From Bartonella sp. M0283 (GTDB lineage Bacteria; Pseudomonadota; Alphaproteobacteria; Rhizobiales; Rhizobiaceae): 64,000 nt of DNA. Position numbers and translations under genes: made by a program. Below, piece after piece: positions 1-64,000 of this stretch (positions within the stretch are counted from its first letter, which is position 1; every line of letters begins with the position of its first letter). A model generated the notes under the pieces. That model made no database searches and was not told the DNA's origin. It worked only from the letters and a program-made list of their open reading frames with translations. Location: the NCBI RefSeq assembly GCF_016100455.1, contig NZ_JACFSK010000001.1, positions 1,798,001-1,862,000 on the forward strand, written 5' to 3'.

Positions 1-573
1 AATCCCTTCAATCAATGAAATATGTGCATTGGCGGAGTTTATAATAGCTTCCTGTCCGCGGTAGAGACGGAACCAAAACCGTCGCGAGTGGGTTTGCAAA
101 GGTTCGACAACCCGAGCTGCAAATATATTGCCTGCGGCTTTGCCCAATGTTTCATCGAAAAGCTTGTCCGCATCCAGAAAGTTATAAGGGTCATTTTCTT
201 CGGCCGACTTTTTCAAATTCTCTGCCGCCATTTTCATTCGTTCGATGTCAACGGCGCCGGCAAAACGCGCGGCATCCCGTGCAAGCAGAACTTCTATCCC
301 CTGACGTACGTCAAGAACACGACCAAAGTCTTGTGGTTCAAGATTGGCAACCCGCACCCCTGAACGGGGGCGAATTTCAAAAAAACCTTCCCATGCCAGC
401 CGCTGTATAGCTTCTCTTACAGGAGTGCGCCCCATTCCGGTTGCGTCGATCAGTGCACGTTCATTGACCACCATGCCCGGCTCGAGAGCCAATGTAACAA
501 TCATGCGTTCCAGACTTCTATAAGCTATGTCCGCCTGACTTTCATTGACTGCCATTACTTTCATATTTTTCAT
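1..573 (-). CDS. GntR/FCD-family transcriptional regulator, 3' end cut by window edge
   Basis: The first 191 residues are present and the frame runs off base 1 without a stop. An N-terminal winged helix-turn-helix (about residues 12-75, with the typical GntR core GRTPVREAIQRL) is followed by the start of an all-helical FCD ligand domain (VLDVRQGIEVLLARDAARF). The start is the ATG at 573 behind AAAGGTAG; a second in-frame ATG lies three codons in. It is transcribed away from the deaminase gene at 748, so the pair shares one intergenic control region containing the palindrome TTGATATATCAA. By position it is the likely local regulator of the hydroxyproline genes, as GntR regulators are in rhizobial hyp clusters. 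Family assignment is firm; the target is inferred. Confidence 0.85.
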   Translation of the reverse strand, partial: MKNMKVMAVNESQADIAYRSLERMIVTLALEPGMVVNERALIDATGMGRTPVREAIQRLAWEGFFEIRPRSGVRVANLEPQDFGRVLDVRQGIEVLLARDAARFAGAVDIERMKMAAENLKKSAEENDPYNFLDADKLFDETLGKAAGNIFAARVVEPLQTHSRRFWFRLYRGQEAIINSANAHISLIEGI

Positions 574-747
574 ATCTACCTTTAATATATCACTTGACAA
601 GCGTAATTTATATGATATTTTTTTGATATATCAATACCTCATAATATTGGGTAGGTAGCAATATATCTGTGATTGTGGCGCCGAGTGCCACTGTCAATTT
701 TGATATCAACAAATAAAATTTGTACGGTCGCTTTGTGGGGAGGAACC
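574..747. promoter_or_regulatory. divergent control region with palindrome TTGATATATCAA
   Basis: AT-rich region between the GntR gene and the hydroxyproline operon. A perfect 12-base palindrome TTGATATATCAA lies at 623-634, and ATATCACTTGACA lies at 587-599. The palindrome is a plausible operator for the adjacent GntR protein. No clean -35/-10 pair with 16-18 base spacing was found, so the promoters are not placed. Confidence 0.45.
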
Positions 748-1740
748 ATGCAAGTGCCAAATAAGGGGAATATTATGGATTCTAGTATATTTTCAGGGGT
801 AATCCCCGCATTAATGACGCCTTGCAAACAGGACCGGACACCGGATTTTTCTGCTCTTGTTGCCAAAGCAAAAGAGCTTATCGCCACAGGGATGTCGGCT
901 GTGGTCTATTGCGGATCAATGGGCGATTGGCCCCTATTGACCGATGAAGAACGTATGGAGGGTGTTGAAAATCTGGTTAAAGCCGGAATTCCGGTTATTG
1001 TCGGCACCGGTGCGGTTAACACGAAAACTGCGGTAAGACATGCGCGTCACGCCCAGAAGGTTGGTGCAAAAGGTTTGATGGTTATTCCGCGCGTTCTCTC
1101 CCGTGGTAGTGTGTTGGCTGCCCAGAAAAACCATTTCAAAGCTATTTTATCGGCAGCACCCGATCTTCCCGCTGTGATTTATAACAGTCCTTATTATGGA
1201 TTTGCTACGCGCGCCGATCTTTTTTTCGCTCTACGGGCAGAACATAAAAACCTGATCGGCTTCAAAGAATTCGGCGGGCCTGACGATATGCGCTATGCCG
1301 CCGAAAACATTACCAGTCGTGATGACAATGTCTCTCTTATGATCGGTGTTGATACAACAGTTGTCCATGGTTATGTCAATTGTGGTGCAACGGGTGCTAT
1401 CACCGGTATAGGCAATGTCTTGCCGAAAGAAGTCATCCACCTGTGTCGTCTGTGTGAAGCCGCAGCAAAGGGGGATGTCGAAGCACGCCAACGTGCTGAA
1501 GAACTCGAGCAAGCTTTGGCTATTCTTTCATCATTCGATGCTGGCCCCGATCTCGTGCTATTTTTCAAACATATGATGGTTGTGAAAGGCGACAAAGCCT
1601 ATAAGCTCCATTTCAATGAAACCGATGAACTCACAGAAAGCCAGCGTGGATTTGTCGAAAAGCAGCTTAAGCTATTTGATACATGGTATAAAAAGTGGAG
1701 TGAATTGCCGGGAGCCGTTCAAAAATACAAAGTCGCATAA
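748..1740 (+). CDS. DapA-family lyase, probable 1-pyrroline-4-hydroxy-2-carboxylate deaminase
   Basis: 330-residue (beta/alpha)8 protein of the dihydrodipicolinate synthase/N-acetylneuraminate lyase family. It has the opening IFSGVIPALMTP, the substrate Tyr in IYNSPYYG and the Schiff-base Lys in IGFKEFGG. The family alone fits several aldol or deamination reactions. The neighbours, a D-amino acid dehydrogenase and a 4-hydroxyproline epimerase, point to HypD, which converts 1-pyrroline-4-hydroxy-2-carboxylate to 2-oxoglutarate semialdehyde with loss of ammonia. I chose the ATG at 748 because GGGGAGG stands four bases upstream; an ATG at 775 (giving MDSSIFSG...) also has a purine-rich site and matches the usual family start. 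An open frame back to 673 lacks a ribosome binding site. Family certain, substrate inferred. Confidence 0.8.
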   Translation: MQVPNKGNIMDSSIFSGVIPALMTPCKQDRTPDFSALVAKAKELIATGMSAVVYCGSMGDWPLLTDEERMEGVENLVKAGIPVIVGTGAVNTKTAVRHARHAQKVGAKGLMVIPRVLSRGSVLAAQKNHFKAILSAAPDLPAVIYNSPYYGFATRADLFFALRAEHKNLIGFKEFGGPDDMRYAAENITSRDDNVSLMIGVDTTVVHGYVNCGATGAITGIGNVLPKEVIHLCRLCEAAAKGDVEARQRAEELEQALAILSSFDAGPDLVLFFKHMMVVKGDKAYKLHFNETDELTESQRGFVEKQLKLFDTWYKKWSELPGAVQKYKVA

Positions 1741-1878
1741 ATAGCTTTTCTAAACAACATTTGGCCGGATGAGTAACGTGCCCGAATTTTATTCGTGACG
1801 TCGGCCAGATGAAAATTCTACATGATTGCATCAGCCCGAAAGACAAAAATCATAATGCTCGGGGGAGGATAATAAGCG

Positions 1879-3120
1879 ATGCAGGCGAAAAAGTCGGTTT
1901 CAATAATCGGAGGCGGTATTGTCGGCGTCGCTACGGCTGCCATTCTCTCTGAAAACGGATATGATGTTACCATCATCGACAGAAGCGGGATATGTGAAGA
2001 AACAAGTGCAGGAAATGCGGGGGCATTTGCATTTACGGACGTATTACCGATTGCTTCAAAAGGCATATTAAGAAAACTACCCGGATGGATGATGGATCCC
2101 TTGGGACCTTTCACAATCCGTCCGACCTACTTGCCAAAACTTATGCCTTGGTTCATTCGTTTCTTGAAGGCAAGCCGAAAAAAAGCCCAATTGGAAACTA
2201 TCAAAGCGCAAGTTGCCATCATGCGTCTTGCAGAGAAGGAAATGATGGGCTTGCTCGCCAGAGCCGAACTTTTGGACGAACTCGGAACCGAAGGTGAACT
2301 TGAGGTTTATGAAAGCGAAAAAGAATTTCAGGCAGCACTTCCAAGTTGGAATTGGCGTGAAAGTTTCGGCATAAAAGTACGCCATATCGGTTCTGATGAA
2401 TTGCACGATATGGTTCCCGGCCTTTCAAAACAATTTGTAAAGGCTTCCTATGTTCCTTCCTGGCGCAATGTGAAGGACCCGAGATTGTTTGGTAAAGCCC
2501 TGTGGTCCTATGCGAGCAGGCTGGGCGCAAAATTTATCAGATTACCAGTTCTTGATCTGTCACAGGATGAAACCGGCGTTACATTGACAACCAGCGCTGA
2601 AAAAATCCAAAGCGATTTTGTGGTTGTCGCTTGTGGTGCATGGTCAAACACATTCGCACGGTCTCTCGGGGATAATATACCGCTTGATACCGAACGCGGT
2701 TATAACACGACGTTACCGGCTGATAGTCTCAAGCTTCAACATCAGGTAACTTTTGGTGGTCATGGTTTTGTTGTTGTTCCACTGAGCACCGGCATAAGGG
2801 TTGGCGGGGCAGTCGAAATGGGCGGACTTGATCTGCCTCCCAATTATAAACGCTCCCAAGTCATGTTGAAAAAAGCGAAGGAATTTTTCCCCGACTTGAA
2901 GCTGGAAAACGGAGTGGAATGGATGGGGTATCGGCCGTCAATCCCCGATGGTTTACCGGTTATTGATTACGCGAAAAACAGCCGACGAATATTATATGCT
3001 TTCGGTCATGGCCATCTTGGCTTGACACAATCAGCCGCCACCGCCCGTCTCATACATAATCTCATTGAACATAAAGAGCCCGCTCTTTCAATTTATCCAT
3101 TTCGTGCCGGGAGGTTTTGA
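1879..3120 (+). CDS. FAD-dependent D-amino acid dehydrogenase, probable D-hydroxyproline dehydrogenase
   Basis: 413 residues of the DAO/DadA-type FAD oxidoreductase family. The N-terminal dinucleotide-binding fold carries IIGGGIVGVATA followed by an acidic end of strand 2 (TIIDR), and the C-terminal FAD contact region reads YAFGHGHLGLTQS. In hydroxyproline catabolism such enzymes (HypO) oxidise cis-4-hydroxy-D-proline to 1-pyrroline-4-hydroxy-2-carboxylate and pass electrons to the respiratory chain. The start at 1879 follows GGGGAGG by about ten bases. It lies 138 bases after the deaminase gene, and the epimerase starts one base after its stop. DadA-like D-alanine dehydrogenase is an alternative on family grounds; the neighbourhood argues for the hydroxyproline role. 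Confidence 0.82.
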   Translation: MQAKKSVSIIGGGIVGVATAAILSENGYDVTIIDRSGICEETSAGNAGAFAFTDVLPIASKGILRKLPGWMMDPLGPFTIRPTYLPKLMPWFIRFLKASRKKAQLETIKAQVAIMRLAEKEMMGLLARAELLDELGTEGELEVYESEKEFQAALPSWNWRESFGIKVRHIGSDELHDMVPGLSKQFVKASYVPSWRNVKDPRLFGKALWSYASRLGAKFIRLPVLDLSQDETGVTLTTSAEKIQSDFVVVACGAWSNTFARSLGDNIPLDTERGYNTTLPADSLKLQHQVTFGGHGFVVVPLSTGIRVGGAVEMGGLDLPPNYKRSQVMLKKAKEFFPDLKLENGVEWMGYRPSIPDGLPVIDYAKNSRRILYAFGHGHLGLTQSAATARLIHNLIEHKEPALSIYPFRAGRF

Positions 3121-3121
3121 C

Positions 3122-4123
3122 ATGGCAAAATATTCGTTTTTCTGTATTGATGGTCATACATGTGGTAATCCTGTTCGTCTGGTTGCCGGTGGTGGTCCGC
3201 TTCTGCAAGGCAACACCATGATGGAAAAACGCCTGCATTTTCTGCGTGAATTCGACTGGATCAGAACCGGTTTGATGTTCGAACCGCGCGGGCATGATAT
3301 GATGTCGGGCTCTATTCTTTATCCATCAACGCGCGATGATTGTGATATCGGCGTTCTCTATATCGAAACTTCCGGATGTTTGCCCATGTGCGGACATGGC
3401 ACAATCGGAACCGTAACAATGGCCATCGAATACGGACTTGTTACGCCACGCATTCCGGGAAAACTCAGTCTGGATACTCCGGCTGGAAAAGTCGACATTA
3501 CATATGAGCAAAATGGCCCTTATGTGGAAAAAGTTCGCCTCACAAATGTGCCGGCTTTCCTTTATAAACAGGACCTTGAGGTCGAATGTCCGGACTTGGG
3601 CCTACTGAAAGTGGATGTCGCTTATGGTGGTAATTTTTATGCAATTGTCGAACCACAAAAAAATTACACCGATATGGCCGACTATAATGCATTAGAGCTT
3701 ATCGCATGGAGCCCTGTTTTAAGAAAAAGGTTGAATGAACTCTACAGCTTCCAGCACCCGCAAAAACCCGAAATCAATGTCTTGAGCCATATTATGTGGA
3801 CAGGAAAACCGACAAAGCCCGGAGCCAATGGGCGCAATGCTGTGTTTTACGGCGATAAAGCCATTGATCGCTCGCCTTGCGGGACAGGAACCTCGGCACG
3901 AATGGCACAACTCACAGCCAAGGGAATTCTGAAAGCCGGTGATAATTTTGTCCATGAATCGATCATCGGTTCTATCTTTGAAGGCCGTGTTGAAAAATTG
4001 ACTGATGTAGAGGGGCTTCCGGCCATTATTCCATCTGTTGCAGGATGGGCGAGAATGACAGGTTTCAACACCATATTTATCGACGATCGCGATCCATATA
4101 AGCACGGTTTCGTCGTTAAATGA
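3122..4123 (+). CDS. 4-hydroxyproline 2-epimerase (proline racemase family)
   Basis: 333 residues, the usual length for 4-hydroxyproline epimerases. Both catalytic cysteines of the proline racemase fold are visible: MCGHGTIG in the N-terminal half and SPCGTGTSARMA in the C-terminal half. The second motif and the Cys/Cys pair distinguish it from trans-3-hydroxyproline dehydratases, which carry Thr or Ser at the second site. It interconverts trans-4-hydroxy-L-proline and cis-4-hydroxy-D-proline, the substrate of the dehydrogenase upstream. An open frame extends back to 3065 inside the dehydrogenase, but the ATG at 3122 lies behind CCGGGAGG and directly after the upstream stop, so it is preferred. 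Last gene of the operon. Confidence 0.9.
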   Translation: MAKYSFFCIDGHTCGNPVRLVAGGGPLLQGNTMMEKRLHFLREFDWIRTGLMFEPRGHDMMSGSILYPSTRDDCDIGVLYIETSGCLPMCGHGTIGTVTMAIEYGLVTPRIPGKLSLDTPAGKVDITYEQNGPYVEKVRLTNVPAFLYKQDLEVECPDLGLLKVDVAYGGNFYAIVEPQKNYTDMADYNALELIAWSPVLRKRLNELYSFQHPQKPEINVLSHIMWTGKPTKPGANGRNAVFYGDKAIDRSPCGTGTSARMAQLTAKGILKAGDNFVHESIIGSIFEGRVEKLTDVEGLPAIIPSVAGWARMTGFNTIFIDDRDPYKHGFVVK

Positions 4124-4159
4124 CCATGCAATAATTGCAAAGAACCATGTTTAAAACAG

Positions 4160-4189
4160 TTGCTCCAGCGGCTTTAAACGCTGGAGCAA
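4160..4189. terminator. hairpin between convergent genes
   Basis: A perfect 11-base-pair stem, TTGCTCCAGCG (4160-4170) with CGCTGGAGCAA (4179-4189), around an 8-base loop, lies between the epimerase (plus) and the glycosyltransferase (minus). There is no strong U-tract on the plus strand; on the minus strand the stem is followed by CTGTTTTAAA, so it probably ends the glycosyltransferase transcript and may serve both. Confidence 0.65.
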
Positions 4190-4194
4190 AAAAT

Positions 4195-5625
4195 TTATTG
4201 GGCTGTTTTTTTCTTAACCTCGTCAAAACCGGTGCGTTTGATTTCGCCCCATGAAGTTTTTCCTGAAAAATATTCTCCGGCGGCTTTTATCCGCCAGAAT
4301 GTATTGATTTGTCGATAGCCGAAACATTCGATGATTGAAGACAGAAAAAGAATAAATATGTATTTTGCTTTACGCAAAAAACCAAGATGCATTTGTTCAA
4401 GCGATATTGAAAACAAGCTGACGAATATTCCATACATGAACGCCATAAAAATGAACGAGAGTAAAAACTCAAACGTCATGGCTTTGAAATAAAAGACAAT
4501 CGGAAAAAGAATATAGCTGAATAGTTCCAGCAGTGGATTTACAACATCAATAACAAACACTATCGGCATACCGACAAAACCGATGCGTCCATAGCGTCTG
4601 TTGAACATAATATCCTGATGGCGAAAATAAACTTCCAAAGCGCCTCTTTGCCAACGCGTACGTTGTTTGGCAAGAACAGAAAGACTTTCCGGCGCTTCCG
4701 TCCAACAAACAGCATCGGGTACAAAAGTAATACGATAATCGCGTTTGTTTTCCAGCATATATCGATGTAGCTTGATCACCAGATCAAAATCTTCGCCCAC
4801 GGATCCTCTGGTATAACCGCCAACAGCCATAACTTCACGTCGACTAAAGACGCCGAAAGCACCGGATATCAATGTCAAAGTATTGACGTAGCTCCACGCT
4901 ACACGAGCCATTAAAAACGCACGCAAATATTCCAGAATTTGAAAATAAACAAGAAAATTGAAGCGGATGGCAACGCGCGTCAACCGGCCAGAATTGATTT
5001 TGGAGCCATTGGCTATCATCACACTTCCACCCACCGCAACTGTGCGCGCCGGATCGTCAATAAAAGGCTGTACCATGCGCAAAAGACCATCCGGTTCCAG
5101 AATAGTATCGGCATCCACCATACAAAGAAGCGACATACGAGAAACGCTGATGCCTGCATTTTGCGCGTCTGCCTTGCCTCCATTTTCCTTGTCCACTACG
5201 ACAAGGCGACCGAATTTTTTTGAAACATAGATATTACGGATGGGATTGAAAGCCAGAATTGTTTCATATTCTCTATTGCTCTCTTCCAGTTCGAATTCTT
5301 TGATCAATTCGTCGAGCATGTTATCTTTTGAGCCGTCATTGACAATGATGACCTCGAAAGCCGGATAGTCGAGCGAGATCAGAGAATAAACCGACTGGAC
5401 GATGTTTTTCTCTTCATTATAAGCCGGAACGATGATCGAGATTGGTGGTGCGGTATCAAAATAACGATGCCAAAGAAGACCATTCTTCGGCACTGCGGCA
5501 CGGCTGAAATAGGCATAAAGAGCCAAAAACAGCTGAACCAGCATGATGATGACCCACAAACTGAAAAAAATAAATATAATGGAAAACGTTACGGTAAAAA
5601 GCCAAAACTTTAGCGAGTCAATCAT
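4195..5625 (-). CDS. processive family 2 glycosyltransferase (polysaccharide synthase)
   Basis: 476-residue inner-membrane enzyme of the cellulose synthase/PgaC/hyaluronan synthase type. A membrane segment at about residues 10-40 leads into the GT-A domain: ISIIVPAYNEE, VNDGSKD (first Asp), KENGGKADAQN, VDADT (DxD-like), then GEDFDL and the processive signature QRTRWQRG. At least three further hydrophobic segments follow (around VGMPIVFVIDVV, LFSYILFPIVFYF and YIFILFLSSII). It would polymerise a nucleotide-activated sugar and pass the chain through the inner membrane. It is the last of three overlapping genes (ATGA overlap at 5622-5625) behind a HEAT-repeat membrane protein and a TPR/beta-barrel protein. 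The sugar cannot be read from sequence; poly-GlcNAc and beta-glucan are both possible. Confidence 0.85.
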   Translation of the reverse strand: MIDSLKFWLFTVTFSIIFIFFSLWVIIMLVQLFLALYAYFSRAAVPKNGLLWHRYFDTAPPISIIVPAYNEEKNIVQSVYSLISLDYPAFEVIIVNDGSKDNMLDELIKEFELEESNREYETILAFNPIRNIYVSKKFGRLVVVDKENGGKADAQNAGISVSRMSLLCMVDADTILEPDGLLRMVQPFIDDPARTVAVGGSVMIANGSKINSGRLTRVAIRFNFLVYFQILEYLRAFLMARVAWSYVNTLTLISGAFGVFSRREVMAVGGYTRGSVGEDFDLVIKLHRYMLENKRDYRITFVPDAVCWTEAPESLSVLAKQRTRWQRGALEVYFRHQDIMFNRRYGRIGFVGMPIVFVIDVVNPLLELFSYILFPIVFYFKAMTFEFLLSFIFMAFMYGIFVSLFSISLEQMHLGFLRKAKYIFILFLSSIIECFGYRQINTFWRIKAAGEYFSGKTSWGEIKRTGFDEVKKKTAQ

Positions 5626-6653
5626 TCTATTTTCTCGCTCCTCAGAAAAAAAGCAGCAGCTCTTTTTGCTCGTGGGCTGCCATTCTGTCTGGTATGTTCC
5701 AATATTTTATGCCCACGATCTCCCGTCTTCAGTAATGCCTTGCCGGCCGCATAAAGCACCGGTAACGCGTCATCATCCAGAAGATTTGCAAATACTCTGT
5801 TAAATTGTTCGATATCGATTTCCTCGTCATTCAACGAAACGGTTTCACTATACCGGTCATCGGCCTTATCGTCTTCCGGTATTTTGAAAATAGGCTCTTT
5901 ATATTCTTTGGATGTAGGTAAATTGTTTTCGCTTGCAATATTAATTTTTTGTGTCATCGCTAATGATACAGTTTCAACGCCGGCATTTTGAGCCAATATA
6001 TTGATTGCATCACAGCGCATAAGCGGCGGCATAACTGTGAGACTGGCTACGTTGGCCAGTTTTTCAACACGACTTTCATTTTCCACATCAGGTCTTAAAT
6101 AATTACTTACGTCTGTTTTTGAGTTCGGCAGGCTTGAAACAACATCATAGAGCCACCATGGAGCATCATTCTCCATTAAAGCGATAGCCGAAGCGAGACG
6201 AACTTTTTTCGAAACATCCTTCAACCCGTCATGTAAAACTTTTTGAGCTGTTTTATCCGGAAACAATGCAAGGGTTTCGATAATTTGCACACGCTTCGAA
6301 CGTGAAGAAAAACGCATTTTTTTGGCCAACACTTTAACCAAACCCTTTTGAATAAAATATTCAATGGCCAATTGATGCTTTTCTTTATCCGGAATAGCCC
6401 GAAAGTAAGGCACAAGACGCAGAAGTTGCCGCGTTGAAAATTTTTTCTTCTGTTTTCGAGTTATTTCGCCCTGTTCCAGACTATCCAAAAATACCTCGAA
6501 TTTTTCTCTAAGTTTGATCATCCGCTTATGATCGTTGCGCATTCTGATATGATAGACGATCATGACGACCAGCATTAATACTGCCAGACCAGCATAAACA
6601 AGGCCTATAAAAATTGCCCCCATTATCCATTGAATGTTAATGTTGATCATCAA
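5622..6653 (-). CDS. HEAT-repeat inner-membrane protein of the polysaccharide locus
   Basis: 343 residues. One N-terminal membrane helix (about residues 8-35, MGAIFIGLVYAGLAVLMLVV) is followed by a basic linker and a cytoplasm-facing alpha-solenoid. Helical repeats read like HEAT units, for example QIIETLALFPDKTAQKVLHDGLKD with KKVRLASAIALMENDAP, and near the end LPVLYAAGKALLKTGDRGHKIL with SPRAKRAAAFFLRS. A charged, probably disordered stretch (about residues 235-280) separates the two halves. It overlaps its neighbours by four bases on both sides, so all three are translated together. A scaffold or regulator of the synthase is a reasonable guess; no enzymatic motif is visible, and I know no characterised counterpart. 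Confidence 0.75.
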   Translation of the reverse strand: MMININIQWIMGAIFIGLVYAGLAVLMLVVMIVYHIRMRNDHKRMIKLREKFEVFLDSLEQGEITRKQKKKFSTRQLLRLVPYFRAIPDKEKHQLAIEYFIQKGLVKVLAKKMRFSSRSKRVQIIETLALFPDKTAQKVLHDGLKDVSKKVRLASAIALMENDAPWWLYDVVSSLPNSKTDVSNYLRPDVENESRVEKLANVASLTVMPPLMRCDAINILAQNAGVETVSLAMTQKINIASENNLPTSKEYKEPIFKIPEDDKADDRYSETVSLNDEEIDIEQFNRVFANLLDDDALPVLYAAGKALLKTGDRGHKILEHTRQNGSPRAKRAAAFFLRSEKIE

Positions 6654-9499
6654 AAACGCCGCGTCAAATTCAAACCATAAACCAAGCGATTATAAGCATT
6701 CGTACGTTGTTCCTTGGCCAAATTAACACCAATTGTTAAGTCTTCATTTATATCCAACGCAATATTTCCGAATATCGTCTTTGTCGGGATAAGTATATCA
6801 CCTGACGATTCCAGCGTACTCGAATATCCTATATTAAAATAAAACCGGTCGAAAGGATTAGTATCTGCGCGAAAAAGATAACCGCCCGAATGTCGGTTCT
6901 TCTGGTCAATTATATTAATCCATTGGGCAAATATAGTCATACGATCTTTGAAGAAAGTTTGCTTCAAGCCGGGCGTTATGGTTTTGACTACGCCATTGTC
7001 ATACCATTCGCTTTTGGTATCGAGTGTCGCTCCAAGCATGCCGACTTTTCCCAGTCTACCGATGTTGGTGCTACCTCCCGCACGTAAAATATATTGTGCC
7101 AGAAAATCTGCGTCCGGTGTGACAACACCCGACAAATAGGCCCAAACAGTCGGTCGGAATTGATGGGCAATTGCGAGCTCGATCTGCTGGTCATCCATAC
7201 TGAAACGATTGGAAAGACCCAACCGCCCGGTCAGTATCGTTGCTTCTGACAATTGATAGGAAAGCGCTAAGCCACCTTCCCGCCAGTTTTTATAAGGTGC
7301 AGTCAACTCGCTATAAGTACTATCAATGTCAAGACGCCACCGTTTACGGATAGGCCTTTGGATACGCTCGAGAACTTCTTTATCGTCAGGGGCAATTATA
7401 CGGGCCTGATCATAATCATTAATAGCTTCCCGATCACGCAAAAGGCCACGTTTGGCATCCCCCATGCCTAACCATGCCTGAAGATTTTTATTATTTTTCT
7501 TTATAATGCGGTTATAGACGGTAATCGCCCGCCTATATTGATGTTCAGCCATATAAAGCGCCGCGTCGGACAAAGCCACGTCTTCGTTTTCAGGGTAACG
7601 AAGCAACAATACATCAATACGGCGTCTCGCCAGCGCATAATCATTTTGCCAAAGCGCTACATTCACTTTGCCGAGTGAGGCTTCGAGAGCATCCGGTGAA
7701 ATTTCGAGAGCCTGATCGAATATTTTATCAGCTTCAGCAAATTTTTTCTGAAATGATAGAACATTGCCGAGCTTTATTAACAGATCAACATTATGAGGCG
7801 TTAATGATAAAGCCTGTCGATAAAGGGCTTCCGCATCAGCGAAGTTTTTTCCTGAAGAAACAATTTGCGACGCTTGCTCAGCCAGATGATTACTCTCGGC
7901 AAGATGCGGGTTGTCTTTGTCCATCCCGTTGGACGAATTGCCAGTAACGCCATATTTGGCGATTTTGATTTTTAAAGCGATTGCTCGTTCAATTTCTTTT
8001 AACAGGCTCGTCAATTCTTCATTGTCGGGTGACTGCGACAATGCCATTTCGCAAAGAGCTTTTGCTTTACCAAGCTCCCCCTTCCAATAGGCGATACGTG
8101 CCAAGCCCAAATTCGCATCGGTATAATCTGGTGCTATCATTAGAGCCCGACTAAAATTTTCTTTTGCCGCATCCAAATCTCCTAGAGCAAGAAGTGTAAG
8201 CCCCAATTGAACAAGGATATCCGCATTGTCCGGTTCGAGAGCTAAAGCAGCTTCAAAATGCTGTTTTGCAAGATCAAAATGCTGGGCTTTCCGTTCATTG
8301 CTGCCAATTTCGTATAACTGACCCACATTTTTCTGCTCGCTGTCTAAAACATCATTGGATGGTTCGACAGAAAGCTTTTCATTATCCGTTTTATTTTCCG
8401 TCTGTGAAAATTTTATGGCGTTGTCTATACGAAATTTAAAGTCGCGCGTAACAGAATTTTCCGGCTCTACCGATATGACATGATCGACCATTTCCTTGGC
8501 TGCAAAGAAATCACCTTGCCAATACAATATTGCGGCTTTTCCCAGTTTTGCCAAACTCAGCGTTGGCGCCAGGCGCAGAGCTTTTTCAAAATCTGCTTGA
8601 GCTTCCTCCACTTTGCCCATCGAGAGAAATATGAAACCACGTTTGGCCAAATCATCAGCCACATTACGAAAAGGGGCATTTAACCCGATAGCGGGAGCAA
8701 ACTTAAAAAAATAATTGCCCGTCTCTCTTATAGTGTCGGGAAAATTGTCAGATCCTGCAATTTGCTCGACCTCGTCATAGTCTTTTTTGCAAAAATTGAG
8801 ATTTGTTGACTCCAAATCAGATATCGATGGCGAGAGAATAACAGAATTCACTTTGACTATCTGCTTTAGCTTTTTCTGATAAGTTATCGCATTCAATACT
8901 TCTGTTTGAAGTGACTTCACTTCCTCATTATCCGGCTTTAATGCCAATATTTCTTCAGTGTAATGCTTTGCCTCTTCAAGATTGTTATGCGCGTAATCTA
9001 TTTTCACCAAACCGGTTTTTGCCTCGATATCATCGGGAACCATTACGAGCAGTTGACGAAATATCGGCTCTGCTCTGTCAAGTTCGCCGAGCCCCATGAA
9101 AGACATCCCCAATTCTCTCAAAATATCGGGATTGTCAGGTGACAAAGCAGACGCTTTTTCCAGTTTATCGATGGCTTCTTGATAATGCCCCTCTCGTCGC
9201 GCTTGATAGCCCTGTTCAAAAAGGACTTTAGCATTATTATTCAACAGCGGGCGGCTTTTCATTCCGGGTGGCGGCGCTTTTTCAAGTGGAATATCAAAAT
9301 TCAAAGGAGTTCCACCAAGCGCAAAGGATTTTTTATCTACCAGTTTCCGAAGGTTGCGAATTGACCGAAAATCATCATTTTTCTGTGTTTCTGCCGACGG
9401 CTGCCCATATGCCGACGCAGTGAAAAACACTCCTGAACACGAGATGATCGCTATCAACAGTCTGAAAAAACGTTTATTATTGCGTCTTTGACAAGCCAC
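6650..9499 (-). CDS. TPR-rich outer membrane protein with C-terminal YaiO-type beta-barrel
   Basis: 949 residues. A Sec signal peptide (LLIAIISCSGVFFTASAYG) is followed by many tetratricopeptide repeats (about residues 90-710). From about 720 the composition changes to alternating beta strands ending in ...LNLTRRF, the terminal Phe typical of outer-membrane barrels; this part resembles the YaiO family. Four TPR modules repeat at roughly 150-residue intervals, each containing a variant of ALxxxPDxxxAxLGLAxIxYWxG (about 160, 310, 455 and 600). The architecture, periplasmic TPRs plus a barrel, is that of polysaccharide exporters such as PgaA, BcsC and AlgK/AlgE, though the roughly 230-residue barrel is smaller than PgaA's. 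First of three overlapping genes, so it probably forms the exit pore or docking site for the polymer. Confidence 0.8.
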   Translation of the reverse strand: MACQRRNNKRFFRLLIAIISCSGVFFTASAYGQPSAETQKNDDFRSIRNLRKLVDKKSFALGGTPLNFDIPLEKAPPPGMKSRPLLNNNAKVLFEQGYQARREGHYQEAIDKLEKASALSPDNPDILRELGMSFMGLGELDRAEPIFRQLLVMVPDDIEAKTGLVKIDYAHNNLEEAKHYTEEILALKPDNEEVKSLQTEVLNAITYQKKLKQIVKVNSVILSPSISDLESTNLNFCKKDYDEVEQIAGSDNFPDTIRETGNYFFKFAPAIGLNAPFRNVADDLAKRGFIFLSMGKVEEAQADFEKALRLAPTLSLAKLGKAAILYWQGDFFAAKEMVDHVISVEPENSVTRDFKFRIDNAIKFSQTENKTDNEKLSVEPSNDVLDSEQKNVGQLYEIGSNERKAQHFDLAKQHFEAALALEPDNADILVQLGLTLLALGDLDAAKENFSRALMIAPDYTDANLGLARIAYWKGELGKAKALCEMALSQSPDNEELTSLLKEIERAIALKIKIAKYGVTGNSSNGMDKDNPHLAESNHLAEQASQIVSSGKNFADAEALYRQALSLTPHNVDLLIKLGNVLSFQKKFAEADKIFDQALEISPDALEASLGKVNVALWQNDYALARRRIDVLLLRYPENEDVALSDAALYMAEHQYRRAITVYNRIIKKNNKNLQAWLGMGDAKRGLLRDREAINDYDQARIIAPDDKEVLERIQRPIRKRWRLDIDSTYSELTAPYKNWREGGLALSYQLSEATILTGRLGLSNRFSMDDQQIELAIAHQFRPTVWAYLSGVVTPDADFLAQYILRAGGSTNIGRLGKVGMLGATLDTKSEWYDNGVVKTITPGLKQTFFKDRMTIFAQWINIIDQKNRHSGGYLFRADTNPFDRFYFNIGYSSTLESSGDILIPTKTIFGNIALDINEDLTIGVNLAKEQRTNAYNRLVYGLNLTRRF

Positions 9500-9746
9500 G
9501 TAACCACCACGCTTCTTGTCAGAATAAATCTACACCCGTTATCTAACAAGAAATCTTTAATTTTTAATGATGCGACCCACAAAATATACGTGAAAGCTAA
9601 ATAAATCGTTTACCTTGTTTATCCAGAGATTGTTTATAAAAAACTTTTCGACCCGTTATGATTTCAAATCGGAATTATTCTAAAAGACTGTATCATAGGT
9701 TGATATTTTCTTAGCATAATACTGCGGCTTGGTTACTCATCGTTCT
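9500..9746. promoter_or_regulatory. 247-base gap upstream of the TPR/barrel operon
   Basis: AT-rich spacer between the TPR/barrel gene and the upstream TIM-barrel gene, both on the minus strand. It must hold the promoter of the three-gene operon unless transcription reads through from 11414. I saw no hairpin with a U-tract after the upstream stop codon, so read-through is possible. Confidence 0.3.
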
Positions 9747-11414
9747 TCAAAGAAGACCGTGAATTGCCAATCCGTTGAAACTGCTAAAGGCTTTGAAATA
9801 TGGATGTAAACGCGAGAGAACGCCGTTTAAATCTTCTGTCCGCTTGAGAAAGCTTATTTTGTCAGCTTCCGGTTGTTCGATATGATCAAATTGATAGACT
9901 GTTTTATCTTTCCTATTGTCAGTCCTTGAGAGAACAAGAAGAACAGATCTGTAATTATGTTTGTTTGTCTCTGTTGAAGGTGTGAAATAAACTTTTGCCG
10001 GCCCGTTAACCGGCCCGTTTTCCAAGGCGACAGAAATTTTTGTATTGAATTTTTCTCCCCACATTAACCAACGCGCAGAAATAGCATTTATTTCCTTTTC
10101 GTTGGTCCGGTAAATCATAACAGTAAAACTTCCCAGATCCTTGATGCTGTCCAAAGCATTTTTACCGGCACTGCTATTCTGTATCCAGTAGGGAATGATG
10201 ACATCAATTGGTCCGGCCCAAATTTCATGCATTTTCATCAAAGTTGCGGCCCAGTTAACCCACATTCTGGATGGGTCCGCGGAATGTTTCGGATCGGTAT
10301 AAGGCTCTATGTCAAATTGCAGTCCCGCAAGCTTTGTATTTTCGGGAAGCCGTTTTTGGAATGCCGCTAATGTTTGAGCTCTTTGAAATGCAAGATCTTG
10401 ACCTTTTCCTGTAATCATATCCGCATCCCCTTCAACTGCATAAACATCAATCGATCTTTTATGCGCCTCGCCAAGAAACTCGACGAGCTGTTCTTCATCA
10501 ACAATGACATTATCCTGAATATCAATCTGAACATAAAGTTTGCTGATATGATAATGTTGTGCCCAATCAAGTAAATTAGCGGGTGAGTGAAGCCAATCCT
10601 GTTTGTGCCAAACCCAAGTGGCAATTGAATTTTCACTCGTGTCATTTTTCATCGTTATCGCGGCAATATCGAATTGCGCAGCCTCTTTAGGGCATTCGAT
10701 TATGATCTTGCTACTGGTTTTTTCTGATGAGGACAGTTCAAACAAATCGAAATCTTCCCGATCATCTGTCTTGGATTTCTTTTCAGAATGAACAGGAAAG
10801 GTCTTTGCATCATCCGGTACTGAATTGTCTTTGTCCGCAAAACCTACTTTGAACCGACTGTCTGCTCTGCCACTTATTACTAAAGATGAATTGGTCGTTT
10901 TCGGAAAGCTTCTGAGCGGGGCACTGAGAGCCAAGCCAGCACGCTCTTTTCCGGAATGACAAGTCAAACTTAAAATTCCATTTTTCTCCTGAAGCCTGAC
11001 GCGTCCTTCCAGTGAAAATAAAGACCGGTCCATCTGACTTAACAAATTATGATTTTGCCCTTCGGGTGTTTCCTGATATTCTGTATTCCTACTTTTTACG
11101 TTTTTGTCCGTAGCCACTGGCGTTGAAGCAATTGTCAGAACTGTATTTGACGGGAAAAACCGGTTCGCTTTATATTCACCTTCCAATTGGATTAAGGCCG
11201 GTTTTTCTTCAGATCTATCTATCGTTCCTACCCACGATAAATATAAACCGGATGTGGTATCAATATGCGGGCAAGCACTATCCGTAGCTCCGTCGCCATT
11301 ATCCGTCGTGCTATATAGACATAATTTATCGGACATCGCATTACTCACATTAAAGGCCGACAAGAGAAGAGCCGATAAAGCCAATATCCATGTAGAATGG
11401 AGCAACCTTCCCAT
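9747..11414 (-). CDS. secreted two-domain protein with TIM-barrel, possible glycoside hydrolase
   Basis: 555 residues. A signal peptide (WILALSALLLSAFNVSNA) is followed by a beta-rich domain with no family I recognise (about residues 30-255) and a region that reads as a (beta/alpha)8 barrel (about 262-550). Barrel features are WVWH at the first strand, ISKLYVQIDI, SIDVYAVEGD, and GLQFDIEPYTD (about 365-374), whose D-x-E pair resembles the catalytic strand of GH18-like and PgaB C-terminal hydrolases; IDVIIPYW and FTVMIYR follow. It lies just upstream of the TPR/barrel, HEAT and glycosyltransferase genes on the same strand, the place of a periplasmic modifying or cleaving enzyme in exopolysaccharide operons. 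No NodB-type deacetylase motif is visible. Activity is inferred from fold and position only. Confidence 0.6.
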   Translation of the reverse strand: MGRLLHSTWILALSALLLSAFNVSNAMSDKLCLYSTTDNGDGATDSACPHIDTTSGLYLSWVGTIDRSEEKPALIQLEGEYKANRFFPSNTVLTIASTPVATDKNVKSRNTEYQETPEGQNHNLLSQMDRSLFSLEGRVRLQEKNGILSLTCHSGKERAGLALSAPLRSFPKTTNSSLVISGRADSRFKVGFADKDNSVPDDAKTFPVHSEKKSKTDDREDFDLFELSSSEKTSSKIIIECPKEAAQFDIAAITMKNDTSENSIATWVWHKQDWLHSPANLLDWAQHYHISKLYVQIDIQDNVIVDEEQLVEFLGEAHKRSIDVYAVEGDADMITGKGQDLAFQRAQTLAAFQKRLPENTKLAGLQFDIEPYTDPKHSADPSRMWVNWAATLMKMHEIWAGPIDVIIPYWIQNSSAGKNALDSIKDLGSFTVMIYRTNEKEINAISARWLMWGEKFNTKISVALENGPVNGPAKVYFTPSTETNKHNYRSVLLVLSRTDNRKDKTVYQFDHIEQPEADKISFLKRTEDLNGVLSRLHPYFKAFSSFNGLAIHGLL

Positions 11415-12287
11415 AAGCTAATTCCCTGAATTGTGCTGATTTTTATCTTGCAAATTATATAACAATGTCACCCGAGTTGAACAACCTTATAAAAAGGTTC
11501 CTCCTGTCAGACAAACAAATTCAGAAAATAAATGTTATATTCGATTTTTCAATCTATAAAAATTTTATAATAAATAATATTATCATTTTAAATGTAAAAC
11601 ATATGTTATTCAAATATTTCAATTAAATTTTTTATATTACTAAATATTTTTATTAAATCGCGTTTAAATTTTAAATTTATTATTATTGTTTCAAAAATAA
11701 TATAAGGTGAACCGTCGCAAATTGAACTCCGCTTTTTCCAAACAGAGTCTGCACGCCATAAAACATGATAAAATAACGCTGTAATTCACTTTCCGGTTTT
11801 ATAATTTTGCCATGGACTGGTAAGAAAAAACGGCATCCGGTCTCGTGGAAATAATCTCGTTCGCTTCTCGGCAGCTTGGTTGAAAAGGGGGGCATTTCAT
11901 CCGACTATAGTGAAAAGCAATATATTTTTGCTCCTGTTATTATAGCCGGTTTAGCCAATCCGGAAGAAGCCAAAACACTGGAAATTTACCGTGGTTATAG
12001 GGCTATATTCTATGATCGTCATGATTATTGTTCCTTTTTAACTAAATCATGCACTTCACCCCCTGAAGCGCGGGATACAAAAAGTTTTAAAGTGAATAGC
12101 TACATGGATATGGCGGATACTCGTCCACAAAGCCCTGATATGCGGTGGGCATTTCCATCATAACCAATAATCATTCCATCAGAAAAAGCAGCAGACAAAA
12201 TACAAAAAAGCGACAGACAGAATATGTGTGCATTTTCTTTGTTTTGGAGGAAATCCATTATTGCGGGCAAACTTCCAATTTATCCGG
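11415..12287. other. 873-base gap, AT-rich, with no supported gene
   Basis: The part nearest the TIM-barrel gene (about 11440-11700) is extremely AT-rich and probably carries its promoter. From 11700 to 12270 composition is more gene-like, and open frames of 70-95 codons exist on both strands (11683-11895 minus, 11876-12163 plus), but none has a convincing ribosome binding site or a recognisable family. It may be the remnant of a decayed gene. Confidence 0.5.
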
Positions 12288-13292
12288 TTATCTATTTTTC
12301 AGATCAGACAGTGTATCTGCCAGAGTTTTCTCTAAAGGTCTGAATTGAAGCCCCAGAATTTTTTCATATCTTTCACTGCTGAAATGCGTTCTATCATATT
12401 GGCTTGCCATCAAACGGACCGAAGCCAATGATAATAAAATGGGCTTGCCTGTAAGCTTGCGATAAAGTTCCTGCAAAAAAGCGATGCAGTACAATAGCGG
12501 CATTGGCATGGTCTTTGTTGGCGTTTTGACATTGGCATAATGACCGATCATGGATACAAGGTCTTTCATCTGAATGTGACGGCCAGCAGCAAGATAACGT
12601 TCTCCAGGCTTGCCTTTAAGCGTGACCATGATTAGGGCAGCCGCAACGTCTCTTGCATCAACGACCGAAAAGGTCCCTGGAACAATGGCAGGCAATTTCC
12701 CGTTCATGACATCAAGCGCAAGTTGTCCGGCCGAGGTAGGCCCTATATCACCGGACCCCCACATCCACCCCGGTAAAATATAATAACATTTCATCGTCGG
12801 ATGCAGAGCGGCAAATTCTCTGACTGTTCTTTCACTGATGATTTTGCTCCGATAGTAATCATCCGAATTTTCTATATTTCTATCACATGTTTCATCAATC
12901 AATGTGCCAGCCTCACCATCAAGAACTGCAATTGAAGAAACATGAACAAACTGTTTGACACCGGCTTTTAAGGCCGCATCCAATAGGGATTTTGTACCAT
13001 TAATATTGATGTTTTCGAGATCAGCCCAATGGCTGCCGCCTTTATAATTGTCGCGGAAAAAAGCAGCTGTGTGAAAAACACTTTCGCATCCATTCAAATG
13101 GCTTTCGAAGCTAGAGACATCGGTCATATCGCCTTGGATGATATCAAGTTCATCATGAGGCGCGAATTGCTTGTTTGCCTTTTGTCGCGACCGGACCAAT
13201 GCTTTGACATGATAACCTTCGGCGAGCAATTGACGAACCAGATTATTGCCCAATAGTCCGGTGGCACCCGTTACGAAAACTGTTTTCTTCAT
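12288..13292 (-). CDS. NAD(P)-dependent epimerase/dehydratase (extended SDR, dihydroflavonol reductase-like)
   Basis: 334 residues of the extended short-chain dehydrogenase family. A Rossmann motif VTGATGLLGNNLVRQLL opens the protein; FVHVSSIAVL and the catalytic YYRSK (Tyr-x-x-x-Lys) follow, then the ILPGWMWGSGD substrate loop. Such enzymes reduce or epimerise aldehydes, ketones or sugar nucleotides; the substrate is unknown. The ATG at 13292 is preferred; a TTG at 13304 would add four residues. It is divergent from the TetR regulator at 13391 with an 98-base shared region full of inverted repeats, so it is the probable TetR target. Confidence 0.85.
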   Translation of the reverse strand: MKKTVFVTGATGLLGNNLVRQLLAEGYHVKALVRSRQKANKQFAPHDELDIIQGDMTDVSSFESHLNGCESVFHTAAFFRDNYKGGSHWADLENININGTKSLLDAALKAGVKQFVHVSSIAVLDGEAGTLIDETCDRNIENSDDYYRSKIISERTVREFAALHPTMKCYYILPGWMWGSGDIGPTSAGQLALDVMNGKLPAIVPGTFSVVDARDVAAALIMVTLKGKPGERYLAAGRHIQMKDLVSMIGHYANVKTPTKTMPMPLLYCIAFLQELYRKLTGKPILLSLASVRLMASQYDRTHFSSERYEKILGLQFRPLEKTLADTLSDLKNR

Positions 13293-13390
13293 CAACGATT
13301 CCAAATATCAAATGAAATTCATATATCAAGTGATATTTATGGTTCATTTGCCGACTTGTCAAATGAAATGTCGGATGATATCTGAAGTTT
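13293..13390. promoter_or_regulatory. divergent operator region between SDR gene and TetR gene
   Basis: ATATCA-AG-TGATAT forms an inverted repeat at 13323-13336. CAAATGAA occurs at 13309-13316 and 13360-13367, with its reverse complement TTCATTTG at 13343-13350. TetR regulators usually bind such repeats between themselves and their divergent target, so autoregulation and control of the reductase are likely. Confidence 0.55.
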
Positions 13391-14008
13391 ATGGTCAAAC
13401 AGATAAAACCGCGTAAAACAAGATTGGAAAGCCAGCAAGAGACACGCCAGAACCTGTTGGAAGCTGCACGCATGCTATTCACAGAATTGGGCTACGAGGC
13501 AACCTCCATTAGAGGAATCTGTGATAAAGCGGGCTATTCACAAGGAGCCTTTTATTCCAATTTCAATAATAAGGGCGAAGTTCTTTTAGAGCTTCTCGAG
13601 CAGTATAAATCCTTCGAGGCAAATTCACGAAAACAGCTCATTGATGATGCAGGGGATGATTTTGAAAAGGCCCTGACTGATATGATCTTGTGGTTTGAAC
13701 GTAATGATCAAAATATTTCCCACACAATTCTGTTCCTTGAAATGCAACTTCACGCTTTGCGCCATCCGACATTTGTAAAAACTTATAATAATCTTATGGA
13801 CGAACAAAAATCGTTCTATACGAAGCTCGTGCAACATCTGTTTGCTATGAGAAATATAGAACCTCCCTTTGATTGCTCGATTGTTGCTGAAGGGTTAATG
13901 GCACTTGGGGCTAATGAAGCAGTTGCCAGACGATTGAACCCGAAGCGGGAGAAGCAAAATCCCTTTTCGGCCTATCTGAAATTGATTTTTCAGATAGAAG
14001 AGGAATAG
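13391..14008 (+). CDS. TetR-family transcriptional regulator
   Basis: 205 residues. The N-terminal DNA-binding domain (about residues 15-65) has the TetR layout: helix RQNLLEAARMLFTELGYEATSI, then the helix-turn-helix with IRGICDKAGYSQGAFYSNFNNKGEVLLELL. The C-terminal ligand domain is helical and unspecific. Start ATG at 13391; the upstream ribosome binding site is weak. Divergent from the NAD-dependent reductase, with inverted repeats between the two, so it probably represses that gene and itself until a small ligand binds. Confidence 0.9.
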   Translation: MVKQIKPRKTRLESQQETRQNLLEAARMLFTELGYEATSIRGICDKAGYSQGAFYSNFNNKGEVLLELLEQYKSFEANSRKQLIDDAGDDFEKALTDMILWFERNDQNISHTILFLEMQLHALRHPTFVKTYNNLMDEQKSFYTKLVQHLFAMRNIEPPFDCSIVAEGLMALGANEAVARRLNPKREKQNPFSAYLKLIFQIEEE

Positions 14009-14506
14009 ACACGTTCGAAGCTCGTAGACCGGTATATTGATCATATAGGCAAGAAATATTTCTCTGCCTCTTTTTCATGAATAGTTATAAACCGGTTTCA
14101 CTATTAATGGCCTGACAAATTTCCGATCTGAGGTAAAGCAAGATAACAACGACCAATTTTTTTGGAATTTCATTGACTAAACATCGGCTTTATCACTCAC
14201 AAATTTATATATAGGCTGATTTATTATCCAAACACCTGATCTGCTTTTATATAAAATTTTATTTTCAAATAACTGCATAAAACTTATAGACTAACAGTCT
14301 CTTGGCCCGAGTAAATTCGTTGGCCGTCCCTGATCAGGCTCTGTTACCGCCCAAGCAAGGCAAAATTTTTTTGCATGAAATGAAAGCAGCATTTTGATTT
14401 TTTAAAATTGAGGAATAAACTCATCTTAAACTTGATACCATAATCAAACACCCATGACCAACTCATATGACCATTGCTAACGAATAATTTTTACCGGAGG
14501 TAGATG
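14009..14506. other. 498-base gap; promoter region of the ABC-NnrS operon
   Basis: No gene is supported here. Two inverted repeats lie near the downstream operon: TGAG-N7-CTCA (about 14410-14424) and TTGAT-ACCATA-ATCAA at 14432-14447. The latter has FNR-like half sites but a six-base rather than four-base spacer. The ribosome binding site CGGAGG is at 14495-14500. Confidence 0.4.
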
Positions 14507-15490
14507 ATGCTTACTCAAACACGCCGTCATTTTTTAATTGGCGCTTCACTTCTTCCTGTTGTTTGCGCATTTCCTTCTATTGCCGCTGCCGACGAAAAAA
14601 AACCGGTAATATGGGGGCCTCCGGCAGGTCCTTCTATCGTCGCGGCTTATGCAGTAAAAACCGGCATGTTGGAAGATTTGCTACCCGGTTGCCAATTCAA
14701 AGTTTGGAATAATCCCGATCAAATCAGAGCCGGTCTCGGTTCCGGCTCAATCAATATGGCCATTTTGCCGAGTTATAGCGGCGCGAATTTATATAATAAA
14801 GGTCTTGGTGTAAGATTGGCGAATATTCTGACAGACGGGCTTCTTTATATCGTTGCACCGAAAGCATCCAACATCAAAACACTTCAGGACCTTGTCGGTA
14901 AGAAACTTGCTGTACCATTCAAAAACGATATGCCCGACTATATTATGCAGGCAATTTTAAAAGCCTATGACATCAAGCCGAATGCAATCGACATACAATA
15001 TACGGGGAGCCTCCCCGAAGCTATGCCGCTTCTCATGATCGGACGTGTCGATGCGGCAGTCATTGTGGAACCTGCTGCCTCTACAGTGATTTCCATGAGC
15101 ACGGCATCCCCTAAAAAAATTGTTCGGGCTCTCGATATTCAAAAACTTTGGGAAAAAGTTTCGAAAACCGATGCTATTCCGCAAGCCGGACTTGTTGTTG
15201 GCAAAGGTTTCGAAGGCGACGAAGGAAAAGACAAAATAAAAGCGCTCAATGCATGTTTTTCTGATGCACTTGAAAAAATTAAAGCTGACCCCGAAAAAGC
15301 AGCCGACGAGATCAGCGGTCTTCTCGATTTTCCGCCGCGCCTGATAGCCGCATCCATCGCTTTCAGTCATCTTGTTGTTCATAATGCAAGCGAAGTGAAA
15401 CCGGCGCTGGAAACATTTTTCAATGTTCTTATCGAACAAAATTCTGCAATTTTGGGCGGCAAACTGCCTGATGATGGATTTTATGCCTGA
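14507..15490 (+). CDS. ABC transporter substrate-binding protein, NitT/TauT type
   Basis: 327 residues. The N-terminus TRRHFLIGASLLPVVCAFPSIAAA has a twin-Arg followed by a hydrophobic core, consistent with a Tat-type signal peptide. The mature part follows the NMT1/SsuA/NrtA fold: GPPAGPSIVAAYAVKTG, a central LVGKKLAVPFKND hinge and GRVDAAVIVEPA. Two adjacent ATG codons (14504, 14507) follow CGGAGG; the second has the better spacing. The stop overlaps the permease start (TGATG). Families of this type carry nitrate, sulfonates, pyrimidine precursors and others, so the ligand cannot be named. The operon ends in nnrS, which suggests a link to nitrogen oxide metabolism. Confidence 0.85.
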   Translation: MLTQTRRHFLIGASLLPVVCAFPSIAAADEKKPVIWGPPAGPSIVAAYAVKTGMLEDLLPGCQFKVWNNPDQIRAGLGSGSINMAILPSYSGANLYNKGLGVRLANILTDGLLYIVAPKASNIKTLQDLVGKKLAVPFKNDMPDYIMQAILKAYDIKPNAIDIQYTGSLPEAMPLLMIGRVDAAVIVEPAASTVISMSTASPKKIVRALDIQKLWEKVSKTDAIPQAGLVVGKGFEGDEGKDKIKALNACFSDALEKIKADPEKAADEISGLLDFPPRLIAASIAFSHLVVHNASEVKPALETFFNVLIEQNSAILGGKLPDDGFYA

Positions 15491-16305
15491 TGCATTTACG
15501 TAAGACCATTTCCCATCTTGTGTCGCTTGGAAACTATTTCTGGGGAGGCTTCGCAGGGCTTGCCGGTTGCTTCTGTTTTTTTGCCTTCTGGCAGTTGGCT
15601 CACGAGCTTTATGGCAGTTATGTGCTCCCCTCTCCGCAACAAACTTTGCAAGCAATGGTCTTGCTTGTCCAAACGGACAAATTTGTCGAGATGGCGAAAA
15701 TAACGGCCGAACGTTCATTTGCAGGTTTTATCATTGCTGCTTCGATCGGAATTCTCGGTGGCGTATTGTGCGGTTATTCATTTGCGGCAATCCGTCTGAT
15801 GCGGCCGATCATTATCATTCTTCTCGGCGTGCCTCCAATCGGTTGGATTGTGCTTGCGCTCATCTGGTTTGAAAACGGTGGTGGCTCGGTTATCATGACG
15901 ATTGCTGTTGCGTCCTTTCCGCTCATTTTTTTCAATAGCGTTCAGGCAATTGCCACGCGTGACCGGTCACTCGACGATATGGCGCGTGCTTTTAACATCG
16001 GTATATTCAAGCGATTTCGTACAATCACATTTCCGCAAATGGTGTCCTATATTTTTCCGGCCTTGTCGCTTTCGGCCGGAAGTGCCTGGAAAGTCGCCGT
16101 GATGGCTGAACTTTTGAGCTATTCCGGCGGGCTGGGTGGCCTACTTTTTGAAGCACGCAGTACTTTTGATGTTCCTGAAGTAACGGCCATTATCATGATC
16201 ATCGTGTGTTTTGCTCTTATAACCGAATTCGGGATTATTCATCCTATCCGCGAATTTTTTGAAAGCTGGCGTCATGCATCCGAGCCTTGGGGCGTAAAAA
16301 AATGA
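15490..16305 (+). CDS. ABC transporter permease, NitT/TauT (SsuC/NrtB) type
   Basis: 271 residues with about six membrane helices. The cytoplasmic coupling loop of BPD-type permeases is seen around residues 155-185 (LDDMARAFNIGIFKRFRTITFPQMVSYIFPAL), matching the EAA-type signature. It would form the homodimeric channel used by the binding protein upstream and the ATPase downstream. Start and stop overlap both neighbours (TGATG at 15488-15492, ATGA at 16302-16305), so the three are translationally coupled. Confidence 0.88.
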   Translation: MHLRKTISHLVSLGNYFWGGFAGLAGCFCFFAFWQLAHELYGSYVLPSPQQTLQAMVLLVQTDKFVEMAKITAERSFAGFIIAASIGILGGVLCGYSFAAIRLMRPIIIILLGVPPIGWIVLALIWFENGGGSVIMTIAVASFPLIFFNSVQAIATRDRSLDDMARAFNIGIFKRFRTITFPQMVSYIFPALSLSAGSAWKVAVMAELLSYSGGLGGLLFEARSTFDVPEVTAIIMIIVCFALITEFGIIHPIREFFESWRHASEPWGVKK

Positions 16306-17033
16306 GAATTGAAATGCAAGATATCGCGTTTTCTTATCTCGGAAGACGCATTCTTGAAAACGTCAATATCCAGGTCAATGACCACGAAACACTGGTTATC
16401 CTTGGTGCATCTGGTGCCGGAAAAACCACAATATTACAGATTGCCGCAGGCTTGTTGACGCCCAACAAAGGCGAAATAAAAAAAACTTATCGCAAACAGG
16501 CGATTGTTTTTCAGGAACCGAGATTGTTACCCTGGAAAACAACTTATGAAAATATTGCTTATGGTTTGAAGAATTCTCACCAGCCATCCAGAACAAAAGA
16601 TTTCATTTCCGATTGCGCGCAAAAAGTCGGTTTAAAAATAACCGATCTTGAAAAATATCCGGCAGCATTATCGGGCGGCATGCGGCAGCGCGCAGCTGTT
16701 GCGCGTGCACTTGCTGTTAATCCCGATATCATATTTTTTGACGAGCCGTTTTCGGCAGTCGATATCGGCCTCAGGCGTAACCTTCAGAACATTGTTATTG
16801 AAGAGGCAAAAGGTCAGGGTTTTTCATCATTATTTGTTACACACGATCTTCACGAAGCGCTGCGCATTGCTCACCGTCTATTACTGGTTGGTGGCGATCC
16901 TGCAACAATTGTCGCTGAAAGACATGTCGAAGGTGAACCGGGAAAGCGAAGCGAACGTGATATATTCGATATGAGCGAAGAATTCGCCAAAGATCGGGAT
17001 TTTTACGACCTTCTTTATAGAGACAGAGACTAA
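16302..17033 (+). CDS. ABC transporter ATP-binding protein, NitT/TauT type
   Basis: 243 residues. Walker A GASGAGKTT (near residue 36), Q-loop VFQEPRLLPWKT, signature LSGGMRQRAAVARAL, Walker B PDIIFFDEPFSAVD and H-loop VTHD are all intact. It belongs to the SsuB/TauB/NrtD group and drives the permease encoded upstream. I chose the ATG at 16302, which overlaps the permease stop as ATGA; a TTG at 16287 would add five residues but has no ribosome binding site. nnrS begins four bases after the stop. Confidence 0.92.
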   Translation: MRIEMQDIAFSYLGRRILENVNIQVNDHETLVILGASGAGKTTILQIAAGLLTPNKGEIKKTYRKQAIVFQEPRLLPWKTTYENIAYGLKNSHQPSRTKDFISDCAQKVGLKITDLEKYPAALSGGMRQRAAVARALAVNPDIIFFDEPFSAVDIGLRRNLQNIVIEEAKGQGFSSLFVTHDLHEALRIAHRLLLVGGDPATIVAERHVEGEPGKRSERDIFDMSEEFAKDRDFYDLLYRDRD

Positions 17034-17037
17034 CGCA

Positions 17038-18237
17038 ATGGGACTTCGCAAAAATATAAAAACATCGATTGCTCATAATCCATTTTTCACCGAAGGCGTA
17101 TTTCTATTCTTTCCGGTATCGGCCACTTACGCTGTACTCATGCCGTTTATCTGGGTGATTGTCTATCAACTCGACTATCCCGGTACACGCTATATTTTTC
17201 CTCAACAATGGCATGCCCATGAGATGATTTTCGGCTTCTATTCTGCCGCCCTTGCCGGATTTTTATGTTCAGCCGTTGCCGAATGGACAGAAACAAAGCC
17301 GTTAAATGGCATGAGACTTTTCTTTCTGCTTTTATTATGGCTTCCTGGTCGCATTGTCGGCTTTTTGGGTTCGGATTACCTGATGGTCATCGGCAGTGTA
17401 TTCGATTTCGCCTTTCTGGCACTTATGATCTTGTATGTCGGCTTGCCAATTCTTTCGAAAAGAAAATGGAAAAGCGTGTCATTTTTGCTATGGCTTGTTG
17501 TTCTTTTTGCACTTGAAATCGTTTTGAAAATCTCATGGTGGCGCGAAGAAACGGAATTATCGTCCCGTATATTATGGACGATTATCGCTGTTTTTGTTGT
17601 TCTCTTTTCCTTGGCAATCTCGCGTATCAACACTGTAGTCACCAATCTTTCGTTAGACCCTTCAGGTGAAACAAGCCCATATCGCCCGCATCCGGGCAGA
17701 CGCAATCTATCTGCGTTTTTGACAGTTTTATATGCTCTATCAATGCTTTTTCTTCCGTCTTCACAAATGCAATATTATCTCGCTTTCGCTGCAAGTGCCG
17801 GTTTTATGGATAGAACTGGGGAATGGTTCATCGGTAAAGCCGCATTAAAAGCAGAAGTCTTATGCCTTGCGCTTGCCAATGTCAGTGCAGCAATCGGTTT
17901 TTTTCTTATCGGTCTTTCGGGCTTTAACGAAAGCATACTGATTTATGCGGGCTTACATATATTGACCATTGCGACATTGGGGCTTGGCGTGATGGGTGTT
18001 TTTACAATTGCCGGTTTACGCCATTCAGGACGAAAATTGATACCGATCCCATGGCAATCAAAAGCGGCTATCGCATTTATTATACTCGCTGCCGCCATGC
18101 GCGTTCTACCTGAAATAACCGATCTCTTCGCTATCGGCAGTCACCATTATGCATGGGCTGCTATTTTCTGGTCTTTGGCCTTTCTCCTCTGGTTATGGGG
18201 ATATCTGCCGCTCCTTGGGCATCCTGTAAATAACTGA
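17038..18237 (+). CDS. nnrS: NnrS family haem/copper membrane protein
   Basis: 399 residues with about twelve hydrophobic helices. The NnrS signature is present at about residues 55-105: WHAHEMIFGFYSAALAGFL, then AVAEWTETKPLNG and LPGRIVGF. Histidines in the membrane (HAHE, ILTIATLG, GSHHYAW) could bind haem and copper. NnrS proteins protect cells against nitric oxide and nitrosative stress and are usually controlled by NO- or oxygen-sensing Fnr-family regulators. It is the last gene of an operon with a NitT/TauT-type ABC transporter, four bases after the ATPase. No nitrite or NO reductase gene is in the window, although a nitrate reductase operon starts 4.7 kb downstream. Confidence 0.88.
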   Translation: MGLRKNIKTSIAHNPFFTEGVFLFFPVSATYAVLMPFIWVIVYQLDYPGTRYIFPQQWHAHEMIFGFYSAALAGFLCSAVAEWTETKPLNGMRLFFLLLLWLPGRIVGFLGSDYLMVIGSVFDFAFLALMILYVGLPILSKRKWKSVSFLLWLVVLFALEIVLKISWWREETELSSRILWTIIAVFVVLFSLAISRINTVVTNLSLDPSGETSPYRPHPGRRNLSAFLTVLYALSMLFLPSSQMQYYLAFAASAGFMDRTGEWFIGKAALKAEVLCLALANVSAAIGFFLIGLSGFNESILIYAGLHILTIATLGLGVMGVFTIAGLRHSGRKLIPIPWQSKAAIAFIILAAAMRVLPEITDLFAIGSHHYAWAAIFWSLAFLLWLWGYLPLLGHPVNN

Positions 18238-18744
18238 CCAATATATGGTCGCCTGATTAGCCTGATGGACATCCATAAATTACGGCACTTCTAAAAAACA
18301 ATTGACGACGTAAAACATAAAAATTAACGATCGCTACAAAAAATTATATTATAAATATAGTTCATATTGAATATATGTTTAATTTTTTATTTTAATTAAA
18401 ATTAATAAAATATATAATTGATAAAAATAAATACTAAAATAAATATATATAAAATATTTTTATTTATTGTATTGAATAAACAAATCAATCAATTAAACAA
18501 AACATAATATTTTTTGATTCATACGATAGTTTTTTATGGTATAAACTAAAATTATCAGTTAAATGCGTCGAAAAAATATGCATGGTGCTGGATATCGGCA
18601 GTACACTTCTTTATAATGCATTGTAACTATTATTATTTTCCAGTTTTGTTTTTTAAAATGTGTTACATTTTTGGCTAAAGTGTCGATATCTTAAAAATCA
18701 GAAATAAAAAACATAATAAAAACAAATATTTACATGATTTTTAT
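18238..18744. other. 507-base very AT-rich gap without genes
   Basis: Between nnrS and the tRNA gene. About 18290-18560 is almost only A and T, with runs such as TATAATT and AAATATTTT. No open frame, hairpin terminator or repeat array could be supported. The T-rich stretch directly below 18745 (reading on the minus strand) may end tRNA transcription. Confidence 0.5.
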
Positions 18745-18820
18745 TGGTGCCGCATGCCGGAATCGAACCAGCGACCCCATCATTACGAATGACGTGCTCT
18801 ACCAACTGAGCTAATGCGGC
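18745..18820 (-). tRNA. tRNA-Thr, anticodon CGU
   Basis: The reverse complement folds as a full cloverleaf: acceptor GCCGCAT with ATGCGGC, D-stem GCTC/GAGC around AGTTGGTA, anticodon stem CGTCA/TGATG with loop TTCGTAA (anticodon CGT, reading ACG threonine codons), and T-loop GGTTCGATTCC. The discriminator A and an encoded CCA complete 76 bases. Confidence 0.97.
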
Positions 18821-19043
18821 ACAGATTCTTGTCTTCAAGACAGAACCGGTATCGGGTGATAGCTAAAAGATCAAACGAAAGCAAGCGTCCAATTTTATCT
18901 TTCAGTAATTTTCGTTATGAACCGGCAACACAATGTCAAAACACAAGCTTTTTTTAAAACCATCAACAGTAGAATTGGTTTGCCTATTTTCCACCTGATG
19001 CTTATTCTAGATTTCAATGTTTTTAGTTTGAGGAGAATTTTTC

Positions 19044-20003
19044 TTGGCTAGTGCCGAGCAAGCTATCCGCAATGCATTGCTTAAAATTGATGCCCGCAAT
19101 GTTGCCCAAAGGCGGCTGATTTATGAATCTGCATGGAACGCCCATGAGCGTGCATTGTTGGCTCAACATGATTTGAGCAACGAGAGTCGTTCCAAGCGAC
19201 GCGATGCATTGATGCAAATTATCCGGAGCATAGAACAGGATTACATTGTTCAGGCTCCCGAAGAAAAAACGCAATACTATAATGAACTCGCTGCAGAAGG
19301 CCCCGAAGAACAGATAAAAATAGAAGTAAACGGAGCGACAAATTTCGATAACCGGAGTTTGCATCGGGCAAGGACAAGACGGCGTTCCAAAATTCTGCTG
19401 ATCGTTGCACCATCGATTCTTGCAATTATTATGGTTTTAGGCTTCACTGCGTGGTCATTTTTTAACAGTTTTTCAGGTCGTGCTCTCGTTGAACATCAAA
19501 AGGATGTGGCTGAACAAAAGCCGCGTTCCACGTTGATGCAACCTTTCCGGCAAGAGACCGAAAACAATGATGGTTGGATTAAATTTTTCCGTCCGGGTGA
19601 TGCCTCGGCGCTCACAGTCTACGGCCGCACATCGGTCGATATCCGTGATGACGCCGGAATACCATATACCCATATTTCGGCAAATAGCGAGCAAGATGTT
19701 GTCGTCATCGAAATTGGCGCAGGCGCTCTGTCAGGCTTACGTGGTAAAAAGGTGCTCATTGATATCAACGCAAAAAGTGATGGAACAGAGCCAAGCCAGA
19801 TGAGTATAACGTGTGATCTCGGCGATAATGCCGATTGTGGAAGGCGGCGGTTTGAAGTTCCGACAAATCGGAATGACCTATTGTTTGACGTAACAATACC
19901 AGCAGAAGGATCGGGTTCAGCAAAACTTTATTTGACAAGCGACCTTATGGGTGAAGGTCATGGCATTGATATTTATGGTATGAAAATCAAAGCAACAGAT
20001 TGA
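19044..20003 (+). CDS. conserved single-span membrane protein with periplasmic beta domain, TTG start
   Basis: 319 residues. A cytoplasmic helical part (about 1-115, containing SRSKRRDALMQIIRSIEQDY) is followed by one membrane helix (ILLIVAPSILAIIMVLGFTAW, about 118-140) and a beta-rich periplasmic part with two cysteines (ITCDLGDNADC) that could form a disulfide. The start is TTG at 19044, seven bases after GAGGAG; no ATG is available nearby. I do not recognise a named family. It lies six bases before the truncated haemoglobin gene, so the two are probably co-transcribed. Confidence 0.7.
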   Translation: MASAEQAIRNALLKIDARNVAQRRLIYESAWNAHERALLAQHDLSNESRSKRRDALMQIIRSIEQDYIVQAPEEKTQYYNELAAEGPEEQIKIEVNGATNFDNRSLHRARTRRRSKILLIVAPSILAIIMVLGFTAWSFFNSFSGRALVEHQKDVAEQKPRSTLMQPFRQETENNDGWIKFFRPGDASALTVYGRTSVDIRDDAGIPYTHISANSEQDVVVIEIGAGALSGLRGKKVLIDINAKSDGTEPSQMSITCDLGDNADCGRRRFEVPTNRNDLLFDVTIPAEGSGSAKLYLTSDLMGEGHGIDIYGMKIKATD

Positions 20004-20008
20004 GATTT

Positions 20009-20431
20009 ATGGCACAAGAACCGATAGCAGTTGATGAAACATTGATTGAATCCGTTGTTCGTACATTTTACACAACGGTCAGAAAAGATAATATGCTGGG
20101 TCCTATTTTTGAAGAACATATTCACGATTGGGAACCCCATTTACAAAATATGTTCGCCTTCTGGTCTTCGGTCATGTTGCATACCAACCGTTATAACGGA
20201 CGTCCTATGCCCAAGCATGTCGTTTTACCGATTGATGCTGCGCATTTCGACCAATGGCTCAAAATTTTCAAAAATACTGTTGAGGAACTTTGCGTGAAGG
20301 AAGATGCCGAGTTGTTTATGAAAAAAGCAACCCAGATCGCCCACAGTCTTGAGTTGGGCCTTGCCTTCAACAATAAGGTTCTTTTACAACCCGGCGAACG
20401 CTATATCAGAAATAAGGATCACACATTGTGA
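20009..20431 (+). CDS. group III truncated haemoglobin
   Basis: 140 residues of the 2-on-2 globin family, group III. Visible are the N-terminal helix with FYTTVRKDNMLGPIFEEHI, the W..HL..M motif (DWEPHLQNMFAFWSSVML), the group III loop YNGRPMPKHVVLPI with the proximal-region His, and HFDQWLKIF. Proteins of this type bind O2, NO or CO; in bacteria group III members are linked to microaerobic life and protection against reactive nitrogen. The ATG at 20009 is used; a TTG at 20000 overlaps the upstream stop. slyX overlaps its end by four bases. The link to the nearby nitrate reductase locus is by proximity only. Confidence 0.9.
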   Translation: MAQEPIAVDETLIESVVRTFYTTVRKDNMLGPIFEEHIHDWEPHLQNMFAFWSSVMLHTNRYNGRPMPKHVVLPIDAAHFDQWLKIFKNTVEELCVKEDAELFMKKATQIAHSLELGLAFNNKVLLQPGERYIRNKDHTL

Positions 20432-20634
20432 TTGAAAAAGATCGTCTTACCGAGGTCGAAATCAAACTTGCCGAACAAGAGCGACTTGTTGACGAGCTTT
20501 CTGCTGTTCTTGCCGAACAATGGAAAACTATCGACCTTATGGATAAAAAATTAAAAGCACTAACCAAACGCTTTCTGGAACTTGAAGAACAAAGCCAGCC
20601 TGACATTCCTGTCACCCGACCACCGCATTGGTAA
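20428..20634 (+). CDS. slyX: SlyX family protein
   Basis: 68 residues, nearly all one coiled coil (EVEIKLAEQERLVDELSAVL...), with the conserved family tail PPHW. Typical SlyX length and composition; biochemical role unknown. It starts with GTG at 20428, overlapping the globin stop as GTGA, so translation is coupled. Confidence 0.9.
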   Translation: MIEKDRLTEVEIKLAEQERLVDELSAVLAEQWKTIDLMDKKLKALTKRFLELEEQSQPDIPVTRPPHW

Positions 20635-20913
20635 AATTGTTCAACAGTTCTCCTTGAAAAACATTGATACTGAAATATCGGGAAACATCATGTTTCCCGC
20701 CACCCTGTCGAATAATCGTCGCCAAGTTTTTTATTGGCATCAATTTATTTTTCAATATGGTTCAGGATAAGTCTGTCATTTGCCAAAAATTATTATAAAG
20801 CTTTCGCCCGCTATTTTTTCGCTGAAAATATCAGAACATATTTGTCAATATCCCGGCGTCCTATATTCCAAACACCGATGAATTCATTCGTTGCTCCGAT
20901 TTTTTCCGCGCAA
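20635..20913. other. convergent gap with a stem-loop
   Basis: Between slyX and msrA. A perfect 9-base-pair stem CGGGAAACA/TGTTTCCCG with a TCA loop lies at 20679-20699. No U-tract follows on either strand, so it is a possible Rho-linked or transcript-end hairpin rather than a canonical intrinsic terminator. Confidence 0.5.
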
Positions 20914-21567
20914 TCAGCCTTGTAGAACAGGACAAGAAACACCGGTACCTTTTAATCCGCAATAGCCATTCGGGTTTTTGGCAAGATATTGCTGATGATA
21001 ACCTTCGGCAAAATAGAACGGCCCTTCTAACGCAATTTCCGTTGTAATTGGCCCCAATCCCTTTGATTGAAGTGCTTTCTCAAATTGCGCTTTGCTTTTT
21101 TTGGCGATTTCCAAGTCATGTTCATTGGAAAGATAGAGAGCCGAACGGTAATTATTGCCAATGTCGTTTCCCTGCCGCATGCCTTGTGTGGGATCATGTT
21201 GTTCCCAGAAAGTTTTCAATATCTCATCAAGATGAAGTATCTTCGGATCATAAACGACAAGGACCGCTTCTGTATGGCCAGTTTTACCCGTACAAACTTC
21301 TTCATAAGTCGGGTTTGGTGTAAAGCCGCCAGTGTAACCGGCCGCCGTCACATAAACGCCCGGCATTTTCCAGAACAGCCGTTCAACACCCCAGAAACAG
21401 CCCATTGCAACAATGATATGATGCATATTTTCAGGATATGGGCCTTTCAGTTTGTGACCGTTGACAAAATGTTTTTCCGATGTTTCGATTGGTTCACTTC
21501 TGCCGACAAGAGCATCTTCTTTTTTCGGCATATCGAGTTTTTCCGAAAGCGATAAAATATCAAACAT
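20914..21567 (-). CDS. msrA: peptide methionine sulfoxide reductase A
   Basis: 217 residues, the long MsrA type. The catalytic motif [11 protein letters not shown] follows a roughly 50-residue N-terminal extension; then come [25 protein letters not shown] and [16 protein letters not shown]. The C-terminal recycling cysteines are in [12 protein letters not shown]. It reduces methionine-S-sulfoxide in oxidised proteins with thioredoxin. The ATG at 21567 overlaps the end of the upstream small membrane protein gene by eight bases, so the two form an operon. Open frame continues further upstream but lacks a ribosome binding site. Confidence 0.95.
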
Positions 21568-21898
21568 TTTCTTCACCAAAACCTGTCTTTTCCAAAACGG
21601 CCTCACGATCATATCCAACACTATAAAACACCAACGCAAAAGCTCCAGAAATGATCCATGTTGGACAAAGAGTAATCATTCTAGCGGCTATGGATAAATA
21701 TGGAGGTGAAAGATGCGCAATAAAGTTATCAAATTCCTGTGTGCTCAAACTAAATATAAACGATAGTGCAGACCGGGCCGGCGTAAACACAATTTCTGAT
21801 GCACCGACTGAACGGGCTGCGTCGATAACAAGCGCTATAATCGTTATCACCAGAAATATAAACGACACAAAACGAAACAATCGACGCATTAAACGCAC
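21560..21898 (-). CDS. small membrane protein upstream of msrA
   Basis: About 112 residues. Two hydrophobic segments ([22 protein letters not shown], then [23 protein letters not shown]) flank a loop with FDNFIAHL; the C-terminus is acidic. No named family recognised. I chose GTG at 21898 because AGGATT lies six to nine bases upstream; ATG at 21889 or 21934 are alternatives. Overlap with msrA suggests a shared transcript. Confidence 0.6.
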
Positions 21899-22025
21899 GG
21901 AAACAATCCTTGACTGACAATGGCTTTCATTCAAACGAAGGTTTTATTCAAGCGAACAAAAACAGCATACTATTAAAAGCCGTAGAACATGGCAAATCCG
22001 GTTCTCATCATGAGGTCAGTTATAA

Positions 22026-22727
22026 TCAGACAGGCTCACGTTTGTCGATAAGCTTGTCAGGGTGGGCAAAGTCGATAAATTTTTGTCTGTCGGTAAAGAC
22101 TATTCGTGATCCGTCGACATTGACACCATGTTTTGCAATGGTTGCAAATGCCCGTGAAAGATTTTCAGGAGTCATGCCGAGTTTATAGGCAAGAAGTTTT
22201 TTCTCGAACGGAATATCGATATAATTGGCCTCGACCTGCGTATCGGCTTCAGCCAAAATCCAGTTTGCCAGCCGTTCACTGCCATTTCTCAATTTCTGAT
22301 TTTTCAATTCCTTGATGGTCGTACGATAGCGACGCGAAAGTTCGCGAACAACCGCATGCATGAAAGCAGTATCATTGTCGATTGCCTCCCTGAAACGGGC
22401 TGACGGAATCATCAGAACTTCCGCTTCGGTTAGTGTGCGGGCTGACTGAAGGCAAACATCATCATTCAAAATTGCTGCGAGAATGAAGAGACTTACCGGC
22501 TGGATAATATCGAGAATTGTTACACGCCCATGGCTGGTCGCATACATCTCGACCTGACCATCGACCAATATATAGAGAAAATCCTGCATCGTGTTTTCAT
22601 TGACGAGAACCACCCCCGGAGGAAAACGTTGGAAAAAACCCGGGCCGATTAAAGAATCGAATGTTTTCTCGCTCGCTTGCGAAAAAATATCGAGATTTTG
22701 AATTTTTAACCGATCTTCTGATCTCAT
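22026..22727 (-). CDS. Crp/Fnr-family regulator without iron-sulfur cysteines
   Basis: 233 residues: a cyclic-nucleotide-binding-like beta-roll (about 25-120, with NTMQDFLYILVDGQVEMYA), a dimerisation helix and a C-terminal helix-turn-helix. The recognition helix reads TPENLSRAF; its E-x-x-S-R pattern is the one Fnr, Dnr and NnrR use to read TTGAT half sites. Only one cysteine (DDVCLQ) is present, so no Fnr-type [4Fe-4S] cluster can form; it belongs rather with the Dnr/NnrR/NarR-like branch that senses NO, nitrite or another signal. It is divergent from narK1, whose promoter has a perfect TTGAT-N4-ATCAA box. ATG at 22727 follows AGAGGAA. Regulation of the nar operon is a strong inference. Confidence 0.88.
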   Translation of the reverse strand: MRSEDRLKIQNLDIFSQASEKTFDSLIGPGFFQRFPPGVVLVNENTMQDFLYILVDGQVEMYATSHGRVTILDIIQPVSLFILAAILNDDVCLQSARTLTEAEVLMIPSARFREAIDNDTAFMHAVVRELSRRYRTTIKELKNQKLRNGSERLANWILAEADTQVEANYIDIPFEKKLLAYKLGMTPENLSRAFATIAKHGVNVDGSRIVFTDRQKFIDFAHPDKLIDKREPV

Positions 22728-22853
22728 TTCGTTCCTCTAATTAACATATTTCATTTTGTTCTTAACATCTATCAAGTGTAGTCGATAAATATTTCAAGAC
22801 GTGATCATCATTATTTTAAAATAAGCTTTTCTTTTATTTTAAATAAAACTCAT

Positions 22854-22867
22854 TTGATTTTGATCAA
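22854..22867 (+). promoter_or_regulatory. perfect FNR/DNR-type box in the narK1 promoter
   Basis: TTGATTTTGATCAA matches the consensus TTGAT-N4-ATCAA at every position. About 29 bases downstream lies a weak -10 (TACTAC at 22887-22892), which would place transcription start near 22902 and the box centre near -41.5, the class II activator position. narK1 starts at 22935 behind AAGGAAG. Confidence 0.88.
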
Positions 22868-22934
22868 GGTGCCCTATTTCACTCATTACTACATACCCCC
22901 TCAACAAAAAGGAAGAATTTATCTGGTGGTAAAA

Positions 22935-24227
22935 ATGGAACAAACTGACACCCCGATCAAAGGCTCGTCAGAGGCCTTATGGCTGAGCTCTCTGGCCTTT
23001 ACCGTGTGTTTTGCGGTATGGACAATTTTTTCAATTATCGGCATTGCGATACAGAAAAAATTGGGCTTGAGCCAGTCGGAACTCGGACTCCTCATAGCGA
23101 CCCCCGTCCTCACCGGTTCACTTGTGCGTATTCCACTTGGCATCTGGACCGAACAGATCGGTGGACGCATTATTTTTGTCTTATCGATGCTGGCTTCCGC
23201 TTTATCGACATTTCTTCTCACTTTTGCCCACACCTACACATGGATGTTGATAGCGGCTCTCGGGATCGGCATTGCCGGCGGCACATTTTCTGTGGGCGTT
23301 GCCTATGTTTCGCGCTGGTTCAGCGCCAAAAGACAGGGTCTGGCACTGGGTATTTTCGGTGCTGGCAATGTTGGTGCAGCCGTCACAAAACTTGGCGCTC
23401 CATGGGTGATGAGCTGGTGGGGAAGCTGGGAAGGCGTGGCCTATATCTGGGCACTTGTGCTCGTTATCACGGCTGTGATCTTCTGGCTCTTTACGTCGGA
23501 TGATCCTGTGCTTGTCGAACAACGCCGTACCGGCACAAAACCGCAAAGTGCTTTGCTTGAACTGGCACCTTTGAAGAAACTGCAAGTGTGGCGTTTTTCC
23601 TTCTATTATTTCTTCGTATTCGGTGGATATATCGCTTTGGCAACATGGTTGCCGCATTATTTGCAGGATGTTTATTCAATCGACCTGTGGCTTGCCGGCG
23701 TCATTGCAGCACTCTATTCGATACCCGCGTCACTCTTCCGTGCCTATGGCGGTTATCTTTCTGATAAATATGGCGCACGTCGTGTCATGTATTGGACACT
23801 GACAATGTGTACCATTACATGTTTCATCCTCTCCTACCCTCCGACACAATACACGGTTGAAACTGCGAAAGGTCCATTCACCTTCACATTTGCTATCAGC
23901 CTTGTGGGTTTTGCCATTGTCGTTGCGATACTCGGTTTCTTCATGGCGCTCGGGAAAGCTGCCGTTTATAAGCATATTCCCGTTTATTACCCGAAAAGCG
24001 TCGGTGCCGTTGGTGGCCTCGTCGGTATGATGGGCGGACTTGGCGGATTTATCCTGCCCATTCTCTTCGGTGAAGTCCTCGACATCACCGGAATCTATTC
24101 AACCTGCTTCATGATTTTATTTGTCATTTCACTCGCGGCACTCATCTGGATGCATGTTTCAATCCTTCTGATGGACCACCGCAAATTAGTAGAGCTCGGG
24201 CAAAAAACGCCTGAATTTCAGGAGTAA
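22935..24227 (+). CDS. narK1: nitrate transporter NarK1 (MFS, nitrate/proton symporter type)
   Basis: 430 residues, about twelve membrane helices, nitrate/nitrite porter branch of the major facilitator superfamily. The helix 5 nitrate signature is GAGNVGAAVTKLGAP, the second one GLVGMMGGLGGFILP; the loop motif SDKYGARRV is also present. Two-gene NarK1/NarK2 pairs occur in Pseudomonas and as fusions in Paracoccus; type 1 members are thought to bring in nitrate with protons. The open frame extends back to 22854, over the FNR box, so the ATG at 22935 is taken as start; a GTG at 22926 is an alternative. First gene of the nar operon; narK2 follows five bases after the stop. Confidence 0.92.
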   Translation: MEQTDTPIKGSSEALWLSSLAFTVCFAVWTIFSIIGIAIQKKLGLSQSELGLLIATPVLTGSLVRIPLGIWTEQIGGRIIFVLSMLASALSTFLLTFAHTYTWMLIAALGIGIAGGTFSVGVAYVSRWFSAKRQGLALGIFGAGNVGAAVTKLGAPWVMSWWGSWEGVAYIWALVLVITAVIFWLFTSDDPVLVEQRRTGTKPQSALLELAPLKKLQVWRFSFYYFFVFGGYIALATWLPHYLQDVYSIDLWLAGVIAALYSIPASLFRAYGGYLSDKYGARRVMYWTLTMCTITCFILSYPPTQYTVETAKGPFTFTFAISLVGFAIVVAILGFFMALGKAAVYKHIPVYYPKSVGAVGGLVGMMGGLGGFILPILFGEVLDITGIYSTCFMILFVISLAALIWMHVSILLMDHRKLVELGQKTPEFQE

Positions 24228-24232
24228 TTCGC

Positions 24233-25648
24233 ATGTCCAATCAAATTAATAAAGGTTATGTATTAACCGAATGGAATCCCGAAGATAGCAGTTTCTGGAA
24301 TAATTACGGGCGCAAAATTGCCAACAAGAATCTCTGGTTGTCTATTCCGGCTCTGCTTCTTGCGTTTGCTGTGTGGCAAGTATGGTCGGTGGTTGTGGCT
24401 GAATTGCCGCGTGCCGGTTTCAAATTCAGCTCGACACAATTGTTCTGGCTTACCGCTTTACCGGGACTTTCAGGCGCAACACTTCGTATTTTCTATTCCT
24501 TCATGGTGCCGATATTCGGTGGCCGCCGCTGGACGGCACTGACAACCGCCTCATTGTTGATACCGGCACTCGGAATCGGTTTTGCTGTGCAGGACGTCAA
24601 TACCCCTTATTGGGTGATGGCGCTTCTTGCATTGTTGTGCGGCTTCGGTGGCGGAAATTTTTCTTCTTCCATGTCGAATATCTCGTTTTTCTACCCGAAA
24701 GCCGAAAAAGGCAAAGCCAGCGGCCTTAATGCCGGTTTGGGCAATCTCGGCGTGTCGGTTGTGCAATTTGTTGTACCGCTTGTTATTGCCACCAATGCTT
24801 TCGGCTGGTTGGGTGGTCACCCGCTCACTGTTACAGAAGCGAATGGTCACACTTCCGAGCTCTGGCTACAGAACGGTGCCTTTGTTTTCGTACCCTTCAT
24901 TGCTTTATCAGCCATATGCTGCTGGTTCGGAATGAACGACATTGCCGATGCCAAGGCTTCATTTTCCGATCAGGCCATTATTTTCAAACGTAAAGATAAC
25001 TGGCTGATGTGTATTCTTTATATGGGAACTTTTGGCTCGTTCATCGGTTTTTCTGCTGCATTTCCACTTCTAATGCGGTTGACCTTTCCGGATGTAAATG
25101 TGGTGAACTATGTATTCTTGGGACCACTGATTTCGGCACTTGCACGTGCGGGTTTTGGTGGCGTAAGCGATAAAATCGGCGGTGGTCGTGTAACCTTCTG
25201 GGCATTTATCCTGATGATGCTTGCTCTGGGAGCCGCGCTTTATTTTGTTGCAAATCCCGGTAGCGCCGTTGCTTTCCCCGGTTTCTTTGCTGCGTTCATG
25301 GTTTTGTTCTTTGCAACCGGTGTCGGCAATGCTTCAACCTTCCAGATGATACCGGTTATTATGAGCCGTGTTATCGACAAAACCATGCCAAATGCCACGG
25401 AAGAACAAAAGCGCCATCAAAGCGACCGTGAATCGGCTGCAATTACCGGCTTTACCGCCGCCATTGCTGCCTATGCCTTCTTTCTTATACCCGTAAGTTT
25501 TGCACTATCCAAAGATGCAACGGGTGGCCCGCAAGCCGCTCTTTGGGGATTTATGATTTTTTACGTTATTTGCCTCGCCATCACATGGTTCTGTTACATC
25601 CGTAACGGTGCAATCCTCCATGTCGAAGGTCGTCGGACACAAAAATAA
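24233..25648 (+). CDS. narK2: nitrate/nitrite transporter NarK2 (MFS)
   Basis: 471 residues, about twelve membrane helices. Residues 1-35 form a cytoplasmic start with NPEDSSFWNNYGRKIANKNLW, as in NarK of E. coli. Signature GLNAGLGNLGVSVVQFVVP (helix 5) is present, and the second signature region is FFATGVGNASTFQMIPVI. An extra hydrophilic loop (KTMPNATEEQKRHQSDRESAA) lies before the last helices. Type 2 NarK proteins exchange nitrate for nitrite. Start ATG behind CAGGAG. Sits between narK1 and narG in the same orientation; the operon therefore codes both uptake modes. Confidence 0.93.
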   Translation: MSNQINKGYVLTEWNPEDSSFWNNYGRKIANKNLWLSIPALLLAFAVWQVWSVVVAELPRAGFKFSSTQLFWLTALPGLSGATLRIFYSFMVPIFGGRRWTALTTASLLIPALGIGFAVQDVNTPYWVMALLALLCGFGGGNFSSSMSNISFFYPKAEKGKASGLNAGLGNLGVSVVQFVVPLVIATNAFGWLGGHPLTVTEANGHTSELWLQNGAFVFVPFIALSAICCWFGMNDIADAKASFSDQAIIFKRKDNWLMCILYMGTFGSFIGFSAAFPLLMRLTFPDVNVVNYVFLGPLISALARAGFGGVSDKIGGGRVTFWAFILMMLALGAALYFVANPGSAVAFPGFFAAFMVLFFATGVGNASTFQMIPVIMSRVIDKTMPNATEEQKRHQSDRESAAITGFTAAIAAYAFFLIPVSFALSKDATGGPQAALWGFMIFYVICLAITWFCYIRNGAILHVEGRRTQK

Positions 25649-25672
25649 CGCTGTAAGTTAAGGAGACCATTG

Positions 25673-28600
25673 ATGAGTCTACTACTCGACCGCCTGAATT
25701 TTCTGGCACGAAAAAAACAACCGTTTTCTCATGGACATGGTGTCACAACTGATGAAAACCGCTCATGGGAAGACGCTTATCGCAAACGCTGGCAATATGA
25801 CAAAATCGTGCGCTCGACGCACGGTGTCAATTGCACCGGCTCGTGCTCGTGGAAAATCTATGTCAAGGGTGGCATTGTCACTTGGGAAACCCAGCAGACC
25901 GATTATCCGCGTACCCGCCCCGATCTCCCCAACCATGAACCACGTGGATGTCCGAGGGGCGCAAGCTATAGCTGGTATATGTATTCGGCAAACCGTGTAA
26001 AATATCCGCTTATCCGTTCGCGTCTTATCAAATTGTGGCGCAAGGAACGCGTGGTAAAAACACCGGTCGGTGCATGGGCTGCTATTCAGGAAAATCCCGA
26101 AAAGCGGGCCGAATACCAGAAAGTACGCGGGCTTGGCGGCTTTGTTCGCTCTACATGGGACGAAGTCAACGAGATTATCGCTGCTGCCAATTCTTATACA
26201 ATCAAGAAATATGGTCCCGACCGGATTATCGGCTTTTCGCCGATTCCGGCAATGTCCATGGTCTCCTATGCTTCCGGTTCGCGTTACCTGTCACTTCTGG
26301 GCGGCGTGTGCATGTCTTTCTATGACTGGTATTGCGATTTGCCGCCTGCCTCACCCATGACATGGGGTGAACAGACGGATGTGCCTGAATCTGCTGACTG
26401 GTATAATGCCGGTTTCCTTATGCTTTGGGGTTCCAACGTGCCACAAACCCGCACACCGGACGCGCATTTTTATTCGGAAGCCCGCTATAAAGGCACAAAA
26501 TCGGTAGTTGTTTCACCCGATTATTCGGAAGCAAGCAAATTCGCCGATCTCTGGCTCCATCCCAAGCAAGGAACCGACGCAGCACTTGCCATGGCGCTCG
26601 GCCACGTTATTTTGCGTGAATTCCATCTGGAGCGTCAGGCCGAATATTTCGAGGATTATTGCCAGCGCTACACAGATATGCCAATGCTCGTCAGACTGGT
26701 TAGCAATAATGGTCACTTCATTCCCGACCGGTTGCTGCGTGCTTCCGACTTTGCCGACAAGCTCGGTGAAACCAATAATCCCGAATGGAAAACTGTCGCC
26801 GTTGATATGAAAAGCGGTGATTATGTTGCACCACTCGGTTCTTCCGGTTTCCGCTGGGGTGAAAAAGGCAAATGGAACCTTGAATCAAAAGATGGCAAGG
26901 GCCGTGATGTCACATTGGAAATGAGCTTCATGCTTGAAGGCGAGCATGACACCGTTGCTGATGTCGATTTTCCCTATTTTGCAAGTCGCGAACATAGTTT
27001 CGACGATGGCACCGATCATAATAGTGTTTTGACGCGCAAAGTACCTGCCCGCAAATTGAAATTGCCGGAAGGCGAGGTTGTTGTCGCCACCGTTTTTGAC
27101 CTGTTCGTTGCCAATTACGGCTTGGAACGTGGCTTCAAAGACAAAAACTGTGCAACCTCCTATGATGACAACATCCCTTATACTCCCGCATGGGCAGAAA
27201 AGATCACGGGCGTTTCGCGCGACAAAATCATAACCGTTGCACGGGAATTTGCCCGCAATGCCGAAAAGACCAAAGGTCGCTCGATGGTTATTCTCGGTGC
27301 CGGTATCAATCACTGGTACCATATGGATATGAACTATCGCGGCATTATCAATATGCTCGTTATGTGCGGTTGTATCGGCCAATCCGGCGGTGGTTGGAGC
27401 CACTATGTCGGACAGGAAAAATTGCGCCCGCAAACTGGTTGGGCTCCGCTTGCTTTCGGTCTTGACTGGTCGCGCCCGCCACGCCAAATGAACGGCACGT
27501 CGTTTTTCTATGCCCATACCGATCAATGGCGCTATGAAACGGTGAAAGTCAGCGAATTATTGTCGCCAACCGCTCCCGAAGGGCCGTGGGATGGTGCATT
27601 GATCGACTATAATATCCGTGCCGAGCGCATGGGTTGGCTGCCGTCAGCACCCCAATTGAAAGCAAATCCGATCAACCTTGCTAGAGAGGCTGAAGCTGCC
27701 GGGAAAGACCCGAAGGATTATATCGTTGACGGTCTGAAATCGGGCAGCCTGCAAATGTCGTGCGAAGATCCGGATGATCCGTTAAACTGGCCACGCAACA
27801 TGTTTGTCTGGCGCTCGAACATTCTTGGTTCATCAGGTAAAGGGCACGAATATTTCCTCAAACACTTCCTCGGCACGGCCAATGGCGTGTTGGGCAAGGA
27901 TTTAGGAGATCAGGGACGCGTCGAGACCAAAGAAGCCGTCTGGCATGACGAAGCGCCGGAAGGCAAACTTGATCTTCTCGTAACACTCGATTTTCGTATG
28001 TCTACAACCTGTGTCTATTCCGATATCGTGTTGCCGACTGCAACATGGTACGAAAAGAACGACCTTAACACGTCGGACATGCACCCCTTCATCCACCCGC
28101 TTTCAAGTGCGGTTGACCCGGCTTGGGAGGCGAGATGCGACTGGGATATTTTCAAAGGCCTTGCCGAGAAATTCTCCGAAGTGTCGAAAGAAGTTCTGGG
28201 TGTTGAAAAAGATGTTGTTTTGTCTCCGAGCCAGCACGATACTGCGGGCGAGCTTGGTCAGCCATTCGATGTCAAGGATTGGAAAAAGGGCGAAATCGAA
28301 CCTATTCCCGGCAAAACAATGCCGTCCATTGCAGTGGTCGAACGCGACTATCCGAATATCTACAAGCGTTTCACCGCCCTTGGGCCGTTGATGAAAAAGG
28401 TCGGCAATGGTGGCAAAGGTATCAACTGGAAAACTGAAGAGGAAGTCGATCTCGTCGGCCGTATCAATGGCGTTGTTGAAGATGAGGGTGTGACAAAAGG
28501 CATGCCGAGCATTGCAACCGATATTGATGCAACCGAAGTCATTTTGACCCTTGCACCCGAGACCAATGGTGAAGTTGCTGTCAAGGCATGGGAAGCTTTG

Positions 28601-29419
28601 GGTGAACATACGGGACGCGACCATACGCATCTCGCATTGCCCAAGGAAGACGAGAAGATCCGTTACCGCGACATTGTTGCCCAGCCGCGTAAAATCATTT
28701 CGTCACCCACGTGGTCCGGTCTTGAATCAGAAAAAGTCTGTTACAATGCCGGCTATACCAATGTTCACGAATTGATTCCGTGGCGCACTATCACCGGTCG
28801 TCAGCAACTTTATCAGGATCATTTGTGGATGCGTGCCTTTGGTGAAGGTTTCTGCGTTTATCGCCCGCCGATCGACACCAAAACGGTAACAACGGCAATC
28901 GAAGCCAAGGCTGGTGACAAGCCGCATCTGATTTTGAACTTCATAACCCCGCACCAGAAATGGGGTATCCATTCGACCTATTCCGACAATCTGTTGATGT
29001 TGACTTTGAACAGAGGCGGTCCGGTTGTCTGGATTTCGGAAAATGACGCTCAAAAGGCCGGTATTATGGATAATGACTGGGTGGAAGCTTTCAATGCCAA
29101 CGGTTCGCTTGTTGCCCGTGTCATCGTTTCACAGCGCATGAAAGACGGAACAGTCTTCATGTATCATGCCCAGGAAAAAATTGTGAATGTTCCGGGCTCG
29201 CCTTTAACCAAACAACGCGGAGGGATCCATAACTCGGTGACCCGCGTTATTACCAAACCGACCCATATGATCGGCGGCTATGTCCAGCAATCATACGGTT
29301 TCAATTATTACGGCACTGTCGGCGCCAATCGCGACGAGTTTGTGGTGGTGCGCAAGCTTGACCATGTCGATTGGATGGATGGTGAAGAAAATTCAGCAAT
29401 GAAGGAGGCCGCAGAATGA
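25673..29419 (+). CDS. narG: respiratory nitrate reductase alpha subunit
   Basis: 1248 residues, standard NarG length. The N-terminal [4Fe-4S] FS0 ligands are His50, Cys54, Cys58 and Cys93 (STHGVNCTGSC; RGCPRGAS). The molybdenum block SFYDWYCDLPPASP is intact, followed by WGSNVPQTRTPDAHF. It binds the molybdo-bis-MGD cofactor and reduces nitrate to nitrite on the cytoplasmic face of the inner membrane with NarH and NarI. No Tat signal is seen, as expected for NarG. ATG at 25673 lies seven bases after AAGGAG; the TTG just before it is not needed. The stop overlaps the narH start as ATGA. Confidence 0.98.
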   Translation: MSLLLDRLNFLARKKQPFSHGHGVTTDENRSWEDAYRKRWQYDKIVRSTHGVNCTGSCSWKIYVKGGIVTWETQQTDYPRTRPDLPNHEPRGCPRGASYSWYMYSANRVKYPLIRSRLIKLWRKERVVKTPVGAWAAIQENPEKRAEYQKVRGLGGFVRSTWDEVNEIIAAANSYTIKKYGPDRIIGFSPIPAMSMVSYASGSRYLSLLGGVCMSFYDWYCDLPPASPMTWGEQTDVPESADWYNAGFLMLWGSNVPQTRTPDAHFYSEARYKGTKSVVVSPDYSEASKFADLWLHPKQGTDAALAMALGHVILREFHLERQAEYFEDYCQRYTDMPMLVRLVSNNGHFIPDRLLRASDFADKLGETNNPEWKTVAVDMKSGDYVAPLGSSGFRWGEKGKWNLESKDGKGRDVTLEMSFMLEGEHDTVADVDFPYFASREHSFDDGTDHNSVLTRKVPARKLKLPEGEVVVATVFDLFVANYGLERGFKDKNCATSYDDNIPYTPAWAEKITGVSRDKIITVAREFARNAEKTKGRSMVILGAGINHWYHMDMNYRGIINMLVMCGCIGQSGGGWSHYVGQEKLRPQTGWAPLAFGLDWSRPPRQMNGTSFFYAHTDQWRYETVKVSELLSPTAPEGPWDGALIDYNIRAERMGWLPSAPQLKANPINLAREAEAAGKDPKDYIVDGLKSGSLQMSCEDPDDPLNWPRNMFVWRSNILGSSGKGHEYFLKHFLGTANGVLGKDLGDQGRVETKEAVWHDEAPEGKLDLLVTLDFRMSTTCVYSDIVLPTATWYEKNDLNTSDMHPFIHPLSSAVDPAWEARCDWDIFKGLAEKFSEVSKEVLGVEKDVVLSPSQHDTAGELGQPFDVKDWKKGEIEPIPGKTMPSIAVVERDYPNIYKRFTALGPLMKKVGNGGKGINWKTEEEVDLVGRINGVVEDEGVTKGMPSIATDIDATEVILTLAPETNGEVAVKAWEALGEHTGRDHTHLALPKEDEKIRYRDIVAQPRKIISSPTWSGLESEKVCYNAGYTNVHELIPWRTITGRQQLYQDHLWMRAFGEGFCVYRPPIDTKTVTTAIEAKAGDKPHLILNFITPHQKWGIHSTYSDNLLMLTLNRGGPVVWISENDAQKAGIMDNDWVEAFNANGSLVARVIVSQRMKDGTVFMYHAQEKIVNVPGSPLTKQRGGIHNSVTRVITKPTHMIGGYVQQSYGFNYYGTVGANRDEFVVVRKLDHVDWMDGEENSAMKEAAE

Positions 29420-30954
29420 AGGTTCGCGCGCAAATAGGTATGGTTCTGAACCTTGATAAATGTATCGGTTGCCATACCTGCTCTGTCACCTGCAAAAATG
29501 TCTGGACGAACCGTGAAGGCGTTGAATACGCCTGGTTCAACAATGTCGAGACCAAACCCGGCATCGGTTTTCCCAAAGATTGGGAAAACCAAAAACGCTG
29601 GAATGGCGGCTGGATAAGAAAATCGAATGGCAAGATTCGTCCGCGCATGGGCGCAAAGTGGCGTGTTCTTTCCAAAATTTTTGCCAATCCCGATTTGCCG
29701 GAGATTGACGATTATTACGAACCGTTCGATTTCGACTATGAGCATTTGCAAACGGCAAAAGAGTCAAAAACCATGCCGGTTGCCCGTCCGCGCTCGAAGA
29801 TTACCGGCGAGCGCATGGAAAAAATCAAATGGGGCCCGAACTGGGAAGATGTCCTTGGTGGCGAGTTTTCCAAGCGTTCCGAAGATTACAATTTTGCCAA
29901 TGTCGAAAAAGAAATTTACGGCGAATTTGAAAATACATTCATGATGTATTTGCCGCGTCTTTGCGAACACTGCCTCAATCCTGCCTGCGTGGCGGTTTGC
30001 CCTTCAGGTGCGATTTATAAGCGCGAGGATGACGGTATTGTTCTCATTGATCAGGAAAAATGCCGCGGCTGGCGTATGTGTGTTTCCGGCTGTCCGTATA
30101 AGAAGATCTATTTCAACTGGTCTTCCGGCAAATCGGAAAAATGCATTTTCTGCTATCCGCGCATTGAAAGCGGTATGCCGACTGTTTGTTCGGAAACTTG
30201 TGTCGGGCGTATCCGTTATCTTGGTGTGATGCTTTATGATGCCGACAAGATTTCCGATGCTGCTGCTACAGAAGGCGAACAGGATCTTTATGAGGAACAA
30301 TTGAAGATTTTCCTTGATCCGAATGACCCTGCTGTTATCGAACAGGCACGTAAAGACGGTGTTAGTGACGAATGGATTGAAGCTGCCCAACATTCACCTG
30401 TCTATCAAATGGCGATGAAATGGAAAGTAGCCTTTCCGCTTCACCCTGAATATCGCACTTTGCCGATGGTCTGGTATATTCCGCCGCTTTCGCCGCTGCA
30501 ATCGGCAGCCGAAGCCGGCAAGCTTGCAATGGACGACTTTATTCCCAATGTCCGCTCGTTGCGCATACCCGTGCGTTACCTTGCCAATTTGTTGACTGCT
30601 GGCAAAGAAGCACCGATCGTTTCGGCACTTGAACGTATGCTTGCCATGCGTGCTTATATGCGTGCGAAATCTGTCGATGGTGAATATCGTCCGGAATATG
30701 CGGAAAAAGTCGGTATGACACCTGAAATGATCGAACACATGTATCAGGTCATGGCGATCGCCAATTATGAAGACCGTTTTGTCATTCCCACATCCCACCG
30801 TGAAGTGAGTGAAGATGCCTATGACCTGCGTGGGTCTTGCGGCTTTTCATTCGGCAACGGATGTTCGGGCGGCAATTCAAAGGGTGATCTTTTCGGCTCA
30901 AAGGGTAAGAAAGTCGTCACAACACCGACTGACTTATTGAAGGAGAGCGCGTAA
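29416..30954 (+). CDS. narH: respiratory nitrate reductase beta subunit
   Basis: 512 residues. Four iron-sulfur clusters are coded: CIGCHTCSVTC near the N-terminus, CLNPACVAVCP, then CRGWRMCVSGCP in which Trp replaces a cysteine (the hallmark [3Fe-4S] site of NarH), and the CIFCYPR/CSETC set. It carries electrons from the NarI haems to NarG. Overlaps narG by four bases and narJ by one (TAATG). Confidence 0.98.
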   Translation: MKVRAQIGMVLNLDKCIGCHTCSVTCKNVWTNREGVEYAWFNNVETKPGIGFPKDWENQKRWNGGWIRKSNGKIRPRMGAKWRVLSKIFANPDLPEIDDYYEPFDFDYEHLQTAKESKTMPVARPRSKITGERMEKIKWGPNWEDVLGGEFSKRSEDYNFANVEKEIYGEFENTFMMYLPRLCEHCLNPACVAVCPSGAIYKREDDGIVLIDQEKCRGWRMCVSGCPYKKIYFNWSSGKSEKCIFCYPRIESGMPTVCSETCVGRIRYLGVMLYDADKISDAAATEGEQDLYEEQLKIFLDPNDPAVIEQARKDGVSDEWIEAAQHSPVYQMAMKWKVAFPLHPEYRTLPMVWYIPPLSPLQSAAEAGKLAMDDFIPNVRSLRIPVRYLANLLTAGKEAPIVSALERMLAMRAYMRAKSVDGEYRPEYAEKVGMTPEMIEHMYQVMAIANYEDRFVIPTSHREVSEDAYDLRGSCGFSFGNGCSGGNSKGDLFGSKGKKVVTTPTDLLKESA

Positions 30955-31652
30955 TGAATTCCGATCTCAAAATCATTTCCTTACTTTTAAGCTATCCGGA
31001 AGAAGAATTGCAGCAATCGGGAAATCTTATCAGAGCAACGCTCGATCAGCTTTCCGATCTTGATGCGTCAGAAATTGTCGGATTAAAAAGTCTGGTCTCG
31101 GCAATTTCCGATCGTGACATTTATGAAGTACAGGAAGACTACGTTTTGCTTTTTGACAGAACGCGGTCTTTGTCGCTCCATCTTTTTGAACATGTTTACG
31201 GTGAAAACCGCGATCGTGGACAGGCTATGGTCGACCTCAAGGACATGTATGACCAGGCCGGTTTTGAAATCGACGTTCACGAAATGCCAGATTATCTGCC
31301 GATGTTTCTGGAATTTCTGTCAACAAGAAGTGACGAGGAAGCCCGCCATCTTCTCGGCGAAACCCTGCACATCATTTCGGCTATCCGGCTAAGATTGCAA
31401 AAACGCGGGTCGGTTTATGCCGCAGCTTTTGTGGCACTTGAGAGCCTGTCTGGCAAAAGAGCCGACGAGGCACTAACAGCCGAAATCGTCAACCGTAAAG
31501 AAGATGACCCGAATGACCTTGAGGCTCTCGACCGCATCTGGGAAGAGGAAGCCATTACTTTCGGTGGCAACCAAGGTGAAAATGCTTGCGGGCCTGACCG
31601 GTTACAACGTCGCATCCGTGCCCAGCACCGCGATGCTTCTACGCAAATTTAA
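30954..31652 (+). CDS. narJ: nitrate reductase assembly chaperone
   Basis: 232 residues, acidic and all helical, TorD/NarJ family: LLSYPEEELQ near the start, then SLHLFEHVYGENRDRGQAMVDL, and DYLPMFLEFLSTR. It binds apo-NarG and is needed for molybdenum cofactor insertion and complex maturation; it is not part of the final enzyme. Coupled to narH by the TAATG overlap; narI starts 13 bases after its stop. Confidence 0.96.
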   Translation: MNSDLKIISLLLSYPEEELQQSGNLIRATLDQLSDLDASEIVGLKSLVSAISDRDIYEVQEDYVLLFDRTRSLSLHLFEHVYGENRDRGQAMVDLKDMYDQAGFEIDVHEMPDYLPMFLEFLSTRSDEEARHLLGETLHIISAIRLRLQKRGSVYAAAFVALESLSGKRADEALTAEIVNRKEDDPNDLEALDRIWEEEAITFGGNQGENACGPDRLQRRIRAQHRDASTQI

Positions 31653-31665
31653 GGATAGAGAGATA

Positions 31666-32388
31666 ATGTTGCACTTTTTCCATACACTCATATTCGGGGT
31701 CTATCCCTATATTGCTTTGACTGTTCTGGCACTTGGCTCGATTATCCGTTATGATCGCGAGCCTTATACATGGCGTGCCAGTTCCAGCCAGTTGTTGCGT
31801 CGTAAACAATTGATGTGGGGTTCTGTTCTTTTCCATGTCGGTGTGTTGTTTATCTTTCTAGGCCATTTTGTCGGGCTTCTTACACCGATTGCCGTTTGGG
31901 ATGCCTTGGGCGTCAGTCATAGTTTCAAACAGATTGTAGCCATGACAGCCGGTGGCATTGCCGGAGCCATGGCCATTATCGGCGCAACAATGCTCGCCCA
32001 CCGGCGTTTGTTCGACTCGCGGGTCAGGGCAACGTCAAGCACAACAGATACATTGATTATTCTTCTGTTGTGGGCACAGCTTTTCCTCGGCCTTGCAACC
32101 ATACCCTTTTCGATGCAGCATCTCGACGGGCATGAAATGGTCAAGCTGATGGATTGGGCACAGGGAATATTCACCTTCAACCTTGCAGCTTCGAGCTATA
32201 TCAGCGATGTGGCTTTCGTATTCAAACTGCACCTTTTCCTCGGTCTTACCATTTTGCTTTTGTTCCCGTTTACACGTCTCGTTCATATGCTGAGTGCGCC
32301 GGTGCGTTATATCTGGCGTACGGGATATCAGGTTGTTCGTAAAAAAGACCGCCTGCCCGTTCACATCCGTAGAGAAGTAACGGAGTAA
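31666..32388 (+). CDS. narI: respiratory nitrate reductase gamma subunit, cytochrome b
   Basis: 240 residues, five membrane helices. Haem ligand histidines are in LFHVGVLFIFLGHFVG (helix 2) and in KLHLFLGLTILLLFPFTRLVHML (helix 5). It oxidises quinol at the periplasmic side and anchors NarGH. The open frame runs back to 31504 within narJ, but the ATG at 31666, with AAGGA and GAGAG upstream, gives the normal NarI start MLHFFHTLIFGVYPY. Confidence 0.96.
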   Translation: MLHFFHTLIFGVYPYIALTVLALGSIIRYDREPYTWRASSSQLLRRKQLMWGSVLFHVGVLFIFLGHFVGLLTPIAVWDALGVSHSFKQIVAMTAGGIAGAMAIIGATMLAHRRLFDSRVRATSSTTDTLIILLLWAQLFLGLATIPFSMQHLDGHEMVKLMDWAQGIFTFNLAASSYISDVAFVFKLHLFLGLTILLLFPFTRLVHMLSAPVRYIWRTGYQVVRKKDRLPVHIRREVTE

Positions 32389-32414
32389 AACTGCGGATAA
32401 AGGAGTAATTGTCT

Positions 32415-33356
32415 ATGGCGACAACGGTAAAAGTCGAGCATTCGGGATTAAAAAAAATAGTGGTTTCCCCCTCCCCCACAAAGCAGGAAATCGACACGAG
32501 AATTCCACCGAAAGCCAAGCCGCTATTCAAAGAAGTCAGCGTCAATGGCGTTGTCATTCCCGAAGTCGATATTCTGCAAGAAGCACAAAATCATCCGGCT
32601 CCAACGCCGGGTGAAGCGCTTCTTGAAGCCGCGCGTTCATTGGTTATCCGTGAACTCTTGTGGCAGGAAGCAAAAAACAAAAATCTTGTTCCCGATAATG
32701 AAGACAGTGCACGGGAAGAGAGTGCTGTTGAAGATAATGGGGGAGAGGATAATGCCCGCCAGACAAAGCTTGATGCGGCAATCTCTGCCCTTCTTGAGAG
32801 TGAAATAAAAACACCTGAAGCAAGTGAAGAAGATTGCAAAGCGTTCTATGATCGTGACCCGTCACGCTTTTCAACCGAAACGATCTGGCAGGTCAGACAC
32901 ATTCTTGTTAGCGCTAATTCGAAAGACAAAAAAGCTTTCGATCAAGCACGAGAGAAAGCTTATGCCATTTTGGAACAGGTGAAGAAAAATCCGCAAAACT
33001 TTGCCACAATTGCGAAAGATATTTCTTCCTGCCCTTCAGCGGCTGAAGGTGGTAATCTTGGTCAGATAACACGGGGGTCGACTGTGCCGGAATTTGAAAA
33101 TGCTTTGAAAAAAGCAAAAAAAACGGGGTTGTTGATGCAACCAGTCGAGAGCCGTTATGGTTATCATATTGTCGAAATAAACCAGATTATCCCCGGAAAA
33201 ATTCTTCCGCTGGAATTGGTGAAAGAAAAAATCGCTGCCTGGCTCGAAGCGTCAAGCTGGTCAAAAGCTGTTCAACAATATATAGTAATTTTGGCCGGAA
33301 AATCCCATATCACGGGTATTGATTTAAAACCGGGTGAGGGACCTCTTGTCCAGTAA
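32415..33356 (+). CDS. cytoplasmic parvulin-type peptidyl-prolyl isomerase of the nar operon
   Basis: 313 residues without signal peptide or membrane helix. The N-terminal 70 residues include VSVNGVVIPEVDI and resemble the SurA/NifM-like leader; an acidic linker (SAREESAVEDNGGEDNA) follows. The PpiC/rotamase domain (about 160-280) has QVRHILVSA, CPSAAEGGNLGQITRG, VPEFENAL and ESRYGYHIVEI. A PpiC-type gene between narI and moaA is also found in the Pseudomonas aeruginosa nar operon, so a helper role in NarGHI folding is likely but not shown. ATG at 32415 follows AGGAGT. Confidence 0.88.
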   Translation: MATTVKVEHSGLKKIVVSPSPTKQEIDTRIPPKAKPLFKEVSVNGVVIPEVDILQEAQNHPAPTPGEALLEAARSLVIRELLWQEAKNKNLVPDNEDSAREESAVEDNGGEDNARQTKLDAAISALLESEIKTPEASEEDCKAFYDRDPSRFSTETIWQVRHILVSANSKDKKAFDQAREKAYAILEQVKKNPQNFATIAKDISSCPSAAEGGNLGQITRGSTVPEFENALKKAKKTGLLMQPVESRYGYHIVEINQIIPGKILPLELVKEKIAAWLEASSWSKAVQQYIVILAGKSHITGIDLKPGEGPLVQ

Positions 33357-33368
33357 GGAGTTTAGAGA

Positions 33369-34376
33369 GTGCAAAAAACACCAGAATCAAAGTTGGTTGA
33401 TCCTTTTGGCAGGAAGATCAGCTATCTGCGACTTTCTGTAACCGATCGTTGTGATTTACGCTGTGTGTACTGCATGGCGGAAGAAATGGTGTTTTTACCC
33501 AAAAAAGAGCTTCTGACAATCGAAGAACTCTACCGCGTTGCGAGCCGGATGATTGATCTTGGTGTCACCAAAATCCGTCTTACCGGCGGTGAACCACTGG
33601 TACGGCGCAACATTATGGTCTTGTTTGAAATGCTTGGGAAGCATCTCGGACATGGGCTTGAAGACTTGACACTGACAACCAATGGAACATTGCTTGCCCG
33701 TTATGCCGAGGCACTTGTTCAAAATGGTGTCAAACGTGTCAACGTGTCGCTTGATACACTTGACCCTGTCCGTTATCACCAGCTGACCCGTCGCGGTGAT
33801 ATTGCCCACGTACTTGCCGGTATTGACGCGGCACAAAAAGCCGGATTAAAAGTCAAATTGAACGCTGTTGCCATGCGTGGCGGCTTTCTCGGTGAAGTTG
33901 ACGATCTCATCCGTTTTGCCCATGGGCGCGGTATGGATCTTACCGTCATTGAAGAAATGCCGATGGGCTATACCGGCCACGACCGTTATGAAACCTTCCT
34001 GTCACTCGGTGCTTTACGGAAAAGTCTTGAACAACGCTGGACACTGGTTCCGGATGCCCATTGTTCAGGCGGCCCTGCCCGTTATGTAACAGTCAAGGAA
34101 ACGGGGGGCAGACTTGGGTTTATTACCCCGCTTTCTTGTGATTTCTGTGCTTCTTGCAATCGTGTGCGCATCGGTTCGACCGGCAAACTTTACCCTTGCA
34201 TGGGGCAATCCGGCATGGTCGAATTGCGTGAAGCTATTAGAAGCTCCGAAAGTGACGAAAAACTGACAGAACTTATCCTGAAAGCAATCGACAGCAAGCC
34301 GAAGGGACATGAATTTTCAATCGAAAAAGATGGCATTTGCGGATTAAGCCGCCATATGTCCGAGCTTGGTGGCTGA
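33369..34376 (+). CDS. moaA: GTP 3',8-cyclase MoaA, molybdenum cofactor synthesis
   Basis: 335 residues, radical SAM enzyme for the first step of molybdopterin synthesis. N-terminal cluster motif CDLRCVYC, SAM-binding TGGEPLVRR, and C-terminal cluster CDFCASCNRVRIGSTGKLYPC are intact; the essential Gly-Gly C-terminus (MSELGG) is present. GTG start at 33369 behind AAGGAG. As last gene of the nar operon it probably raises cofactor supply when nitrate reductase is made; the other moa genes are not in the window, and a second, general moaA may exist elsewhere. Confidence 0.95.
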   Translation: MQKTPESKLVDPFGRKISYLRLSVTDRCDLRCVYCMAEEMVFLPKKELLTIEELYRVASRMIDLGVTKIRLTGGEPLVRRNIMVLFEMLGKHLGHGLEDLTLTTNGTLLARYAEALVQNGVKRVNVSLDTLDPVRYHQLTRRGDIAHVLAGIDAAQKAGLKVKLNAVAMRGGFLGEVDDLIRFAHGRGMDLTVIEEMPMGYTGHDRYETFLSLGALRKSLEQRWTLVPDAHCSGGPARYVTVKETGGRLGFITPLSCDFCASCNRVRIGSTGKLYPCMGQSGMVELREAIRSSESDEKLTELILKAIDSKPKGHEFSIEKDGICGLSRHMSELGG

Positions 34377-34910
34377 CGGCAATTCATCGTCAACATCATA
34401 AGCTTTGGGAGCCATTTCGGTAAAACTGAAAACACAGTGAAAAACCGGAAACAATGGTCGCACGACTTATTATCATTACAGAGCCCCCTAATTATTGTAA
34501 CCGAAAGTGTGCACCCGGCCTCCACTCTATAAATCGGTGAGCTTTTAACGATGGTTGAACGCCATGAATTGTCGCTGGTTGAAACCGCTTGCCGTTATCT
34601 TTTTAAAGCATTTTCAGAATGAATGGAGCCGATTTTCAAAACATGCGTTGGACTTTCAAACCGGATTTTTGGTGTTTTATTTGATCAAACGAAAGAGTTC
34701 CAAAACGTCTTTCCGTCAGTCTAAAAAACAAAAATTTACGCAATCAATCAGTAATTCAAATAAAAAAAGCACTGTATTGGACTACAGTGCTTATCTCCCG
34801 TTTATCAACACTTCCGGTGATAAACATTAAGAATGAATGCGCTTTTTGAGAAGCATTCTCAAGCTATCTTCTAAAAGAATGCTTTTCTCTTTCCCGACTG
34901 AAGTTCTTTA
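34377..34910. other. 534-base gap between moaA and a convergent dehydrogenase gene
   Basis: No gene is supported. An open frame of 91 codons at 34555-34830 has no ribosome binding site or recognisable sequence. No clear terminator follows moaA. The hairpin at 34767-34792 belongs to the minus-strand gene downstream. Confidence 0.5.
34749..34792 (-). terminator. intrinsic terminator of the 2-hydroxyacid dehydrogenase gene
   Basis: AAGCACTGTA (34767-34776) pairs with TACAGTGCTT (34783-34792) around a six-base loop. On the minus strand the stem is followed by TTTTTATTTG, a good U-tract. It lies about 120 bases after the stop of the minus-strand gene at 34911. Confidence 0.85.
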
Positions 34911-35855
34911 TCAAAATTCAACTTCGGAAGGCAAAGTTTTGTTGGCAAAAAACGCGTCAATATTTTCCACTACAAGATCGGACATTCTGTCGCGTGTTTC
35001 AATTGTGCCGCTGCCATGGTGGGGATAGAGAACTGCATTTTCAAGCGTATAAAATGCCGGATTGATATTCGGCTCGTTCAGATAGACATCAAGACCGGCC
35101 GTTTCCAATTCTTTGTTTTGCAAGGCTTTGATCATGGCGTCTTCATCGATAACCGTGCCGCGCGAAATATTGATAAGAGAACCACGGTTTCCAAGTGCTG
35201 CAATAACCTCTTTGGAAATGAGCTTCTCGGTTTCCTTGCCTCCGGTTACTGCAACAACCAGAATATCCGACCACTTGGCAAGTTCGACGAGCGAGGGGAA
35301 AAACTGATAAGCGACATCCGGTTTTTTATGGCGGCCATAATAGCCGATTGTGAGCCCGCAACTTTCAAACCGTTTGGCTATTGCATGTCCAATGCGTCCG
35401 AGACCGACGATACCAGCGCGTTTTCCGGCAGTTGTTTCTGTTAATGGCATCGGCCCTTTTTTGGCCCATTCACCGGAGCGTACATAATGATCACCAATAA
35501 CGAGACGTCGGCGTGCGGCGAGCATCAACATCAATGCCACATCGGCAACATCATCAGTTAATACATCCGGCGTATTGGTTAAACGGATATTATGATCTTT
35601 CAAATCCTTGAGATTAACCTGATCAAACCCGGCTGTCACACAGGTGACAAGCTCGACTTGAGGCAATTTCGAAATCAGCCGATTATCAAAAACAATATGG
35701 CCAGTGCTAATAACCGCGCGGCAGTTCTGGCCGTTTTTTTGAACGAAATCACTCAAATCATCAGCCAAATCTGCACGCAATAAGTTATAACGCTTGCCGA
35801 GATCTTCCATCTGACGATCGCCAAGCGGACTAAGCACCATTATATCCTGTTTCAA
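34911..35855 (-). CDS. D-isomer-specific 2-hydroxyacid dehydrogenase
   Basis: 314 residues. NAD-binding motif GLGRIGHAIAKRF (about residues 150-162), INISRGTVIDEDAM, the catalytic Arg region and the active-site His in YPHHGSGTIETR are present. Members reduce glyoxylate, hydroxypyruvate or similar 2-oxoacids with NAD(P)H. The start used is TTG at 35855 behind AGGGAG; ATG at 35840 is possible. Divergent from the aminopeptidase gene at 36102. The exact substrate is not readable. Confidence 0.88.
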   Translation of the reverse strand: MKQDIMVLSPLGDRQMEDLGKRYNLLRADLADDLSDFVQKNGQNCRAVISTGHIVFDNRLISKLPQVELVTCVTAGFDQVNLKDLKDHNIRLTNTPDVLTDDVADVALMLMLAARRRLVIGDHYVRSGEWAKKGPMPLTETTAGKRAGIVGLGRIGHAIAKRFESCGLTIGYYGRHKKPDVAYQFFPSLVELAKWSDILVVAVTGGKETEKLISKEVIAALGNRGSLINISRGTVIDEDAMIKALQNKELETAGLDVYLNEPNINPAFYTLENAVLYPHHGSGTIETRDRMSDLVVENIDAFFANKTLPSEVEF

Positions 35856-36101
35856 GTCATTCTCCCTCTGGTTTTGAAATTATTCTCCTAAGAGAGATAT
35901 TAATGAATGGAATCGTACTGTCTATCAAAATTTTCAGTTCTCACTATTCTTTCAATAATTCTTTCCAATATGTGTTCTAACAATTTCCTGTTTTTCCTCT
36001 TCGTCTTTTCTAAAGGTGCCTTTAATATCGTTCTGAAAAACATTATTAATTATGCTGTAAATCTCGTTTTGCGATTTTTAATTTAAAAGGAAACACCCGC
36101 A

Positions 36102-37346
36102 ATGAATGAAGACCAATCTGTTATCGATCCTCAAAAACTTGACCGGCTCGCCGAAGTGGCTGTCAAGGTCGGTCTCAACCTGCAGAAAGGTCAAGATCTT
36201 GTTCTCACAAGCCCGCTCGCTGCACTCCCACTGGTGCGCCGGATTGCCCATCACGCTTATAAAGCCGGTGCAGGTGTTGTTACCCCTATTTTCAGTGATG
36301 AAGAAATGACACTTGGCCGTTTCAAAGATGCTCATGAGAAAAGTTTCGATAAGGCCGCAAGCTGGCTTTATGAAGGTATGGCAAGAGCCTATGCAAACGG
36401 GGCAGCGCGACTTGCTATTGCTGGCGATAATCCGTCACTTCTTGCAAACGAAGATCCTGCCAAGGTATCACGGGTTAATAAAGCCACATCACTTGCCTAC
36501 CAACCGGCGCTCGAAAAAATTGCGGGCTTTGACATCAATTGGAATATTGTTTCCTATCCCAACCCGTCATGGGCGGCTGTGGTTTTTCCGGATTTGCCAA
36601 TCATCGAGGCAACAAAAAAACTTGCCGACGCAATATTTGCTGCTTCCCGTGTCGATAAGCCGGATGCAATCGGCGCATGGAAAGATCATAATGCCAATTT
36701 GAAAAAACATGCAAAATGGTTGAATGACCAACGCTTCTCGGCTCTCCATTATAGTGGCCCCGGAACAGATTTGACGATTGGCCTTGCTGATGGCCACGAA
36801 TGGCAGGGCGGTGCTTCAAAGGCAAAAAATGGTGTTATTTGCAACCCGAATATTCCCACCGAAGAAGTTTTCACAACCCCTCACGCCCATCGCGTTGAAG
36901 GTTATGTAAGCTCGACAAAGCCCCTATCCTATCAAGGCACATTGATAGATAAAATCAAAGTCCGTTTCGAAAAAGGGCGCATTGTCGAAGCGCACGCTTC
37001 GAAAGGCGAAAAAGTATTGCAACAGATACTTGATACCGATGAAGGTGCCCGCCATTTGGGCGAAGTTGCTCTCGTTCCCAATTCGTCTCCGATTTCTGCA
37101 AGCGGTCTTTTGTTCTATAATACATTGTTTGATGAAAATGCCGCCTGCCATATTGCCCTTGGGCAGTGCTATTCAAAATGTTTCTTGCGCGGTGCCGCAC
37201 TTTCTAAAGAGCAAATTGAAAAACAAGGTGGCAATAAAAGCCTTATTCATATCGACTGGATGATCGGGTCCGGAGAAATCGATATTGACGGCATCACCGC
37301 TGATGGGAAAAAAGTTCCGGTCTTCAGAAAAGGCGAATGGGCTTAA
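36102..37346 (+). CDS. M29 family metallo-aminopeptidase
   Basis: 414 residues, thermophilic aminopeptidase (AmpS/aminopeptidase T) family. Metal-ligand regions are NIPTEEVFTTPHAHRVEG, LGEVALVPNSSPIS, and LFYNTLFDENAACHIALGQCY, ending in HIDWMIGSGEIDIDGI. Cytoplasmic exopeptidase releasing N-terminal residues. ATG at 36102 behind AAAAGGAAA. Preceded by a 246-base divergent promoter region and followed by an imperfect terminator. Confidence 0.92.
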   Translation: MNEDQSVIDPQKLDRLAEVAVKVGLNLQKGQDLVLTSPLAALPLVRRIAHHAYKAGAGVVTPIFSDEEMTLGRFKDAHEKSFDKAASWLYEGMARAYANGAARLAIAGDNPSLLANEDPAKVSRVNKATSLAYQPALEKIAGFDINWNIVSYPNPSWAAVVFPDLPIIEATKKLADAIFAASRVDKPDAIGAWKDHNANLKKHAKWLNDQRFSALHYSGPGTDLTIGLADGHEWQGGASKAKNGVICNPNIPTEEVFTTPHAHRVEGYVSSTKPLSYQGTLIDKIKVRFEKGRIVEAHASKGEKVLQQILDTDEGARHLGEVALVPNSSPISASGLLFYNTLFDENAACHIALGQCYSKCFLRGAALSKEQIEKQGGNKSLIHIDWMIGSGEIDIDGITADGKKVPVFRKGEWA

Positions 37347-37386
37347 CTACGCCCATTTTTTTAAAATAAAGCCAGATTTGAGAAAG

Positions 37387-37427
37387 ACGGATCTCGTTTT
37401 TTGCTAAAAATTCGAAATCCGTTTTTT
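37387..37427 (+). terminator. probable intrinsic terminator of the aminopeptidase gene
   Basis: ACGGAT (37387-37392) pairs with ATCCGT (37417-37422), with a partly paired interior, and is followed by TTTTTT. The stem is imperfect, so confidence is moderate. Confidence 0.6.
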
Positions 37428-37439
37428 AAAAATGGCTAA

Positions 37440-37571
37440 AAACAACAAAAAGGCCGGGGGAAAACCCGACCTTCCGTTATGCGTTGACTGCCAGTACATC
37501 CGTGGTCAATCATCGCGTTGTTAAGCCTTATCTGTGGTCGTTATCTCTGTTTTTCAAGACGATAACATTTA
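37440..37571 (-). ncRNA. predicted small RNA, minus strand
   Basis: A hairpin AAGG(C)CGGG/CCCG(A)CCTT at 37450-37473 has one mismatch. Read on the minus strand it is followed by TTTTTGTTGTTTTT, a convincing U-tract, but no minus-strand gene lies upstream of it; mutM at 37912 is on the plus strand. At the other end the minus strand has TTGTTA (37601-37606), exactly 17 bases, then TCTAAT (37578-37583), a fair sigma-70-type promoter that would start an RNA near 37571. The product would be about 130 nucleotides and contains no open frame of note. I do not recognise a known RNA family. Evidence is promoter, terminator and lack of another explanation. Confidence 0.5.
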
Positions 37572-37911
37572 TTTGTAATTAGAAATTGACATAAAAAGGT
37601 TAACAATCGGTTAATTTGCCAATTTGATCATTCATATTAAAGTGACATTATTTAACAATCCGATTTTTGATAAAACCCTTTAATGATTGCATATCTACTA
37701 AACCTTCATCCGATGACAATTTTAAAAAAATTTATGATTTGTCGTCCAATAAAAAATGACATTCTGTCATTTACAAAATTTTTTATGAGAAAACTTTTTG
37801 TCCTACCTTAAAATCGGCTTTCGCAACGATTATTTTTAAAAAAACAATGTTACATGCCTGAACCGAAGCGGTTGGAACAAATTCCCGCTTATAACCCAAG
37901 AACAATCGGAT

Positions 37912-38787
37912 ATGCCTGAGCTACCTGAAGTTGAGACTGTAAAGCGTGGTCTCGAACCAAGTTTCACCCATGCGAAGATAATAAACGTCAAGCAAAACCG
38001 GCCGGATTTACGTTTTCCATTTCCGGAAAATTTTCAATCCCGCCTTACCGGTCGTGAAATTATTGGCCTCGGACGGCGGGCTAAATATTTGCTTATCCAT
38101 CTTGATAGTGATGAAACAATTATAAGCCATTTGGGTATGTCCGGGTCCTGGCGGGTGGAAAATAGAACGCCCGGTTCCTATTATTATGAAAAAAACAAGC
38201 TAGCGGCACATGACCATTTTGAAATGGATATCAAAACGGTGAAGGGCGAATTTTTGCATGCCGTCTATAATGACCCGCGCCGTTTCGGCTTTATGCTGTT
38301 GACAAAAACCGCCGATCTTGAACGCCATAAATTATTGGCCCATTTAGGCCCCGAACCAACAGGAAATGGTCTTTCCGGTGCTTATCTTAACGAGGTTCTG
38401 CGTAACAGGACAGCCCCTCTTAAAGCCGCACTTCTTGACCAGACCATCATTGCCGGACTTGGAAATATTTATGTCTGCGAGGCCTTATGGAGAAGTCACC
38501 TTTCTCCGAAACGGAAATCATTAACACTCGGGAAAAAATCGGCACCAGCACAACAAAAATCGGAATTGCTCGCACAAAATATCCGTGATGTTATCAACGA
38601 GGCGATAGAGGCAGGCGGCTCTTCCTTGCGCGATTACGTCCATACAGATGGTTCGCTCGGCTATTTCCAACACCATTTTTCGGTTTATGGCCGTGAAGGA
38701 GAACCATGCCCCCAATGCGGAAAGCCAATAAAACGCATTGTCCAATCCGGTCGCTCGAGTTTTTACTGCACGCATTGTCAAAGGTGA
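37912..38787 (+). CDS. mutM: formamidopyrimidine-DNA glycosylase
   Basis: 291 residues. The mature N-terminus PELPEVE supplies the catalytic proline and glutamate; LGMSGSWR and DPRRFGFM follow, then a helix-two-turn-helix region with GLGNIYVCEALW, and a C-terminal zinc finger CPQCG...FYCTHCQR. It removes 8-oxoguanine and ring-opened purines and nicks the abasic site. ATG at 37912. Confidence 0.97.
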   Translation: MPELPEVETVKRGLEPSFTHAKIINVKQNRPDLRFPFPENFQSRLTGREIIGLGRRAKYLLIHLDSDETIISHLGMSGSWRVENRTPGSYYYEKNKLAAHDHFEMDIKTVKGEFLHAVYNDPRRFGFMLLTKTADLERHKLLAHLGPEPTGNGLSGAYLNEVLRNRTAPLKAALLDQTIIAGLGNIYVCEALWRSHLSPKRKSLTLGKKSAPAQQKSELLAQNIRDVINEAIEAGGSSLRDYVHTDGSLGYFQHHFSVYGREGEPCPQCGKPIKRIVQSGRSSFYCTHCQR

Positions 38788-38931
38788 TGCCGAAAAGTTG
38801 TAAAAGCGGAAAATACAATATCGAATATAATTAGACCGATGTGAACATCGCCAAAAATGATGTTAACAACTTGCAAAACGGCTTAAGAGGCTTAAAGTCG
38901 TTTTCCAGTCAACAAACCGCAGGTGCCTGTC

Positions 38932-40314
38932 ATGCTTGATAAAGTTTTATCCCGTCTTGATTCAAATCTTGATAATAGTCTCGAACATCTTTTCGAACTT
39001 TTACGTATTCCCTCTATTTCCACCGATCCCAAATATAAAGAGGATTGTCGCAAAGCTGCCGATTGGCTGGTAAATGATTTGAAATCGATCGGTTTTGAAG
39101 CTTCGCGCCGTGATACCACAGGCAATCCTATGGTTGTTGCCCATCATCCGGGGCCGACAAAAGATGCACCCCATGTTCTGTTTTATGGTCACTATGATGT
39201 GCAGCCCGTTGACCCCCTTAACCTTTGGGAAGATGATCCCTTTGACCCGAAAATAAAACAGTTAAACGGTGAAAAGGTTATTGCTGCGCGCGGCGCCGGT
39301 GATGACAAGGGACAGCTTATGACCTTTGTCGAGGCTTGCCGTGCTTTTAAAAAGGAAACCGGTACCCTTCCGATTGAGATCACAATTCTGTTCGAGGGAG
39401 AAGAAGAATCCGGCTCACCTTCACTACAACCGTTTTTACATGCCCATAAAGACGAGTTGAAAGCCGATTATGCTCTGGTTTGTGATACCAGCATGTGGGA
39501 TGCCGATACACCGTCCATATCCATTGCGTTAAGAGGCATGGTAAGTGACGAAATCATTATCCATGGTGCCGATCGCGATCTTCATTCCGGTCATTTTGGC
39601 GGTGCTGCAGCAAATCCTATTCAAATTCTTGCAAAAATTATTGCAGGCCTGCACGATGAAAACGGCCATGTAACCCTTAAAGGATTCTATGACGGGGTTG
39701 AAGAAACACCGGAAGCTGTTTTGAAATCCTGGAATGCACTCAATCGTGGCCCTAAAGAATTTTTAGGACCTGTCGGCTTATCGATTCCGGCGGGCGAAAA
39801 AGGCCGTTCCGTCCTTGAACTCGTATGGGCAAGACCGACCGCCGAGGTCAATGGCATCAGCGGCGGCTATGAAGGAGAAGGCTTCAAGACGGTCATTGCT
39901 GCCAAAGCCAGTGCAAAAATTTCTTTCAGACTTGTCCACAAACAGGATCCGGCAAAAATCAGAAAATCATTTCGTGATTATGTTCGCTCACAAATTCCGG
40001 CTGACTGCTCTGTCGAATTCAAAGATCATGGGGCTTCACCAGCAATCGAACTGGCCTATGATTCGCCCCTTGTTCAACTCGCCAAGAAAGCTTTGACCGA
40101 AGAATGGCACAAACCGGCTATTCTTGCAGCCATGGGCGGCTCGATTCCGATTGTCGGCGATTTCCAATCTTTCCTCGGAATGGAATCGCTGCTTGTCGGT
40201 TTCGGATTGGATGACGATCGCATCCATTCGCCGAATGAAAAATATAATCTCAAATCATTCCATAAAGGACAGCGATCCTGGGCAAGAATTCTAACTGCCT
40301 TGAGTAATAAATAG
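38932..40314 (+). CDS. M20 family dipeptidase/carboxypeptidase-like metallopeptidase
   Basis: 460 residues. Zinc-site motifs are GHYDVQP, RGAGDDKGQ (bridging Asp) and FEGEEESGSPS (catalytic Glu pair), with the ligand His region RDLHSGHFGG in the dimerisation domain and HSPNEKYNLKSF near the end. Similar proteins are cytosolic dipeptidases. ATG at 38932 behind AGGTG; a GTG three codons upstream is an alternative. nrnC follows ten bases after the stop. Confidence 0.92.
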   Translation: MLDKVLSRLDSNLDNSLEHLFELLRIPSISTDPKYKEDCRKAADWLVNDLKSIGFEASRRDTTGNPMVVAHHPGPTKDAPHVLFYGHYDVQPVDPLNLWEDDPFDPKIKQLNGEKVIAARGAGDDKGQLMTFVEACRAFKKETGTLPIEITILFEGEEESGSPSLQPFLHAHKDELKADYALVCDTSMWDADTPSISIALRGMVSDEIIIHGADRDLHSGHFGGAAANPIQILAKIIAGLHDENGHVTLKGFYDGVEETPEAVLKSWNALNRGPKEFLGPVGLSIPAGEKGRSVLELVWARPTAEVNGISGGYEGEGFKTVIAAKASAKISFRLVHKQDPAKIRKSFRDYVRSQIPADCSVEFKDHGASPAIELAYDSPLVQLAKKALTEEWHKPAILAAMGGSIPIVGDFQSFLGMESLLVGFGLDDDRIHSPNEKYNLKSFHKGQRSWARILTALSNK

Positions 40315-40324
40315 GATAATAAGA

Positions 40325-40945
40325 ATGGCTAAAATACGCGTTCACAAAGGCGATTTGCCTGACCTGAAACATTATAATGTCAAGGAAGTTGCCATTGACA
40401 CTGAAACTTTGGGACTGCACCCCCATCGCGACCGGCTCTGCGTCGTCCAGATTTCACCGGGAGATGGCACAGCCGATGTTATACAGATTGCCAAAGGGCA
40501 AAAGACAGCGCCCAATCTTGTAAAAATCCTTAAAGATCCGGATATAACCAAGATATTCCACTTCGGACGTTTTGACCTTGCTGTATTGGCTTTGACCTTC
40601 GGCGTCATGCCGAGACCGGTTTTCTGCACAAAAATAGCCTCGAAGCTCACCCGAACCTATACAGACCGGCACGGTTTGAAGGACTTGGTCGCCGAACTTC
40701 TTGAAATAAATATTTCCAAACAACAGCAATCCTCGGACTGGGGGGCTGATGAGCTTTCACCGGCACAGGTTGAATATGCCGCAACGGATGTTCTTTATCT
40801 GCACCGGTTAAAGGAAATACTAGCGGCAAGGTTGATCAGGGACGGACGCGAGAGTGTGGCGAAATCATGTTTCGAATTCCTGCCATCAAGGTCGGAACTT
40901 GATCTTATCGGCTTTCCAGAAGTCGATATTTTCGCCCATAGTTGA
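40325..40945 (+). CDS. nrnC: NrnC, RNase D-like oligoribonuclease
   Basis: 206 residues, DEDDy 3'-5' exonuclease domain without the HRDC domains of RNase D. Exo motifs: AIDTETLGLHPH (D, E), IFHFGRFDLAVL (D) and YAATDVLYL (Y, D). Short alphaproteobacterial proteins of this type, described from Bartonella, replace Orn and degrade di- to oligonucleotides, including pGpG. Co-directional with the dipeptidase; a strong terminator follows. Confidence 0.93.
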   Translation: MAKIRVHKGDLPDLKHYNVKEVAIDTETLGLHPHRDRLCVVQISPGDGTADVIQIAKGQKTAPNLVKILKDPDITKIFHFGRFDLAVLALTFGVMPRPVFCTKIASKLTRTYTDRHGLKDLVAELLEINISKQQQSSDWGADELSPAQVEYAATDVLYLHRLKEILAARLIRDGRESVAKSCFEFLPSRSELDLIGFPEVDIFAHS

Positions 40946-40970
40946 TTCGCAAAACATAGTTTTAAATTAC

Positions 40971-40998
40971 AAAACGCCGGTTTTCCGGCGTTTTTTTA
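40971..40998 (+). terminator. intrinsic terminator after nrnC
   Basis: ACGCCGG (40974-40980) pairs with CCGGCGT (40985-40991) around TTTT, extended by three A-T pairs and followed by a run of seven T. Canonical. Confidence 0.95.
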
Positions 40999-41076
40999 TA
41001 ATTTGTTTACCATAGTGAAGAGCTTTTGACTTAAAAGCCCTAAAAAAATGCTCATTCGACTTGCTGTGGCATTTTT

Positions 41077-41107
41077 GCTACAGACTTTGTAACCACACAA
41101 ACTATAT
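41077..41107 (+). promoter_or_regulatory. promoter element of the first porin gene
   Basis: GCTACAG (41077-41083), 15 bases, AAACTATAT (41099-41107), then 38 bases to the start codon. The same pair of blocks, spaced by 16 bases and 37 bases from its start codon, lies before the second porin gene. The ACTATAT part is a probable -10. Confidence 0.6.
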
Positions 41108-41145
41108 TGAACTCAATCGCAATACATTTCGCGTGGAGTTAACAA

Positions 41146-41883
41146 ATGAAAATAAAATATCTCGTTGCTGCTTCGGCTTTGGCTTTAACCGCTGCTTCCA
41201 GCGCACAAGCTGCTGACGTTGTCATGAATCAGGAACCGGCTCCGGTTGTTGCCGCTCCTGCTTTCTCCTGGACCGGCTTCTATGCTGGTGGTCAAATCGG
41301 TGGTTCATGGTCTGACACAGACCAGAAGATCAAAGGCCGTAGCAATGCAAAAGACTTTGCCGGCTTCGGCAAATCCTTCTCACCGGATCCGTCAGGTTTC
41401 ATCGGCGGTCTTTATGCCGGTTACAACTATGATCTTGGCAACAATATCGTAATTGGTGCCGATACCGACTGGATCTGGGGCGACATGGACGAAAGCGACA
41501 GCAAGTCCTACCTCAAAGGCCAAGAAGGCGAATACAAAGTTAGCGGCAAGATCAAAGAAAAATGGGCTGGATCAACCCGTGCTCGTATCGGCTACGCAAT
41601 GGATCGCTGGATGCCTTATTTTGCTGGCGGTGTTGCTTATGCCAAGATCGACTCGGACGCCAAGTTCTCGGGTGCTCGTAACAGCAAGGTCAGTGATAGC
41701 GATACTTTGACCGGCTATACTCTGGGTGCCGGCGTTGATTATGCTATGACCGACCACATCATCCTTCGTGCTGAATATCGTTACACCGACTTCGGTGACC
41801 AAGACTACGGCAACAAGGACTTCAAATATAATGTAGATTACAAGACCAACGATGTACGCGTTGGCGTTGCCTACAAGTTCTAA
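41146..41883 (+). CDS. small outer-membrane porin, Omp25/Hbp type (copy 1)
   Basis: 245 residues. Signal peptide MKIKYLVAASALALTAASSAQA, then an eight-stranded barrel with FSWTGFYAGGQIGGSW, SGFIGGLYAGYNYDLG, STRARIGYAMDRWMPYFAGGVAYA and C-terminal RVGVAYKF ending in Phe. In Brucella such proteins are Omp25/Omp31; in Bartonella they form the haemin-binding Hbp family. The haem role cannot be read from sequence. Followed by a strong terminator and a second copy. ATG behind GTGGAG. Confidence 0.93.
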   Translation: MKIKYLVAASALALTAASSAQAADVVMNQEPAPVVAAPAFSWTGFYAGGQIGGSWSDTDQKIKGRSNAKDFAGFGKSFSPDPSGFIGGLYAGYNYDLGNNIVIGADTDWIWGDMDESDSKSYLKGQEGEYKVSGKIKEKWAGSTRARIGYAMDRWMPYFAGGVAYAKIDSDAKFSGARNSKVSDSDTLTGYTLGAGVDYAMTDHIILRAEYRYTDFGDQDYGNKDFKYNVDYKTNDVRVGVAYKF

Positions 41884-41902
41884 TTCTTCTCTGAAGAATT
41901 GA

Positions 41903-41938
41903 AAAAAAAGCCCCACAGAAAACTGTGGGGCTTTTTTT
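41903..41938 (+). terminator. intrinsic terminator after porin copy 1
   Basis: AGCCCCACAG pairs with CTGTGGGGCT around AAAA and is flanked by A and T runs; a seven-T tract follows. Canonical; isolates the two porin genes. Confidence 0.97.
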
Positions 41939-42277
41939 GTCTTATTCAAATAAACTTTCCAATTTTCAGAGAACCTGATATATCGCCAATGCATGTCTTT
42001 TACGTGAAGTATATCAGGCATATGAATTATCTGTTTTGAAACGAGCGGAGAATTTGCGAATCATAGCAATTCGACGATTTTTGATCCCGATCAAACGGGG
42101 TTTAAAGCTTTTTGCCGAATTGAATCGCATTAAATTTCCCCGTTTTTTCAAGCACTTTCACATTTTATTGAGGTTTTTTATTCAGTTTTTGTGAGGTGTG
42201 TCTTTCGTGCTACAGCAATTCTTATCCGGATAAACTATATAGGTTCAGACGGCATTTTATTGCATTGGAGAATAAAA
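41939..42277. promoter_or_regulatory. region between the porin copies with a 9-base inverted repeat
   Basis: CCTGATATA (41974-41982) and TATATCAGG (42010-42018) form an inverted repeat with a 27-base gap. Further on, GCTACAG (42209-42215), 16 bases and AAACTATAT (42232-42240) repeat the promoter pattern of copy 1. No gene is present; a frame opening at 42191 is just an upstream extension of porin copy 2. Confidence 0.6.
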
Positions 42278-43027
42278 ATGAAAATTAGATATCTTATTGC
42301 TGCTTCTGCAGCTGCTCTTACAGCAGCTTCTTCAGCACAAGCTGCTGACGTTGTAGCAAATCAGGAGCCAGCTCCTGTTGTTGCAGCTCCTGCTTTCTCT
42401 TGGACCGGTTTCTACGCTGGTGCTCAGATCGGTGGTTCTTGGTCAGATACAGACCTTAAGGGCAAGTACAAAGGTCAAGGCGACGCATGGAGCCGTAGAC
42501 AGGGCTTCTCACCTGATCCGTCAGGCTTCATCGGTGGCATCTATGCCGGTTATAACTATGACCTCGGCAACAATATTATCATCGGTGCCGATACCGACTG
42601 GGTATGGGGCGACATGGACGAGAGCGACAAACGCTCTGTTACATATAGCGATGGTGACACCGGTTCTTTCCACGGCAAGTTGAAAGAACAGTGGGCTGGT
42701 TCTACCCGTGCACGTGTCGGCTATGCAGTTGATCGCTGGATGCCTTACATTGCTGGTGGTGTTGCTTATGCCAAGGTTGATTCGAGCTTCCGTCTGAAAG
42801 ATGCTAACGGCAAGGTAATGTCCGGTTATTCAGCTAGCGATAGCGATACACTCGTCGGTTGGACAATCGGCGCTGGTTTCGACTATGCTATGACAGACCA
42901 CATCATCTTGCGTGCTGAATATCGTTACACCGACTTCGGTGACGAAGACTACAGCAAGAACAACGTCAAGTACAATGTTGACTACAAGACCAACGATTTC
43001 CGCGTTGGTGTAGCTTACAAGTTCTAA
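42278..43027 (+). CDS. small outer-membrane porin, Omp25/Hbp type (copy 2)
   Basis: 249 residues, clearly a paralog of the gene at 41146. Signal peptide MKIRYLIAASAAALTAASSAQA; the barrel strands and the last 40 residues (YAMTDHIILRAEYRYTDFGD..., RVGVAYKF) are nearly the same, while the first extracellular loop (KGKYKGQGDAWSRRQG) and the loop near residue 185 differ. ATG at 42278 behind TTGGAG; the frame opens further upstream at 42191 but has no site there. Tandem duplication with loop divergence is typical for surface-exposed proteins. Confidence 0.93.
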   Translation: MKIRYLIAASAAALTAASSAQAADVVANQEPAPVVAAPAFSWTGFYAGAQIGGSWSDTDLKGKYKGQGDAWSRRQGFSPDPSGFIGGIYAGYNYDLGNNIIIGADTDWVWGDMDESDKRSVTYSDGDTGSFHGKLKEQWAGSTRARVGYAVDRWMPYIAGGVAYAKVDSSFRLKDANGKVMSGYSASDSDTLVGWTIGAGFDYAMTDHIILRAEYRYTDFGDEDYSKNNVKYNVDYKTNDFRVGVAYKF

Positions 43028-43047
43028 TTTAAACGAACTTTGTTTTG

Positions 43048-43085
43048 AAAAGGCTCCGTATTTTACGGGGCCTTTTCTTTTTCTC
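43048..43085 (+). terminator. intrinsic terminator after porin copy 2
   Basis: AAAAGGCTCCGT pairs with ACGGGGCCTTTT (one T-G wobble) around ATTTT-type loop, followed by a T-rich tract CTTTTTC. Confidence 0.88.
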
Positions 43086-43269
43086 GATTTTTCAGTTTTC
43101 TTTCTGTTTCATCTCATGATAAAGCCATGCATCATGAGTGTATATGACCCTGACCTGATAACGTTACGAATTATTAGCCCGATCTTCACCCTTGCTTGAA
43201 CATTGCAATGGTATGGAAGGTCGGGAGTTCAATGATTGCAAAACAGTAACGCCTACAGGAATTTTTAAC

Positions 43270-46185
43270 ATGTCAAATAAAGACCAAGCCATGGATTATT
43301 CAAAAACCCTTTATCTGCCTAAGACCGATTTTCCTATGCGTGCCGGCCTTCCCCAAAAAGAACCGGAAATTGTCAAACGTTGGGAAGACATGGATCTCTA
43401 TGGTGCATTACGCAAACAGGCAGTTGATCGTCCCCTTTATGTTTTGCATGATGGTCCTCCTTATGCCAATGGTGACATTCATATCGGGCATGCATTGAAC
43501 AAGATCTTGAAAGATACCATCGTGCGGTCTTTCCAGATGCGTGGCTATAATGCCAATTATGTACCCGGCTGGGATTGCCATGGCCTGCCTATCGAATGGA
43601 AGATCGAAGAAAAATATCGGGCAAAGGGCAAGAATAAAGACGATATTCCGATTAACGAATTCCGTCAGGAATGTCGGGAATTTGCCAAACATTGGGTCAA
43701 AATCCAGTCGGAAGAATTCAAACGGCTTGGCATTATCGGCGATTTCAAGAATCCTTACACAACGATGGCATTCCATGCGGAGGCACGTATTGCCGGTGAA
43801 TTGATGAAATTTGCCATGTCCGACCAGCTTTATCGCGGCTCCAAACCCGTTATGTGGTCGGTTGTCGAAAGAACCGCTTTGGCCGAAGCGGAGGTCGAAT
43901 ATCACGATGTTGAATCCGACACAATCTGGGTCAAATTTCCGGTTCTGAAAGCCAAGGCCGATGATTTGTCGGGAGCTTTTGTCGTCATCTGGACAACCAC
44001 ACCATGGACAATTCCCGGTAACCGTGCTGTTGCCTATTCTTCGCGTATTCCTTATTGGCTTTATCAGGTGGTGGATGCCGAAAATGATTATGGCCCGAAG
44101 CCCGGTGAAAAACTGATATTTGCTGAGGCGCTCGCTGAAGAAAGTGCAAAAAAAGCAAAACTGACTTTCAGAAAGCTTCGCTCATTGAATCCTTCTGAGC
44201 TTGATACGATGCTGCTTTCGCATCCGCTCAAAGGTTTTGCCAATGATTATGCCTTTAAAGTTCCCCTGCTTGATGGCGACCATGTCACGGCGGATTCCGG
44301 TACCGGTTTTGTCCATACAGCTCCAAGCCATGGGCGTGAAGACTTTGAAGTATGGGTTGCCAATAAAGGGAAAATCGAAAGTCTCGGCATCGATTCATCA
44401 ATTCCGTTTCCGGTTGATGATGCGGGATATTATACAAAAGATGCCCCCGGTTTTGGCCCCGATCGCGAGGGCGGCGCTTCGCGTGTTATTGATGATAATG
44501 GTAAATATGGCGACGCCAATAAAACCGTAATCGCCCTCTTGATTGAAAAAGACATGCTCTTTGCCCGCGGGCGTATCAAGCACTCTTACCCGCATAGCTG
44601 GCGGTCGAAAAAACCTGTTATCTTCCGCAACACGCCGCAATGGTTTGTCTATATGGACAAGAAACTCTCTGACGGAACCACATTGCGCGAACGCGCCCTC
44701 AAGGCCGTTCAGGATACGCGTTTTGTACCACCGGCAGGACAAAACCGTATCGGAGCCATGATGGAAGATCGTCCTGACTGGGTATTATCCCGTCAACGCG
44801 CCTGGGGTGTTCCGATTGCAATTTTCGTTAAAGAAAATGGCGAAATTCTCAAAGACGAGGCTGTCAACAAGCGCATTGTCGAAGCTTTTGAAAAAGAAGG
44901 TGCCGATGCCTGGTTCAAGGAAGGAGCCAGAGAGCGTTTTCTCGGTGAACATGCAAAAGAAGATTGGCAACCGGTTCATGACATTCTTGATGTCTGGTTC
45001 GATTCGGGCTGCACACATGTCTTTACACTCGAAGACCGACCCGATTTGAAATGGCCGGCCGATCTTTATCTTGAAGGCTCGGATCAACACCGCGGCTGGT
45101 TCCACTCGTCAATGCTTGAAAGCTGCGGAACGCGTGGAAGAGCTCCCTATAATACTGTTTTGACACACGGCTTCACGCTCGATGAACAAGGCAAGAAAAT
45201 GTCGAAATCATTGGGGAATACTGTCGCGCCTCAAGATGTTATCAACACTTCCGGTGCCGATATTTTACGCCTTTGGGTCATGACAACCGATTATTGGGAA
45301 GATCAGCGTCTGGGAAGAAATATCATTCAGACCAACGTCGATTCCTATCGGAAACTCCGCAATGTTATTCGCTGGATGCTTGGTACGCTTGCCTATGACG
45401 AGGGCGAAAATATCGCCTATGAAGATATGCCGGACCTTGAAAAGTTCATGCTGCATCGCCTTTACGAGTTGGACAGGCTTGTCAACGAAGCTTATGACGG
45501 TTTCGATTTCAAGCGCATTACCCGTGCATTGCTCGATTTTTCAATCGTTGACCTCTCGGCTTTCTATTTCGATATCCGCAAAGATTCGCTTTATTGCGAT
45601 GCGCCTTCTTCTATAAAGCGCAAATCAGCAATCCATGTTGTGCGCGAGATTTTTGAACGCATGGTCACATGGCTTGCTCCGATGTTGCCATTCACAATGG
45701 AAGAAGCCTGGCTTGAACGGCATCCGGAAAGCAAATCGGTTCACTTCGAACAATTCCGCAAAACGCCTGATAGCTGGTGCGACAATGAACTGAATGAACG
45801 TTGGCGCAAAATCCGTCAGGTCCGTAAAGTTGTCACAGGTGCACTTGAACTTGAAAGAGCTGAAAAACATATTGGCTCTTCTCTGGAAGCAGCCCCCGTT
45901 GTCTATATTTCCGACCTTGATTTGTTGAAAGCGGTCGAGGGGATGGATATGGCGGAAATTGCGATCACAAGCGATATTGTCATTACCAATGCTGAAGCCC
46001 CGAAAGATGCTTTCCGGCTTGATGATGTCAAAGGTGTTGCTGTGGAATTTCATAAAGCTGACGGTAAAAAATGTGCCCGTTCATGGCGCTATACACAGGA
46101 TGTTGGCAGTGATCCCGAATATCCTGATGTGTCTGCACGTGATGCTGCCGCCTTACATGAACTCCATGCACTCGGGAAAATCTGA
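43270..46185 (+). CDS. ileS: isoleucyl-tRNA synthetase
   Basis: 971 residues, class Ia synthetase. HIGH motif in [12 protein letters not shown]1 editing domain with [11 protein letters not shown] and [17 protein letters not shown] in [10 protein letters not shown]. The C-terminal zinc-binding domain of the E. coli enzyme is not evident. The open frame begins at 43192, but the ATG at 43270 after ACAGGA gives the normal start (...[15 protein letters not shown]). No T-box or leader peptide seen upstream. Confidence 0.97.
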
Positions 46186-46186
46186 T

Positions 46187-46228
46187 CTCAATAAAAAACA
46201 CTGGCAAAGTTTTTCCTCTTTGCCAGTG
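46187..46228 (-). terminator. hairpin after ileS with U-tract only on the minus strand
   Basis: A perfect 11-base-pair stem CACTGGCAAAG (46199-46209) / CTTTGCCAGTG (46218-46228). On the plus strand no T-run follows; on the minus strand it is followed by TTTTTTATTG. It may still protect or end the ileS message, but its form is that of a minus-strand intrinsic terminator. Confidence 0.55.
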
Positions 46229-46411
46229 AAGACTGTCTCTTGAGTGAACTTCACTACTTCCTGGTTGGTAGGGATTGCCGTCGAGGCATATGTCATGATA
46301 AGGAAATGAACTATAGGTGCCAATCAACGGCATAAATCATGGTTGTTATCTGCCTCAGGGTGGAATGGTGAAAGCAATTTTTGGCGGCACAGCCGGGAAA
46401 ACGGATTAGCA

Positions 46412-47077
46412 GTGAAGAAACGCGAAGTAGCATTTATTGTATCGAGTATGGTTACGGCCGGTCTTATGCTGACAGGATGTGGTGTTTCCAGTCCGACTTA
46501 TGGAACAGACAAATCCACGGGCAAGCAACTGATTGACGATTTTTCGAATATTGCATCAATCAGATCCAACACCAATAAAAATCAGATTGACACCAAACCG
46601 CGCCCCGAGCTTGTTCGTCCGGCTCCCGGCGCAAAAGGTGTGCTACCACAACCGCAAACCAACGTTGCCCAGACCGGAACACCTGATTGGCCGGAATCGC
46701 CGGAACAGAAGCGGCAGAGATTGCGCGACGAAGCCACGGCGAACCAGAACAATCCAAATTATGTTTCCCCCATTGTTCCTGATAGCGGCAAAGAAACAAA
46801 ACCGACCGGATCGACCGATTGGCTTGACGGTATTCACCGCAACGAGCAGGTCAATAACGATAAGGAACAACGTGCCGAATATTTACGCCGCAAAAAAGAA
46901 AATGAAGGTGGCTCTCCAACCACACGCAAATATTTAAGCGAACCACCCCTGAGTTATCGTCAACCGGCTGCCTCCGCACCAGTTGGAGATAAAGGCGAGG
47001 ATGAAGCGAAAAAAGAGCGTGAGAGGAAAAAAGCACTCAAAGAAAGCTCGGGCAAAAAGAGCTGGTGGCCTTTCTAA
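46412..47077 (+). CDS. lipoprotein of unknown function downstream of ileS
   Basis: 221 residues. GTG at 46412 gives a lipoprotein signal peptide with lipobox LTGC (VAFIVSSMVTAGLMLTGCG). The rest is hydrophilic, rich in Pro, Gln, Lys and Glu, likely extended or disordered (RPAPGAKGVLPQPQ, DWPESPEQKRQRLRDEA) and ends in KKSWWPF. Alphaproteobacteria often carry a lipoprotein gene near ileS/lspA; no domain could be named. Upstream frame to 46343 lacks a start site. Confidence 0.75.
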   Translation: MKKREVAFIVSSMVTAGLMLTGCGVSSPTYGTDKSTGKQLIDDFSNIASIRSNTNKNQIDTKPRPELVRPAPGAKGVLPQPQTNVAQTGTPDWPESPEQKRQRLRDEATANQNNPNYVSPIVPDSGKETKPTGSTDWLDGIHRNEQVNNDKEQRAEYLRRKKENEGGSPTTRKYLSEPPLSYRQPAASAPVGDKGEDEAKKERERKKALKESSGKKSWWPF

Positions 47078-47858
47078 ATATCAAGGCAATACCCTGTTCT
47101 TGAAATCTTTATTCTTTTGTCGAGACACTCCTGTCCTTTTCCGATAGAGGAAAGTTGGATTTTATTTATTTGAAGAACATGAGGACTGTTCGTTTTTTAA
47201 CTAAAACATTCATTTTTTAACTAAAACACCGGCGAAGTCACTCCGTTTTTCTGTTCAAAACGTCTGCCCCTCCCGTCTCACACGTCATATTACCTTTTTT
47301 GCCGCATGTTCCATTGACCTCACTCATCACATGTTACATCAACAATGTGAAAAAGTCGGAACTTGTAGCACGATGTTCCAGCCGGTTCCGGATTGAAACT
47401 TTTCGCCCCATCAAACGGATATAGCGATGGGTGCATATATAATCTATTTGTCTCGATAAATGTGGCTATTCGGCCAACCTCTAAACTTACCTCGATTGAA
47501 CGCCTCGTCGTTCATTTTTATTCATGAAACGCATGATAAAAATAATATTCGCTGTTTCATTCGCTCACTTGTTTCGAATGCTTGATAAGCCAATCTTCAG
47601 TCAATAAAAATTTCCGGTTGTGCCTCCAAACCGGTCATTGATTAAACAGACTATTCAGGAACGGTTAGACTTCTCGAACGGATTGGATATCCTAAAATAG
47701 GTGTTTCCCACCCTTTCCAGGTTCAAGATTTTAAAATCTTCTTCGCTTCTTGGGGGCAAAAAAACTGTCATGCTTGTTATGTCATGCTTGCTATACAGTG
47801 TTTCTCACCATTTTCCACCCGATCATTCGAAGCGTTCGACTTTCAAACTTTACTTTTA
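47078..47858. other. 781-base gap with short repeats and no gene
   Basis: Between the lipoprotein gene and the 3' end of the aldo/keto reductase gene. TTTTTTAACTAAAACA is repeated at 47193-47208 and 47213-47228 (20-base period). TGTCATGCTTGYTA is repeated in tandem at 47766-47793. AAGATTTTAAAATCTT, a 16-base palindrome, lies at 47725-47740. No open frame with support on either strand. Confidence 0.55.
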
Positions 47859-48695
47859 TCAAATAACCTCGAGCGGCTGTTTTCGTGTCGGTGGCAAAAA
47901 TATTTTATCAAGTCGCTGCAGAACATCTTGATCAAGTGTGAGATCAAGCGCTTTGGTGTTTTCACGCAAATGTTTGATTGATGAGGTCTTCGGGATAGCA
48001 ATCATCAACGGATTGCGGATAACCCATGCAAGAGCAAGAACCGATGGTGCAACATTGAGCTTTCCGGCAATGTCCAGAAGATCACGGTTTTTCATGATAC
48101 GGCCCTGTTCGATCGGGGAATAGGCCATGACAGGAATATTATGATTTTCACACCATGGGATAAGATCGAATTCCGGTCCTCGACGTGACAAATTATAAAG
48201 TATCTGGTTGGTCGCAATATGACCTTTTGGGGCTATTTGTGCAAGATTTTCCATGAGTGCGGTATCGAAATTGCTAACCCCCCATGCGCCGATTTTGCCT
48301 TGTGTAACAAGTTTTTCCAGAGCTTCCACGGTTTCGCTCAAAGGAACGCTGCTTTGCCAATGAAGAAGATAAAGGTCGATTTTTTCGATTTTTAAATTTT
48401 TAAGGCTACGTTCGCATGCTTCGATTGTGCCTTTTCGTGAAGCATGGCTCGGCAAAACTTTTGAAACAACAAAGGCATCGTCACGTCGCCCGGCAAGCGC
48501 TTTACCAACCACTCTTTCGGAACCACCATTTCCATACATTTCAGCCGTATCAATGAGCTTCAATCCGAGATCAAGGCCGGCACGCAGAGAATCAGCTTCA
48601 ATGTCTGCGGGAGAAATCCCCTCTCCCATACCCCATGTCCCCTGTCCTAAAGCAGGTACGATCGAACCATTTGGGAATGTTACTGTTTTCATCAT
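47859..48695 (-). CDS. aldo/keto reductase
   Basis: 278 residues, (beta/alpha)8 NADPH oxidoreductase. Catalytic tetrad visible: Asp and Tyr in LIDTAEMYGNGGSE, Lys in FVVSKVLPS, His in LYLLHWQ; the NADP-binding end has IPKTSSIKHLREN. Substrate unknown. ATG at 48695 overlaps the tadA stop as ATGA, so the two are co-translated; a frame continuing to 48785 lies inside tadA. Confidence 0.92.
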   Translation of the reverse strand: MMKTVTFPNGSIVPALGQGTWGMGEGISPADIEADSLRAGLDLGLKLIDTAEMYGNGGSERVVGKALAGRRDDAFVVSKVLPSHASRKGTIEACERSLKNLKIEKIDLYLLHWQSSVPLSETVEALEKLVTQGKIGAWGVSNFDTALMENLAQIAPKGHIATNQILYNLSRRGPEFDLIPWCENHNIPVMAYSPIEQGRIMKNRDLLDIAGKLNVAPSVLALAWVIRNPLMIAIPKTSSIKHLRENTKALDLTLDQDVLQRLDKIFLPPTRKQPLEVI

Positions 48696-49141
48696 TCTTC
48701 CCTTTTTCCAGCAAAAAATTTTTTTAGTAAACTGGAAGCCTGTCTTTCGCCCAAGCCCGAATAAACTTCCGGACGATGATGACATGTTGGCTGACTATAG
48801 AAGCGGACGCCATGCTCAACCGCACCACCTTTTTCGTCGCTTGCAGCAAAATAAAGTCTCCTGATACGGGCAAAAGATATGGCAGCTGCGCACATTGTAC
48901 AGGGCTCCAATGTCACATAAAGGTCGCAATCGACCAATCGCTCGCTTTGAAGTGCCTCGCATGCCAAACGAATAACCCGCATTTCCGCGTGACCTGTCGG
49001 ATCAAATTTTTTATGCGTAAGATTGGAAGCCTTGGCGATTACCCGACTGTCCTTGACAATGACGGCACCAACCGGCACTTCGTCATTGGCATTTGCCGAA
49101 ATTGCCTCTTCAAGCGCTATTTCCATCGGCGTTTTTGTCAT
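48692..49141 (-). CDS. tadA: tRNA-specific adenosine deaminase
   Basis: 149 residues. Zinc-dependent deaminase motifs HAEMRVIRLAC (His, catalytic Glu) and PCTMCAAAI (two Cys). It converts A34 to inosine in tRNA-Arg(ACG). Divergent from the pseudouridine synthase gene at 49319, as in many alphaproteobacteria. Overlaps the aldo/keto reductase by four bases. Confidence 0.95.
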   Translation of the reverse strand: MTKTPMEIALEEAISANANDEVPVGAVIVKDSRVIAKASNLTHKKFDPTGHAEMRVIRLACEALQSERLVDCDLYVTLEPCTMCAAAISFARIRRLYFAASDEKGGAVEHGVRFYSQPTCHHRPEVYSGLGERQASSLLKKFFAGKREE

Positions 49142-49318
49142 TTTTGCCTTTCAATTATTTTGAAGCGCCGGAACAATTGGATTTTATCCGCCGTTTATGT
49201 CATTTATGGCAGTTTATCAGAAAACAACTGACGAAAGAGATTCCATATCAGAAAAAAATAAGCTAGAGCGGTAAAAAAATTAACAATGCGCCCCGGTGCT
49301 TCTAAAGGATGATGTGAG

Positions 49319-51262
49319 ATGACATATGATCGCGGCAATAAGAAACCGCAAAATGACCGGGGGGACACAAGAAATAATTTTGACCCACGTGGAAAAAAAG
49401 ACACGAGAACCCCGAAGGTAAAAACCGGTGATGAAAGTGATGGCAGTGAACGCATTGCCAAAAGGTTGGCACGTGCCGGAATAGCCTCGCGGCGGGATGC
49501 CGAAACCATGATTGCTGCCGGCCGTATTGCGGTGAATGGCAAGGTTCTTGATACCCCCGCATTCAATGTCAAACGCACCGATGCAATTACTGTTGATGGA
49601 AAACCTTTGCCCCCCATTGAGCGCACCCGCGTCTGGCTTTACCATAAACGCGCCGGACTGGTGACGACCAACCGTGATCCGGAAGGTCGGCCAACTGTGT
49701 TCGACAGTCTTCCGGAAGGTATGCCACGCGTGCTTTCGGTCGGGCGACTCGATATCAACACCGAAGGTTTGCTGCTCCTGACCAATGACGGGGGACTTGC
49801 GCGGGTTCTTGAATTGCCATCAACCGGCTGGGTGCGCAAATATCGTGTCCGTGCTCATGGCAAAGTCACGCAAGCCGATCTTGACGCGTTGAAAGATGGT
49901 ATTGCCATAGATGGCATTTTTTACGGTGCTGTAGAAGCAACACTTGAGCGCGAACAAGGAACAAATGTCTGGCTGACAGTGGCTTTAAGAGAAGGTAAAA
50001 ACCGCGAGGTCAAGAATATTCTGGGCGCTCTGGGCTTGACTGTCACGCGCCTTATCCGCATCTCCTTCGGTCCCTTTCAACTTGCCGATCTTGAAGAAGG
50101 CGCTGTACGTGAACTGAAAGGGCGCACACTGCGCGACCAATTGGGCGAACGCCTTATCGAAGAGGCCAATGCCGATTTCGATTTGCCAATTTTGAAGCCT
50201 TTTTCCAATGCCCCTGTTGTTGGAGAACAAAAGCTGCGTGAAAAGCCTACTGTTTCGGATGACGGCTGGATTTCTTCAACACCGGAAGCACCCCGCTTTA
50301 ATAGACGTTGGAAAAAAGCCGATTTTGCCGAACGTGGCCGCGACCAGCTTTCAACAAGGCCGGACAGTTTCAATAAACGGGGCGGTAAGTTCGTGAGAAG
50401 TTCTGCTCCCCTTAAGAAAGCTTTCGAGAAAAAGCCTGAAGCAGAACCGCAACGATTGCGTAGCGCCAATGTCTGGATGGCTCCCGGCGCCCGCCCTCAA
50501 ACCGCGCATAAAAAATTCTGGCGCATGAGAGACGAAGAGGAAAGAAACGACAACGGCTTTGAAGAAAGAGCCGCCCGCCGTCATCCTCATCGCGCTTCAC
50601 AGGGTGAAAGCGACACACATTTCAACCACCGTGAGAAACATTTCGACAAATCGAACCGCAAACCGGATTTCAAACAGAAATTCCGGAAAGACCGCTCGTT
50701 TGAAGATGATGATGCCTCACGGGGCGATAGAAAAAATCGGGATTATAAGAAAACCGGAAATTATGCTGGAGCAATAAAAGAGCGGTCGGGCTATGGTCAC
50801 GACCGTGGTTTTGAAGGCGGGAAAAAACAGTTTCAGCATCATTCAGGGGGAGCTGGCGAAAGACCGGCAAGAAAATATAATACAGAGCGGAAATTTTCCG
50901 AAAGGCGGGAATTTAATGCCCCTGAACGGAAGTTTGATCACCCTCGAAAAAACTATCGCAGTTCTTCTGAACATCACGAAGGTGGATTTGACTTTCCACG
51001 CCGTCATGACAGGAAGAAAAATCCGGAAGAGCAGAACCAGAAAAGATCATCCGGTTTTTCCGGCAACCGTTCCGAAAAACCATTTTCTTCAAAAAATGAC
51101 CGCAGCGGGAAGAAAGCTTTTACCGGCAAGCCCGAAAAAGCAGGCAAATTTCTAGATCGTAAGGGCGGCGCCAAAGGAAACGGACGTTCCGGTGGAGAAC
51201 GTTCCGGTAGCCAACGTTCCGGACGGTCAAATGGAGGATCAGGTGCGGGTCGTCGGCGGTAA
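49319..51262 (+). CDS. RluB-like 23S rRNA pseudouridine synthase with long basic C-terminal tail
   Basis: 647 residues. An S4 RNA-binding domain (about 44-92, RIAKRLARAGIASRRDAE) precedes the RsuA/RluB catalytic domain with the active Asp145 in SVGRLDINTEGLLLL and REGKNREVKN. The enzyme part ends near residue 285. The remaining 350 or so residues are low complexity, rich in Arg, Lys, Gly, Ser, Asp and Phe (HFDKSNRKPDFKQKFRKD, NGRSGGERSGSQRSGRS), likely a disordered RNA-binding tail; E. coli RluB has only a short one. ATG behind AAGGATG. rsmD overlaps its end by 20 bases. Confidence 0.9.
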   Translation: MTYDRGNKKPQNDRGDTRNNFDPRGKKDTRTPKVKTGDESDGSERIAKRLARAGIASRRDAETMIAAGRIAVNGKVLDTPAFNVKRTDAITVDGKPLPPIERTRVWLYHKRAGLVTTNRDPEGRPTVFDSLPEGMPRVLSVGRLDINTEGLLLLTNDGGLARVLELPSTGWVRKYRVRAHGKVTQADLDALKDGIAIDGIFYGAVEATLEREQGTNVWLTVALREGKNREVKNILGALGLTVTRLIRISFGPFQLADLEEGAVRELKGRTLRDQLGERLIEEANADFDLPILKPFSNAPVVGEQKLREKPTVSDDGWISSTPEAPRFNRRWKKADFAERGRDQLSTRPDSFNKRGGKFVRSSAPLKKAFEKKPEAEPQRLRSANVWMAPGARPQTAHKKFWRMRDEEERNDNGFEERAARRHPHRASQGESDTHFNHREKHFDKSNRKPDFKQKFRKDRSFEDDDASRGDRKNRDYKKTGNYAGAIKERSGYGHDRGFEGGKKQFQHHSGGAGERPARKYNTERKFSERREFNAPERKFDHPRKNYRSSSEHHEGGFDFPRRHDRKKNPEEQNQKRSSGFSGNRSEKPFSSKNDRSGKKAFTGKPEKAGKFLDRKGGAKGNGRSGGERSGSQRSGRSNGGSGAGRRR

Positions 51263-51800
51263 GTTCTCCGGACGCCATCTTGCAACGCCCACAGGACAGG
51301 CAATCCGTCCGACAACAGATCGCACGCGTGAAAGCCTGTTCAATATTCTGGGATCGCGACAAGAGAATTTCTGGAATGGCAAACGCGTGCTTGATCTCTT
51401 TTCAGGAACCGGAGCGCTCGGCATAGAAGCACTTTCGCGCGGTGCAGAGACATGCACTTTTGTCGAACAGTCGGTTGAGGGACGCGGACTAATCCATGAA
51501 AATATAGAAGCCTTCGGATTACAAGGCGTTACCCGACTATTGCGCCGTGATGCAACCCGTTTAGGACAGATCGGAACAATGCAACCATTCGATGTTGTTT
51601 TTGCCGACCCGCCTTATGGGCATGGTCTGGGAGAAAAAGCTTTTTCTGCCGCTATCGAAGGCCAATGGGTAAGAAACAATGCGCTTTTTGTGCTTGAAGA
51701 GACAAAAGAAGCCACAATTCGCTTACCCGACATTTTTAAGCTTGACGACGAGCGCCATTATGGTGGCACAATTATTTATATATATATGTTACAATTGTGA
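51243..51800 (+). CDS. rsmD: 16S rRNA (guanine(966)-N2)-methyltransferase
   Basis: 185 residues. Family opening RVVGGKFSGRHLATP...IRPTTDRTRESLFNIL, SAM-binding DLFSGTGALGIEALSRGA and catalytic DPPYG are all present. GTG at 51243, five bases after GGAGG, gives the normal N-terminus; ATG at 51231 is less likely. Overlaps the rluB-like gene by 20 bases. Confidence 0.95.
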   Translation: MRVVGGKFSGRHLATPTGQAIRPTTDRTRESLFNILGSRQENFWNGKRVLDLFSGTGALGIEALSRGAETCTFVEQSVEGRGLIHENIEAFGLQGVTRLLRRDATRLGQIGTMQPFDVVFADPPYGHGLGEKAFSAAIEGQWVRNNALFVLEETKEATIRLPDIFKLDDERHYGGTIIYIYMLQL

Positions 51801-51826
51801 TTATACATTCGCGAGAGGATTTGCCT

Positions 51827-53299
51827 GTGCCTGAATTCATGAGAAAAACAATGTTAAAAGCGGCGCTTGGCGCTATCCTGTCTTCTACCGCGCTTCTTCC
51901 CCTTTATGCGCAACAACATAGTCAATCAACTGTTATACAACAAAAAATGACTGTTTCAGCCAGTCCGGATCTTCCGGAAATCACAAAATCGGGTCCGACG
52001 CAAAGCTTCACCTTGAAAAATGGCCTTCAAGTTGTCGTGATTGAAAATCATCGGGCACCGGTTGTCACGCAAATGATCTGGTATCATGTCGGTTCTGCCG
52101 ACGAACCGAAGGGGCACACCGGCATTGCCCATTTTCTTGAACATTTGATGTTCAAAGGCACAGCAAATCATAAAGATGGCGAATTTTCGAAATTCATCGC
52201 CAAAATAGGTGGCGAAGAAAATGCTTTCACCTATTATGATTACACCGGTTACTATCAAAGCGTTGCTTCCGATTATCTCGAAACAATTATGGAATTCGAA
52301 GCAGACCGGATGGAAAATCTGGTTTTGACAGACGAAGTGATAGCGCCGGAAAGAAACGTGATCATTGAAGAAAGACGTATGCGTACCGATAATAATCCGG
52401 ATGCAATGCTAGCCGAGGAAACGCGGGCAACATTATTTATGAACAGTCCCTACCATAATCCGGTTATCGGCTGGAAACAGGAAATGGAAAAGCTGACACG
52501 CGATGACGCGATCGCTTTCTATAACAAATATTATACCCCGAACAATGCAACCCTCATTATTTCCGGCGATGTTACGGCCGAAAAAGTGCGTGAACTCGCG
52601 ACAGAGATCTACGGAAAACTACCTGTCCGTTCGCAGATTGGTCCGCGTATTCGCCCTCAGGAGCCTGAAAAGCAAACGCTACGCACGGTGACAATGCACG
52701 ACCCGCGGGTGAGCGAGCCAAGTTTCCAAAAAATGTGGGTGGTTCCTTCCTATCACAATGCAAAAGACAAAAAAGAGGCTCAAGCACTCGATTTACTTGG
52801 AGAGATTCTCGGTGGCGCACCACGTGGACGGCTCTATCAGACATTGGTTGTAAAAAACGGTTCGGCAGCATCAGTGGGAGCAAATTATAGCGGCAATGCA
52901 GTCGACGACGGTGTATTTTACCTCTATGGAATGCCGCGGGGAGACGCAAGTCTTGAAGATGTTCAAGAACAAATTGCTCATGAACTTACCGAAATACGGA
53001 AAAATGGCGTGACAAAGTCCGAACTTGATCAGGCACGCAACCGCTTTATCAAGAATATGATTTTTTCACTGGACAGCCCTTCCGGTCTCGCGCAAATTTA
53101 CGGTAGCTCCCTTTCGGTCGGGATGACTATAGAAGATGTAACTGAATGGCCTGATAGACTGAAAGAAGTGACAACAGATGATATAAAAGCGGTCGCCAAT
53201 CGCTATCTTGATCCCGACAAAAGCGTTACCAGCTATTTGTTACCTCCGGCTAGCGAAAAAACATCCGCAAATGCAGATCAAAAGAAGAAAAACCAATGA
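51827..53299 (+). CDS. M16 family zinc peptidase, active subunit type
   Basis: 490 residues. Signal peptide (MLKAALGAILSSTALLPLYA) and an inverted zinc motif HFLEHLMFKG (His-x-x-Glu-His) with the downstream acidic ligand region. C-terminal M16 half-domain from about 230. GTG at 51827, seven bases after GAGAGGA, is chosen; the frame opens at 51797 within rsmD. Paired with a second M16 protein that lacks the zinc motif, as in two-subunit periplasmic processing proteases. Confidence 0.9.
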   Translation: MPEFMRKTMLKAALGAILSSTALLPLYAQQHSQSTVIQQKMTVSASPDLPEITKSGPTQSFTLKNGLQVVVIENHRAPVVTQMIWYHVGSADEPKGHTGIAHFLEHLMFKGTANHKDGEFSKFIAKIGGEENAFTYYDYTGYYQSVASDYLETIMEFEADRMENLVLTDEVIAPERNVIIEERRMRTDNNPDAMLAEETRATLFMNSPYHNPVIGWKQEMEKLTRDDAIAFYNKYYTPNNATLIISGDVTAEKVRELATEIYGKLPVRSQIGPRIRPQEPEKQTLRTVTMHDPRVSEPSFQKMWVVPSYHNAKDKKEAQALDLLGEILGGAPRGRLYQTLVVKNGSAASVGANYSGNAVDDGVFYLYGMPRGDASLEDVQEQIAHELTEIRKNGVTKSELDQARNRFIKNMIFSLDSPSGLAQIYGSSLSVGMTIEDVTEWPDRLKEVTTDDIKAVANRYLDPDKSVTSYLLPPASEKTSANADQKKKNQ

Positions 53300-53307
53300 G
53301 GATTGCT

Positions 53308-54636
53308 ATGAACAAGAAATCGAATATTTTTCATTGTGCTTCAATCCTCGCATTCTCGCTTTTTTTGAGTCTCGGTTTGGGAGTAACAACCGCAAGTGCC
53401 TTGAATATAGAAAATGTAACATCAAAAAAAGGAATCCATGGTTGGCTTGTTGAAGACAGAACTGTGCCGGTTGTAGCAATCCAATTTTCCATTGGTGGTG
53501 GAACAACACAGGATCCGGAAGGCAAAGAAGGTTTGGCAAATTTGATGACCGGGCTTTTTGATGAAGGTGCCGGTGATTTTGACTCCCAATCCTTCCAGGG
53601 GCGGCTTGATGATCTCGGTGCAGAAATGGCATTTTCGGTCAATCGTGACCGGATGCGCGGCAGCATGAGAGTGCTCGCCGATAATCGCAAAGAGGCTTTC
53701 AACCTGCTTGCACTTGCTGTTCAGAAGCCCCGCTTTGATGATGACGCCATTGATCGCATTCGTGAACAATTGGTGGCTGAACTCAAAGCATCTGAAAAAG
53801 ACCCGAAAACCATCGCCCAAAATCGTCTTTTGACATTGATCTACGGCAAACATCCTTATGCCCGTCGAGGGGAAGGAACACCCGAAACGCTGATGAGTAT
53901 AAATCATGATGATCTCGTCAAGGCACATCACAATATGTTTGCCCGCGACAATATCCATATCGGCATTGTGGGTCCTGTTTCACCGGATGATGCCGCAACA
54001 ATCATTGATCAAATATTTGGCGACTTGCCAGAGAAAGCCGAGCTTCAAAAAGTAGAAGAAGCAAAACTTAATCTGGGTGGTATGGCGAATGTCAATTATA
54101 ATTTGCCACAAACATCCTTGATGCTTGTCTATCCGGGCATCAAACGTAATGACCCGGATTTTTTTGCTGCCTATTTGATGAATTATGTTCTGGGTGGACC
54201 CGGTCTTACCTCGCACCTGTTCTCGGAGGTGCGTGAAAAACGCGGCCTTGCTTACACTGTCGGTTCGTCTTTGATGCTTTATGACCATTCGGCAAGTTTG
54301 GCTATTTCTACCGGCACCCGTTCGAGCGAAGCTCAAAAAACCCTTGCAACCATTCGTAATGAAGTGAAAAGGATGGCCGATGAAGGTGTGAGCGAACAAG
54401 AACTCGAAGATGCAAAAAGTTACGTGATCGGTTCTTATGCTGTCCAAAATATGGGGTCATCCTCGGAAATTGCGGCAACACTCGTCGGCTTGCAGGATGA
54501 AAAATTACCTATTGATTATATTGATCAAAGACGCGCACTTATCGAGGCTGTAACGCGCGATCAGGTCAAGGCGATCGCAGAGAAGTTACTTCGTACGGAA
54601 CCGGCTTTATTGGTTATCGGTCCGTCAAAAGGTTGA
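53308..54636 (+). CDS. M16 family protein lacking the zinc-binding motif
   Basis: 442 residues with signal peptide (ILAFSLFLSLGLGVTTASA). Where active members have HxxEH this one reads GLANLMTGLFDEG, so no zinc can be bound; it has the Arg-Tyr type substrate-binding region EKRGLAYTVGS. Likely the partner subunit of the protease upstream. ATG at 53308 follows GAGGA; ATG at 53296 overlaps the previous stop as ATGA. Confidence 0.9.
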   Translation: MNKKSNIFHCASILAFSLFLSLGLGVTTASALNIENVTSKKGIHGWLVEDRTVPVVAIQFSIGGGTTQDPEGKEGLANLMTGLFDEGAGDFDSQSFQGRLDDLGAEMAFSVNRDRMRGSMRVLADNRKEAFNLLALAVQKPRFDDDAIDRIREQLVAELKASEKDPKTIAQNRLLTLIYGKHPYARRGEGTPETLMSINHDDLVKAHHNMFARDNIHIGIVGPVSPDDAATIIDQIFGDLPEKAELQKVEEAKLNLGGMANVNYNLPQTSLMLVYPGIKRNDPDFFAAYLMNYVLGGPGLTSHLFSEVREKRGLAYTVGSSLMLYDHSASLAISTGTRSSEAQKTLATIRNEVKRMADEGVSEQELEDAKSYVIGSYAVQNMGSSSEIAATLVGLQDEKLPIDYIDQRRALIEAVTRDQVKAIAEKLLRTEPALLVIGPSKG

Positions 54637-54720
54637 ACAACCGGGTTTAATTCCTGGAAATCGAAAAAGCGGGCAGCTTCTGTCTATTTATTGAAGGGCC
54701 CCTCTATCAAGCCTTCTATA

Positions 54721-54752
54721 ATGCCGACTCGACTAAAAGAGTCGGCATTTTT
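54721..54752 (+). terminator. intrinsic terminator after the M16 pair
   Basis: ATGCCGACTC (54721-54730) pairs with GAGTCGGCAT (54739-54748), followed by TTTTTA. Canonical. Confidence 0.93.
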
Positions 54753-55069
54753 ATAAAATGCATTCATCCGATTTATTTTTTTGCTCAAACTGCAAATGTT
54801 CGCGTTAAAACATAAGAATATATAAATTTCACGAACAGTTACGGACTAAGTTTACTGAAATCAATTGATGTCCGGTTTATAATTTTGAACATAGTCGCCG
54901 TTATATTTCCAAAAATTGCTGTTCATTCTGCATAAATGTTAAAAAATTGTGAGGGTCTTCATCTTCGTGCCTGATCTCCGAGATTTTACCTATATTCAAT
55001 GAAAAGAATTGAGTTTTATAGCTTAAGTTTTTATAAAATCTTATGCAAAATGATCGAGAGGAATCTTCT
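54753..55069. other. 317-base promoter region before pmbA
   Basis: AT-rich; no gene supported. A minus-strand open frame (54901-55332) runs antisense into pmbA and has no coding support. The ribosome binding site GAGAGGAA lies before the pmbA start. Confidence 0.5.
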
Positions 55070-56401
55070 ATGGTCCTAAATAGCCAAATTGATAAAGCTT
55101 CGGCATTGGTCGAGGCAGCACGCAAAGCCGGCGCCGATAGTGCTGATGCAGTCATCATCGGCTCACGCTCGGTAAGCGTATCGGTACGGCTTGGTAAAGT
55201 GGAATCAACCGAAGCATCGGAAAATGATGATTTCTCGTTGCGGGTATTTGTCGGCAAAAGAGTAGCAAGCATTTCGGCCAATCTTTCGGCTGATCCGGCA
55301 AGTCTTGCCGAACGCGCCGTCGCTATGGCCAAAGTTTCGCCCGAAAACCCTTTCGAAGGTTTGGCTGATCGCTCTCTCCTTGTTAAAAAACCGAAAGATC
55401 TTGATCTTTATGACCCTTTTGTTCCCGATAGCAAACGCCTGACAGAAGAGGCCTTCGAGATTGAAAATGCGGCATTGTCAGTCAAAGGTGTTACCAATTC
55501 GGGCGGTGCAACTTCTGCTTATGGAAGCGGCGGTCTGGTCCTTGTCACCAGCGACGGTTTTTGTGGCAGTTATCGCTCAAGTCGCTTTTCCTATTCATGT
55601 AGCGCCCTTGCCGGCGAAGGTACGGCAATGGAACGGGACTATGATTACACAACAGCTCTTCACCACGATGCTCTTGATAAGACAACAACAACCGGGAAAA
55701 ATGCCGGTGAGCGTGCGGTTCGTCGATTAAATGCGCGAAAGCCAAAAACCGGAACAGTCAATGTTATTTTTGAACCGCGCATGGCACGCGGTATTGCAAG
55801 CCACATTGCCTCAATGGTGAATGGTGCCGCTGTTGCACGTAAAACCAGCCTGTTGCAAAACCGCATGGGCGAACAAATTATGAAGCCGACAGTTACCGTC
55901 ACTGATCAACCGTTGAAAAAACGAGGCAATGCTTCCCGTCCTTTTGATGGCGAGGGTGTCGAGGGAATGCCACTCAACGTTATTGAAAATGGCGTCCTCA
56001 AGCACTGGTTTTTATCTTCAACAGTTGCCCGCGAACTTCATCTTGAAACCAATGGTCACGGCGTACGCTCTGCTTCTTCCGTGCAACCGGCAAGTACCAA
56101 TTTTGCGATTGAACCGGGCGATAAAACGCCGGAAGAAATCATGCAAGAAATCAAAACCGGATTTTACGTCACCGAATTGGTTGGCCATGGTGTCGATCTT
56201 GTGACAGGTCAATATAGCCGTGGCGCTTCCGGTTTCTGGATTGAAAATGGCGAGCTTGCTTATCCGGTAAGTGAAGTAACGCTAGGCTCCAATCTACTTG
56301 ATATGTTGGCGCATCTTACACCGGCAAGTGATATTGACCGTCGTTATGGAACAGCTGCCCCTAGTTTGTTGATTGAAGGAATGACCCTTGCAGGCAAATA
56401 G
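55070..56401 (+). CDS. pmbA: PmbA/TldE family metalloprotease subunit
   Basis: 443 residues, TldD/PmbA family. N-terminal domain with VSVRLGKVESTEASEN and RVFVGKRVASIS; C-terminal barrel with VIFEPRMARGIASHI, the DGEGVEGMPLNVIENGVL block and TNFAIEPGD. It lacks the HExxxH zinc motif of TldD, as PmbA/TldE should. TldD/TldE pairs process modified peptides and are linked to CcdA antitoxin degradation in E. coli; tldD is not in the window. ATG at 55070. Confidence 0.93.
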   Translation: MVLNSQIDKASALVEAARKAGADSADAVIIGSRSVSVSVRLGKVESTEASENDDFSLRVFVGKRVASISANLSADPASLAERAVAMAKVSPENPFEGLADRSLLVKKPKDLDLYDPFVPDSKRLTEEAFEIENAALSVKGVTNSGGATSAYGSGGLVLVTSDGFCGSYRSSRFSYSCSALAGEGTAMERDYDYTTALHHDALDKTTTTGKNAGERAVRRLNARKPKTGTVNVIFEPRMARGIASHIASMVNGAAVARKTSLLQNRMGEQIMKPTVTVTDQPLKKRGNASRPFDGEGVEGMPLNVIENGVLKHWFLSSTVARELHLETNGHGVRSASSVQPASTNFAIEPGDKTPEEIMQEIKTGFYVTELVGHGVDLVTGQYSRGASGFWIENGELAYPVSEVTLGSNLLDMLAHLTPASDIDRRYGTAAPSLLIEGMTLAGK

Positions 56402-57188
56402 CACAACCAATTCGGCAGATCTGGAGCTTATCGTCAATGCTGCTCATCAAGCAGGAAAGACGGCTTTAAGCTATTTCGGGCACGACCCGAAAGTCTGGAT
56501 CAAACCGGGAAATTCACCGGTGAGTGAAGGCGATTTTGCTGCCGATAAAGTTCTGAAAGAACTTTTATTGAAAGCCCGCCCCGATTATGGCTGGATATCG
56601 GAAGAAACCCGAGATGAACGCCCACACAGCGACTATAAACGATATTTTGTGGTTGATCCGATTGACGGAACACGTGGTTTTCTTTCCGGTTCGAAACATT
56701 GGTGTGTATCTGTCGCCATCATAGAAAACGGAATTTCGCAAGTTGGCGTTCTCAATTGTCCTGCAACCCGTTCGGTCTATAAGGCTGAAAGAGGTAAAGG
56801 AGCTAGCCTTAATGGCAATAAGCTTCCGCTTCTTGAAAGGCATGAGGGGAAACTCGTTGTTTCTGCAACCGGAAAACTTGAAGCCAAGCTTCCGGAAACC
56901 TTCAAATCACAGGTCAGTTTTGCCCATTACCTGCCTTCACTTGCCTATCGTATTGCACTTGCCGCAGAAGGAAAGATTGATATCGTTCTGGTCAAACCTG
57001 ATAGCCATGATTGGGATATTGCCGCTGCCGATCTTATTTTGCAGGAATGTGGCGGTGCGATAAAGAATATGGACGACAAAGAGCCGGTTTATGGACAAGC
57101 ACCTTTCGAACACGATTTTTTGATTGCAGGCATGAACAGCGAGCTTAATAACGTGATAGATATTGTCCGTAAAATTCGATTGGGATAA
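56388..57188 (+). CDS. cysQ: 3'(2'),5'-bisphosphate nucleotidase CysQ-like (inositol monophosphatase family)
   Basis: 266 residues. Lithium-sensitive phosphatase motifs: SEETRDE (metal), VDPIDGTRGFLSG (metal and catalytic), HDWDIAAADLIL. The RGF-type loop suits 3'-phosphoadenosine 5'-phosphate hydrolysis. TTG start at 56388, seven bases after GAAGGA, overlapping pmbA by 14 bases. Lies before the DUF4170 gene as usual in alphaproteobacteria. Confidence 0.9.
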   Translation: MQANSTTNSADLELIVNAAHQAGKTALSYFGHDPKVWIKPGNSPVSEGDFAADKVLKELLLKARPDYGWISEETRDERPHSDYKRYFVVDPIDGTRGFLSGSKHWCVSVAIIENGISQVGVLNCPATRSVYKAERGKGASLNGNKLPLLERHEGKLVVSATGKLEAKLPETFKSQVSFAHYLPSLAYRIALAAEGKIDIVLVKPDSHDWDIAAADLILQECGGAIKNMDDKEPVYGQAPFEHDFLIAGMNSELNNVIDIVRKIRLG

Positions 57189-57233
57189 TCGTTTAACAAC
57201 TCGAGAATGGGTAGAGAATAATAGGAGGTCTAT

Positions 57234-57479
57234 ATGAGCGCGACAGATGAACCAAAACAATTGTTGCATCTTGTCTTTGGTGGAGAATTGAAGAATCTCG
57301 ATAGCAACGAATTTCGTGATCTTGATAATCTTGATATCGTTGGAATCTTCCCCGATTACAAATCTGCCGAAGCTGCCTGGCGAGCGAAAGCCCAGTCAAG
57401 TGTCGATAATGCTTTGCAACGTTATTATATTGTTCATCTTCATCGCCTGCTTGACCCCGAACATTCCGCTAGCAAATAG
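57234..57479 (+). CDS. DUF4170 family protein
   Basis: 81 residues, LLHLVFGGELKNLDS... and DIVGIFPDYKSAEAAWRAKAQ with RYYIVHLHRL. Small conserved alphaproteobacterial protein of unknown role, always close to cysQ and Kdo/lipid A genes. ATG behind ATAGGAGG. Confidence 0.9.
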   Translation: MSATDEPKQLLHLVFGGELKNLDSNEFRDLDNLDIVGIFPDYKSAEAAWRAKAQSSVDNALQRYYIVHLHRLLDPEHSASK

Positions 57480-57705
57480 ATATTTGCCTATTTTGAAACG
57501 AACCAATATAGTTTTAACACTTTTTGAAGCATTTTCGCATTCTTCGCAAAGCATTTGATTGCCATGTCTTGATCTTGGCTGAAGATTATGACAATGACAT
57601 TTCGTTGTCTCGGACTGGCTTTTCAAATGCCTTCGCGGGCTTATGTTATTTTCAAGTAAGAGGATTGCGGCCAGCCTCGTGAAAAGTGATTGGTTCGACA
57701 GTTGA

Positions 57706-58461
57706 ATGACTGAAAAGAAAAAACAAAAAAAATCTGATATATTGAACCGCTTGTGGCGTAAAATCCGCTATCCACTGATGAATGCCCGCGTAACCAAAGC
57801 GATTGTTGTGTCGCTTATGGCCAATTATTTGCGTCTCGTTTATTGGACCAATCCACGGCTTAAAGGTTCGGATGACCCGCAAAAGGCCCATGACGCCTAT
57901 AACCCGTTCATTATTACCTTCTGGCATGGGCGTCATATTATGGGGCCGTTTTTGCGCCCGAAAAAAGAACATATCATTGCCATGTTTTCGCGCTCTGCTG
58001 ATGCCGAGATTAATGCACGGGTTGGTGAAAAACTGGGGCTTGAAACAGTACGCGGTTCGGGCGGACGATCCAAGCACCAGAATACCGACAAAGGCGGTGC
58101 ACGGGCACTTCTTACGTTAAAACGTGCCTTGCAAGGGGGTAAAACGGCCGCAATGATTGCCGATATTGCTCATGGAAAAGCGCGCGAAGCCGGTAAGGGT
58201 ATCATTTTACTTGCCAAAATATCCGGCCGCCCCATTGTCCCTTATATTTATTCCTTTTCTCATGTAAAAATTTTAGAAAAAACATGGGACAAAACCGTGA
58301 TTCCGCTCCCTTTTGGACATTCCATATTTTTGATGGGAGATGCGTTCTATGTTCCTGAGGATGCCGATGATGATCTTATGGAACAAAAGCGCATTGAACT
58401 TTCCGATATTATGAACCGTCTGACGGAAGAGGCTGAAAAACGTCTTAGGGAAGGGAAATAA
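57706..58461 (+). CDS. DUF374 lysophospholipid acyltransferase-like protein
   Basis: 251 residues. An N-terminal hydrophobic stretch leads to FWHGRHIMGPF (the H-x4-type acyltransferase site), FSRSADAEINARVGEKLGLETVRGS, and AAMIADIAHGKAREAGKGIILLAKISG with PIVPYIY. Placed between DUF4170 and kdtA, in the lipid A/Kdo block. In rhizobia and Brucella this position fits an acyltransferase for lipid A or another envelope lipid; the acyl chain cannot be told from sequence. Confidence 0.88.
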   Translation: MTEKKKQKKSDILNRLWRKIRYPLMNARVTKAIVVSLMANYLRLVYWTNPRLKGSDDPQKAHDAYNPFIITFWHGRHIMGPFLRPKKEHIIAMFSRSADAEINARVGEKLGLETVRGSGGRSKHQNTDKGGARALLTLKRALQGGKTAAMIADIAHGKAREAGKGIILLAKISGRPIVPYIYSFSHVKILEKTWDKTVIPLPFGHSIFLMGDAFYVPEDADDDLMEQKRIELSDIMNRLTEEAEKRLREGK

Positions 58462-58472
58462 CGGGGGACATC

Positions 58473-59795
58473 ATGAAAGAATTCAAGGCGCGATCAGCTT
58501 TATATCTTTATCGCCTTGCGGGCGGCTTGATCCGGCCTTTCGTTCCCTTCTATCTATCTTTAAGGGCGGCACGCGGCAAGGAAGACCCGCATCGCAAACG
58601 CGAGCGTATGGGGCGCACCAATAAAAAGCGTCCCGAAGGGCCGCTTATCTGGCTTCATGCAGCAAGTGTTGGCGAAACACTGGCACTGGTTCCCCTCATT
58701 GAACGCATTTTACAGCTTCATATCAATGTGCTTTTGACAACCGGCACAGTTACATCTGCAAGCCTCATTGAAAACCGGTTTGGCAGTCGGGTTATCCATC
58801 AATTTGCACCACTCGACATCAAACCGGCGATAAGAAGATTTCTTGATCACTGGAAACCCGATCTGGCACTCGTTTGCGAATCCGAAATCTGGCCATTGCG
58901 CATTAGCGGACTTGCTCGCCGCCACATTCCGCAAGTCATGGTCAATGCACATATGTCCGCTCGGTCATTCCATTCGTGGCAAAAGCGGTCGGCTCTTGCT
59001 TCGCACATTTTCAGGCAGATAGATGCCGCCATCGGACAAAGCGAAAGTGATGCCGAACAATATCATGCGCTCGGTGTCAAAACAGTTGCTGTTTCGGGAA
59101 ATCTGAAAGCCGACATTGCACCGGCAGCCGACAAAAATCTGTTAATGCAATATCGGGAAAGTTTGCATAACCGGCTGGTTTGGGCGGCCATCTCCACCCA
59201 TGAAGGCGAAGAGAATATCGCTGCCGAAGTTCATCTTGCTTTAAAAACGCGGTTGCCCAATCTTTTGACAATCATTGTACCCCGTCATCCTGAACGGGCT
59301 GACGCGATTATGGAAGAGCTTGCTAAAAAGTCTCTCAATGTTGTCCGGCATAGTGAAAAACAAATGCCAACAGATGACACAGATATCGTTCTTGTCGACA
59401 CGATTGGCGAGATGGGCGTGTTTTTACAACTTGCAAAAGTATCCTTTATAGGCAAATCTTTAACGGAAACCGGCGGGCACAATCCGCTTGAACCTGCACT
59501 TTTGGGGTCCGCCATACTGACAGGCCCGCATGTGGAAAATTTCAAAGATACGTTCGATGTATTTTTTGCCAATAATGCGGCAAGAGTTGTTGAAGATGCC
59601 ACACAATTGGCTGTCCAGCTCAACACACTTTTAACCCATGAACCGTTACGCTATGAAATGATTGAAGCCGCCTATGATACGGCCACCAATATGAGCGGGG
59701 CACTGGAACGCACGTTAAAAGTGCTCCGCCCGTTTATTGACCCATTGATTATGCAGGCAAAACTTCATCATCGGGATACCAATCATGGTTGGTGA
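58473..59795 (+). CDS. kdtA: 3-deoxy-D-manno-octulosonic acid transferase
   Basis: 440 residues, glycosyltransferase family 30 (WaaA). N-terminal anchor, LIWLHAASVGETLALVPLI, the GT-B donor half with IIVPRHPERADAI, and the GGHNPLEPALLGSAILTGPHVENF motif. It adds Kdo from CMP-Kdo to lipid IVA at the inner membrane. Overlaps lpxK by 11 bases. Confidence 0.95.
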   Translation: MKEFKARSALYLYRLAGGLIRPFVPFYLSLRAARGKEDPHRKRERMGRTNKKRPEGPLIWLHAASVGETLALVPLIERILQLHINVLLTTGTVTSASLIENRFGSRVIHQFAPLDIKPAIRRFLDHWKPDLALVCESEIWPLRISGLARRHIPQVMVNAHMSARSFHSWQKRSALASHIFRQIDAAIGQSESDAEQYHALGVKTVAVSGNLKADIAPAADKNLLMQYRESLHNRLVWAAISTHEGEENIAAEVHLALKTRLPNLLTIIVPRHPERADAIMEELAKKSLNVVRHSEKQMPTDDTDIVLVDTIGEMGVFLQLAKVSFIGKSLTETGGHNPLEPALLGSAILTGPHVENFKDTFDVFFANNAARVVEDATQLAVQLNTLLTHEPLRYEMIEAAYDTATNMSGALERTLKVLRPFIDPLIMQAKLHHRDTNHGW

Positions 59796-60807
59796 GGCAC
59801 CGAATTTCTGGTGGAACGACCAAAAATTGATGCGTTGGCTTTTGCTGCCGGTTTCATGGATTTACGGTTTTTTTGCCCGCCGCAGAATGGAACGGGAAAA
59901 TATTCCGGTGATCGATCTTCCGGTTTTGTGTGTTGGCAATTTTACGCTTGGTGGAACGGGAAAAACTCCGGTTGTTATCAGCCTTGCGGAAGCCGCCAAA
60001 AAACTTGGTCTTAATCCGGGCATTGTTTCGCGTGGTTATGGTGGTGAAATACATAGCCCGCATCTCATCGACCCCGAATTTGACAAAGCTCGCGAAGTCG
60101 GTGACGAACCATTGCTTCTTGCCCGACATGCACCGGTTGCTGTAGCAACCGACAGGTTGGGAGCCGCAAAACTCTTACAAAAACAAGGATGCAATCTCAT
60201 CCTGATGGACGATGGTTTTCAAAGTCGCCGCCTATTCGCAGACTATGCTTTGATGGTGGTGGATGGCCTTAGGGGCTTGGGGAACAATGCAGTATTTCCG
60301 GCGGGACCACTCCGTGCACCGCTTGTAACCCAACTTGCCTATACCGATGGTGTGCTGATGATTGGCAATGGTGACAAAGGTAACGAAGTTATCCATATGG
60401 CCGCCCGTGCCGCAAAACCGTTAAACTTTGCCCATCTTGTGCCTTCTGCCACCGATGCTGTTTCTGGCAGAAAATTTTTGGCCTTTGCAGGCATAGGAAA
60501 TCCGCAAAAATTTTTCCGTTCGATCGGTGAATTGGAAGGCAAAGTTGAACAAACTCGGATTTATGCCGACCATCATTTTTATACAGATTTCGACCTTGAT
60601 GACATTATCGGCTCGGCAAAGACCAAACAGCTTTCCCTAGCTACCACCGCAAAGGATTTTGCCCGTTTAAAAACCGATGGACAGGACAAGAAACTTGAAA
60701 ATCTTGTTGTGTTCGATGTCGAGGTTTCTTTTGATGATCCGGATTTTTGTAAGCAACGGATAAATGAAACACTCGAAGCGTTCAAAAAACGCTCTTATGA
60801 GGAATAA
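59785..60807 (+). CDS. lpxK: tetraacyldisaccharide 4'-kinase
   Basis: 340 residues. Walker A-type P-loop FTLGGTGKTPVVISLAEA, SRGYGG, GDEPLLLARHAPVAV and DDGFQSRRL are diagnostic for LpxK, which phosphorylates the lipid A precursor at 4'. Membrane-associated by an N-terminal hydrophobic patch (LLLPVSWIYGFFA). ATG at 59785 inside kdtA. A bidirectional terminator follows. Confidence 0.96.
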   Translation: MVGEAPNFWWNDQKLMRWLLLPVSWIYGFFARRRMERENIPVIDLPVLCVGNFTLGGTGKTPVVISLAEAAKKLGLNPGIVSRGYGGEIHSPHLIDPEFDKAREVGDEPLLLARHAPVAVATDRLGAAKLLQKQGCNLILMDDGFQSRRLFADYALMVVDGLRGLGNNAVFPAGPLRAPLVTQLAYTDGVLMIGNGDKGNEVIHMAARAAKPLNFAHLVPSATDAVSGRKFLAFAGIGNPQKFFRSIGELEGKVEQTRIYADHHFYTDFDLDDIIGSAKTKQLSLATTAKDFARLKTDGQDKKLENLVVFDVEVSFDDPDFCKQRINETLEAFKKRSYEE

Positions 60808-60814
60808 AAATATA

Positions 60815-60842
60815 AAAAGCGCCTCATATGGGCGCTTTTATT
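60815..60842. terminator. bidirectional terminator between lpxK and DUF2093 gene
   Basis: AAAAGCGCC (60815-60823) pairs with GGCGCTTTT (60831-60839) around a seven-base loop; T-runs on both strands (TTTTATT on plus, TTTTATATTTTT on minus). Confidence 0.9.
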
Positions 60843-60871
60843 AAGCTCAATGCATAAACGGAAAATAACGA

Positions 60872-61114
60872 TTATTTTTTAAGTGTTGTGCCCAAAAGCT
60901 TACGCGAACGGGGATCGCATTCGAGTTCACGGCGATAGGAAATTTCGCAACTTGCATAAGCTTCCTGACGTGATGCACTCCAATATCTTAGCTCGTCCAG
61001 CGGAATTTTCTCGCCTGTAATTGCACATAAAACATAGGTTCCGTGTGTTAAAACCTCATAATCGCCACTCAGATAATGGAGTTGCGCCTCGCGTTCACCA
61101 CCGGGAAACATCAT
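60872..61114 (-). CDS. DUF2093 family protein
   Basis: 80 residues. Core HYLSGDYEVLTHGTYVLCAITGEKIPLDELRYWSASRQEAYAS is the complete DUF2093 pattern with two cysteines that could bind metal (VLCA, SCE). Small, soluble, function unknown, typical of Hyphomicrobiales near lpxK. ATG at 61114 behind AAAGG; the frame extends to 61150 without a site. Confidence 0.88.
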   Translation of the reverse strand: MMFPGGEREAQLHYLSGDYEVLTHGTYVLCAITGEKIPLDELRYWSASRQEAYASCEISYRRELECDPRSRKLLGTTLKK

Positions 61115-61653
61115 TATTCTAAACCTTTCAGATTGCTCATTGGCAATCATTATAAAGCGTTGGGTAAAACTATAAAAGCCTTAAATCCCTCGCTCACGAA
61201 ACTATTGATCTCGATTCAAACATATCATGCATTTCGAGGGAGTGACTTTCTATCTCCTCTATCCATTATCCTATAGAGGCGATTTTCTCTTCCCTTCAGA
61301 ATTTTTGTTGTTCAAGCTTTTCGCACCTCTCCAACACAAATTATCCAACCGGAAGCCTGACGGTTTTTGTTATCAAGAAAAAACCAGATCAACCAATTTC
61401 AACAAATGACTCTACAATAAACGGACGGGAGAAGCTGTTTTTTAGAAATAAACGCGAGCCCCCGATCATCCGAAGCGTTCCCGGTTTAATTCGGACACAT
61501 AATTCCGGTTGCATAATTTCGGGCGCATAATAAAGCGTGTTCGGGCGCATAAAATTGGCAGACAAAGCCGCAGACCGGCTTTTCAACCTAAAATCATCTG
61601 TTCTTAAATCTCGATGACGAACAAACACCCTTAGCCTTTCAAAATCAAAACAA
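61115..61653. other. 539-base gap between DUF2093 gene and mutL
   Basis: Both flanking genes are on the minus strand. A 96-codon frame (61389-61679) overlaps the end of mutL and has no recognisable sequence. No terminator hairpin with U-tract was found directly after mutL. Nothing else supported. Confidence 0.45.
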
Positions 61654-63519
61654 TCAACGGCGGCCGAACAATCTTTCAATATCGGTAAGCTTCAACTCGA
61701 CATAGGTCGGACGTCCATGATTACAGGTTCCTGAACCCGGGGTTGCTTCCATCTGGCGTAAAAGCGCATTCATCTCTTCCGCACGCAACAAGCGGCCGGA
61801 ACGCACCGAACCGTGGCATGCCATGGTTGCCGCAACATAATCGAGCATGGCTTTAAGCCCGTTTGTTGTATCATAATCGGCAGCTTCATCGGCCAAATCG
61901 GCAATAAGGCCTTTGACATCCACCTCGCCAAGCATCGCTGGTGTTTCGCGAACCGCAACAGCACCGGGGCCGAAGGGTTCGATTTTCAAGCCGAACTTTT
62001 GGAGTGTCTCAGCATGTGTCAAAAGGCGCGTTGCATCTTCTTCCGGCAATTCCACAATTTCAGGAATGAGCAAGATTTGGGATGGCAAAGGCTTGGAATA
62101 AAGTGCCTTTTTCAAAGCCTCGTAAACCAGCCTCTCATGTGCTGCATGTTGATCGACGATAATGAGGCTGTCTTCAGTTTGGGCAATAATATAGTTTTTA
62201 TGAATTTGGGCGCGTGCAGCACCAAGGGGAAAACGCTGTTCCTCAACGCTTGGAATTTCCATTGCCGGACGGCTATCGGTTGTCGGTTGATCAAGATCGC
62301 CCAACACATTTCCATAGTCTTCATTAAAGCCTGATGAAGGTGTTGTATAAAGTGGCTGGTTGACCATTTGCGCGGCCGGTGGCACAGGCGTTCTTGAAAA
62401 AGAATTATAGGGAAAAGTTCTATTATTATAAAAAGTCGGGCGCGGTGGAACAGATGAAGAAGGTTGAATACCATCAGGACGGAAGCTTTTGAGCATTGCA
62501 TCCGCCCCCGTCGTTGCGGGGTGAATGCCGGCATGGCTTAAAGCTTCGCGGATGCCACCAACAATAAGTCCGCGCACTAAACCCTGATCGCGAAAACGCA
62601 CATCCGCCTTTGCCGGATGGACATTGACATCGACATCGGATGAAGGAAGATTGATGAAAAGCACACAAATCGAATAGCGGTCGCGCGCCATTGCGTCGGC
62701 ATAAGCCCCGCGAATGGCGCCCAATATCAATTTATCACGCACCGGTCGGCCGTTCACATAAGCAAACTGATGGAGACTGTTACCCCGATTGAAAGATGGT
62801 ATGCCCGCAAAGCCTTTAAGCTCCACGCCCTCTCTTACCGCGTCAAGAGTAATAACATTGGGGGCAAAATCTTTTCCCATAATTTGGGTGATACGCTGTA
62901 ATTGTGCTTCTTCACCTGTACCGGTCGCGGGAAAATCGAGCATCGATCGATCTGTACCGGAAAGCGAAAAACGGACGTTCGGAAATGCAATAGCGATCCG
63001 TTTGACAATATCGGTTATCGCATTGGTTTCGGCACGGTCTGTCTTCATGAATTTGAGACGTGCCGGTGTAACGTAAAAAAGATCACGCACTTCAACAATT
63101 GTTCCGGCGTTACCTGCTGCAGGACGCGGCCCGTCAACATGTCCGGCATTGACAACAATTTCAGCCGCATGTTCCGAAGAAGCTCTACGTGACACCAGTT
63201 TCAACTTTGATACCGACCCGATTGACGGCAAAGCTTCACCACGAAATCCGAGCGAATGGATGTCGTGAACATCATTGTCAAGTTTGGAGGTACAATGGCG
63301 CGAAATTGCCAGTTCAAGTTCGTCCTCAGCAATACCGCACCCGTTATCGGACACGCGGATCAGGCTTTTTCCGCCGCCGGCCGTCACAATTTCTATCCGT
63401 GTCGCCCCGGCATCAATAGCATTTTCGACGAGTTCTTTGACCACACTTGCCGGACGTTCGATCACTTCGCCCGCTGCAATCTGGTTAATTACGGTTTCAC
63501 TGAGATGATGTATTGTCAT
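61654..63519 (-). CDS. mutL: DNA mismatch repair protein MutL
   Basis: 621 residues. GHKL ATPase motifs [34 protein letters not shown] and the LVSRR region; [11 protein letters not shown]; a Pro-rich linker at about 355-420; and a C-terminal domain with [12 protein letters not shown], which fits the endonuclease motif DQHA(x)2E(x)4E. It is therefore of the nicking type, as expected without MutH. ATG at 63519 begins [19 protein letters not shown]. Confidence 0.97.
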
Positions 63520-63618
63520 GAAGCCGTTATAACCGATTCATAAATCGGCGTATAGCAAAAGCACATTTGTGTTCCGGCATTATCCCCCTTGAAGAGATAA
63601 TCCTGATTGAGACTGTTT

Positions 63619-63652
63619 TAAAAAAGCGCAAGCTTTTTAAAAAGCTCGCGCT
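63619..63652 (-). terminator. intrinsic terminator of the metZ-like gene
   Basis: On the minus strand AGCGCGAGCTTTTT pairs with AAAAAGCTTGCGCT (one G-T wobble, 63625-63652), followed by TTTTTT. It lies just after the stop at 63686. Confidence 0.85.
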
Positions 63653-63685
63653 CATATTTTTTAAATAATCCCGATAATGGATTGA

Positions 63686-64000
63686 TCAGAGTGTCGCGTT
63701 TAATGCCTGTTTGACATCTTCCAACAAATCATCGACATCTTCGAGACCAACCGAAAAACGCAACAATCCGTCACTAATGCCAAGTTCGGCACGGGCTTCT
63801 GGACCAATGCTCTGGTGGGTTGTGGTTGCCGGATGCGTCATGATGGAGCGTGTATCTCCAAGATTATTGGAAATAAGCGGAATTGTCAGATGATTGCAGA
63901 AGGAAAAAGCAGCTTTTTTGCCACCCTTCAATTCAAAGGCGATCATTGTCGAACCGCCAGTCATCTGTTTTTTTATAATATCTCTTTGCGGGTGGTCATC
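63686..64000 (-). CDS. metZ: Cys/Met metabolism PLP enzyme, probable O-succinylhomoserine sulfhydrylase; 5' part beyond window
   Basis: The last 104 residues of a trans-sulfuration family enzyme; the frame stays open to base 64000. MTGGSTMIAFELKGG, HLTIPLISNNLGDTRSIMTHPATTTHQSIGPEARAELGISDGLLRFSVGLED and the ending DLLEDVKQAL are typical, with SNNLGDTRS and HPATTTH contacting substrate and cofactor. MetZ is the best fit; MetB, MetC or MetY type activities cannot be excluded from the C-terminus alone. Confidence 0.82.
   Translation of the reverse strand, partial: DDHPQRDIIKKQMTGGSTMIAFELKGGKKAAFSFCNHLTIPLISNNLGDTRSIMTHPATTTHQSIGPEARAELGISDGLLRFSVGLEDVDDLLEDVKQALNATL

Follow-up and report, generated by a model that had tools for sequence, protein, structure and literature searches.

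A candidate synthase-dependent exopolysaccharide module with a HEAT-repeat partner in Bartonella sp. M0283

Four neighbouring genes of Bartonella sp. M0283 probably form an exopolysaccharide (or surface glycan) module of the synthase-dependent type, in which the partner of the synthase is a cytoplasmic HEAT-repeat protein, export runs from a TPR array to a barrel, and a TIM-barrel protein trims the product. What the analysis shows directly is the gene order, domains, motifs, co-inheritance and predicted topology. The genes lie in a 64,000-nucleotide stretch of contig NZ_JACFSK010000001.1, here called the window. PMC7112194 lists five synthase-dependent exopolysaccharide systems, which are partly defined by c-di-GMP control, and gives four features, as follows: an inner-membrane synthase, a c-di-GMP-binding regulatory domain or co-polymerase, a periplasmic modifying enzyme, and a periplasmic TPR region with an outer-membrane pore.

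The layout is as follows, with every gene on the minus strand. The gene for the secreted TIM-barrel protein (TIM; 9747..11414, 555 aa) is followed, after a gap of 247 bases (9500..9746), by the gene for a TPR protein with a YaiO-type outer-membrane barrel (6650..9499, 949 aa), then by those for a HEAT-repeat inner-membrane protein (5622..6653, 343 aa) and a GT2 synthase (4195..5625, 476 aa). The sequence-only reading had placed four minus-strand open reading frames here, and all are present at these coordinates. It had also claimed four-base overlaps; this is correct for HEAT and GT2 (ATGA), but TPR and HEAT overlap by four bases only with a HEAT start at the TTG at 6653, and by one base (TGATG) with the ATG of the next codon as the start. 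Because 247 bases separate the TIM and TPR genes, co-transcription of TIM with the rest is uncertain. Just past the GT2 stop is a terminator-like stem of 11 pairs, seven of them G-C (4160..4189, minus strand); the region has 10 terminator-like sites versus 7.8 expected from shuffles. The promoter scan is uninformative, since 23 promoter-like sites were found versus 20.0 expected. The sole Rfam match in window positions 1-20000 is a tRNA at 18748-18820.

The GT2 protein has one N-terminal and three C-terminal hydrophobic segments and matches PF13641 at 87 bits in a profile search. Its QxxRW motif is QRTRW (residues 321-325; 4651..4665, minus strand), with Q321, R322, R324 and W325 conserved in at least 18 of 19 alignment rows. 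Given this conserved processive motif set, the non-processive GT2 that would have told against the earlier reading is not borne out, and the hydrophobic segments plus QxxRW fit the feature of an inner-membrane polysaccharide synthase. The 949-residue protein opens with a hydrophobic signal segment, has TPRs starting near residue 90, and carries a C-terminal barrel (residues 721-949; 6653..7339, minus strand) whose last residue is phenylalanine. The small YaiO-type barrel claimed for it scores 88 bits against TIGR04390, above the curated cut-off of 32, which places it in that family, and 30.2 bits against PF19413 (cut-off 23.9). The periplasmic TPR and outer-membrane pore feature is found within this one protein as predicted TPRs and a TIGR04390 barrel, the pore role being putative.

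For the upstream secreted TIM-barrel protein, profile, fold and motif evidence back the barrel; the signal peptide was judged by eye, and the hydrophobicity scan did not call it. A region of about 230 residues at the N terminus precedes a GH-like TIM barrel at about residues 257-477. No Pfam family is found at E 0.1, and none below E 0.1 across seven members. A profile search of the PDB matches 10yv_A at E 1.8e-6, an entry that bears the label “Putative GH97 from Cellulomonas fimi”; the fold comparisons do not separate the families they list, and Foldseek gave no match at E ≤ 0.001 for either model (only two to three close sequences were usable for modelling). In an alignment of seven rows, the DxE motif D368-I-E370 (10305..10313, minus strand) stands in the context G-x-Q-(F/Y)-D-(I/V)-E-(P/S)-Y in six, and D368, E370, Y435 and E465 are invariant in all seven. 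The GH-like barrel and invariant DxE suggest a hydrolase-like, putative periplasmic polysaccharide-modifying enzyme. The host is close to B. apihabitans, and its TIM protein is 84-85% identical to those of its kin. Of 61 Bartonella genomes, 7 have TIM, and the GT2 occurs in exactly these; the Devosia TIM is 63% identical to that of another surveyed locus, L030. Two TIM matches on Bacillaceae plasmids have unrelated gene surroundings and were set aside.

These proteins might instead make and handle a glycan, short or lipid-linked, as a decoration of LPS or of an outer-membrane protein, with the YaiO barrel anchoring or modifying rather than exporting. The GT2 family includes non-processive enzymes too, and the barrel is small. 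However, the conserved QxxRW, the fusion of TPRs to a barrel and the secreted hydrolase-like partner suit a chain that crosses the periplasm, and we consider a short glycan unlikely.

It is also quite unlikely that the locus is a divergent PNAG (Pga) system, in which the GT2 would be PgaC-like, the TPR barrel PgaA-like, and HEAT and TIM would stand for PgaD and the PgaB hydrolase domain, respectively. The division of labour is indeed alike, as PgaABCD combines a GT2 synthase and its small partner in the inner membrane with a TPR and outer-membrane barrel protein and a hydrolase domain; moreover, no NCBIfam model fits the GT2 better than PgaC_IcaA (TIGR03937), and, when three E. coli GT2s were compared, PgaC came nearest (80 bits). 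Yet the GT2 reaches 145.5 bits where the cut-off is 422.3, and the TPR protein reaches 106.4 bits against PGA_TPR_OMP (TIGR03939), where 366.65 is required. The barrel is of the YaiO type, the partner is a HEAT protein, and phmmer searches with the window barrel and HEAT gave no match at E 10 to E. coli PgaA, PgaB, PgaD or YaiO. Neither a deacetylase nor PgaD occurs among the seven neighbouring ORFs scanned; with the four proteins themselves also lacking a deacetylase, the PgaB feature is absent, in agreement with the earlier remark that no NodB deacetylase was visible. A quickly built tree, in which the PgaC branch is long, groups the GT2s of these loci in one clade and leaves E. coli PgaC, NfrB and YaiP outside it, PgaC being excluded at an SH-aLRT of 98. 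The E. coli yaiO-yaiX-yaiP-yaiS cluster resembles the Bartonella locus in having a YaiO-type barrel near a GT2 gene, but in place of a HEAT gene its annotation gives a deacetylase and a fragment of an acyltransferase, both putative, and YaiP is far from the window GT2 (26 bits).

A relationship to the E. coli Nfr/NGR system (NfrA, NfrB, YbcH), a surface glycan and phage N4 receptor, is very improbable. The NCBIfam “phage receptor” model NF007302 (PRK09782), which we take to be NfrA, gives 28.7 versus a cut-off of 1223 with the TPR protein, a match that probably stems from the TPRs alone. The pairing of a TPR-barrel protein (NfrA) with a GT2 synthase (NfrB) is shared, as described in PMC8669469. 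However, the MshEN domain expected on an Nfr-type GT2 is not among the seven Pfam matches of the 476-residue window GT2 (complete list, E 0.1), and phmmer finds no match at E 10 between this GT2 and the NfrB GT region.

No known c-di-GMP domain is seen: neither PilZ, whose lack the sequence-only reading had pointed out, nor MshEN is in the complete Pfam lists (E 0.1) of GT2, HEAT and TIM; the list for the TPR protein gives 25 of 39 matches. A c-di-GMP site of an unrecognised kind may be present. The host genome has one GGDEF match. On the best reading, the HEAT partner takes the place of the known c-di-GMP domain.

An inner-membrane HEAT-repeat protein had been read between barrel and synthase, and both HEAT repeats and a predicted N-terminal membrane helix are found. 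The hydrophobic segment covers residues 1-38 (6540..6653, minus strand), with basic residues next and then an alpha solenoid. HEAT_2 scores 26.5 bits, slightly below the cut-off of 27.7, and 59-154 bits in the four relatives scanned. The positive-inside charge pattern in relatives places the solenoid in the cytoplasm, which predicts a one-helix membrane anchor with a cytoplasm-facing solenoid. Because of this predicted location, a role in regulating or scaffolding the synthase suits HEAT better than one in the export path. The earlier proposal of a synthase-dependent polymer secretion locus with a new accessory subunit is supported, with a change in one part: synteny and the GT2 motifs favour the locus, with a polymer as the presumed product, but the accessory subunit would not belong to the export path.

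HEAT is present in 28 of the 35 YaiO loci sampled from other genomes and directly adjoins YaiO in 25; the next gene past HEAT is a GT2 in 26 of the 28. Most surveyed loci were located with YaiO as the starting point. The GT2-HEAT-TPR/YaiO triplets for which a synteny search had been suggested exist in Hyphomicrobiales (Mesorhizobium ciceri, Devosia) and outside that order. The arrangement is beyond chance, being found again in further genera and in a second class of the phylum. HEAT, put forward as the distinguishing partner, does belong to the unit but is not peculiar to this locus, being usual for the GT2 clade. That it is a passenger from an unrelated complex is scarcely credible: it has diverged more than the other two (two Bartonella lineages share 0.31 identity in it), yet it keeps company with YaiO and GT2 across genomes of two classes, and its pairwise identities track those of GT2 (r 0.88, partly accounted for by shared ancestry alone). 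Plasmids of M. ciceri WSM1271 and Devosia sp. A8/3-2 share the core order, and the Devosia set has a TIM gene too; unlike the Bartonella locus, both sets include Hpt, response regulators and a gene of kinase type, annotated as “ATP-binding protein” or “PAS domain S-box protein”. They are annotated gene by gene, without a system name, and a literature search found no description of the YaiO-HEAT-GT2 set. Judged from sequence, this set with its HEAT partner is best read as an undescribed relative of the synthase-dependent systems.

Outside Bartonella, 23 of 30 loci have a gene for a receiver domain immediately upstream of YaiO (first sample 17 of 18, second sample 6 of 12), whereas none of seven Bartonella loci does; in L023, L030 and Devosia this gene occupies the gap between the TIM and TPR genes. 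The second sample refuted the expectation of a receiver in at least 80% of HEAT loci. Four of its six receiver-less loci fall in a subgroup with low-scoring GT2s (361-429 bits), and three of these four adjoin sugar-nucleotide epimerase-like genes (labels by eye). A receiver remnant in the 247-base gap was rejected: the single 20-residue match, with E 0.008 against three short gaps, was taken as chance, and the two other gaps gave only E 0.31 and 1.5. Nothing points to a distant receiver serving the locus, either; of the 18 receiver matches in the Bartonella genome, the two with the shortest frames were examined, and their best matches among 16 upstream receivers (31-33% over 119-124 residues) are those of any receiver. 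A relaxed constraint on HEAT upon receiver loss was rejected, as the signal is mixed. Between the two Bartonella lineages, HEAT identity divided by YaiO identity is 0.48-0.52 (nine pairs), below all 105 pairs from 15 receiver-bearing loci (minimum 0.66; L024 and L072 excluded as cut or partial), but the HEAT/GT2 ratio of 0.42-0.46 is inside the 0.36-0.87 spanned by the 34 of these 105 pairs whose GT2s are at least 0.55 identical. The unusual conservation in Bartonella is, rather, that of YaiO.

For the polymer, its transport, its trimming and its control, we infer the following scheme. At the inner membrane, the GT2 would build a chain from a nucleotide sugar and hand it to the periplasm, where the TPR array would steer it into the YaiO barrel of the same protein in the outer membrane, and the secreted TIM-barrel protein would trim or cut it. 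HEAT, held by its single helix, would place its solenoid beside the GT2 catalytic domain in the cytoplasm and hold or switch the synthase. In most relatives, a phosphorelay may act through HEAT, which would work with a stand-alone receiver that a histidine kinase or Hpt supplies with phosphate. Since the Bartonella operon has no receiver gene, its synthase may be constitutive or under other control. Tentatively, and with the balance against it, the phosphorylated stand-alone receiver might dock on the HEAT solenoid and activate GT2, replacing the role of c-di-GMP in Pga, Bcs and Nfr, with Bartonella a derived branch in which the solenoid was retained after loss of the receiver.

A widespread HEAT-partnered relative, often with its own receiver and kinase, would extend the list of five systems given in PMC7112194. 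Such a HEAT- and receiver-bearing relative would also hint at direct control of synthases by phosphorylation. For the bee-gut symbiont itself, four testable genes are now named, whose product may be a surface glycan of relevance for colonising the gut.

The four genes lie on the minus strand of the window, in a 2.68 Mb host genome, as follows. The TIM-barrel gene occupies 9747-11414, the TPR/YaiO gene 6650-9499, the HEAT-repeat gene 5622-6653, and the GT2 gene 4195-5625. The HEAT and GT2 genes overlap by 4 bases; the TPR/YaiO and HEAT genes overlap by 4 bases if HEAT starts at a TTG and by 1 base if it starts at an ATG. At 673-4123, genes for a DHDPS-family protein, a DAO-type FAD oxidoreductase and a proline racemase family protein stand consecutively, a row that looks like a hydroxyproline breakdown cluster. 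On the other side, a 95-aa ORF at 11876-12163, without a match in Pfam, is similar to part of a 752-aa protein, labelled by eye as TonB-dependent-receptor-like, that is complete in the sampled locus L013 (4746-7004); it therefore looks like a remnant. The NAD-dependent epimerase/dehydratase-family gene further upstream (12288-13304) was considered as a sugar-epimerase lead, was judged by eye to be of reductase type, and was left uncounted.

The YaiO-HEAT-GT2 core recurs across the phylum. Two samples were searched with TIGR04390, the NCBIfam model of the YaiO barrel family, with which the window protein scores 88 bits. The first, 385 genomes of the class and 398 of the phylum, gave 19 loci above the cut-off, the window's own genome excluded; the second, 274 genomes of a different class of the same phylum, that of genome G549, added 16 new loci above the cut-off, spread over 15 new genomes. 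A HEAT gene is present in 16/19 first-sample loci (missing from G677, G736, and G821) and in 12/16 second-sample loci (missing from L111, L113, L114, and L125), that is, in 28 of the 35 YaiO loci, and it directly adjoins YaiO in 25 of these, 15 and 10 in the respective samples. The order in L047 is HEAT-GT2-YaiO, the HEAT gene of L072 is partial, two genes separate YaiO and HEAT in L112, and in L116 HEAT is read only as a 91-residue piece about 0.9 kb past an interrupted YaiO; the YaiO positions in L116 and L124 come from the second TIGR04390 search, not from our own profile. GT2 is the next same-strand gene after HEAT in 15/16 and 10/12 loci of the two samples, the three exceptions being L024 and L119, which are cut by a contig end, and L121, in which GT2 is reversed. 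Two additional loci, in G013 and G086, were reached through HEAT, which matched 3/151 genomes of the family, the window's own included. YaiO matches below the cut-off were left uncounted (G223, G269 C12, and G878 in the first sample, G1114 in the second), and inspection of the loci fetched around those in G223 and G269 C12 found no core genes.

Unlike the window locus, the yaiO of E. coli K-12 has no HEAT gene annotated nearby. Three YaiO loci without HEAT (L064, L065, and L067) have other genes in common and are possibly a second type of YaiO system; in L065, polysaccharide deacetylase is matched weakly (E 2.9e-4, 21.2 bits, under the cut-off of 23.1).

The window GT2 is assigned to Pfam PF13641 with 87 bits. 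In an alignment of non-redundant loci, residues D97, D171, D173, E278, D279, Q321, R322, R324, and W325 are kept in at least 18 of 19 sequences. This residue set marks processive synthases. PMC7112194 links QxxRW to polymerisation in BcsA. A hydrophobicity scan gives one N-terminal and three C-terminal hydrophobic segments, and neither PilZ nor MshEN, known c-di-GMP domains of such synthases, is among the seven Pfam matches of the GT2 at E 0.1.

The window HEAT protein scores 26.5 bits, slightly under the Pfam cut-off of 27.7, and four scanned relatives score 59-154 bits. A low-confidence model (mean pLDDT 54) built from three sequences has a long N-terminal helix followed by helix pairs. Topology was scanned in 25 HEAT ORFs by counting K/R on both flanks of the hydrophobic helix. 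The partial ORF of L072 has no helix at the threshold, and four bee-Bartonella rows (window, L012, L013, and L046), in which the scan called two adjacent hydrophobic segments and counted no K/R on either flank, are uninformative as scored. The remaining 20 are richer in K/R on the C-side (3-7) than on the N-side (0-2), and in the window protein a basic stretch, HIRMRNDHKRM, follows the helix. From this charge pattern, the HEAT solenoid most likely faces the cytoplasm.

Gene content, gene order, motifs, and predicted topology are the established elements of the system. In the mechanism that we propose, GT2 would polymerise the chain, the YaiO barrel would export it, and trimming of the chain and regulation of the system would complete the scheme. 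Sugar-nucleotide epimerase-like genes, recognised by eye, adjoin the core genes in L025, L116, L117, and L124, a hint that a UDP-sugar 4-epimer is the substrate in some members. Among the papers listed in a literature search with subscription papers mostly outside it, none describes a HEAT/YaiO/GT2 system by its title and abstract beginning, and a description may exist elsewhere; neither "HEAT" nor "YaiO" occurs in the main text of PMC7112194.

The TPR/YaiO protein has 949 aa in the window versus 247-585 aa in the first-sample non-Bartonella ORFs. The TIM protein is, in its best segment, 84-85% identical to proteins of an uncultured Bartonella and of B. apihabitans BBC0178. B. apihabitans is a bee-gut species. 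In BBC0178, the TIM gene (L013:10001-11663) is split into three overlapping ORFs with YaiO, HEAT, and GT2 open; relatives have unbroken copies. The TIM profile matches 3/398 genomes of the phylum (the window's own, G162, and G606), and TIM is present in 5/30 non-Bartonella HEAT loci (L023, L029, L030, L047, and L118). In G606 (L047:6668-9972), YaiO and a short TIM protein are separated by a 793-aa sulfatase-fold protein, possibly a transferase that modifies the polymer.

A receiver-domain gene lies directly upstream of YaiO in 17/18 loci (those of the first sample with HEAT, together with G013 and G086), the exception being L047. Sixteen of these ORFs, at 126-165 aa, leave no room for a second domain, and that of L025 has 398 aa and two receiver domains; a Pfam scan of three of the 17 (L030, L025, and L071) found receiver domains and no output domain above the cut-off. 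In an alignment of the 16 upstream receivers other than that of L025, the phosphoacceptor Asp is kept in 15 (Glu in L073) and the Lys in 14 (Arg in L073 and L074). Of the 18 locus stretches of this first set, 11 contain a kinase core and 6 an Hpt. On the Mesorhizobium ciceri plasmid pMESCI01, the order is ATP-binding protein, two response regulators, YaiO, HEAT, GT2, and Hpt; in Devosia sp. A8/3-2, it is PAS protein, two response regulators, TIM (annotated hypothetical), response regulator, TPR, HEAT, glycosyltransferase, hypothetical protein, and Hpt. Our expectation that at least 80% of second-sample HEAT loci would bear a receiver failed: it is upstream of YaiO in 6/12 HEAT loci, so that the pooled count is 23/30 non-Bartonella HEAT loci, and a kinase is found in only 1/12 (L115). 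The receiver ORF of L115 is nested in a YaiO ORF that is read too long, and it precedes the barrel. Four of the six receiver-less loci (L112, L116, L117, and L124) form a low-scoring GT2 group, and L121 has neither receiver nor TIM upstream of YaiO. In L118 (5020-10905; G1166, another class of the phylum), TIM takes the receiver's place, giving TIM-YaiO-HEAT-GT2, the order found in Bartonella, without a receiver.

In a quick GT2 tree, all 24 rows from YaiO-HEAT-GT2 loci fall in one clade (SH-aLRT 98), separate from E. coli PgaC, YaiP, and NfrB and from the three loci that lack HEAT; long outgroup branches leave the exact root unsure. Within Bartonella, the 7/61 genomes with a GT2 match at E 1e-60 are also those with TIM; they form two lineages with flanking gene clusters in common. 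None of the seven Bartonella loci examined for a receiver has one (0/7), and by coordinates and record these loci belong to those seven genomes. The Bartonella GT2 rows make up a single clade (100), next to M. ciceri and to rows with a receiver from the same family (99), a placement that favours the view that Bartonella lost the receiver.
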